Source: Chryseobacterium gleum (GTDB lineage: Bacteria > Bacteroidota > Bacteroidia > Flavobacteriales_D > UBA2798). Taken from it: a stretch of DNA of 42,715 nucleotides. Position numbers and translations under genes: made by a program. Below are positions 1 to 42,715 of the stretch, piece after piece. The stretch spans positions 1 through 42,715 of the forward strand of contig CAMBFX010000007.1 of the NCBI GenBank assembly GCA_945865695.1, written 5' to 3'. Position 1 is the stretch's first letter. Every line of letters begins with the position of its first letter. Under the pieces are notes generated by a model. It was not told where the DNA came from. It saw only the letters and a list, made by a program, of their open reading frames with translations, and did no database searches.

Positions 1-170
1 AAGATGATGGAATGTACACCGAGTTTTTTATTGGGCCGCAATATATTTATCGAAAAACTTCAGAAGGATTAACTCAAAATTCTGTATCAGTGGAACAAAC
101 TTATTTCACCCAAAAATTCGGTATTCGATTTGGAATGAATTTTTGTGGGTTGATTAGTAGAGAGAAATAA
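1..170 (+). CDS. C-terminal fragment of a probable outer-membrane beta-barrel protein (truncated by window start)
   Basis: Open frame from position 3 (..DDGMYTEFFIGPQYIYRKTSEGL..QTYFTQKFGIRFGMNFCGLISREK*) to TAA at 168-170; alternating aromatic/hydrophobic strand-like C-terminus. Not in the ORF track because it is open at the window edge. Confidence 0.55.
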   Translation, partial: DDGMYTEFFIGPQYIYRKTSEGLTQNSVSVEQTYFTQKFGIRFGMNFCGLISREK

Positions 171-172
171 TG

Positions 173-1360
173 TTATTGTTTGATGATTTTTTCTCTGAAA
201 ATACCATTTTCGGTTTTCACTTCCAGAAAATAGATACCATTTACGGATTTCGAAAAATCAATTTCTGCAATAGAATAACAATTTGAAACAACTTGTTCTC
301 CGATAGAATTGAAAACCCGAACGGATTGAATTTCATTCGAGCTTTTATTTTCAATTTTTAAAATAGCATTAACTGGATTTGGATAAACGCTTAAAAAATT
401 ATTTTCATTTTCAAGGATATTCAATGTGCTGCTTCCAAATTTCAAAATTGACCCATTGGTTCCACAGGTATAACCGATAGAATCATTCACAAAACAAACG
501 TCATAATAAGATTGAACCGAAGTTCCCGTTTGCGTCCAATTGGTTCCGTTATTGATGCTCTTTATTAATGTACCTGTATTGATTCCATTACCTCCTGTCA
601 CGTGAATTGTTCCATCGGGTGTAATCGCCATTCCTGCATAAAGTGCAGAAAAAGGTGGTGTGCTTTCTGTCCAATTATCTCCCCCGTCAATTGTTTTTAA
701 GAATTCAGTATCAGAAATTGCAAACCCATTGTTGGTTGAAGTGAAAATGATTTCATTCAACATTCCTCCACTAGTTGTAAAATGAACCGTATTCCAATTT
801 AAACCTCCGTCTGTTGTTTTTAAAATTTGACCATCCCAATTTCCGATAAATCCAGTATTAGCATCAATGAAAAAAAGCGTATTCACATAAGCTACATTCA
901 CTAAATCGAAGGAATGAAGATTCCAATTTTCACCACCATCCGTGGTTTTAAAAATGAGAAGGCTGTCGGTAAAATCCCCTGAAGTGGCGTAACCAGTGGT
1001 AGCATTAATGAAATACAGAGCATCTATTGCTTTTGCAGGATCTAAAGTCAATTTACTGTTCCAACTAGTTCCACCATTAATTGTTTTGAATATTTCATTT
1101 CCACCATAGGTAAATCCAGTGACATTATCATTGAAATGTATTCTGAACGAATACAAAGTGGTCACAGAGCTCCAATTGACTCCTCCATTGACTGTTTTGC
1201 GAATCACACCTGTTTCTGAAATACAATAACCAGTATCTACACTCGGAAACGAAAGGGAAGGCAAAAACTCATTGGTGCCTGAAGTTAGGCTTGTCCATTG
1301 GGCGTGGGTTATATTCATTAAAGAAATGAATAAGGCAAAGGCAAAAAATATTTTTTTCAT
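173..1360 (-). CDS. Secreted YCF48/BNR-like repeat protein with T9SS type A C-terminal sorting domain
   Basis: Signal peptide MKKIFFAFALFISLMNITHAQ; repeated 'IFKTINGGTSWN/ILKTTDGGLNWN' motifs; C-terminus LSVYPNPVNAILKIEN..GIYFLEVKTENGIFREKIIKQ. Confidence 0.85.
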   Translation of the reverse strand: MKKIFFAFALFISLMNITHAQWTSLTSGTNEFLPSLSFPSVDTGYCISETGVIRKTVNGGVNWSSVTTLYSFRIHFNDNVTGFTYGGNEIFKTINGGTSWNSKLTLDPAKAIDALYFINATTGYATSGDFTDSLLIFKTTDGGENWNLHSFDLVNVAYVNTLFFIDANTGFIGNWDGQILKTTDGGLNWNTVHFTTSGGMLNEIIFTSTNNGFAISDTEFLKTIDGGDNWTESTPPFSALYAGMAITPDGTIHVTGGNGINTGTLIKSINNGTNWTQTGTSVQSYYDVCFVNDSIGYTCGTNGSILKFGSSTLNILENENNFLSVYPNPVNAILKIENKSSNEIQSVRVFNSIGEQVVSNCYSIAEIDFSKSVNGIYFLEVKTENGIFREKIIKQ

Positions 1361-1602
1361 ACTACGATTATTATTTGATAATTTTCTCTCTGAAAATACC
1401 TGTTACCGCGGATTTGTAATCTGTGCGCCAAATTACACTTGTAAACTCCATTTCAAAATTTAAATAATTTAGTATATAAACACTGCAATAAAAATATCAA
1501 ACTGTTTGCTCATCCATGTAATATAAACTAATATCTTTCTTCTCGGTTAACATATTACAAAGATACGGTAGAAATGGGGTTAGCCACAGTCTTCATTTAT
1601 AA

Positions 1603-2046
1603 TTATTCTCTAACATAAACATTATAATAATTTGTGGGACTACTATTAACATCTAAATAAGTATCAAATGGATATTTTGTAAGAAAAATAGTGTCTTTAG
1701 AAATATTCTTTACTAAAAGCCGTACCTCAGCATCATTATTTAAAGTCATATTAAATCCACAAAACTCTCCAAAACAGCCATCACCAACTGAAAGAAATTT
1801 TATTCTTTTAGTGAAAACCTTGTCATTGTTTTTGAAATATTTAAGCTTTCCACATTTTACAAACTCTAAAACATAATTATTGCCATCTATATTAGGGTTT
1901 GTTGAAATAACTGTGGGTTGAGAAAAATCTTTGACAGCACTAACCCAATGCCACCTACCAATTAAAAATTCTTTGTCTCCTTTTAACTTGTCTTTCTTAC
2001 ATCCAAATAGTAAAAGTAGGACGAATAATAGGAGATTAGTTTTCAT
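1603..2046 (-). CDS. Small predicted lipoprotein of unknown function
   Basis: 147 aa; MKTNLLLFVLLLLFGCKK lipobox-like signal; stop just downstream of the GH-like gene on the same strand. Confidence 0.65.
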   Translation of the reverse strand: MKTNLLLFVLLLLFGCKKDKLKGDKEFLIGRWHWVSAVKDFSQPTVISTNPNIDGNNYVLEFVKCGKLKYFKNNDKVFTKRIKFLSVGDGCFGEFCGFNMTLNNDAEVRLLVKNISKDTIFLTKYPFDTYLDVNSSPTNYYNVYVRE

Positions 2047-4768
2047 TCACTATAAGTTTTTGAGTGTATAAATTATTTCCATCTTTTATCACAAATAAAT
2101 AAATTCCATTTTTATAACCAGCCAAAGAAACATTTAAAGAAGCTGTGTTAATTTGAATAGTACTTTTTAGCTCACCAATAGCATTGTATATTTCTAAGAT
2201 ACAATTATTTTTTGAAAGCTCCTCGGGAATAGTTAAAATACAAGCATCTTTAGCGGGATTCGGGCTTAAAAAAATTTCTAAAGAAGAATTAGAAGTACCC
2301 TTATTTGAAAGCGTTATTCCTGTTACATTTTTTTCAATTGAAGATATAGAAACTATATTCTCTTGAGTAACCTCTGGTAAAAAAGAGGACCCTGTAGGAA
2401 AAGCTTTAAAAAGAATGATTGCACTTGATTCGGTAGCCTCCCAGTCAAATGGATATTCTACATTCAAATTACCTGACAGTGAACTAAACTTGGTGATGGA
2501 AGAACCCTGTATTTCTGTACCGTCTCTATAGTAAAAATTAATACGGTATTCTTTAACAAAACCCATGTTCTCTAAATGAAGTTCATTACTATTCCCTTCT
2601 CCAGGTTGGTATAATGAAATTGGCAATTCACATCCAATACTTGAAACAAAATTTGCATTTATAGGTTTATCACATTCATTAACACTACCATTTTTAGCAG
2701 TATAAAAATTCCAGGTATTATTTACGATTACTCCAATTGCTTTATTATTTTCATTTACACCCTGATATTTTAATGCAAATAAAGAGGCTTTGTTATCGTC
2801 TCTTTTGTCTGTTACGGGTCCCCACCCTTCACCATCAAAATCAATGCTCTCAATAAAATTTCTAATTTTTCCGAATTCCGTCCATAAGTTATTTTGTTGT
2901 AAAAAATCTCCGCTCCAATTAAGAGAAGCTGCCGTTCCGGTAAATGGAGCAATCCAAGCATTGCGCAACCATTCGGTAAAATTGCTGCAACCATCCAGAC
3001 TTGGGCTTCCAGATTCGCTCCACATAACTGGTTTATCGTATAAATTATGAAGGCTTTTGGTTGAGCCAACCGCATCGTTGTACCGGACTGGGCTTGCTGA
3101 ATAAAAATTATAATTAACTATATCAATGTTGGGTAAATTATAAGAGGCATCGCTTAAACGGTCATTACCGGTATAGCTTGTTGAAAGTAAATGCTGATTA
3201 TGCCCCAAAGTATTTTTAATATAGTCGGTCATTATTTCATGCCAATTTTCAACCGCTTCTGGATAGGCAGGATTTGTCTCATAACGCTTATATTCATCAG
3301 TGGCGGAAGTATGAAGACAGTCATTGTTTACCAATTCGGTTGGAAAAACAGCTCCCAAGTTATTTATTTCACTAAACATTTCGAACATGGCAATATTCGT
3401 GCTATAACCCCAACGAGAAATGATATAACGAAGTTTTTGTTTCCAGTAGTTTTGGGCAACAGGACTAGTCAAAAACTCCAAAGGTTCTTGGAGTCCTAAA
3501 TCTTCCTGATAGCAATTACCAATGTCTGGAAAACCACAGTGATCACTTGGCCAATCCCAATCCCAAGAAGAATTTTCACTATCCTCTTCCACCATATAAT
3601 GAACATCTAAGTTTAAGCTAAAATTCAAATCCAATTCTTTTGCTTTATCTACAATCTTGTCCATTTCCCAAGCACAACGCATCCTGTCTTTATTGATATT
3701 CGGGCTGGTATAATTACCAATATTTTCAAATTCTAGGTCAACGCTCCATGGTGCGAAAAGCATCCGAAAAAAATTGGCTCCCGAATTTCGAAGTACCTCC
3801 ATTTTATTTCTAAAATGTAAATAAGTAATTGGGTTATTTAACTCCGATTGATATCCAGAGCCACTATTTTCAAATATACCCAAATTCCCAAACTGTTCAC
3901 AGTCTCCATTTTCATCGCAACGAGGCCAAACTAAATTTTGCCCAATTGGCATATAAGTATTATTATTCAGGGTGAAAAAGTAATTATTAGTTCCTTTTTG
4001 CATATATGCGTTTGTGCTGGAAGGAACACATTTAAAATTAAAACTTTTAGAATATAGAATACCATGGCCATTAATTTCCACTCTTATTTTACATTTCCAA
4101 TAACCAATTAACCATGGAGCAAACCGAACCCTAAACCGAAAACTAGTGGTGTCTTTTTCATAATAAGAATTTACTGCATTGGCTGGGGTTTCAATTACAG
4201 TTTTATATTCATTATGATAATAACCATAAACAGTGTGTTTGAAATTTTCGGTTGCTAAATTATTTCCAGTTAAAGTATAAAAATCTGCGATTACATTAAT
4301 ATCACTCTCATTAAACGGGTTTAACTTGTTAACGTTTGGAATTTCATTAATAAAATTGTCAATTTCATCATAAACATTTTGAGGTAACCTAACACCAATT
4401 TCTAATTTATCATATTTTCCAACTTCTCCATTTGTGTTTTCGGGCGTAAATACAACTAAAGGAATCTCACTTTTAATCACACTCGCATGAAAATAACCAT
4501 TCCCATTAAAACCATAGGCACTGAAACCTGGCTTTAAGTGAACTTCAGTAGAAGAAATAAAATCAACTTCTTTGGTTCCATTCAAATTTAAAGTATTAGT
4601 TGCTCCTGGGCTTTGAAGACAACGTTCATTTTCAATTAAAGTAACTCCATTAGTAATATTAATACCATCAATATTAAAACAATCTAACTGCACAGGATAT
4701 ATATTCTGTTGACTAAAAATATTTAGTGAATAAAAGAGAAATAAAGTAAAAATTATTTTTGCTTTCAT
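2036..4768 (-). CDS. Secreted clan GH-A/GH5-like glycoside hydrolase (DUF5060-like N-terminal part) with T9SS type A sorting domain
   Basis: ORF 2036..4795; start taken at internal ATG 4768 (MKAKIIFTLFLFYSLNIFSQQ signal). 'TYMPIGQNLVWPRC', 'FRMLFAPWSVDLEFE', 'MFEMFSEINNLG' and 'PVMWSESGSPSLDG' fit a TIM-barrel hydrolase with two Glu; C-terminus 'IFLSPNPAKDACILTIP..NGIYLFVIKDGNNLYTQKLIVNEN'. Confidence 0.75.
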   Translation of the reverse strand: MKAKIIFTLFLFYSLNIFSQQNIYPVQLDCFNIDGINITNGVTLIENERCLQSPGATNTLNLNGTKEVDFISSTEVHLKPGFSAYGFNGNGYFHASVIKSEIPLVVFTPENTNGEVGKYDKLEIGVRLPQNVYDEIDNFINEIPNVNKLNPFNESDINVIADFYTLTGNNLATENFKHTVYGYYHNEYKTVIETPANAVNSYYEKDTTSFRFRVRFAPWLIGYWKCKIRVEINGHGILYSKSFNFKCVPSSTNAYMQKGTNNYFFTLNNNTYMPIGQNLVWPRCDENGDCEQFGNLGIFENSGSGYQSELNNPITYLHFRNKMEVLRNSGANFFRMLFAPWSVDLEFENIGNYTSPNINKDRMRCAWEMDKIVDKAKELDLNFSLNLDVHYMVEEDSENSSWDWDWPSDHCGFPDIGNCYQEDLGLQEPLEFLTSPVAQNYWKQKLRYIISRWGYSTNIAMFEMFSEINNLGAVFPTELVNNDCLHTSATDEYKRYETNPAYPEAVENWHEIMTDYIKNTLGHNQHLLSTSYTGNDRLSDASYNLPNIDIVNYNFYSASPVRYNDAVGSTKSLHNLYDKPVMWSESGSPSLDGCSNFTEWLRNAWIAPFTGTAASLNWSGDFLQQNNLWTEFGKIRNFIESIDFDGEGWGPVTDKRDDNKASLFALKYQGVNENNKAIGVIVNNTWNFYTAKNGSVNECDKPINANFVSSIGCELPISLYQPGEGNSNELHLENMGFVKEYRINFYYRDGTEIQGSSITKFSSLSGNLNVEYPFDWEATESSAIILFKAFPTGSSFLPEVTQENIVSISSIEKNVTGITLSNKGTSNSSLEIFLSPNPAKDACILTIPEELSKNNCILEIYNAIGELKSTIQINTASLNVSLAGYKNGIYLFVIKDGNNLYTQKLIVNEN

Positions 4769-4772
4769 AACT

Positions 4773-6373
4773 TTATTTTTTACTAAACATTTCATTTATT
4801 TTCTCTTCCAGTTCAATTTGCTTTTTCTTCATTTCTTCCAAATCGGATTTCAATTTTTCGTTTTCTATTTGTGATTTCTCCAATCGCTTATTCAAATCAA
4901 GAATGTAAAGAGTGTTTTCTTCTGTTTTTTGTAAAACCTTTGCTTGCATTTCACCAACATTCAAACCCCCACTTAATACTTCAGGTTCCGAAGGAACTCC
5001 TGGTAAATGATGATTTTGTTTCAAGTAGTTTTCCAATTCGTGATACGTCATCAAATCATAATCTTCGTCAAATACAAAATCTCCTAACTGGCCAAGTTTA
5101 ACAAATACTTCACGGCAATACACTCTACCATCTGTATAAACAATAAAATTTTCCTGATCAATAAGGTTTAAAGGATCTTTATGAATGACAGAAATACTTT
5201 TTACAGTAGGGGAATTGGATGTTGACAGTATCCCATAAGCTCCTTGTGAGCCTGCTTCAGTATGAACAGTTAATTTTGCGTTTGGATTGGAAGTTCCGAT
5301 ACCAACATACCCGGTGCTACCATTGCCACCTGTTGCTGCTAGAACAGTTAAAGTTGGAGCATCCGAATTAAACCCAATCATCAAACTATTATCAATTGAA
5401 TTCACCAACATACTACTGCTTGAAACATCTGTTCTTCCAATTACAATTGAATTCGCGCCATTTGCTCTAACTCTTTTACCAATAGCAGTTGAATTTAATC
5501 CTGCTGAAAATGTTTGTACACCTAATCCAAGTCCTTTCATTAAAGTGTTAGAGCTTCCATAAATTTGGTTATAAAGCGGGGAGAGATAAATAGAACTATC
5601 GCCAAAAGCAATTAAGGAATCTTCACTCGTAATTCTATTTGTAACGATTCTATTAGTAAAAATATCCTGATCAAATCTCGCCTTTACACCAACATGAAAA
5701 TCTTCTGTTGGAATCAATCCAATTCCCACTTTACCCACATTACCGTAATTGATAATGGTATTGTAATTTGCATTGGTGCTTTGCACATATAAATCTCCAT
5801 TCATTCCGCAAATCATATTTCTGCTTCCCGGAATATTTACATCTTGTCCTTTTAAACAAAGAGAATTCATAATTTTTATTTCTTTTCCTGCGCCTACAAT
5901 ATCAACTACATTAATAGAGGTTCCACTAATACTTCCATTGGCTAGAATATTTCCATCTACATTCAGCTTTTCAGTAGATGAAATATTTCCAATAACAACT
6001 TTTCCAGTTGTACTTGCAATTCCCCCAGCAAAAGACCAGCCAGATGTAAGAAAATATTTCCAAAAGTTCCATTTCCTAATAACACCTCATTGGCATTACC
6101 CGAAAAATTCAGTTTGGTTAAAATACCATTGGTATTAACATATACTAATCCATTAAAAAGATTATCATCAAAAATTTTGATACGTAACTCTCCATTGGGC
6201 TTTATACGCAAACCCTCATTGCCATTGGCTTTAAAAATTAAAGGTTCATTATTATCTGTACCTAAATAATCCCCGAAGGAAATCGTATTACCAGATAATT
6301 TCCAGTTTTGTGATTGAGAATAACTAAAAGAATAGAATAATAATAAAGTTAAAATAGTAATAATTTTTTTCAT
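4773..6373 (-). pseudogene. Secreted tail-fiber/endosialidase-chaperone-like protein, split by an apparent frameshift into ORFs 5963..6376 and 4773..5870
   Basis: N-part has signal peptide MKKIITILTLLLFYSFSYSQ and '..LLGNGTFGNIF'. The other frame continues 'LTSGWSFAGGIASTTGKVVIGNISSTEKLNVDGNILANGSISGTSINVVDIVGAGKEIKIMNSLCLKGQ..' into the 365-aa ORF. C-terminus 'YHELENYLKQNHHLPGVPSEPEVLSGGLNVGEMQAKVLQKTEE' is typical of Bacteroidota fiber-like proteins. Confidence 0.75.
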
Positions 6374-6505
6374 CACTTTCAGATTTAAATTAGACTTAAA
6401 TTTAGAAAATAATTTTAGAATTACAACTTTTTCTTTAAAAAAGTTAACTTTTATACCTTATTTATGAATTAAATCAATTTTATAAGGGCTGTAATACCAA
6501 TAAAA

Positions 6506-7432
6506 TTACTCTATCTGCGCTTTCCCACTCTTATTATTCGTCTTTTGAATAAAACGAATTCCCAATACTAATTCATGGGTACCTGAGCTATAATTTTTTA
6601 AATTGGATTGTGTGAAATCATAAGCATAGCCAATACTTAAATTATTTCTGTACGTATATCCCGCCATTACAGAAATGGCATCTTTAGTTCTAAATGATCC
6701 GCCCATCCAAACTTGTTCTTTGTAAATTACCCGAGCCATAATGTCGGCCTGTAAAGGAATATGCTTTACATATTTTAGCATGAATGAAGGTTGAATATCG
6801 ATATCATTTCCAATATCAAATGTGTATCCAGCATTGAAATTATAGTGAAACCAAAGTTGGCTTGAACTGAATTGCTGAGGGTCGAAGAAAAATAATTTGT
6901 TGGCTAACAATTGAGGAATGGATCCACCCACCCAGAATTTTTTCGAGTACAAATAAAATCCGAATTTAAAATCGGGCACTAATGCCGATTGATATCCTGT
7001 ACTGATTACGGCATCACCTGGATCATGCGTAGTGATTTTTGAACCATCTACTGCGTATTGTAATAATCCAGCAGAAAGTGCAAAGGATAATTTTATTTCC
7101 GAATTAATTTTTAAGTGATAAGAATAGGCTAATTGAAAACCTGTTCTTCGAGTGGGCCCAACATTATCGGTAAAAATATATCCGCCATAACCCATTTTTT
7201 TATTCTTAGAAGGGCCACACATGCTCAATGTAAATGTTCGTGGAGAATCAGTAAGTCCAGCCCATTGATAACGGTGATTAGATCTTACGTCATACCAATC
7301 TCTACTTCCGGCCACTGCAGGATTCACGGAAAAATCATTGAAGAAGTATTGACTGTATAAGGGTAAATGTTGTGAATTTCCATTCTGAAAGAACGCAACG
7401 AAAAGTATTGTTATGATTAATATCTTTTTCAT
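6506..7432 (-). CDS. PorP/SprF family type IX secretion system outer membrane protein
   Basis: 308 aa; 'QHLPLYSQYFFNDFSVNPAVAGSRDWYDVRSNHRYQWAGLTDSPRTFTLSMCGP' and C-terminal 'SIGYAYDFTQSNLKNYSSGTHELVLGIRF' match the PorP/SprF family pattern. Starts 5 bp after the SprB-like stop. Confidence 0.93.
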   Translation of the reverse strand: MKKILIITILFVAFFQNGNSQHLPLYSQYFFNDFSVNPAVAGSRDWYDVRSNHRYQWAGLTDSPRTFTLSMCGPSKNKKMGYGGYIFTDNVGPTRRTGFQLAYSYHLKINSEIKLSFALSAGLLQYAVDGSKITTHDPGDAVISTGYQSALVPDFKFGFYLYSKKFWVGGSIPQLLANKLFFFDPQQFSSSQLWFHYNFNAGYTFDIGNDIDIQPSFMLKYVKHIPLQADIMARVIYKEQVWMGGSFRTKDAISVMAGYTYRNNLSIGYAYDFTQSNLKNYSSGTHELVLGIRFIQKTNNKSGKAQIE

Positions 7433-7436
7433 ATTG

Positions 7437-10400
7437 TTATCTTAAAATGGTTAATGGTCCAGTGTAAGCGTCAGGGAATAATGGATTATTTAAATTAATC
7501 ACATAGTAGTAAGTTCCAATTGGCACTTCTTTGTCTTCGTATTTTCCATCCCAAGGAATTTGATATCCCACAGAGATAAATAATAATTGTCCCCAACGAT
7601 TATAAACTTCTACTTGACATTCTGGGAAGTATTCAATGAAATCGATTTCCCAAACATCATTTGGTCCATCACCATTAGGAGAAAAACCATTAGGAATGAA
7701 AATAGGAGAAAGAACTTCTACAACGACCGTATCTGTATCAACGCATCCATTGGCGTCGGAAACAGTCACAATAAAAGTAGTTGTGGTATCAATCGCCGCG
7801 GTTGGGTTGGCACTAGTACTATCATTTAAATCTACACCAGGACTCCAAATAAGAGATGTTCCCGCAGTTCCGGTTGGATTTCCTCCAAAAGAAATTGGAA
7901 TTCCGAAAGCGGTAAAAACATCTTCTCCTGCATCCGCATTGGGTGGAGTAAAAATACCAATGATAATGGTATCTCTTCCTATGCATAATCCATTAGCAGC
8001 AACTAAAACTAAAGTGGTTGTGCCAGGAGTTGGATTAAACGTATAGGATGGTGATGTGGATAAAGAATTACCAGCTAAATCAAACCATTCATAAGTAACG
8101 CCACCATTTCCGTTAACGGTGAAAGTATTTAAGTTTCCACAAATAGTTGTATCGTTTCCTGCATCAGCATTTACAATAATTAATGCATTAACAAAAGCTG
8201 AATCTGTAAATGAACATCCATTGGCATCTGTTGTGGTGAGGTAATACATTCCTGTAAAAATATTAGTTAAGTCCTCACTGATTGAAGTAAAATTATTCGG
8301 GCCTGTCCATGAATAAGTGTATCCACCGGCTCCACCTGCTGCAGTTACATCAATTGCCCCATCTGCAACTGTAGAACAAGATGCATCTGTAATTACAAAC
8401 GCCATGGTTACTTCTGTTGGCTCATTGATGGTTCCTGCTTGAGTATCTGCACATCCATTTGCATCTGTTACGATTACATTATAGGTTCCTGCACATAGAG
8501 AATTAATATCTGAAGTAGTTGAAGAAGCTGGATCATCCCATTGATAAGTGAATGGTAAAGTTCCATTTATAACAATTGCTTCTAACTGTCCATCACAAGA
8601 TGCGAAACAAGAATTATCTTGGAGGAATGGTAAACTGAACTGTAATGAATCAGGTTGATCAATGGTGAAATTAGTAGCCGTTAAACATCCTGTTGCTTGA
8701 TCTAAAATTTGTACGATATAATCGCCTTCACATAATGTATTAACGGATGGGCCAGCTAATCCTAAATTAGTTCCATTATCATCCATCCATGTTTCTACAA
8801 ATGGCCCCGTTCCTCCAACTGTAAATACCGTTGCAATTCCATCACAACTTCCGTTACAATTTGCATCTGTAGTGATTGTACTTATTTGCGGAGCATTTTT
8901 TCCATTCACAGAATAGGTGAAGCTATCCGAACATCCGTTTCCATCATTTACAGTTACAGAATAAATTCCTTCACATAAATTTGAAACGGTTTGTGTGGTG
9001 ACGCTTCCAGCAGCAGCATTCCATTGAAAACTGAATGGGCCATTTCCTCCTGAAGCAAATATTTGCAAGCCTCCATTACATACTCCACAATCGGCAGGAG
9101 TAATATTTGTGCTGTCTATAATTTGTGCGGCATCATTAATAGTAATTTCACTTACACGAATACAATCATTGGCATCTGTAATTTCACAGAAATAACTTCC
9201 AGGGCAAAGATTAGAAACAGTATTTGATGTTGATGCATCATGTAACCAGAAAAATGTATAAGGAGCAGTTCCACCAATTGGAGTAACATCAGCTGTTCCA
9301 TCGCATACTCCAAAACAAGAGGCATCCGTTGAAATAATAGTTTCACCAGTTGGTCCAGTTGGATTACTAACGGCAAAATTGATGGTTTGCTCACAACCTA
9401 ATCCATCTGTTACTTGTGCACCATATGCACCCGCGCATAGATTAGTTGAGGATAATCCACTATCTCCGTTTGTCCAAAGTATGGAATAAAATCCGGCTCC
9501 ACCAGTAGGTGTAATAGTTGATGCGCCATCACAAGCTCCGCATGTTGCATCTGTCACAACAAATGTTGCATCTATAACATCGTTTTCATTTAGTGTTGCA
9601 TTTGCGAAGGAAAGACAACCTACAGCATCTGTTACTTGTAAAGTATAGTTTCCTGCACAAACATTTGAAAGATCTTCGGTTGTTTGTCCACCTGCAAACC
9701 ATGAGTAAGTATAACCACCAGTTCCACCAGTAATTTCCATATTAATTGCACCATTGCAATCACCATTACAAACAGGTTGTATAGTAGCAAAAAGTGTTGC
9801 TGTTGGACCATTAAAATTACTTATGGTAGCCGTTAAAATTGTTTCACATCCACTAGCATCTGTAATTTCTACATTGTATAATCCAGCACCTAATCCTGTT
9901 GCTCCTTGTGTTGATTGTCCAATTGGAACTAAAGCTGCATCTAACCACTCAAAGCTGTAATTTGGTGTTCCTCCAGTAGGAATTGCGTTTGCACTTCCAT
10001 TAATAACATTACAAGTTGCATCAAAATCATCTACGGTTCCACTCAATGCAGTAGGTTCATTCATGTTTACGTTCAATGAACTTTGACAATTATTTCCATC
10101 GATTACTACTATATCATAAGATCCACCACATAGATTAGTAAATAAATTTCCTGCTTGAAAATTTGCTCCATTATCAATACTGAATTGATAAGTTCCATCA
10201 CCACCTGCCGCATTTATAGTAATCGTTCCATCACAAAAAGAATTACAGGTAACATCAGTTGAAGACACAGAAATGACAATGTCAGGATTTTCATTGATTG
10301 TTACAGGCGTTGGCACAGTTGTGCAGAAATTAGCATCTGTTACCATCACATTGTAATTTCCAGCACAAAGAGAAGTAGCGATTAAAGAAGTTTGCAGTGC

Positions 10401-13400
10401 AGGATCATCCCACTGAATAGTATATGGAGCATTTCCACCAGCCAGTATTACCGTTGCATCTCCATTACAGTTTCCAAAACAATTTACATCATTAGAAGAA
10501 ACGGAAGCAGTTAATGCAATTGGTTCATTAACGAATACAGCTAAAATTAAATTACATCCATTGGCATCTGTTATAGATGCATTATAATTACCCGCGCAAA
10601 GATTAATAGCTGCCTGAGTACTTTGCGTAGCTCCATCATCCCAAGTAAATGAATAAGGTAAAACACCATCATTAACCGTTAGGGTTGCTGTTGCATTACA
10701 ATCACCATTACATTGTGCATCGGTAGAAACTACAGAAGCTGTTATAGCTATTGGTTGATTGATAAAATAGGTTTCTGTAATTGTACATCCACCAGAAGTG
10801 ATTTGCACATCAACATTTCCACCGCAGAGACTTGCTGCTGATTGCGTAGTTTGTGCTCCTGGATCTGTCCATAAAAATGTGAATACACCGTTTCCACCCG
10901 AAGGAGTTAATACAACACTACCATCACACACGCCACCACATGCAGCATCAGTAACAATTCCATTTCCTTCAATTTCTAATGGTTCATTAATGGTGGTATT
11001 TTCAATAGTAATACACCCGCTTGCATTGGTTACTTCAACGAAATAATCATCAGCGCATAAATTGGATAAATTAGAACTAAAAATTCCTATTGATGTACCT
11101 GTTCCGTCAAACCATTCCAATGTACAAGGACCATCAACACACGCGGTATTTGCAATAGCAGCGCCATCACAAACATCAAAACACGAAGCATCTGTTGGAA
11201 TAATGGTGACTAATTCAGCATTATTATCAGAAATGGAAACACCTACTGTTTCTGTACATCCCGCTGCATCGGTTATATCTACAGCGAAAACGCCAGCACA
11301 TAGATTAGAAATATTTTGTGATGTTCCTCCACCCGCAGCTGCATCCCATTGGTAAGTATATCCAGGAACTCCTCCTGCAGGAGTAACCAATGCAGACCCA
11401 ATACAAGAACCGCAAGTTGAATTTGCAAAAGTGAACGTTGAAGTTATTTCTATTGAAGGATCAATGGTAATTGTTTCACTCGTATTACAGCCATTTGCAT
11501 CGGTAATATCCACATCATAAGTTCCAGCACAAAGATTACTAATTGTATTTGTAGATGATCCATCTGACCATACAACAGTATACGGTAATGTTCCACCAGA
11601 AGGATTTACAGTGGCAGAACCATCGCAAAGTTCAAAACAGGTTTCATCTGTAAATGTTGAATTAGAAGTAATACCAATTGGCGCAGTAAGAATTGCGCTA
11701 CCGGATTGTACGCAACCATTAGCATCTGTTACATCAATATTAAAAGTGCCTGCGCAAAGATTAGAAGCTAAAGAAGTAGTTTGCGAAGAAGGATCATCCC
11801 ATAAAATACTATACGGTGTTGTTCCTCCTACTACGGTTGCATCTGCATTTCCATTACATAATCCACTACAATCTGGATTTGTTCCAATGACTGATACTGT
11901 TAATGCTATTGGTTCGGCAATCGTAATACTAAATGGTGTGGAATTGCAACCGTTGATATCTGTTGCAACTACATGGTATGTTCCATCACAAAGGTTAGTT
12001 GCGATTGCGCTGGTTTGTGTAAGTGGATCATCCCATAAAAATGTAAATGGAGACGAACCACCTGCAATGGCAAGTGTGGTTGTTCCATTGCAATTTCCAA
12101 AACAATCTATTGCAGTGGAAGAAATATTTCCTGTGATAGCTTGTGGTTCATTGATAGTAACTGTTATTGGTCCGAACGTACATCCAGATGCATCTACTAC
12201 AGTTAAATTATACGTTCCTGCGCATAATCCTGAAGCTATTTGTGTTGTTTGTGCAGCTAGGTCATCCCATTGGTAAGTATAAGGTGCTAATCCTCCAGTT
12301 GGGAAAGCAGTAGCCGTTCCATCACAAAAAGCGTTACAGCTTGCATCTGAAAAAGCAGTGGTCACATCTAAAATAAAGGGATCATTTACAATAACGCTTC
12401 CAACACCAGTACATCCATTTCCATCTGTTACAGTTACAGAATATATTCCAGCACATAAATTTACTGCTGCAGGATTAGTTTGTGAAGCTGGATCATTCCA
12501 TAACCAAGTATAACTTCCATTGCCACCAGTTGGAACAGACGAACCTGTTCCATTGCAATTTCCATTACAAATTACATCTGTTGCTGTTGCGTTAACTTGA
12601 ATATCTTGTGGTTCATTTACATCAATTACTGCAGCAGAAATACATCCTGCTCCATTGGTAACGGTTACACCATAAGATCCAGCACAAAGACCTGTAGCCG
12701 TATTTATTGTTTGCGCTCCTGAATCATTCCAAACTAATGCACATGCTGGTGTTCCACAATTAAAATTTACGGTGGTCGTTCCATCGCAAACACCTTCACA
12801 ACTTGAATCTGTAGCAGAAATATTTAATGTTTCACCATTAGGATTACTTACTGCGGCTGAAAAAGTTTGTGTACAACCATTGTCATCAGTAATTGTTGCT
12901 TGATAAACACCTCCACATAAGGCGTTAGCTGTTGCTGTTATTTGACTTGCTGCTGCAACATCCCATAAAATATCTAGTGTACCTGTTCCACCAGATGGCG
13001 TAACGGTTGCTGTTCCATCGCATATACCACATTGTGCGTTTGTGCCAGAAGTAACTGCAGTAATATCTATCGCAGAAATAATTGTTCCGGACGCGGAAGC
13101 AGTACATCCATTTGCATCTGTTACATCAATTGTATAAGTTCCTCCGCAAAGTGAAGTGGCAATGTCTGTAGTTTGAATATTTGGATCATCCCATTGCGAA
13201 GTGGTGATTCCCGTACCACCAACAATGACTGCTGTAGCAGTTCCATCACAAACTCCAAAACAAGATTCATCGGTTGCAGTTACAGCAACAGTTAAAGTAG
13301 TTGGTTCGTTCACTATACTATTTTGTGGAGCTAATGAACATCCGTTTGCATCAGTAACAGTTACATTATAAGATCCTGCGCACAATGAGATTGCCGTTTG

Positions 13401-16400
13401 AGTAGTTTGTGCTAAAGGGTCATTCCATAAAAATGAATATGCACCTGTTCCACCAATGGCGGTAACTGTTGCTGTTCCATCACAAACACCACCACAAGTC
13501 GCATCGGTAGAAGTAATCGTATTTAATGAAATTGCAATCGGCTCAGTAACATCTGCAGAGAAAGGTAAGGAGTTACAGCCATTAGCATCTGTAATAATTA
13601 CATCATAAGTTCCTGCGCAGAGATTGGATGCTACTGGAGCAGTTTGTGCAGCCCCGTCATTCCATAGGTATGTATAGGGAAAAGTTCCACCAGCACCTAC
13701 AATTGAAACGGAACCGTTACAATCTCCAAAACATAAAACTGTTCCATCAGTTGTGTTTGCTGAAATTTGTAATGGTTCAGCAATACTGAAAGGCAATGGT
13801 GGCAGAGTACAACCAGCTGCATCTGTAATTCCTACAGTATAATTACCATCACATAAATTTATTTCTGTGTCTGTTGTATTTGCAGATGATGACCAAACAA
13901 AGCTATACGGAGCAGCCCCGCCTACAATGGAATAAAAGGCGGTTCCGTTACAAACACCAAAACAAGTTGCATCGGTAGTGACTAAGTTTCCGATTAATTG
14001 AGCAGGTTCTGCAATAGTAACTGTATTTGATGTAAATGAACAACCATTTGCATCCGTCACTATTAATTCATAATCTCCTTCGCAAAGTGATGATGCATTT
14101 TGACTAATTTGACCTGTAGCAATGCCCGTAGATGCATTGAACCATTGAAACGAATAAGGTGCAGTTCCTCCAACGATCACTGAGGTTATTGATCCATCAC
14201 AAACACCAAAGCAAGAAGCGTTCGTACCGGTTAAAGTAATTGTTACTTCAGTTGGATCATTTAAATTTTCAATTAAAGGAGCTGAAGAACATCCGATAGC
14301 TTCAGTGATTACAACAAAATAATCTCCTTCACAAAGTCCTGTTGCATCTTCAGTGGATTGCCCAATTGGTAAACCAGTTGATTGATCAAACCAAGCAAAA
14401 GTGTAAGGAAGATTCCCTCCATTTGGAGTAAGGTTAATAGAGCCATCACAAGTGCCAAAACAAGAAGGGTCGGTTGGGACTAGTGTTCCAGTAACAACTA
14501 TTACTTGATTTAAAACTGACGTATCGCTAATAGCTGAACAACCGCTTGCGTCAGTAACAACTGCATAATAATTTCCTGCACAAAGGTTTATTGCTGGATC
14601 TGAATTTTGTCCTATTGAAGTTCCAGAAGTAGCATCAAACCATGTGATAGTTAATGGTGCTGTTCCGTTGATAATTGTTAAATCTACAGATCCATCACAA
14701 ACAGCTCCGCAAGATGCAGCAGTTGGAATAGTAGTTGCTATCATTCCTGGAGGATCAGTTAATGCATATTGAAAAATTTCAAAACATCCGTTAGCATCTG
14801 TAACGGTTACTTCATAATCTCCGGCGCATAAATTTTGAATCGTATTTGTAATGGTTCCTAACGGTAAACCTGTAACTAAATCAACCCAAACAAATGAGTA
14901 TGGAGGTGTTGCTCCAGTTGGATTTGCAGAAGCAGTTCCATCGCAGGCGTTTAAACAAGTAGGATCTGCAAAATTTGGAGCTAAAACTAATTGAGTCGGA
15001 TTAGTAATGTTGAATTGATGGGTAGTGTCGCAACCATTTTGGTCGGTGATGGTAAGCGTGTAATTTTGAACGCATAAATTATTTTCTGTAGTAGTGGTAT
15101 TTGCACTAGAGGACCATGAAAGGTTATAAATTCCCCCTTGACCAGTAATGTTTGAAACAGTTGCAGAACCATCACATACTCCAAAACAAGTGGGGTCCGT
15201 TACTGCTAAATCAAAAGTAAAAGCAGTATTTTCATTAATTGTAAATGGAGCAATATTAAATATACAACCATTCGCATCAGTAATATCAACTGTATAATTC
15301 CCAGCACATAAATTTAATTCCGTATCAGTTGTATTTGCAGAGGAGGACCAGGAATAAGTGAAAGGTGCAGTGCCACCAATAATAGTAACAATAGCTGTTC
15401 CATCACACGAGTTATTACAAGATACCTCCGTTGTAGCTACCGTTCCACTAAGAGCAATTGGTTCTAGTACAATTACATTCGGTGAAGCTATAGTACAGCC
15501 ATTCGCATCTGTAATGTCAGCATGATAGGTTCCTGCACATAAATTTGTTGCTGGATCAGTGCTTTGACCAATAGGATTTCCTAATAAATCTTCCCAAACA
15601 ATACTATATGGGAGTGTTCCTCCACCAAGGGTAAGGTTAGCTGTGCCATCACATACTCCAAAACATGACATATCAGTATGAGTAATGGTAGCTGTTAAAG
15701 CATTCGGTTGATTAATTGTTAAATCGCTTGATTGTAAAGTACAGTTATTGGCATCCGTAGCAATGGCATAATAATCTCCTGGACAAAGAGCAGTTGCAGT
15801 ATTACCAGTTTGACCAATAGGATTATTCGTTGTAGCATTAAACCATGCTATGTTGTAAGGGGAAGTTCCTCCTGTAACATCAAATGTGGTTGTACCATTA
15901 CAAGCATTGAAACAATTTACATTAGTTGAGGTTTCAAGCAATGTTGTTAATGCTGTTGGTTCAATAATCGAAAACTGAATCGTATCGATACATCCGTTTT
16001 GATCAGTTACTCGGCAAAAATAATTCCCATCACATAAACTAGCGATAGAAATCCCTACCCCAATTGAAGTATTGGGCATTTGAAACCATTGAAAGGTATA
16101 TCCACCTGTTCCTCCAATGGCAGAGGCAGACGCTGATCCGGTACATGCTGTATTACAAAGTACATCGACTGTATTCACTGTAAGAATTAATTCTGCAGGT
16201 TCAGTAATGGAAACAACACTTGAATTTTCAATACAACCATTATCATCCGTTACTTCTACAAAATAGTTTCCTGCACATACTCCATTTTCATTGGCTGAAG
16301 TTAAACCAGCCATTGGTATGCCTGTAGCAGCATTAAACCATTGGTAGTCATGCGTGCCTGTTCCACCAATAGAAACGGCACTTAAAGTACCAGTACAAGC

Positions 16401-18206
16401 AGCAAAACAAAGAATATTGGTGGAAGTTGGAGTGATAGTAATGGCAGGAGGTTGAGTAAGGATAATATTTGCCGATACATCTTGACATCCATTTGCATCT
16501 GTTACCTGAACGAAAAATGTGCCAGCACACATATTCGATGCATCTTCTGATGTTTGTCCAACTACAGGTAAACCGGTGGTAACATCAAACCATTGATAAG
16601 TATATGGCGGTGTACCATTAGCAGTTGAAATATTTATTGCGCCTGAACAAACACCATTACAAATCAAATTTGTTTTACTCACAAAAGTTAAAATAATTTT
16701 TAAGGGCTCTGTGATCGTTATTGATTGATTACCGATGCAGCCATTATTATCAGTAACGATGACGGAATAAGTTCCATCACAAAGATTGACAGTAGAATCT
16801 ACTAATGGTCCTGGACCAACATCGCCATTGCTCCAAACAAAAGTATAAGGAGCTCCATTGCCTCCAGTAGGTGTAGAAGTAATTGTTCCATCACATACTC
16901 CGAAACAGGATGCATCGGTTTTTGATAAATTTGGGACAACTGGAGTAGGAGTTAGAATAAAAAAAGTGGTGTCAAAAACACATCCATTAAAATCTGTAAT
17001 GGCTAAATCATTTTGACCAACACAAAGTAATGTTGCAACTCCAGTTGACTCACCTGTAGACCAAGCAAAGGTATACGGAGAAACACCACCAATAATAAAA
17101 GGAGCAGCTGTTCCATCGCAAACACCATTACAAGAAGGGTCAGTGCTCGTCCAAGAAAAAAGCGTAATTAATTCAGGTTCGGTAACACCAATGTTGGTAT
17201 TGCAAGGAACATGGGTAGGAGCACTTCCTTGACCTAAATCAGTTACAACAACTGAATAAGTTCCTGCGTCTCTACCTGACCAACACTCAGCACCACTTCC
17301 AAACAAACCACTTGGACCGCCTACCCATACTACGTTAAATGGACCAACACCACCTACAATACTTACACAAACAGTAGCATCACTAGCACCATTACAGGTT
17401 ACATTTTCACCATTATAATTTGTAGTTACAGAAGTAGTGATGGTAAATGGTGTTTGTCCTGGTCCAGTACCACAATTTTTTACAGTTTTTGGAGCCCCAA
17501 CGTCATTGGTTAAATAAAATTGCCGGTCAAGAAGAACCGTTTTATTATTTAAGATTAAATGTTGTTGTAGGGCGTTTGAATATTCAACTGATAAATTGGT
17601 TTCAATTATAGAATTGGAGAAATCCACTAAACACAAAGTATTTTCTTCAATGGTAATTTTATTCGCAGAAATTATTTTACCAGAAGTTGTAAAATTACCA
17701 GAGATGAATTGCAAGGATTTATCTTGTAAATTTAAATCTGTCAATAATGAATAATTACCCGTGTTATTAAAAATCACATCAGCATTGAAAAAACTTTTGG
17801 TAGAAATTGTGTGGGAAGAATTACCTGTGAAAGTAAAGGTTCCAGCAATTAAGTTTCTGAAATTGGATTGTACATTCCAGTTACCTTTAATTTCAAAATC
17901 GATACGATTGTATGATTTTAATTTGAAGTATTGAGAATTTATAACATTAAAATTACGAATTGATTGATTTACTGAAACGGTAATTAGATTATGTCCATTT
18001 GTAGATTGGAAAGAATTCGAATCAAAATAAACATCATCATTGGAAGAAGGAATTCCTGCACCACCATTTCCACCAGAAGAAAATGACCAATGAGAACTTT
18101 CATTCCAATTACCATTACCTCCGACCCAATAGAAATTATTTGCTTGAAGTGAAACAAGCGTCAAACTGAATAAAACGGAAAGGAAAAGTTGTAAATGTTT
18201 TAGCAT
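7437..18206 (-). CDS. Giant SprB-repeat adhesin (3589 aa) with gliding-motility-associated C-terminal (CHU_C, T9SS type B) sorting domain
   Basis: Signal-like N-terminus MLKHLQLFLSVLFSLTLVSLQA; 'FYWVGGNGNWNESSHWS' start; about 39 SprB-type repeats 'SCFGVCDGTATV..GGTAPYSF.W....LCAGTY.V.VTDANGC'; C-terminus 'IFIPNGFSPNGDGPNDVWEIDFIEYFPECQVEVYNRWGQLLF..WDGKYEDKEVPIGTYYYVINLN..YTGPLTILR'. Confidence 0.95.
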   Translation of the reverse strand: MLKHLQLFLSVLFSLTLVSLQANNFYWVGGNGNWNESSHWSFSSGGNGGAGIPSSNDDVYFDSNSFQSTNGHNLITVSVNQSIRNFNVINSQYFKLKSYNRIDFEIKGNWNVQSNFRNLIAGTFTFTGNSSHTISTKSFFNADVIFNNTGNYSLLTDLNLQDKSLQFISGNFTTSGKIISANKITIEENTLCLVDFSNSIIETNLSVEYSNALQQHLILNNKTVLLDRQFYLTNDVGAPKTVKNCGTGPGQTPFTITTSVTTNYNGENVTCNGASDATVCVSIVGGVGPFNVVWVGGPSGLFGSGAECWSGRDAGTYSVVVTDLGQGSAPTHVPCNTNIGVTEPELITLFSWTSTDPSCNGVCDGTAAPFIIGGVSPYTFAWSTGESTGVATLLCVGQNDLAITDFNGCVFDTTFFILTPTPVVPNLSKTDASCFGVCDGTITSTPTGGNGAPYTFVWSNGDVGPGPLVDSTVNLCDGTYSVIVTDNNGCIGNQSITITEPLKIILTFVSKTNLICNGVCSGAINISTANGTPPYTYQWFDVTTGLPVVGQTSEDASNMCAGTFFVQVTDANGCQDVSANIILTQPPAITITPTSTNILCFAACTGTLSAVSIGGTGTHDYQWFNAATGIPMAGLTSANENGVCAGNYFVEVTDDNGCIENSSVVSITEPAELILTVNTVDVLCNTACTGSASASAIGGTGGYTFQWFQMPNTSIGVGISIASLCDGNYFCRVTDQNGCIDTIQFSIIEPTALTTLLETSTNVNCFNACNGTTTFDVTGGTSPYNIAWFNATTNNPIGQTGNTATALCPGDYYAIATDANNCTLQSSDLTINQPNALTATITHTDMSCFGVCDGTANLTLGGGTLPYSIVWEDLLGNPIGQSTDPATNLCAGTYHADITDANGCTIASPNVIVLEPIALSGTVATTEVSCNNSCDGTAIVTIIGGTAPFTYSWSSSANTTDTELNLCAGNYTVDITDANGCIFNIAPFTINENTAFTFDLAVTDPTCFGVCDGSATVSNITGQGGIYNLSWSSSANTTTTENNLCVQNYTLTITDQNGCDTTHQFNITNPTQLVLAPNFADPTCLNACDGTASANPTGATPPYSFVWVDLVTGLPLGTITNTIQNLCAGDYEVTVTDANGCFEIFQYALTDPPGMIATTIPTAASCGAVCDGSVDLTIINGTAPLTITWFDATSGTSIGQNSDPAINLCAGNYYAVVTDASGCSAISDTSVLNQVIVVTGTLVPTDPSCFGTCDGSINLTPNGGNLPYTFAWFDQSTGLPIGQSTEDATGLCEGDYFVVITEAIGCSSAPLIENLNDPTEVTITLTGTNASCFGVCDGSITSVIVGGTAPYSFQWFNASTGIATGQISQNASSLCEGDYELIVTDANGCSFTSNTVTIAEPAQLIGNLVTTDATCFGVCNGTAFYSIVGGAAPYSFVWSSSANTTDTEINLCDGNYTVGITDAAGCTLPPLPFSIAEPLQISANTTDGTVLCFGDCNGSVSIVGAGGTFPYTYLWNDGAAQTAPVASNLCAGTYDVIITDANGCNSLPFSADVTEPIAISLNTITSTDATCGGVCDGTATVTAIGGTGAYSFLWNDPLAQTTQTAISLCAGSYNVTVTDANGCSLAPQNSIVNEPTTLTVAVTATDESCFGVCDGTATAVIVGGTGITTSQWDDPNIQTTDIATSLCGGTYTIDVTDANGCTASASGTIISAIDITAVTSGTNAQCGICDGTATVTPSGGTGTLDILWDVAAASQITATANALCGGVYQATITDDNGCTQTFSAAVSNPNGETLNISATDSSCEGVCDGTTTVNFNCGTPACALVWNDSGAQTINTATGLCAGSYGVTVTNGAGCISAAVIDVNEPQDIQVNATATDVICNGNCNGTGSSVPTGGNGSYTWLWNDPASQTNPAAVNLCAGIYSVTVTDGNGCTGVGSVIVNDPFILDVTTAFSDASCNAFCDGTATAFPTGGLAPYTYQWDDLAAQTTQIASGLCAGTYNLTVVDASGCTFGPITVTINEPQAITGNISSTAIDCFGNCNGTTTLAIAGGSSPFTFLWDDPLTQTSAIATNLCDGTYHVVATDINGCNSTPFSITIAEPIALTVSVIGTNPDCSGLCNGNADATVVGGTTPYSILWDDPSSQTTSLASNLCAGTFNIDVTDANGCVQSGSAILTAPIGITSNSTFTDETCFELCDGSATVNPSGGTLPYTVVWSDGSSTNTISNLCAGTYDVDITDANGCNTSETITIDPSIEITSTFTFANSTCGSCIGSALVTPAGGVPGYTYQWDAAAGGGTSQNISNLCAGVFAVDITDAAGCTETVGVSISDNNAELVTIIPTDASCFDVCDGAAIANTACVDGPCTLEWFDGTGTSIGIFSSNLSNLCADDYFVEVTNASGCITIENTTINEPLEIEGNGIVTDAACGGVCDGSVVLTPSGGNGVFTFLWTDPGAQTTQSAASLCGGNVDVQITSGGCTITETYFINQPIAITASVVSTDAQCNGDCNATATLTVNDGVLPYSFTWDDGATQSTQAAINLCAGNYNASITDANGCNLILAVFVNEPIALTASVSSNDVNCFGNCNGDATVILAGGNAPYTIQWDDPALQTSLIATSLCAGNYNVMVTDANFCTTVPTPVTINENPDIVISVSSTDVTCNSFCDGTITINAAGGDGTYQFSIDNGANFQAGNLFTNLCGGSYDIVVIDGNNCQSSLNVNMNEPTALSGTVDDFDATCNVINGSANAIPTGGTPNYSFEWLDAALVPIGQSTQGATGLGAGLYNVEITDASGCETILTATISNFNGPTATLFATIQPVCNGDCNGAINMEITGGTGGYTYSWFAGGQTTEDLSNVCAGNYTLQVTDAVGCLSFANATLNENDVIDATFVVTDATCGACDGASTITPTGGAGFYSILWTNGDSGLSSTNLCAGAYGAQVTDGLGCEQTINFAVSNPTGPTGETIISTDASCFGVCDGTADVTPIGGTAPYTFFWLHDASTSNTVSNLCPGSYFCEITDANDCIRVSEITINDAAQIIDSTNITPADCGVCNGGLQIFASGGNGPFSFQWNAAAGSVTTQTVSNLCEGIYSVTVNDGNGCSDSFTYSVNGKNAPQISTITTDANCNGSCDGIATVFTVGGTGPFVETWMDDNGTNLGLAGPSVNTLCEGDYIVQILDQATGCLTATNFTIDQPDSLQFSLPFLQDNSCFASCDGQLEAIVINGTLPFTYQWDDPASSTTSDINSLCAGTYNVIVTDANGCADTQAGTINEPTEVTMAFVITDASCSTVADGAIDVTAAGGAGGYTYSWTGPNNFTSISEDLTNIFTGMYYLTTTDANGCSFTDSAFVNALIIVNADAGNDTTICGNLNTFTVNGNGGVTYEWFDLAGNSLSTSPSYTFNPTPGTTTLVLVAANGLCIGRDTIIIGIFTPPNADAGEDVFTAFGIPISFGGNPTGTAGTSLIWSPGVDLNDSTSANPTAAIDTTTTFIVTVSDANGCVDTDTVVVEVLSPIFIPNGFSPNGDGPNDVWEIDFIEYFPECQVEVYNRWGQLLFISVGYQIPWDGKYEDKEVPIGTYYYVINLNNPLFPDAYTGPLTILR
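8190..17430 (-). repeat. Coding tandem array of about 39 SprB-type repeats (average ~79 aa / ~237 bp)
   Basis: Counted by eye from recurring 'C..xCDG' starts and 'LCAGxYxVxVTDANGC' ends in the 3589-aa translation. Confidence 0.9.
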
Positions 18207-18378
18207 TGTCGAGTTGTACGATTATTAATCTTAAAATTCCGTAATTCGAATTTAGTGATAATTTTTAAATTAGGTCTTTTTTTAGAAGATGAAAGATGTT
18301 TTGATGGAGTTACCTATTGTGACAAAATCGGATTAAAATGGCTTAAGGGATGAATAAAATTAAAAAATCAACCATCAA

Positions 18379-19314
18379 TCAAAAAACTGGACATGCCGCG
18401 GGATCATAACTTTGTTTAGGGCATGCGCTGATTCCCAGTATGATTTCATGAGTATTAGAACTGGCGAGACGAATTTTGGAGGTAGTGAAATCATACGCAT
18501 AACCAAAAGAAAAATATTTTAAGAAATTTACCTTGCACATCAATGCAATGGCATCAGTATTTCTCCAAGTAGCTCCAAATTGAATATTTGTAGTATAATC
18601 AAAAAGCAGATTAACATCAATAGCAAGGGGTGCCCACGGAGCAAATTTTAATACGACAGATGGGGTAAGTGCTAAATCAGAACTTCGCGATGCCCATTTT
18701 TTTCCAGCCATCAAAACATAGTGATGAGCAAACTTAGTATCTGGAAAAATTTTAATTTTATTTTTTAATAATTGTGGCATAGTAAAACTGATGTATGAAC
18801 TTCGATTTTCAGTATAATACAATAATCCAGGAGAAACATCAGGTACAATAAAAACAGCTTGTGAGCCAGAAATGGCATTATCAGGAGTTACTGCTAAAGT
18901 TACTTTGCTAGCATTAAATCGATATTGATCAAATCCTGCAAAAATTCCAAATGCAAATCTATTTCTTCTTCCCGCTTTAAAATTGATGGCATACGCCAAT
19001 GAAACATGTGTTTTACTCACTGGGCCAATTCCGTCAGAATAAACATTAATTCCAGTCGCATGAAAACGATAAATACTTCCCCCTCTTTTACCTTTTGGAA
19101 TACGAGCATGTAAGTTAGCAAAAGTAGTTTTAGGAGCTCCATCAAAACCCACCCATTGAGTTCGATAACCTAAACGCATATCTACACAATCATTGGTTCC
19201 GGCTACCGCTGGATTTATACCAAAATGATTAAATAAAAATTGTGAATATTGAGGAATTTGCTGAGCAAAACTCATCACAGGAATAAAAAATAATATAAAA
19301 AATATTTTTTTCAT
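18379..19314 (-). CDS. PorP/SprF family type IX secretion system outer membrane protein
   Basis: 'QIPQYSQFLFNHFGINPAVAGTNDCVDMRLGYRTQWVGFDGAPKTTFANLHARI..' and 'FSFGYAYDFTTSKIRLASSNTHEIILGI'. ATG at 19314 overlaps the TGA of the upstream gene (TGATG). Confidence 0.93.
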   Translation of the reverse strand: MKKIFFILFFIPVMSFAQQIPQYSQFLFNHFGINPAVAGTNDCVDMRLGYRTQWVGFDGAPKTTFANLHARIPKGKRGGSIYRFHATGINVYSDGIGPVSKTHVSLAYAINFKAGRRNRFAFGIFAGFDQYRFNASKVTLAVTPDNAISGSQAVFIVPDVSPGLLYYTENRSSYISFTMPQLLKNKIKIFPDTKFAHHYVLMAGKKWASRSSDLALTPSVVLKFAPWAPLAIDVNLLFDYTTNIQFGATWRNTDAIALMCKVNFLKYFSFGYAYDFTTSKIRLASSNTHEIILGISACPKQSYDPAACPVF

Positions 19315-21593
19315 CAATATACAATTGTTACGGATCCGTGATAAATATCAGCATCAGATCCAGAATTTAAATCAATTACAAAAAAATAGGTGGAGGCTGG
19401 TAATTTTAACCCACCATTGGTTCCATCCCAAGGATTGGCATTAGAATAGCCTGTGGTTTTGTAAATTTTTTGTCCCCAACGATCATAAATATTTACTTCA
19501 CAATTGGGATAATTTTCTATTCTTGAAATTTGCCATGTATCATTTGTTCCGTCACCATTTGGTGTAATGGTATTTGGAGCAACAACTAATTGAGCAACAA
19601 CAATAGTTACTTCGTCTGTGGCAGTACAACCATTGGCAGTAACAGTTAGTAAATAGGTGGTCGTTGAATTAGGAGATGAAATAGGGTCAGAAATAGTTGG
19701 ATTGCTTAATGTAGAAGTGGGCGTCCAAGAAAAAGTTCCACCTGAAGTTCCCGAACCATTTAAAACGGTTGATTCACCGGGAGCAATCATTTGGTCATTT
19801 CCTGCATCCGCAATAATTTCAGCAACAGCAATATTTACAGAATTGGATGTTGATGGTAAAGCACAAGCATCATCACAATTGGCAATAACTGAAATTTGCG
19901 CATCATTTGGTAATGAAAAAGTATTCGAATTTGATGTTGTTGTGGCAATCGTTATTCCGTCAACTACCCAATCAAATGTTCCATTGGCTGTGCAATTTGT
20001 AGTTGCAGTTACCGTTACTTGTTCTCCTTGACAAATATCAGTTTCAGATGAAATAATTGTTGTGGTGGGAGTAAAAGGTAATAGAATAGTTAAATTAGTT
20101 TGTGCTGATTCATCTGTATTTATTGCAACACAAGCATCATTACTAATCACTAAGCAAGTGATGATATCTCCAGAAGACAAGCTTCCAGACGTAAAAATGG
20201 CATTTCCACTATTTTGAACAGATGCACCATTAACAAAAAATTCATAGTTGGTAGAAGCTCCGCCATTGGTAACAGTAGAAGTAAAAGTAATCGCATCACC
20301 CGTACAGGCTGGATTTGGTGATTGGGACATAGTAACTACAGGTGTTAGGTTGGGTGGATTTTCAGTCACAATTGTTTGGGAAATTAAATAAGTACAACCA
20401 CCAGCATCGGTAACAAGTATTTCATAAGTACCCGCAGCTAAATTGGAAAATACAGCTGAGCTTTGAGAAACACCACCATTCAAAGAATATTGAAAAGGGG
20501 CTGTTCCGTTCCCTACAATTACGGTAATTTCTCCTGTATTTTCTCCGCAATCCGAAGGAACAATTGTTGTGGTTACATTTGAAATTCCCGAAGCATTGGT
20601 AATTTCTGCAATCACAGTATCAGAACAAGTTAATTGATCAGAAATAATGATAGTGTAATTACCTGCAGGCAAATTAGAAAATGAATTCGAAGCTTGAGTT
20701 CCACCACCAACTAATAAATAGGAATAAGCAGGATTTCCTCCTGTTGTATTTACAATTTGTATTGTTCCATCATTTCCATTGCAAGTTGCGGGTGTAATAT
20801 TTGCAGTTGAATTTTCTGGTCCATTATTTTGATTCACCAAATCTTCAGTAAAAAACAAACATCCATTTGCATCTTTCACTACTAGCGAATGTATTCCAGC
20901 CGATAATGAAGTGAAATTGGTAGCGGCTTGAAAATTTCCTCCATCCAATGAAAAAGTATAAGAAGATTGTCCGCCATCCACAGAATTCACAATAAAAGTT
21001 CCATCATTTGCACCGCATTCTGAAGGCGTTGTTGAAGTTAAAATTGTTGGATCTACAGCTGCACCACTTACTTCAATATTGAAATCACATTCGGCAGAAT
21101 TAGTAATTCCTGTACCTGATAAATCTCCATTAATTTGAATATAATAAGTGGTATTTGGAAGTAATCCTGTGGCGTTTAATGTAAAATCTGTAGAAGTACC
21201 AACTTCACAATTAGAAACTGAAGTATAAGTTGATTCATCACAAGGGGTTCCCGCTTGAATAACTACAGCTTGTAAATCGGTGTCATATCCAGTTCCAATA
21301 AAACAAGAAATGTTTGAAATTATTACATCAGCACTTCCTCCAACAGAGTTGGTGAGAAAAGAAAACCAAATGGTGCGGTTAATGTCATAACAAAAATTTC
21401 CGGTAGCATTGGGGCCATCTGCACATCCTGGACAAATTTCCGTTCCAGCAGCAAAAGTAGTTCCGCTGAAAGTGGTATTGGGGCAAATATTTTGAGCATT
21501 CGAACAATCGTCATTGGTAGTTTGCGCTACTGATGATAAAATGGAAAAAAAACTCAAAAAAAGAAGACTAAGAAAATTTAAAAATCTCTTCAT
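19314..21593 (-). CDS. Secreted adhesin-like protein with SprB-like/Ig-like repeats and CHU_C (T9SS type B) C-terminal domain
   Basis: ORF 19314..21626; start at ATG 21593 (MKRFLNFLSLLFLSFFSILSSVAQ). Three 2-Cys SprB-like repeats; C-terminus 'LVVAPNTITPNGDGTNDTWQISRIENYPNCEVNIYDRWGQKIYKTTGYSNANPWDGT..LPASTYFFVIDLNSGSDADIYHGSVTIVY'. Confidence 0.9.
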   Translation of the reverse strand: MKRFLNFLSLLFLSFFSILSSVAQTTNDDCSNAQNICPNTTFSGTTFAAGTEICPGCADGPNATGNFCYDINRTIWFSFLTNSVGGSADVIISNISCFIGTGYDTDLQAVVIQAGTPCDESTYTSVSNCEVGTSTDFTLNATGLLPNTTYYIQINGDLSGTGITNSAECDFNIEVSGAAVDPTILTSTTPSECGANDGTFIVNSVDGGQSSYTFSLDGGNFQAATNFTSLSAGIHSLVVKDANGCLFFTEDLVNQNNGPENSTANITPATCNGNDGTIQIVNTTGGNPAYSYLLVGGGTQASNSFSNLPAGNYTIIISDQLTCSDTVIAEITNASGISNVTTTIVPSDCGENTGEITVIVGNGTAPFQYSLNGGVSQSSAVFSNLAAGTYEILVTDAGGCTYLISQTIVTENPPNLTPVVTMSQSPNPACTGDAITFTSTVTNGGASTNYEFFVNGASVQNSGNAIFTSGSLSSGDIITCLVISNDACVAINTDESAQTNLTILLPFTPTTTIISSETDICQGEQVTVTATTNCTANGTFDWVVDGITIATTTSNSNTFSLPNDAQISVIANCDDACALPSTSNSVNIAVAEIIADAGNDQMIAPGESTVLNGSGTSGGTFSWTPTSTLSNPTISDPISSPNSTTTYLLTVTANGCTATDEVTIVVAQLVVAPNTITPNGDGTNDTWQISRIENYPNCEVNIYDRWGQKIYKTTGYSNANPWDGTNGGLKLPASTYFFVIDLNSGSDADIYHGSVTIVY

Positions 21594-21778
21594 ACCTATC
21601 CACGTCAAGGGCTTAAAGTTAGCCAAATATTTCAGAATAAACTCATTCGAGTGATGAAATGATGTTTTTTTTATTTGGATAAAAGATTAGCGATGACCAT
21701 CTTAATTACTTATTTTTGAACGCTAAATAAATTTGGTACAATTCATGCTTTGCGTGATATAATAACAATTACATTTTT

Positions 21779-24700
21779 ATGAAAAAGATTTACATTTTAT
21801 TTCTGGCTTCATTTTGCCAGCTTATTTTGACAGACTCTAAAGCACAATTCATCAAATACGAAGATGATTCTGGATGGAAAATGGGTTTCAATTTATCGGG
21901 TAATTGGCAACAATCCGATATGAAAGCAAAAGCTGGACTTGGCTTTGGTTTCACCTTAGGAAATGCCCTATCACAAAAACCAGGCAAATTTTTTGCTTGG
22001 GATTGGGCCTACCGATATCAAGCTGGTTGGAATTATGGTTATGATGTAAATCGGGATACCAATTTTGTTACGGGCCCATTTGGTGGGAATAATACTACTT
22101 CACCCGAACTTAATTTTTACAAAGATAGTCTAGGTTTTATCCATAGAAATTACCGCGTCAATGTTCAAGAGCATAATCTTGAATTGATTTTAACTTTAAA
22201 TAAATTAAGAGAGAGAACGGGAATTGTATTGTATGCATGGGGTGGTTTAGGATTTGTAGGATATAAAGTAAATACCAATCAAATAGATGAATTTGGTTTC
22301 AGTGGCGGTACTTATAACTATTCTAATTTGGATTCAGGTGCAGTAACTCAAGCAGATTTGAATTTTTTATGGGATAACACCTATGAAACAAATGCACTAA
22401 ACAATGAAAATACGAGAGAATGGAAAATTTTACCATCAGCAGGTATTGGATTAGGTTATCAATTCTCACCTTATTTTACCATGGGTTGGGAACATAAAGT
22501 GACTTTTGCTATGAATGATTATATTGATGGAAAAATTTCATCTGTAGAAAATCATTCGGGAGGAACGCCTACTAACGATAGATTCCACTATACTGGAATT
22601 TATTTTCGATTCCATTTGATGCGAGCTACAGGTTATGTAAACAACAATAACAATAACTATAACTATAATTATAATACCAACACAAACACTAATACAAATA
22701 CAACAACAAACATCACGAATACTACACCTGTAGAAAAACCGAGACCAATTGTTGATTTTACTAATCCAACGCCTTCATATGTTACTGTAAATAATCAAGT
22801 ATATAATGTAATGGCTAATGTTTATAATGTAGATAATTCTTCTAACATTACTTTTAAACATAATGGAATAGAAAGTACATCATTTGCCTATAGCACCATT
22901 TCAAAAGAATTTCAAAGCCAAGTTATTTTGCAGCCGGGAAATAATATTTTTGAAATCAGAGCAGTAAATTCAGAAGGATATGACTATGAATCAAGAATTG
23001 TAATTTACGAAATTCCATTCGTTTCTACAGCTATACCTCCAGTGGTAACGATTACTAATCCTCCCTATTCACCTTATAACTCATCATCCAATACTTTTAA
23101 TGTAACAGCGACTATTTTAAATATTGATAATTATTCTGCTATTACTCATAAGGTGAATGGCGTTTTAAATAATGGATTTACTTATAACGTAACCACCAAA
23201 AGTTTCTCTAATTTAATTACACTTAATCAAGGAAACAACACCATTGAAATTAAAGCAACCAATGCTGCAGGTCAAGATGTAAAGTATGCAACAATTGTTT
23301 ATCAGCCAGTGCAAGTTCAATTGCCTCCGGTGGTAACTATTACCAATCCGGCTTTAAACCCGTATACCGTTTCTGTAAATAGCACAACCGTTGAAGCAAG
23401 TGTTTTAAATGTTGCTTCTGCTAATGATATAACATTGAGAATTAATGGAGCTTTAACCAGTGCTTTTACTTATAATGCTAGCACCAAACAAATGGTTATT
23501 GTTTCTAATTTAGTTGAAGGTGCCAATATTTTTGAAATCACAGGGACAAATGCAGTTGGAGCGGATTCAAAAAACACTACTATCATCTATGTAAAACCTC
23601 AAACTGAATTGCCTCCTGTGGTTACTTATGTTGATCCAACAAATAATCCACATTCAATAACTGTGAATTCTAAATTAGTAAAAGCAACAGTTTTAAATGT
23701 GGCTGCGGCATCAAATATTACAATAACGTTGAATGGAAATCCGGTAACTAATTTCAACTTTAATTCAGCAACAAAATTGATTAGTTTTACTGCCTCAAAT
23801 TTAGCATTTGGTTCTAATGTGGTTAATATTACTGGAACAAATAATGTAGGAACCGATACAGAGGCCACTACCATTATTTATGAAAAGCCAAATGTAAATC
23901 CACTGCCCATAGTTACCATTACAAATCCAGCGCAAAATCCATATAATTCAAGTGTGGCTAATGTAACCATCGTTGCTTCTATTTTACATGTCAATGGAGC
24001 ATCAGATGTTACATTTAAATTGAACGGGACTTTAAATTCAAACTTCAGTTATGATCCCACAACGGATATTTTTACAAGTAATATCACTTTATTAGACGGA
24101 AATAACACTATTGAAATTAAAGGAATCAATACGGTAGGGTCAGATACAGAAACAGCAACACTAATTTATACTAAGCCTTGTGATATTCCAACATTTAGTT
24201 TATTACAGCCATCGTCATCAACTTATAATACCTCTATAAATACACAAATTATTTTAGTAGTTGCCAATCATGTGAATAATCAATCACAAATTGATTTGAA
24301 GGTAAACGGAGTTGTTTCTTCTTTTAGTTTTGATCCAGCAACACATGTAATTACTGCAACGGCCAATTTGGTAGATGGAGATAATAATGTAACCATCACC
24401 GCAAATACTTCTTGTGGAACTGCAGTTTTACCAATGAATATTAGGTACACAAGACCTGTTCAACCACCAGTTGTAACCATTACCGATCCTTCTACTAATC
24501 CATATACAACTACAAACGCAACACATAATGTATTTGCAACGATTCAATATGTTAGCTCGGCATCCAATATAACTTTTAGAATTAACGGAGTAGCTTCATC
24601 TAATTTTACTTTTAACTCTTCTTCTACGCAATTTCAATCTAATGTTAGTTTAATTGCAGGTGCAAACGTGATTGAAATTACCGGAACAAACAATGATGGA

Positions 24701-27388
24701 GTAGATAGTAAAACAACCACTATAATTTATCAAGCGCCAACTGCAGTATGTTTAAATCCAGTAATTGCTTTATCTACGCCATCAGGAAACAATACCGTTT
24801 CTACCATTGGAAATGTGGGCGTAATTGCATTAATTCAAAATATTTCAGCAAATTCAAATATTGTTTTCAAACAAAACGGCACTGTAAAAACTACGACTTA
24901 TGATTTAGCTACTGGATTGATGAATGCAGGAATTACCTTAAGTGACGGGAATAATAATTTTGAAATTATTGCGACTAATGATTGTGGTGTGACAAATTAT
25001 AATTTTAGTATAACTTATAATCGTCCGTTAGTTCCACCAGTGGTAACTATTACTATTCCATCTCAAAACCCGTACACTTCATTAACGGCAAATACAATAA
25101 TTAACGCAACTGTATTACATGTGAACTCTTCTTCAAATATTACATTCACTATTAATGGAACACCATCAACTGGATTTACTTATAATTCAAATACCAGTCA
25201 ATTTGTTTCTAATTCCATTACTTTAAATACTGGTAATAATACATTTGTTATTACGGGCACTAATAATGATGGAACTGATAGCGAATCAACTGTAATTATT
25301 TATCAACCTTGTTTGGCGCCTGATGTGACTATATTAGAAAATGCACTTAATACCAATACAAATAATAATGCAACATCTCCATTCAGTTTCTCTGCGACTA
25401 CAACCAATGTTACTATTTCAAATGAACTTTCTTTAACACAGAATGGCGTACAAATTCCATTTATATTTTCTAATGGAAATGTTACTGCAACCATTAATTT
25501 AGTGAATGGTTCGAATGTGATTGTTTTGACTGCAACGAATGCATGTGGTACAGATTCTGAAACTAAAACTGTTCCCTACCAAGGTTGTTTAGCGCCATTG
25601 ATTGTTTTTGGCCATCCAGGCACTACAGGAACGATTGAAACAACAGCTCCTTATTTATTTGAGGCAGCACTTACTAATATGCCAAATAATGGAACGATTA
25701 TTTTAAAGCATAATGGAAATACAGTTTCAGGTAGCAATTTTTTAAATGGTACTTTGTCTGCTAGCATAACATTAGTTCCAGGTTTAAATACCTTTTTATT
25801 AAAAGTGATTAATCCTTGTGGAACTGCTACAGAAACCACAAGTGTTACTTTACAACAATGTAATGTGCCCAATGTAACCATTAGTTCTCCATCGAACGGT
25901 TCAACAGTTACAACTAATTCAGTTAATGTTAGCGCTTCAATCACCAATGTTGCTGATGTTTCCGATATCCAAGCAACTGTAAACAATACAACGGTTGTTG
26001 GCAGCTTTTCAAATGGTAATTATTCATTTACCGCTAATCTAGTTGATGGAGCAAACGTAATTTCAATTTCTGCGCAAACAGATTGTGGAAGTGACGCTCA
26101 AACGGTAACTGTTAATGCAAATTTAGTTGTTACTCCTCCAGTAGATCCAATGATTACTATTTGTCATACACCTCCAGGAAATCCGAATAACAAACAAACA
26201 TTGACGATTCCACAATCAGCATGGGCGGCTCACGAGGCACATGGCGATGTACTAGGAGAATGTGTTGAGGTAGTTCCTCCAGTAGATCCAATGATTACTA
26301 TTTGTCACACACCTCCAGGAAATCCGAATAACAAACAAACGTTAACGATACCACAATCAGCATGGGCAGCTCACGAGGCACATGGCGATGTATTAGGAGA
26401 ATGTCTTGAGGTAGTTCCACCAGTAGATCCAATGATTACTATTTGTCACACACCTCCAGGAAATCCAAATAACACACAAACGTTAACGATACCACAATCA
26501 GCATGGGCGGCTCACGAGGCACATGGCGATGTTTTAGGAGAATGTGTTGAGGTTCCACCGACAGATCCTGAAATTACGATTTGCCATCACCAAGGAAATT
26601 CTGGCAATACACAAACGATGACCATCCTTCAATCACAATGGGCTTCACATCAGGCACACGGTGATGAGTTGGGAGAATGCGCTCCAGTGATTGAAGAAAA
26701 GAAAATTAAGATTTGCCATATTCCTCCAGGGAACGAAGGTAATCCGCAGACAATTGAAATTCCTGAATCGGCTTGGGCAGCACACGAAGCGCATGGCGAT
26801 GTATTAGGAGAATGTGTTGATTCTGGAAACGGAAACGGAAATGGAAACGGAAATGGAAAGAGTGGAGATTCTTCTGAAGAAGATGCTAAGAAAAAGGCAG
26901 CTGAAGTTGAAGCTAAACGTAAGGCGGAAGCAAAACTAAAAGCAGAGGAAGATGCAAAGAAAAAGGCAGCCGAAGAAGAATCTAGACGTAAGGCAAAAGA
27001 AGAAGCAGATAAAAAGGCGGGAGATGCTAAATTAAAAGCTGATGAAACTAAGCGTAAAGCAGCTGAAGAGGAAGCCAAACGTAAAGCGCAAGAAGATGCT
27101 AATAAAAGAGCAGCTGAAGTAGAAGCAAAACGAAAAGCCGATGAAGAAGCAAGTAAAAAGGCTAAAGAAGAGGCTGATCGTAATGAAGCAGAAAACGAAT
27201 CAAAGCGCAAAGCAGAAAACGAAGCTAAGTTAAAAATTGAGAGAGAGAACAAACTTAAATCTGAGGAAGAAAAGAAGAAAAAGGAAGAGGAAAGTAAAAA
27301 AGCGGAGGAAAATACGAAGACCGAAGAAAATAAAAAGGAAGAAGAGGATAAAAAAACGGGTCCAAAAGTCGGAATAAAACCTCGATAA
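21779..27388 (+). CDS. 1869-aa mosaic surface/envelope protein: N-terminal barrel-like domain, Asn/Thr/Tyr linker, 12 Ig-like repeats, five CH/HGD repeats, GN linker, Lys/Glu/Ala coiled coil
   Basis: Signal peptide MKKIYILFLASFCQLILTDSKAQ; barrel-like 'SAGIGLGYQFSPYFTMGWEHKVTFAMNDY..HYTGIYFRFHLMRATG'; repeats 'PPVVTITNP..NPY..N.TFRINGV..NFTYN..GNNTIEITGTN..G.D..TTIIYQ'; five 'ITICHTPPGNPNNKQTLTIPQSAWAAHEAHGDVLGEC'; TolA-like KKKAAEVEAKRKAEAK tail. Confidence 0.9.
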   Translation: MKKIYILFLASFCQLILTDSKAQFIKYEDDSGWKMGFNLSGNWQQSDMKAKAGLGFGFTLGNALSQKPGKFFAWDWAYRYQAGWNYGYDVNRDTNFVTGPFGGNNTTSPELNFYKDSLGFIHRNYRVNVQEHNLELILTLNKLRERTGIVLYAWGGLGFVGYKVNTNQIDEFGFSGGTYNYSNLDSGAVTQADLNFLWDNTYETNALNNENTREWKILPSAGIGLGYQFSPYFTMGWEHKVTFAMNDYIDGKISSVENHSGGTPTNDRFHYTGIYFRFHLMRATGYVNNNNNNYNYNYNTNTNTNTNTTTNITNTTPVEKPRPIVDFTNPTPSYVTVNNQVYNVMANVYNVDNSSNITFKHNGIESTSFAYSTISKEFQSQVILQPGNNIFEIRAVNSEGYDYESRIVIYEIPFVSTAIPPVVTITNPPYSPYNSSSNTFNVTATILNIDNYSAITHKVNGVLNNGFTYNVTTKSFSNLITLNQGNNTIEIKATNAAGQDVKYATIVYQPVQVQLPPVVTITNPALNPYTVSVNSTTVEASVLNVASANDITLRINGALTSAFTYNASTKQMVIVSNLVEGANIFEITGTNAVGADSKNTTIIYVKPQTELPPVVTYVDPTNNPHSITVNSKLVKATVLNVAAASNITITLNGNPVTNFNFNSATKLISFTASNLAFGSNVVNITGTNNVGTDTEATTIIYEKPNVNPLPIVTITNPAQNPYNSSVANVTIVASILHVNGASDVTFKLNGTLNSNFSYDPTTDIFTSNITLLDGNNTIEIKGINTVGSDTETATLIYTKPCDIPTFSLLQPSSSTYNTSINTQIILVVANHVNNQSQIDLKVNGVVSSFSFDPATHVITATANLVDGDNNVTITANTSCGTAVLPMNIRYTRPVQPPVVTITDPSTNPYTTTNATHNVFATIQYVSSASNITFRINGVASSNFTFNSSSTQFQSNVSLIAGANVIEITGTNNDGVDSKTTTIIYQAPTAVCLNPVIALSTPSGNNTVSTIGNVGVIALIQNISANSNIVFKQNGTVKTTTYDLATGLMNAGITLSDGNNNFEIIATNDCGVTNYNFSITYNRPLVPPVVTITIPSQNPYTSLTANTIINATVLHVNSSSNITFTINGTPSTGFTYNSNTSQFVSNSITLNTGNNTFVITGTNNDGTDSESTVIIYQPCLAPDVTILENALNTNTNNNATSPFSFSATTTNVTISNELSLTQNGVQIPFIFSNGNVTATINLVNGSNVIVLTATNACGTDSETKTVPYQGCLAPLIVFGHPGTTGTIETTAPYLFEAALTNMPNNGTIILKHNGNTVSGSNFLNGTLSASITLVPGLNTFLLKVINPCGTATETTSVTLQQCNVPNVTISSPSNGSTVTTNSVNVSASITNVADVSDIQATVNNTTVVGSFSNGNYSFTANLVDGANVISISAQTDCGSDAQTVTVNANLVVTPPVDPMITICHTPPGNPNNKQTLTIPQSAWAAHEAHGDVLGECVEVVPPVDPMITICHTPPGNPNNKQTLTIPQSAWAAHEAHGDVLGECLEVVPPVDPMITICHTPPGNPNNTQTLTIPQSAWAAHEAHGDVLGECVEVPPTDPEITICHHQGNSGNTQTMTILQSQWASHQAHGDELGECAPVIEEKKIKICHIPPGNEGNPQTIEIPESAWAAHEAHGDVLGECVDSGNGNGNGNGNGKSGDSSEEDAKKKAAEVEAKRKAEAKLKAEEDAKKKAAEEESRRKAKEEADKKAGDAKLKADETKRKAAEEEAKRKAQEDANKRAAEVEAKRKADEEASKKAKEEADRNEAENESKRKAENEAKLKIERENKLKSEEEKKKKEEESKKAEENTKTEENKKEEEDKKTGPKVGIKPR
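22639..22728 (+). repeat. Low-complexity Asn/Tyr/Thr linker (AAC/AAT/TAT/ACA codons)
   Basis: Encodes NNNNNYNYNYNTNTNTNTNTTTNITNTTP; near-microsatellite DNA. Confidence 0.85.
22736..26130 (+). repeat. Twelve tandem Ig-like repeats (~75-95 aa each) within the 1869-aa protein
   Basis: Recurring starts: PRPIVDFTNP, PPVVTITNP (x2), PPVVTYVDP, LPIVTITNP, IPTFSLLQP, PPVVTITDP, NPVIALSTP, PPVVTITIP, APDVTILEN, APLIVFGHP, VPNVTISSP. Confidence 0.88.
26135..26821 (+). repeat. Five tandem CH...HxxHGDxLGEC repeats; the first three are near-identical 141-bp units
   Basis: Units start at 26135, 26276, 26417 and 26555 (spacings 141, 141, 138 bp), plus a more divergent fifth unit from about 26694. Confidence 0.93.
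26825..26860 (+). repeat. (GGAAAY)n hexanucleotide repeat encoding GNGNGNGNGNGK
   Basis: ggaaacggaaacggaaatggaaacggaaatggaaag read directly. Confidence 0.9.
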
Positions 27389-27404
27389 TCCATTGAATGT
27401 CATT

Positions 27405-27433
27405 AAAAGGGTGGCAAAAAGTCACCCTTTTTT
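27405..27433 (+). terminator. Rho-independent terminator downstream of the 1869-aa gene
   Basis: AAAAGGGTG-gcaaaaagt-CACCCTTTT followed by a T run. Confidence 0.85.
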
Positions 27434-27622
27434 ATTTGATTTCATAGTTGTTTTTATACTATTTATTGAAATTATTTTAATAACACTCAATTGTTTCTTA
27501 TTTTCGCTTCCCGATTAAAATAATTGATAGTATGAAATAGCCATGTTGTAAACTTCCAAAAACACTAATGAATACATGATGGCGTATTCCATATGACCTT
27601 TAAAAAACAAAATTATAGACTT

Positions 27623-30049
27623 ATGAAAAAGTACATTTCCATTTTTATTATTTCACTTTTAACATTCACTGCAAAAGCGGATGAAGGAATGTGGTTGTTG
27701 ATGCACCTCAAAAAAATGAATTATGAGGATATGCAGAAAAGAGGATTAAAATTAACTGCAGATCAAATTTATGATGTCAATAATTCTTCATTAAAAGATG
27801 CGATTGTTTCTTTAGGTGGATTTTGTACTGGAGAAATTGTTTCTTCACAAGGTTTGATGTTAACCAATCATCACTGTGCTTTTGATGCGATTCAATCTCA
27901 TTCAACTGTAGATCATGATTATTTAACAGATGGTTTTTGGGCAAAAACAAAAGCGGATGAACTTCCTGTTCCAGGACTGTTTGCCTCTTTTCTCGTAAGA
28001 ATGGAAGATGTTTCGGGTGCTGTTTTAAATGGTGTTAAAGAGGATATGTCGGAAACAGATAGAGAAGCCATCATCAAAAAGAATTCAGCAAAAATTCAAA
28101 AAGATGCAGTGAATGGAACGGAATATACCACTGAATTGAAATCTTTCTATGACGGAAATGAATATTATCTTTTTGTTTATGAAGTTTTCAATGACGTACG
28201 ATTAGTAGGCGCTCCCCCATCTGCCATTGGTAAATTTGGTGGAGATACGGATAATTGGATGTGGCCACGTCATACTGGAGATTTTGGAATGTTCCGTGTT
28301 TATGCTAATAAAGATAATAAGCCAGCTGAATTTTCTAAAGATAATGTACCTTATAAACCAAAACATCATTTACCTATTTCTCTCAATGGAGTAGAAGAAG
28401 GCGACTACGCAATGATCATGGGTTATCCCGGAAATACTGATCGTTATTTATCTTCTTATGGAGTAAAATCGGCAATTGAAAAGGATCAACCTGCCAGAGT
28501 GAAAATTAGAGCGAAAAAGTTGGAGTTGATGAAAGAAGATATGAATAAAAGTGATGCAATAAGAATTCAATATGCTTCTAACTATGCCCAAGTAAGTAAC
28601 TACTGGAAATATTTTATTGGACAAACGCGAGGATTAAAAAGACTAGATGTTTTCGATAAGAAGAAGGCAGAAGAAGATGAATTCATGAAATGGGTAAATG
28701 CAGATTCTGATCGAAAGAAAAAATACGGAAACGTTATAAATGATATTGCAGAAGCTTATGCAGGATTAGATAAAATGGTGATGCCAAATGTTTACTTAAC
28801 TGAATGTATTATTGGAATTGAATTGAATAATTTATTTCTAAAAATCATTTACCCTTATTTAGTTTTACAACAAGAAGGAACAGATGACGCAGCTAAAAAA
28901 GAAACTGCAAAGGCTCAATTTGAATCTGCTCGTGCTGATATCGATGATTATTTTAAAAATCACAATGCCGCCACTGATATGAAAATTATGACAGCCATGT
29001 TGGAGATGTATTACAAAGACATCGACCCGGTTTATCATGTAAAAGAGTTAACTGATATTCATAAGAAGAACAAAGGCGATTTCAAAAAATTTGTAGAAGC
29101 TTATTATAAGAAATCTGTTTTTACTGATAAAGCTAGATTAGAAAAATTCATGCTAAATCCAGATTTAAAAGTTTTTCAAAAAGATCAAGGATTTATGATG
29201 TTCTGGAGTTTTATTATGTTATGGCAAGGAACTTTAAGCACTGAATCTGCTCCATTTGAAACGCAATTAGAAAAAGCAACAAGATTATATGTGGAAGGAA
29301 TTCGTTTAATGAACCCAGAAAAAACATATTCGGCAAATGCCAACTCAACTATGAGATTAACTTACGGAAATGTTTTGGATTATAAACCTCAAGATGGATT
29401 GATGGCACATTATTACACTACCATTGATGGAATTATGGAGAAAGAAGACCCAAAGAATGATGAATTTATTGTTCCAGCTAAATTGAAAAGCTTGTGGGAG
29501 AAAAAAGATTACGGTCAATATGCAGATGAAAATGGAAATCTTCGAGTTGGATTTATTTCAAACACGGATATTACTGGAGGAAATTCAGGAAGCCCAGTGA
29601 TTAATGCTAAAGGAGAATTAATCGGAACAGCATTTGATGGAAATTGGGAAGCAATGAGTGGGGATATTGCTTTTGAACCAAATTTACAACGTACGATTTC
29701 TGTTGATGTGCGCTACACACTTTTTATCATTGATAAATTTGCAGGAGCAAAACATTTGATTGATGAAATGACAATCGTTAAGGATGATTCTCGTGAGAAA
29801 GAGAAAAAAGAAACAATGGAAAAATATTTAGCATTGATAGATTTAGGCGATGCAGAATACGAGCACAAACATTGGAGTGAAGCAAAAGCAATGTATCAGG
29901 TAGCCTTAGAAGTTAAGCCTGGTGATGAATATGCAACACGTAAATTAGCTGAAGTAGAAGAGAAAATGAAAGCTACTTCAAGTGAAGATGTAAAAGTTAG
30001 TCCGAAAGGAATTAATACTTCTAGATCGAATGTAAAAACACAGAAATGA
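27623..30049 (+). CDS. S46 family serine peptidase (dipeptidyl-peptidase 7/11-like) with TPR-like C-terminal extension
   Basis: ORF 27593..30049, start at ATG 27623 (MKKYISIFIISLLTFTAKADEGMWLLMHL). Motifs 'CTGEIVSSQGLMLTNHHCAFDAIQSHS', 'GGDTDNWMWPRHTGDFGMFRVY', 'TGGNSGSPVINAKGELIGTAFDGNWEAMSGDI'. Confidence 0.93.
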   Translation: MKKYISIFIISLLTFTAKADEGMWLLMHLKKMNYEDMQKRGLKLTADQIYDVNNSSLKDAIVSLGGFCTGEIVSSQGLMLTNHHCAFDAIQSHSTVDHDYLTDGFWAKTKADELPVPGLFASFLVRMEDVSGAVLNGVKEDMSETDREAIIKKNSAKIQKDAVNGTEYTTELKSFYDGNEYYLFVYEVFNDVRLVGAPPSAIGKFGGDTDNWMWPRHTGDFGMFRVYANKDNKPAEFSKDNVPYKPKHHLPISLNGVEEGDYAMIMGYPGNTDRYLSSYGVKSAIEKDQPARVKIRAKKLELMKEDMNKSDAIRIQYASNYAQVSNYWKYFIGQTRGLKRLDVFDKKKAEEDEFMKWVNADSDRKKKYGNVINDIAEAYAGLDKMVMPNVYLTECIIGIELNNLFLKIIYPYLVLQQEGTDDAAKKETAKAQFESARADIDDYFKNHNAATDMKIMTAMLEMYYKDIDPVYHVKELTDIHKKNKGDFKKFVEAYYKKSVFTDKARLEKFMLNPDLKVFQKDQGFMMFWSFIMLWQGTLSTESAPFETQLEKATRLYVEGIRLMNPEKTYSANANSTMRLTYGNVLDYKPQDGLMAHYYTTIDGIMEKEDPKNDEFIVPAKLKSLWEKKDYGQYADENGNLRVGFISNTDITGGNSGSPVINAKGELIGTAFDGNWEAMSGDIAFEPNLQRTISVDVRYTLFIIDKFAGAKHLIDEMTIVKDDSREKEKKETMEKYLALIDLGDAEYEHKHWSEAKAMYQVALEVKPGDEYATRKLAEVEEKMKATSSEDVKVSPKGINTSRSNVKTQK

Positions 30050-30107
30050 TTGTAGAAATTGAGAATTAAGATAATGAATTTTCTCATTCCAAATAGGGAA
30101 TAAATTT

Positions 30108-30132
30108 AGGAGCAGCAATGCTCCTTTTTTTT
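30108..30132 (+). terminator. Rho-independent terminator of the S46 peptidase gene
   Basis: AGGAGCA-gcaa-TGCTCCT followed by TTTTTTT. Confidence 0.85.
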
Positions 30133-30233
30133 GGATTTTATTTTCAAATCAAAACTTATGATTTGCCCGAAGAGATTTGCGAGAAGGTTGTTTACCTGAG
30201 TAAGGAGAAGAATGAATAGGCGTTTTTGCTAAA

Positions 30234-30261
30234 ATAAAAAAAGGGAACTTTCGCTCCCTTT
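30234..30261 (-). terminator. Rho-independent terminator, most T-rich on the minus strand (hppD side)
   Basis: On minus strand: AAAGGGA-gcgaaagt-TCCCTTT followed by TTTTATTTT. Confidence 0.75.
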
Positions 30262-30342
30262 AAAAATAATATTCATTTTATAATTCATCCTTCTATACGT
30301 ACTTCGAAGACTTGTTCTATTCAAGATGACCTCAGTTTAAAA

Positions 30343-31503
30343 TTACAATGTACCTCTTTTCTCCTGCTCTCTCTCTATAGATTCAAAAAGCGCTTTGAAG
30401 TTTCCGGCACCAAAACCTTTCGCTCCCATTCGCTGAATGATTTCAAAAAATAGAGTAGGGCGATCTTCAACGGGCTTTGTAAATATTTGCAATAAATATC
30501 CTTCTTCATCTGCATCTACGAGAATGCATAATTCCTGTAATTTAGAAATATCCTCTTTCATAATGCTCATATGCACGCCTAATCTGCGTGGAATATCGTC
30601 ATAATAGGCTTGAGGAGGAGGAGGTAAAAATTCTACGCCTCTTGCCTTTAATTCCCCAACTGTTGTAATGATATCATCGGTAGCTACTGCGATATGTTGA
30701 GCACCTGATCCTTCATAAAAATCAATATACTCTTCAATCTGTGATTTCTTTTTTCCTTTTGCTGGTTCGTTAATCGGAAATTTAATTCTTCCATTTCCAT
30801 TGCTCATCACCTTACTCATCAAAGCAGAATATTCAGTCGTGATTTGTTTATCATCGAATGTAAGGAAGTTTACAAATCCCATTACATCTTCATACCATTT
30901 TACCCATTGATTCATTTCGCCCCACCCTACATTTCCTACCATGTGATCTATAAATTTTAAACCAACCGCAGATGGATTATAATCCGATTTCCATTCTTTG
31001 TATCCCGGTAAAAAAGGACCGGTATAATTTTTTCTCTCTACAAACATGTGAACGGTTTCTCCGTAAGTATAAATTCCAGCTCTCACCACTTCACCGTGTT
31101 CATCTTTTTCAACTGTTGGTTCCATGAAAACTTTCGCTCCACGCTTTGTAGTTTCTTCAAAAGATTTACGTGCATCTTCTACCCAAAGTGCAATTACTTT
31201 CACTCCATCACCGTGTTTTTTTACATGTTCACCAATAGGAGAATTACTATTCAAAGCAGTAGTCAACACCAATCTGATTTTTCCTTGTGATAAAACATAA
31301 GAGGCACGATCTTTCAATCCTGTTTCTAATCCCGCATAGGCATGCGATTGAAATCCGAATGCTGTTTTATAAAAGTGAGCAGATTGTTTTGCGTTTCCTA
31401 CGTAAAATTCTACATAATCGGTTCCTAATAACGGTAAAAAGTCTTGTGCTCCCTCGAAGATTTTTTCGAGACCGTATTCAACGTTTTTTATTTCTTTACT
31501 CAT
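30343..31503 (-). CDS. hppD: 4-hydroxyphenylpyruvate dioxygenase
   Basis: ORF 30343..31530, start at ATG 31503 (MSKEIKNVEYGLEKIFEGAQDFLPLLGTDYVEFYVGNAKQSAHFY). 'VGLKFIDHMVGNV', 'GSGAQHIAVATDDI', 'LFFEIIQRMGAKGFGAGNFKALFESIEREQEKRGTL'. Confidence 0.96.
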   Translation of the reverse strand: MSKEIKNVEYGLEKIFEGAQDFLPLLGTDYVEFYVGNAKQSAHFYKTAFGFQSHAYAGLETGLKDRASYVLSQGKIRLVLTTALNSNSPIGEHVKKHGDGVKVIALWVEDARKSFEETTKRGAKVFMEPTVEKDEHGEVVRAGIYTYGETVHMFVERKNYTGPFLPGYKEWKSDYNPSAVGLKFIDHMVGNVGWGEMNQWVKWYEDVMGFVNFLTFDDKQITTEYSALMSKVMSNGNGRIKFPINEPAKGKKKSQIEEYIDFYEGSGAQHIAVATDDIITTVGELKARGVEFLPPPPQAYYDDIPRRLGVHMSIMKEDISKLQELCILVDADEEGYLLQIFTKPVEDRPTLFFEIIQRMGAKGFGAGNFKALFESIEREQEKRGTL

Positions 31504-31521
31504 AATGTTTTTTATTAGCGG

Positions 31522-31558
31522 ATTGGTCAATTAGCGAATTAGCTAATGAAAGACCAAT
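31522..31558. repeat. Imperfect two-step hairpin of GCTAAT/ATTAGC family (left side of the four-helix-bundle gene)
   Basis: ATTGGTC-a-ATTAGC-gaatta-GCTAAT-gaaa-GACCAAT. Confidence 0.75.
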
Positions 31559-31563
31559 TCCTG

Positions 31564-31938
31564 TTATTTTTTAATTGTTTTTAATTTTTTAGATGAGGCA
31601 ATTATTTTTGTTAATATTTTAGAAATTGACTGTTGTTTTTTTAGAATTTCTTCTGGATTTGGGTATGATTTAGAATGTTTACATAATAACAACCAATATT
31701 CAGTTTCGTCTGCTTCTTTCGCTGCGATTTTCAATTTATGAATAAAATCTGCTTTGCTTTCCGCATTTTGTGCTTCCATTATATTCGCACCGATGCTTGT
31801 ACCTGATCTAAATAATTGATTTCCTCTATTATATTTTCTTCTTTTTTCCAATTCTTCAGAAAACTCAACAATCTCTAATGCAAATTCAAATGAAAGTTTC
31901 ACAATCATATTGTCTTTGTATTTCGGATTCTCAATCAT
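31564..31938 (-). CDS. Four-helix bundle protein (23S rRNA intervening-sequence/S23 family)
   Basis: 'IVKLSFEFALEIVEFSEELEKRRKYNRGNQLFRSGTSIGANIMEAQNAESKADFIHKLKIAAKEADETEYWLLLCKHS' is characteristic of the family (RSGTSIGANI.EA, DF..KL.IA.KEA.ET.YWL). Confidence 0.92.
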   Translation of the reverse strand: MIENPKYKDNMIVKLSFEFALEIVEFSEELEKRRKYNRGNQLFRSGTSIGANIMEAQNAESKADFIHKLKIAAKEADETEYWLLLCKHSKSYPNPEEILKKQQSISKILTKIIASSKKLKTIKK

Positions 31939-31962
31939 TTTTTAATTATTTTAAGTTCTAAC

Positions 31963-32060
31963 TCCGTTTTCTTCCATTAGCTAATCAAAAGATCAGCTAA
32001 TTTGCTAATTATTTTCCGTTTTCTTCCATTCGCTAATTAACACATTCGCTAATCCGCTAA
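31963..32060. repeat. GCTAAT-rich repeat cluster with hairpin and 23-bp direct repeat (right side of the four-helix-bundle gene)
   Basis: Direct repeats tccgttttcttccattagctaat (31963-31985) and tccgttttcttccattcgctaat (32015-32037), 22/23 identical. Hairpin ATTAGCTAATC-aaaa-GATCAGCTAAT (31976-32001), then further CGCTAAT/CCGCTAAT copies. Confidence 0.8.
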
Positions 32061-32063
32061 TTT

Positions 32064-33224
32064 TTATTTTTCTACCCAGCTCTTGTAATAAACCCCATCA
32101 TCAATACCCATAGCAGCTTTAGTGACTTTTAGTGGTCTAAAAGTATCCACCATTACTGCTAATTCTTGTGTTTCTTTTTGGCCTATACTTCTTTCCATTG
32201 CTCCTGGAGCTGGTCCATGAGGAATTCCTTTTGGATGCAAAGTGATATGTCCTTGTTCAATATTATTTCTACTCATGAAATCTCCATCTACATAGTATAA
32301 AACTTCATCGCTGTCAATATTACTATGATTGTAGGGTGCAGGAATAGACAACGGATGATAATCGTACAAGCGCGGACAGAAAGAACAAACTACATATGAT
32401 CCTGTCTCGAATGTTTGATGCACTGGAGGTGGTTGATGTACTCTTCCTGTAATTGGTTCAAAATTGTGAATAGAAAATCCATAAGGGAAATTGTAGCCAT
32501 CCCAACCAACTACGTCAAATGGATGCGTGGCGTAAACCACTTCATGCAACATTCCTTCTTTTTTTATTTTGATAAGGAAATCACCTTTTTCATCGTGTGT
32601 TTCTAAATCAGTGGGAAGTTTGAAATCACGTTCACAATAGGGAGAATGTTCCAATAATTGTCCATGAGAATTTTTATAACGCTTCGGAGAATAAATCGGA
32701 TCAAAAGATTCTAAATATAAAAGACGATTATCTTCTGTTTCAAAATCGATTTGATAAATCATTCCTCTCGGAATAATTAAATAATCTCCGTATTCAAATG
32801 AAATGTTTCCTAAAAATGTTCTGAGCTTTCCTTTTCCTTTATGAATAAAAAGCATTTCATCGGCATCTGCGTTTTTATAGAAATAACTGCGCAAAGATTT
32901 TTTTGGTGCAGCAAGCCCGAGCCAAACATCATTATTAATTAATAATGGAACGCGGCTTTCTAAAAAATCATCCGTTGGTTTAATTTCAAAACCTTTTAAT
33001 AAGAGTGCTTTGATATTTTTATCAATGGCGATTTCGGGTGTTGCGTTTTTTGAACTAAGAATTTCCTTCACCTGTGTTGGACGATGCACATGATAGAGTA
33101 GAGAAGACATTCCCGAAAAACCTTCGGTACCGAAAAGTTGTTCGTAGTAATATTTCCCGTTCTTCTGTTGAAAAACAGTATGTCGTTTTTGCGGGAAGGA
33201 ACCGAGTTTATGATAGATGGGCAT
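32064..33224 (-). CDS. hmgA: Homogentisate 1,2-dioxygenase
   Basis: 'MPIYHKLGSFPQKRHTVFQ..', 'RSYFYKNADADEMLFIHKGKGKLRTFLGNISFEYGDYLIIPRG', 'SNIDSDEVLYYVDGDFMSRNNIEQGHITLHPKGIPHGPAPGAMERSIG'. Confidence 0.95.
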   Translation of the reverse strand: MPIYHKLGSFPQKRHTVFQQKNGKYYYEQLFGTEGFSGMSSLLYHVHRPTQVKEILSSKNATPEIAIDKNIKALLLKGFEIKPTDDFLESRVPLLINNDVWLGLAAPKKSLRSYFYKNADADEMLFIHKGKGKLRTFLGNISFEYGDYLIIPRGMIYQIDFETEDNRLLYLESFDPIYSPKRYKNSHGQLLEHSPYCERDFKLPTDLETHDEKGDFLIKIKKEGMLHEVVYATHPFDVVGWDGYNFPYGFSIHNFEPITGRVHQPPPVHQTFETGSYVVCSFCPRLYDYHPLSIPAPYNHSNIDSDEVLYYVDGDFMSRNNIEQGHITLHPKGIPHGPAPGAMERSIGQKETQELAVMVDTFRPLKVTKAAMGIDDGVYYKSWVEK

Positions 33225-33494
33225 AAATTATTTGTTGATTTAATGAAATGAAAAATTCGAATTGAAGAAGCATATAAATTTAAGTAAGTTAAAACTTCAT
33301 TAAATCATACTTCAATAAATCATAATTGATTTCACTCCGGGTTTCTACGGTTCACTCGTTTGAAATCGATGATATGATAAAGTTTAGTTTTCATGTTACT
33401 TACAAAAATAGCAAAAAAAACAGCAGCTTAGGCGTGTCTAAAATCATTACAAAGGGCTGATTATAATCATTTTTCAAAAAAACTATAAAAATAG

Positions 33495-33525
33495 TTGTAT
33501 AACTAAAAACTTAGTTATACCTTTG
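33495..33525 (+). promoter_or_regulatory. Bacteroidota-type promoter (TTG-N20-TACCTTTG)
   Basis: TTG at 33495-33497 and TACCTTTG at 33518-33525 fit the TTG/TAnnTTTG consensus; the operator-like dyad lies between the boxes. Confidence 0.65.
33497..33520. promoter_or_regulatory. Candidate BlaI-family operator: perfect dyad GTATAACTAA-aaac-TTAGTTATAC
   Basis: 10-bp perfect inverted arms with 4-nt spacer, 12 bp upstream of the BlaI-like ATG at 33533. Confidence 0.75.
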
Positions 33526-33532
33526 TAAGGTC

Positions 33533-33895
33533 ATGGAACTAAAAGAACTTACTAAAGCAGAGGAAGAGGTAATGCAAGTACTCTGGAAAAACAAAAAAGG
33601 TTTTGTTAAGGAATTATTGGAAGAATTTCCTGAACCGAAGCCTGCATATAATACGGTATCAACCATTGTCCGTATTCTCGAAACAAAAGGATTTGTGGAT
33701 CATAAAGCATACGGTAAAACACATGAATATTTTCCATTAGTAGGTAAGGATGAGTATTCTGATTTTATGATGAATTCGATGATGAAAAATTATTTTGGAA
33801 ATTCTGTAAAAAAAATGGTTTCTTATTTTGCCAAGAACAATAAATTATCTTTAAAAGAGTTAGATGATATATTAAAGGAATTTAAAAGGAAGTAA
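33533..33895 (+). CDS. BlaI/MecI/CopY family transcriptional repressor
   Basis: 'ELTKAEEEVMQVLWKNKKGFVKELLEEFPEPKPAYNTVSTIVRILETKGFVDHKAYGKTHEYFPLVGKDEYSDF'. Confidence 0.94.
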   Translation: MELKELTKAEEEVMQVLWKNKKGFVKELLEEFPEPKPAYNTVSTIVRILETKGFVDHKAYGKTHEYFPLVGKDEYSDFMMNSMMKNYFGNSVKKMVSYFAKNNKLSLKELDDILKEFKRK

Positions 33896-33897
33896 TT

Positions 33898-35086
33898 ATG
33901 ATACAGGAAATTTTGATTTATTCATTGGAATCGGCCATGATTTTTTCATTGTTGTTTATTCCTTATCTTTTTATTAAAAACGATACTTTTTTTTACGAGG
34001 AATCGTATTTATCTCTTAATTTCTATGGTGATTTCTTTGGTTTTTCCATTGATTAATTTGGAGGTAGAAGTTTCGAATACTGAAAAACCGATTGCATTTA
34101 TTTTAGATCAAGTAAATATTTCTTCGCAAATCGAAAATGTAACCAATGAAATTTCGATTTTACCAATGTTGAATTGGTTTTTGATATTAGTTGGATTAAT
34201 ATTTTTAATTCGTGTATTTTATGCGATAATTAAAATCATGAGATTGATAGTTCAGAATCCGAAGGAAAAAAATAAATCAGAAACAATTGTTTGGTTGAAG
34301 GAAGGTGGAGATTTTTCATTCTTCAAGCATATTTTTTTAGTTAAGGAAAAATATCATCCCTATATACTAGAGCATGAGCGTGTGCATGTGAAACGTGGAC
34401 ATAGTTTTGATATTTTATTTTTCGAGTTAATAAAATGTTTTCAGTGGTTTAATCCGTTTGTATGGATGGCCGCACGTGAATTAAAGGTGCAGCATGAGTA
34501 TGAGGCCGACTTTGTTGCTTCTTTGGTAAACAAAAATGAGTATCAAGCATTACTTCTCTCTTCCGTTTTAGAAGTTGACTTGGTTCCAATGACAAATTCA
34601 TTTCATTGTTTAACCATTAAAAAAAGATTCACTATGATGAACAAAAAAAGAAGTGGCAAAATTGCTACTGCAAAATCGTTGATTGCATTACCTTTTGCTT
34701 TGTTGGCATTCGGAATGTTTGCATTAAATCCAATTGCAAATTCAATTTCATTTCCTAAAGCAAATAGTGTTGTAGGAGGAGAAGAAGGTGAAGTTGTGCA
34801 ACCTGAATTTAAAGGAGGAATGGAAGCATTAGTAAAATTTCTTTCGGAAAATATCAAGTATCCAGAGAAAGCGAAGACGGATAATGTAAGCGGAAAAGTT
34901 TATGTTTCATTTGTAATTTCCAAATCCGGAAAAGTTAAAGATGCAAAAGTGATTAAGAGCTTGAGTTCCGAAATTGATGCAGAAGCATTGCGTGTAATTA
35001 ATGCAATGCCTGATTGGACACCGGGTACAAAGGATGGGAAGAAGGCAGATGTAGAGATGAAATTGCCTATTAATTTCCAATTGTAA
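33898..35086 (+). pseudogene. BlaR1-like M56 metallopeptidase with C-terminal TonB domain; apparent frameshift at a T8 run (ORF track shows only 34025..35086)
   Basis: ATG at 33898 gives MIQEILIYSLESAMIFSLLFIPYLFIKNDTFF; the other frame continues TRNRIYLLISMVISLVFPLIN... HExxH 'LEHERVHVKRGHSFD'; C-terminal 'FKGGMEALVKFLSENIKYPEKAKTDNVSGKVYVSFVISKSGKVKDAKVIK'. Confidence 0.85.
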
Positions 35087-35208
35087 GAAATCACGCAAGG
35101 ATGCGAAAAACGCTAAGTTGATCGGATAATTTCTCTGAGTTCTTTGCGTCTCTGCTGTTTTTTCATTCTTAATATTTTTTATAAGCTGAATAGAATTATA
35201 TTTGACTT

Positions 35209-36444
35209 ATGAAATTTCCTCCCTGTCAAGCCATCACTCCCAAAGGAAGAGCAACACTCGCTCTTTTGGATTTTGTTTTTGGTTTGCTCGCGATTTTTTA
35301 TGGAAAAAAATGGAAATACACCTTAAAGGATTTTGAGGAAGATCCATTATATTTTACTTGGAAGGATTCGCTTTATTTGGGAAATAAATATTATTTCAGA
35401 GAGCCAATTCGGCGTCATACTGAACTCTATTGGAGCATTCACTCTGAACTTGTTTCAGAGTCTCACGTAATTAAACACAAACCCCCTACAGGTTCCGTCT
35501 CCATCTCCCTCGGAGGTGATCTCATGCCCTTTGAACTCATCAATAAAAATACTTGTAAAAATCTTTGGGAGGATTGCGGGGAATTTTTCTTTTCATCGGA
35601 TATTGTTTTTGCGAATTTGGAAACTCCCATTGATAAAACGAAACCGGTTTCATTAGTTCCCGAAGTAATGTTGAATGATATGCATTTCAATAGTAACGAA
35701 GAAATGTTTGAAATCTTCAATGGAAATGGAAAATTTAAAGGTTACGATGTTTTATCGGTGGCGAATAATCATTCATTAGATCAAGGGAAAGAAGGATTAC
35801 ATAATACGATGAAATTTTTGCAAGAGAAAAATATTCTCACGTGTGGTGCGGCATTTTCTTCAGAAGCAATAAATGATTTTCCGATTCTCCAACGAAAAGG
35901 AATTTCATTTGCGTTTTTAGCGTATACATTTTCATTGAACAAATTTTCTTGCGGGGATGAACCTTGGTTATGCAATCATCTTCGATTGAATAAACGCGGA
36001 GAAGATTTTTCATTGATTAAAAAACAAACGGAAATTGCGCGTTCTCGTGGAGCAGAAATAGTAATTCTTTCTCTACACATGGGCAATGCCTATCAACCTT
36101 TTCCCGATGAACATATTGTAGAAAATGTGCATCGCATCGCCAAAGAAACCGAAGCAGAAGTGATTGTTTGTAATCATGCGCATAATGTGCAGCCGTATGA
36201 ATTATTTACTTGGAAGAATTTAAATAATGAAGAAAAACATTCTTTAATTTTTTACGCACTCGGAGATTTTGTGGCTTATGATATTTATAACAAAGCACAT
36301 ATTTCATTAATGGTGAAATTATATTTCTCAAGGGACGATGGAAAAGTGTTTATGCATGAACCAACTATTTTACCAGTGAAGATGGAAGCAGAATGGGAGG
36401 GAAAGAATAAGATTAAAGGGTTGAAGTTTGGATTTTCAAAATAA
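35209..36444 (+). CDS. CapA family protein (PGA_cap metallophosphatase-like)
   Basis: 'SVSISLGGDLMPFELIN', 'SDIVFANLETPID', 'DVLSVANNHSLDQGKEGLHNTMKFLQEKNILTCGA', 'ILSLHMGNAYQPFPDEHIVENVHRIAKETEAEVIVCNHAHNVQPYE'. Confidence 0.9.
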   Translation: MKFPPCQAITPKGRATLALLDFVFGLLAIFYGKKWKYTLKDFEEDPLYFTWKDSLYLGNKYYFREPIRRHTELYWSIHSELVSESHVIKHKPPTGSVSISLGGDLMPFELINKNTCKNLWEDCGEFFFSSDIVFANLETPIDKTKPVSLVPEVMLNDMHFNSNEEMFEIFNGNGKFKGYDVLSVANNHSLDQGKEGLHNTMKFLQEKNILTCGAAFSSEAINDFPILQRKGISFAFLAYTFSLNKFSCGDEPWLCNHLRLNKRGEDFSLIKKQTEIARSRGAEIVILSLHMGNAYQPFPDEHIVENVHRIAKETEAEVIVCNHAHNVQPYELFTWKNLNNEEKHSLIFYALGDFVAYDIYNKAHISLMVKLYFSRDDGKVFMHEPTILPVKMEAEWEGKNKIKGLKFGFSK

Positions 36445-36473
36445 TCTTTTTATTTTTATCATTACTATTGTCC

Positions 36474-36869
36474 ATGAAGCAAATTAACGTAAATATACCA
36501 GATACTAAATTGAAGTTTTTTTTCAAACTATTGAAAGAGCTTGGCTTTGTAAAAATTTCAGCTAACCACTACGAATTGAAAGAGGATTTAACTAAAGGTT
36601 CAAAAAAGTTTTCTAAAAGTAAAACCTATACACAAACTAAAATGTCTTCTTCGAATGTTTCTGAACCTGAATTCAAATATGAAATCACTTCTGAAGCTCC
36701 ATCAATGGAGACAAGTATTGTAAAAAGGAATAATCAAAAGCAATCCAAAATCGGTAAGAAAGAACGCGATTTGGTGACAAAAAGAATAAAATCGGCAAAG
36801 AAGAGTGATTTTATCCCATTAGAAAAATTTGAAAAACAAATGCGAAAGAAACTTGGGTACAAAAAATAG
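36474..36869 (+). CDS. Probable antitoxin of a type II toxin-antitoxin pair
   Basis: ORF 36468..36869, ATG at 36474: MKQINVNIPDTKLKFFFKLLKELGFVKI...LVTKRIKSAKKSDFIPLEKFEKQMRKKLGYKK; overlaps the downstream RelE/ParE-like frame. Confidence 0.6.
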   Translation: MKQINVNIPDTKLKFFFKLLKELGFVKISANHYELKEDLTKGSKKFSKSKTYTQTKMSSSNVSEPEFKYEITSEAPSMETSIVKRNNQKQSKIGKKERDLVTKRIKSAKKSDFIPLEKFEKQMRKKLGYKK

Positions 36870-37134
36870 GTACAAGGTTATAATTTTAAAACAAGCTTCA
36901 GCCGATTTAGAATCTTCGGATGTTTATTTCAGACAATTCAGCGAAGCAACTGCATTGAAATTATTCGAATCCGTTATGGAACATTTGAAAACTTTAGAAT
37001 TCAATCCCTTTTTCGAAATCAGATATGATAATGTAAGAGTTTTGCCAGTAAAAGGAATGAAACATAACATTCATTTTACTTTGGATGAAAATCGAAAAAT
37101 TATTCGGGTTTATGCGATAGTTTCTTCATATTGA
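36829..37134 (+). CDS. RelE/ParE superfamily toxin-like protein (no ATG start; TTG in ORF track)
   Basis: 'YKVIILKQASADLESSDVYFRQFSEATALKLFESVMEHLKTLEFNPFFEIRYDNVRVLPVKGMKHNIHFTLDENRKIIRVYAIVSSY'. Confidence 0.65.
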   Translation: MKNKCERNLGTKNRYKVIILKQASADLESSDVYFRQFSEATALKLFESVMEHLKTLEFNPFFEIRYDNVRVLPVKGMKHNIHFTLDENRKIIRVYAIVSSY

Positions 37135-37163
37135 AAACCATTTAATGCAAAAACGAGGAAGAA

Positions 37164-37604
37164 ATGAAAGTCAAACCCATCCGAACCAAAACTGATTAGA
37201 AAAATGCACTTAAACGCATTGATGAATTGATTATGATTCTTTCGAATGATAAATTAAAAACTTATAATCAATCTATCCGACAAAAGAAAGGAAAATTGGT
37301 TTCGGATAAAATCATTTTGAAAAATCCTAAAAAGGGAACTGCAATCTATGACGAGCTTGATGTTTTAGGAACGTTGGTGGCCGCCTATGAAGAAATTCAT
37401 TATCCAATTGAAGCACCCGATCCAATTGCAGCAGTGAAATTCATGATGGAAGAAAATGGATTAAAACAACAAGATCTTGTTCCCTATTTCGGAAGTAAAG
37501 GATTAGTGTCTGATTTTTTCAACGGAAACAGAACACTTTCTATTCGAATTATAAAATCTCTGCATAAAAATTTCGGAATGCCTTATGAGGTTTTGATGGG
37601 GTGA
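37164..37604 (+). pseudogene. HigA-like HTH antitoxin with an in-frame TAG at codon 12 (ORF track shows 37227..37604)
   Basis: ATG 37164: MKVKPIRTKTD*KNALKRIDELIMILSNDKLK... then 'YDELDVLGTLVAAYEEIHYPIEAPDPIAAVKFMMEENGLKQQDLVPYFGSKGLVSDFFNGNRTLSIRIIKSLHKNFGMPYEVLM'. The frame continues across the TAG. Confidence 0.7.
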
Positions 37605-37619
37605 AAATAGATTGAAATT

Positions 37620-38231
37620 TTAATTAACCACCGGCCACAACACCACACCGGCAAAAATCAAAAAAGCTATTCCTGAAACCACATTCACAATCGTCATGGC
37701 GCGTTCATCTAAAAATCTTTTCAATTTCGAAGCGCTATAAGAAATTAAAATCTCCGTTAAAAAAATTGCCAGAATCGTTCCGCTGAAATAAACAATCATT
37801 CTTGTTGTGGTATAGTTATCTGAATTATGAAGCGTAGTAGAAATTCCAACCCACATAAAAAAATTGGCGGGATTGATGGCATTTAAAACAAATCCGTTTA
37901 CCATATACATCGGTACGGTCATTTTTTTTGTTTTAGGATAAAATGTTACCACTTTCTTTTTGAAAATACTGAATAGCCCGATAAAAATTAAAAGACAAGC
38001 TCCCACAATTCGCACAATGATTTCGGTGGTTCCTCCTTGAGGAATCAAATACGAATTTAAAGAGCTAAGAAAAATTAAAATTATATCGGATATGATAACT
38101 CCTAATGCAATCGCTATCCCGCTCTTAAAACCATTATCAATGCTGTTCTGGATGAGATAAAAGAAAATGGTGCCTAACATCGTGCTGAGCACAAAACCGG
38201 TTCCGAAGCCATTTAAGAAAGAAGTGATCAA
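37620..38231 (-). CDS. LysE family translocator
   Basis: 203 aa membrane protein; 'GFGTGFVLSTMLGTIFFYLIQNSIDNGFKSGIAIALGVIISDIILIFLS' and 'NGFVLNAINPANFFMWVGI' fit LysE/RhtB. The start appears to be TTG. Confidence 0.82.
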   Translation of the reverse strand: MITSFLNGFGTGFVLSTMLGTIFFYLIQNSIDNGFKSGIAIALGVIISDIILIFLSSLNSYLIPQGGTTEIIVRIVGACLLIFIGLFSIFKKKVVTFYPKTKKMTVPMYMVNGFVLNAINPANFFMWVGISTTLHNSDNYTTTRMIVYFSGTILAIFLTEILISYSASKLKRFLDERAMTIVNVVSGIAFLIFAGVVLWPVVN

Positions 38232-38292
38232 GTAAAAAGTTTAGGTTACGAAGCTAAGAAAAATCTAACCACAGATAAAATTTAAAGAGATA

Positions 38293-38399
38293 AACCGCAG
38301 AGGCGCAGAGAAGCGCGGAGGAAAAAGCATTTTGAATAATTAGAATTAATGCAAATAGCGAATTAGAAAAAATCTGTGGCTCTCTGCGCCTTTGCGGTT
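38293..38399. repeat. Interspersed short inverted repeat (AACCGCAGAGGCGCAGAG family)
   Basis: AACCGCAGAGGCGCAGAG (38293-38310) vs CTCTGCGCCTTTGCGGTT (38382-38399), 17/18 complementary. Confidence 0.8.
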
Positions 38400-38408
38400 A
38401 AAAATAAT

Positions 38409-38927
38409 TTATTTTCTGAAAAACCCCCACTTTGAAAAAAGTGAAGTTTTCTTCTTGCAACGCTTGATATGATTATTCAAATCATTCACCAGTTTATCAT
38501 TTAAACAATAAGAAATTGCTTTTTTATAGAAAGTAATCGCTTTTTTATATTCACCGCGCAATTCATACAATGAACCGAATTCATCATAGACATTGCATTT
38601 GTTCATGCCTTTTATTTTTAACGCTCTATTGAGTAAATTTTCCAATTCATCCAAACGATCTTCGTCACGCAACAAATAAGAATAATTGATATACGATGGA
38701 GTATATTCTGGATCAAATTTCATTGCCAATAAATAATGCTTTTCTGCAATACGATTATCTTGGTAACGGTTTTTATACAACCATCCCAAATGATTATGCG
38801 CTCTGCCAAATGAAGGTTCTTCTTGAAGAATTTGTTCCAACATTTTTTTTCCTTCGGTATGATCACCGGCATCGAAAGCTTTATCAGCTTCCAAAAATAA
38901 ATCCTCTATTTCACGTGTCGTTTGCAT
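38409..38927 (-). CDS. Tetratricopeptide repeat protein
   Basis: 'GRAHNHLGWLYKNRYQDNRIAEKHYLLAMKFDPEYTPSYINYSYLLRDEDRLDELENLLNRALKI..YDEFGSLYELRGEYKKAITFYKKAISY'. Confidence 0.88.
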   Translation of the reverse strand: MQTTREIEDLFLEADKAFDAGDHTEGKKMLEQILQEEPSFGRAHNHLGWLYKNRYQDNRIAEKHYLLAMKFDPEYTPSYINYSYLLRDEDRLDELENLLNRALKIKGMNKCNVYDEFGSLYELRGEYKKAITFYKKAISYCLNDKLVNDLNNHIKRCKKKTSLFSKWGFFRK

Positions 38928-39013
38928 ATTTCTAAGACTGGGGAAAGCCAGTTTGGTTGCCTCTAAAATAAGGAAATAATTATTGATTATTCAATATTGA
39001 TTATTGAAATTCA

Positions 39014-39175
39014 ACAGGTCGCCCCGATGGGGCTTTGGTGAACCTATCTAATTTTGATTCTACAAACAGTTCACTCCTACGGAGTTCCTTTAGCTTTTAG
39101 TTCCGTAGGAACGACCTGTTTGTAGCATTTTTTTTCATTGGTATTTTGAGCTCCATAGGAGCGACCTGTTTCTTA
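39014..39175. repeat. Cluster of REP-like GGTCGxxCCTACGGxG elements (four copies, both orientations)
   Basis: acaggtcgccccgatggggc (39014-), tacaaacagttcactcctacggag (39061-39084), ttccgtaggaacgacctgtttgta (39101-39124), ctccataggagcgacctgtttctta (39151-39175). Confidence 0.8.
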
Positions 39176-39192
39176 ATTCTTACCTTTGCAAC

Positions 39193-39870
39193 ATGTCAAT
39201 TATTCTCCATATCGAAACCTCGACCAAGGCTTGTTCAGTTGCAATAGCCGAGGGCGGACATTTGTTAGCCAGTGACTTCCGTTTGTTTGAGCATTATGCT
39301 CATGCCGAAACAGTGAACCCGATGATTCAATCGGTAATGAAAGAAGCTAAACGAAATTTCAAGGATTTGGAAGCTATTGCGGTAAGTTCTGGACCAGGTT
39401 CATACACTGGTTTGCGAATTGGAATCAGTTCGGCCAAGGGTTTTTGTTATGGTTTAGAAATTCCTTTAATCGCGATTTCTTCTTTAGAAATAATGGCTGT
39501 GGCTGGTAAAAACTATGAAGGGAAACACGAGAATGCAGTTTTAGTTCCAATGATGGACGCTCGAAGAATGGAAGTTTATTCGGCCACTTTTGATAAAGAT
39601 TTAAAACGAATAGATAACGACAAAGCGATTGTTGTGGATGAAAATTTTACGACTCGTTTTGAAGGCGAAAAAATTTATTATTTCGGAGATGGAATGGAGA
39701 AATGTAAATCCATTTTAGAAAATGATTCTCGTTCTGTTTTCATTGATGCGATTTATCCTGATGCAAAAAATATGATTCAACTTTCATTGGAGAAATTCAG
39801 GAGTTCGGAGTTTGAGGATTTGGCTTATTTTGAACCGGATTATTTGAAGGAGTTTAATAGTCACAAATAG
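39193..39870 (+). CDS. tsaB: tRNA threonylcarbamoyladenosine biosynthesis protein TsaB
   Basis: 'MSIILHIETSTKACSVAIAEGGHLLASD', 'AIAVSSGPGSYTGLRIGISSAKGFCYGLEIPLIAISSLEIMA', 'PMMDARRMEVYSATF'. Confidence 0.95.
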   Translation: MSIILHIETSTKACSVAIAEGGHLLASDFRLFEHYAHAETVNPMIQSVMKEAKRNFKDLEAIAVSSGPGSYTGLRIGISSAKGFCYGLEIPLIAISSLEIMAVAGKNYEGKHENAVLVPMMDARRMEVYSATFDKDLKRIDNDKAIVVDENFTTRFEGEKIYYFGDGMEKCKSILENDSRSVFIDAIYPDAKNMIQLSLEKFRSSEFEDLAYFEPDYLKEFNSHK

Positions 39871-39882
39871 TTTTTTGAAGAA

Positions 39883-40264
39883 GCCACAGATGGCACAGAT
39901 TTCACAGATGAAGAATATGAAGAACTGATATTGGAAAAGATTTTCAGGAATTATTTTAATAATGCGCTTACGCTTGCGCAGAAGCTTCAGCGTAGGCGCA
40001 CGCGAATATTTTTGCCGCAGATTTACTCATTTACTATTTCTTTTTAATTGAATTCTTGAGAAAAGTTAAATGATTTACGCGGATTTTGAAATCCAAAAAA
40101 AATTAAAATCAACCGATGTATTTATTCCCGTTGGTCATGATAATGTTCATCCTTAAAATCCGTGCAATCCGCTGCAAAAACGAAGATTGTCGAAGGCAAT
40201 TAAATCGGTGTTAATCTAATTTCCATTCTTTTATTTCATCTGTGAAATCTGTGCCATCTGTGGC
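39883..40264. repeat. 382-bp non-coding element bounded by perfect 30-bp inverted repeats built from CACAGATNN 9-mers
   Basis: gccacagatggcacagatttcacagatgaa (39883-39912) is the exact reverse complement of ttcatctgtgaaatctgtgccatctgtggc (40235-40264); nested imperfect IRs inside. Confidence 0.85.
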
Positions 40265-40324
40265 AAAAAAATAAATTTGTCGCAAGAAAAAATCCTCCTC
40301 CACTAAATTTTCGCGGCAAAGAAA

Positions 40325-40352
40325 AACCCTGTAGCCGAAGGCGTACAGGGTT
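40325..40352 (-). terminator. Rho-independent terminator of atpDC
   Basis: Minus strand AACCCTGT-ACGCCTTCGGCT-ACAGGGTT followed by TTT. Confidence 0.82.
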
Positions 40353-40374
40353 CAAAAATTATCATTGTAAAAAA

Positions 40375-40608
40375 TTACTCCGCCAAAATAATCACCTTGT
40401 TTTTCAAAACTTCCACAACGCCACCGTTCACTTCAAAATTTTGATTGCCTTCTGCACTTTCAATTTTAATCGTTCCTTTTCTAAGAACAGTGATAATGGG
40501 TGCGTGATCTTCTAAAATTCCCAATGAGCCATCTTTTCCAGGAAGAGAAATGTATTTCACTTTTCCACTGAAAATGTTTTTATCGGGTGATAAGATATCT
40601 AATTGCAT
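40375..40608 (-). CDS. atpC: F0F1 ATP synthase subunit epsilon (short, N-terminal beta-domain only)
   Basis: 77 aa MQLDILSPDKNIFSGKVKYISLPGKDGSLGILEDHAPIITVLRKGTIKIE..FEVNGGVVEVLKNKVIILAE. Confidence 0.95.
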   Translation of the reverse strand: MQLDILSPDKNIFSGKVKYISLPGKDGSLGILEDHAPIITVLRKGTIKIESAEGNQNFEVNGGVVEVLKNKVIILAE

Positions 40609-40618
40609 ACTTTTAAAA

Positions 40619-42187
<1,569 letters not shown>

Positions 42188-42305
42188 TTAAGGATTGAAT
42201 GTTGATATATATTTTTCCTAATTTTGATTAGGTTTTTGTCCTATTCAAACTAAGACACCAAAACATTGAATTACTTGTTTATCCGTAAAAAAAGAAAGAA
42301 TTTAA

Positions 42306-42715
42306 GTGAAGATTTACACTAGTCTTAGTCAGTTTAAGAATGTTAATAATCCTGTTTTAACCACCGGAACCTTTGACGGAGTTCATCTTGGACATAAAAA
42401 AATATTGCGTCAGTTGCGTTTGGCGGCCGATCATTTGGTTGGAGAAACCGTTTTGTTTACGTTTCATCCACATCCTCGAATGGTTTTGTTTCCGGATGAT
42501 CATAATTTGAAATTATTAAATACAGAGAGAGAAAAAATAGAACAATTAGAAAAAGCAGGTTTGCAACATTTAATACTTTTTCCGTTTACCTTGGAATTTT
42601 CTCGAATGAGTGCTACCGAATTTGTGCGTGATATTCTGGTCAATCAATTAAAAGTAAAAAAACTGATTATTGGATACGATCATCATTTTGGAAGAAACAG
42701 AGAAGGTTCGGCAGA
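42306..42715 (+). CDS. ribF: Bifunctional riboflavin kinase/FAD synthetase, N-terminal part (truncated by window end)
   Basis: GTG start: VKIYTSLSQFKNVNNPVLTTGTFDGVHLGHKKILRQLRLAADHLVGETVLFTFHPHPRMVLFPDDHNLKLLNTEREKIEQLEKAGLQHLILFPFTLEFSRMSATEFVRDILVNQLKVKKLIIGYDHHFGRNREGSA; open at window edge, absent from ORF track. Confidence 0.93.
   Translation, partial: MKIYTSLSQFKNVNNPVLTTGTFDGVHLGHKKILRQLRLAADHLVGETVLFTFHPHPRMVLFPDDHNLKLLNTEREKIEQLEKAGLQHLILFPFTLEFSRMSATEFVRDILVNQLKVKKLIIGYDHHFGRNREGSA

Follow-up and report, generated by a model that had tools for sequence, protein, structure and literature searches.

The forward-strand open reading frame at positions 21779-27388 of the window, by which the whole analysed stretch of 42,715 nucleotides is meant, encodes a giant protein that, judged from its sequence, is a real single-copy member of a widely conserved and uncatalogued giant-protein family of Flavobacteriales and related bacteria. 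The best overall explanation, held with moderate confidence, is that the members of this uncatalogued single-copy family are periplasmic tethers of modular length that are anchored by a barrel of the OmpA/PorG type. The architecture, the family, the strand number and the partial synteny are read from sequences or from a model; from there we infer the periplasmic location, and the target and the tethering function are put forward as a hypothesis.

The reading frame begins with an ATG and runs as a single uninterrupted frame of 1869 codons for amino acids with no internal stop. Its product is composed, in this order, of a signal peptide, a barrel, an N/Y/T linker, 12 Ig-like domains, five HGD repeats, a GN linker and a KEA coiled coil, which are distributed along the forward strand as follows.

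21779..21847, forward strand: Sec signal peptide, residues 1-23, ending in DSKAQ (sequence; helix 2-19 in the AF2 model; Q23 invariant in the family)
21866..22621, forward strand: predicted 8-stranded OmpA/PorG-like outer-membrane beta-barrel, residues 30-281 (AF2, Foldseek, NF052316 below cut-off)
22631..22738, forward strand: disordered N/Y/T-rich linker, residues 285-320 (pLDDT below 50 at 285-316)
22739..26143, forward strand: 12 Ig-like domains, residues 321-1455 (HMM count of 12, Pfam Big_7/Glucodextran_B, Cys positions)
26153..26818, forward strand: five Cys/His HGD mini-domains, at 26153-26266, 26294-26407, 26435-26548, 26573-26680 and 26705-26818 (alignment, AF2)
26819..26869, forward strand: GN-rich flexible linker, residues about 1681-1697 (sequence)
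26870..27349, forward strand: Lys/Glu/Ala-rich predicted coiled coil, residues about 1698-1857 (sequence, composition)
27356..27385, forward strand: basic C-terminus TGPKVGIKPR (net charge of the last 10 residues in relatives)

Sequence, AF2 and HMM results confirm the modules that the preliminary description had listed from the barrel to the GN linker, and its KEA coiled coil also holds, with about 160 residues instead of ~165; this coil is the least conserved portion of the giant. A C-terminal domain (CTD) of T9SS type A or B, which had likewise been reported missing, was matched neither in the giant, with Pfam and NCBIfam, nor in any of 92 relatives. Both databases were also found to lack this architecture as a catalogued entry, and nothing matching the combination of barrel, Ig domains and further modules was found in the literature.

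Related loci were gathered with a 10-row alignment (A3). The gene was present in all three genomes of the taxonomic family of the source organism and, within the order, in 101 of 199 genomes at E <= 1e-3, about 96 of these matches being strong and the other five reaching only 1e-5 to 1e-4. In the matching genomes the barrel gene is practically always found in single copy, with open reading frames mostly of 1000-3000 aa, and the named contigs that carry it belong to Flavobacteriales, that is to Crocinitomicaceae, Fluviicola, Brumimicrobium and many MAGs. At the level of the class, about 35 of 295 genomes gave full-length matches in open reading frames of 650-2600 aa, some of them from families that do not belong to the order, and a phylum-wide draw of 297 genomes gave matches at 1e-25 in class members only. 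The record of one carrier, L115 (CP034120.1), is named Glaciecola amylolytica THG-3.7; it holds this Bacteroidota gene and groups in the order of the window, so that its name looks wrong.

The barrel comes first and the Ig domains after in 92 of 92 distinct complete members, with 1-24 Ig domains (median 11.5). The mixture of domains, previously described as an unusual mosaic, is thus real and is not a one-off, since the order recurs in an uncatalogued family. The same observation makes it extremely improbable that the gene is an assembly artefact or a chance fusion of unrelated frames: the source genome is a draft in 264 contigs, but the relatives were assembled independently and include single-contig genomes. 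What follows the Ig array is variable and can be HGD repeats (0-15 copies per giant, with 5 in the window protein, 7 in L203, 15 in L206 and 1-6 in several others), a 'GPRFNPGN' domain, TPR, KEA coils, TonB-like P/K-rich or G/T-rich segments, or nothing. The tails of members, usually of low complexity, are in the same way T/P/G-rich, TonB-like P/K-rich or made of TPR (a TPR motif at E 6e-5 in L055), and in some members the tail is missing and the protein stops with an Ig domain. This combination of a constant anchor, interchangeable middle modules and a basic terminus would be expected of a strap or spacer.

The AF2 model, computed from a 38-row alignment of relatives, predicts strands at 30-45, 53-63, 72-93, 121-140, 149-166, 214-230, 233-243 and 268-281, with pLDDT mostly 85-97. 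The N-terminal region, which had been suspected to form a barrel, was therefore returned as a closed 8-stranded one; residues 285-316 of the linker are disordered in the model and are followed by two Ig-like domains mostly at pLDDT 93-98. Foldseek gave the transmembrane domain of OmpA (9fzc) as the best PDB match (target-normalised TM score 0.71, E 7.9e-8), with Ail also among the matches and most of the other top ones falling on the Ig domains. When the window protein was taken alone, Pfam returned nothing significant for its barrel and HGD region, and among 39 relatives examined 17 match its generic OMP_b-brl family. The NCBIfam PorG model NF052316 is matched by 31 of 39 members, and by the window barrel at 29.2 bits (6.9e-7), the curated cut-off of 130 bits not being reached. 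Since this score lies far below the cut-off and a true PorG, which bears two tail Cys, is encoded by a separate gene of the source genome, the barrel, to judge from sequence and model, is a remote relative of the PorG/OmpA type that is distinct from PorG itself. A replacement of PorG by the giant was considered and rejected, as PorG is present in the same genome and scores above the cut-off in 160 of the 199 genomes of the order.

The giant shares with the OmpA family its closest solved fold, the OmpA-type 8-stranded barrel. It has, however, an Ig/HGD array and a basic tail in place of the peptidoglycan-binding domain PF00691, which Pfam did not find in the giant and which is present only in distant relatives. 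In three of these (L208, L212 and L213; profile E 4e-32 to 8e-28) the barrel is followed by TSP3-like spacers and then by PF00691. One further locus, L216 (G243:C27), contains five tandem genes (408-664 aa), each encoding a distant PorG-like barrel with TSP3, SPOR or EF-hand-like tails.

In the family alignment the presumed periplasmic turns are fixed at 8, 8 and 2 residues (SD 0-0.16), whereas the loops presumed to face outward are long or differ in length (SD 2.4-5.4). Together with the even number of strands, this indicates that the chain exits the barrel on the periplasmic side. The TPR, TolA-like and TonB-like tails found among the members are also of periplasmic type. Strand parity alone is no proof, because the barrel of intimin also ends in the periplasm and its passenger is then threaded through a wide pore. 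The argument for the periplasm consequently relies on the narrow 8-stranded barrel, an OmpA-like barrel of this size being too narrow for the threading of a chain, and on the relatives fused to OmpA domains. The barrel followed by Ig repeats had suggested a parallel with intimin and invasin (type Ve), with which the giant does share this order. The parallel fails on other points: the barrel has 8 strands rather than about 12 and is OmpA-like, lectin tip and LysM are both missing, the tail is basic or a coiled coil, and relatives carry an OmpA domain. No periplasmic N-terminal LysM is present, as the barrel begins at residue 30 and Pfam gave no match; some true type Ve members also lack LysM, and its absence alone is a weak argument.

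A competing explanation, regarded as rather unlikely, is that the protein is a surface adhesin or filament whose barrel-anchored Ig/HGD chain lies outside the cell, after threading as in intimin or by an unknown route. The 12 Ig repeats of this chain are of 90-99 aa (an HMM built from them recovers 12), match Big_7 and Glucodextran_B in Pfam and, in repeats 6, 8, 10, 11 and 12, hold one Cys pair each about 75-78 residues apart. With 7.9% of charged residues and 46.5% of N/T/S/G/Q, this low-charge, N/T-rich array is composed like the adjacent secreted type B adhesins (9.7% charged, 44-47% N/T/S/G/Q) and not like two periplasmic proteins, a small control set, which are 26-33% charged. We estimate that in extended form the 12 domains would span roughly 45-50 nm and exceed the width of the periplasm. 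This composition and this length favour the surface, as do the HGD modules in T9SS-secreted proteins and the sprB/sprF genes next to the locus. Composition, length and the HGD modules, together with the members that are tail-less and end in an Ig domain, equally weigh against the tether. On the other hand, a location at the surface is opposed by the narrow OmpA-like barrel, by the lack of LysM or other intimin features in Pfam, by the missing T9SS CTD in 92 members and by barrel relatives that end in OmpA domains. Since the OmpA-type relatives show that spacers of extracellular type can be periplasmic, the chain is considered likely to lie in the periplasm.

The five HGD repeats (residues 1459-1680) are of 38 residues each and, in the alignment, 69-97% identical to the first. 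AF2 folds one module into two strands and one helix (pLDDT 94). For the repeats, no match was obtained in Pfam, among PDB sequences or in the text of the literature, and a fold search of the PDB did not improve on E 4. In the source genome the giant holds the only copies. Outside giants most copies of the module belong to proteins that bear a type A secretion tail. In the sampled genomes tandem arrays are found in giants, and T9SS-secreted proteins and lipoproteins have the module singly (L226-L241). The Cys, the His and the HGD motif are invariant in the HGD alignment (A5), an invariance partly imposed by the search pattern that collected the copies. As far as alignment and model can tell, the mini-domain is an uncatalogued small fold, possibly a disulfide or metal module.

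The tail (residues 1681-1869) consists for 59% of K/R/D/E, and its coiled coil has colicin E1 as best PDB sequence match (E 9e-4, over 1683-1840). A net charge of at least +2 was observed in the last 10 residues of 70 of 92 relatives, compared with 6.8% of internal 10-mers. A covalent C-terminal lysine like that of Braun lipoprotein was rejected as a general feature, since K is the last residue in only 20 of 91 relatives. The likeness to TolA noted in the preliminary description is valid for the periplasmic-spacer style and does not extend to a family trait, the tails of other members being different or absent. Like TolA and TonB spacers, the giants have K/E/A helical or P/K-rich extended tail segments, but the inner-membrane helix and the TolA/TonB C-terminal domain are lacking in the giant, for which Pfam gave no match to TolA domain III. 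In L044, L072, L045 and L057, a recurring Cys-containing 'GPRFNPGN...GNGNNRP.SPCE' domain is found near the tail, where it seems to be swapped with HGD repeats.

Upstream of the giant gene and divergent from it lies a pair of genes for a type B CTD protein and a PorP/SprF protein.

19314..21626, reverse strand: divergent neighbour, 770-aa SprB-repeat protein with a T9SS type B signal (Pfam CHU_C 1.8e-25, TIGR04131)
18379..19317, reverse strand: divergent neighbour, PorP/SprF protein with two Cys in its C-tail, ..GISACPKQSYDPAACPVF (PF11751 3.1e-66; tail sequence)

This setting beside an SprB/SprF cluster, already pointed out in the preliminary description, recurs in part: a divergent PorP/SprF was found at 23 and CHU_C at 24 of 40 order loci, while the pair was absent from 17 of these 40 loci and from all 15 class-level loci tested. 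The association is thus lineage-limited, and the loci without the pair count against the tether. With about 20 such genes in 3.3 Mb, the chance of a porP/sprF gene at a giant locus is estimated at one to two per cent. At least two Cys within the last 28 residues are present in 38 of 48 distinct SprF sequences from these loci; in the source genome, two or more tail Cys occur in 3 of 17 inspected SprFs, among them the neighbour of the giant.

In F. johnsoniae, PorG is an 8-stranded barrel with a periplasmic C-tail, and both PorG and SprF form Cys bonds to GldK, the moving track (PMC12635249). With PorG (NF052316/DUF6089) the giant shares the 8-stranded barrel, the ends of which would both be periplasmic. 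It may accordingly be asked whether the giant is a specialised PorG paralogue and a part of the T9SS/gliding machinery, its arm contacting the PorK/N (GldK/N) ring or track and pushing or positioning a dedicated PorP-type B carrier, a reading that is possible and considered doubtful. The remote PorG homology, the conserved divergent pair of type B and twin-Cys SprF genes and the bonding of GldK by both PorG and SprF (PMC12635249) agree with it. The separately encoded true PorG, with its two tail Cys, does not, and the giant departs from PorG by its 29 versus 130 bits, by its 1500+ residues of modules and by the lack of a short Cys-bearing periplasmic C-tail for bonding GldK. Its sequence is devoid of Cys between residues 13 and 801, and its 20 mature Cys are paired within modules.

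The tether reading finds an analogue in P. gingivalis, where PorE, a lipoprotein that combines TPR, beta-propeller and OmpA domains, fastens the PorP-PG1035 pair (PorP and a type B protein) to the cell wall (PMC9143113). In both cases a PorP-like and a type B CTD protein are encoded with a candidate periplasmic anchor; the giant differs in being barrel-anchored with Ig modules, and the likeness is one of gene neighbourhood. This analogy suggests that the giant may brace the PorP-type B complex. The 8-stranded OmpA/PorG-type barrel would anchor the N-terminus in the outer membrane. The C-terminal part would string together interchangeable spacers (Ig, HGD, TPR, coiled coil, P/T/K/G-rich) up to a usually basic end and would most likely lie in the periplasm, where PorG has its short tail and OmpA its peptidoglycan-binding domain. 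Such a strap of adjustable length might run from the outer membrane to a candidate target in the periplasm, either peptidoglycan or the apparatus of GldK/N, and in many species it could serve the adjacent PorP-type B adhesin complex as PorE serves PorP-PG1035.

An unannotated single-copy giant whose anchor can be recognised and which is conserved across much of Crocinitomicaceae and other Bacteroidia is probably a core part of the envelope. More tentatively, the family may be a class, so far undescribed, of giant periplasmic straps resembling titin, which would mechanically couple a surface adhesin held by PorP/SprF to the cell wall or to the gliding/T9SS track. Between the constant anchor in the outer membrane and the basic terminus, Ig, HGD and further modules would be free to replace one another. 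With a periplasmic array the giant would rank with the longest proteins of the periplasm and could account for the bracing of PorP-held adhesins against cell wall or track, a question raised by the recent work on PorG/SprF-GldK disulfides. An array lying outside would imply that an 8-stranded barrel serves a route of display at the outer membrane, which would be equally unexpected.

The about 20 PorP/SprF matches in the 3.3 Mb source genome include those at 6506-7432 and 18379-19317 of the window. On the reverse strand, 7437-18206 encodes a protein of 3589 aa that carries a T9SS type B signal, and an SprF gene of its own lies next to it. Finally, an OmpA-type coiled-coil lipoprotein was observed beside the PorP/type B pair in seven loci, for example at 13323-14288 of L049 and 2383-3399 of L056.
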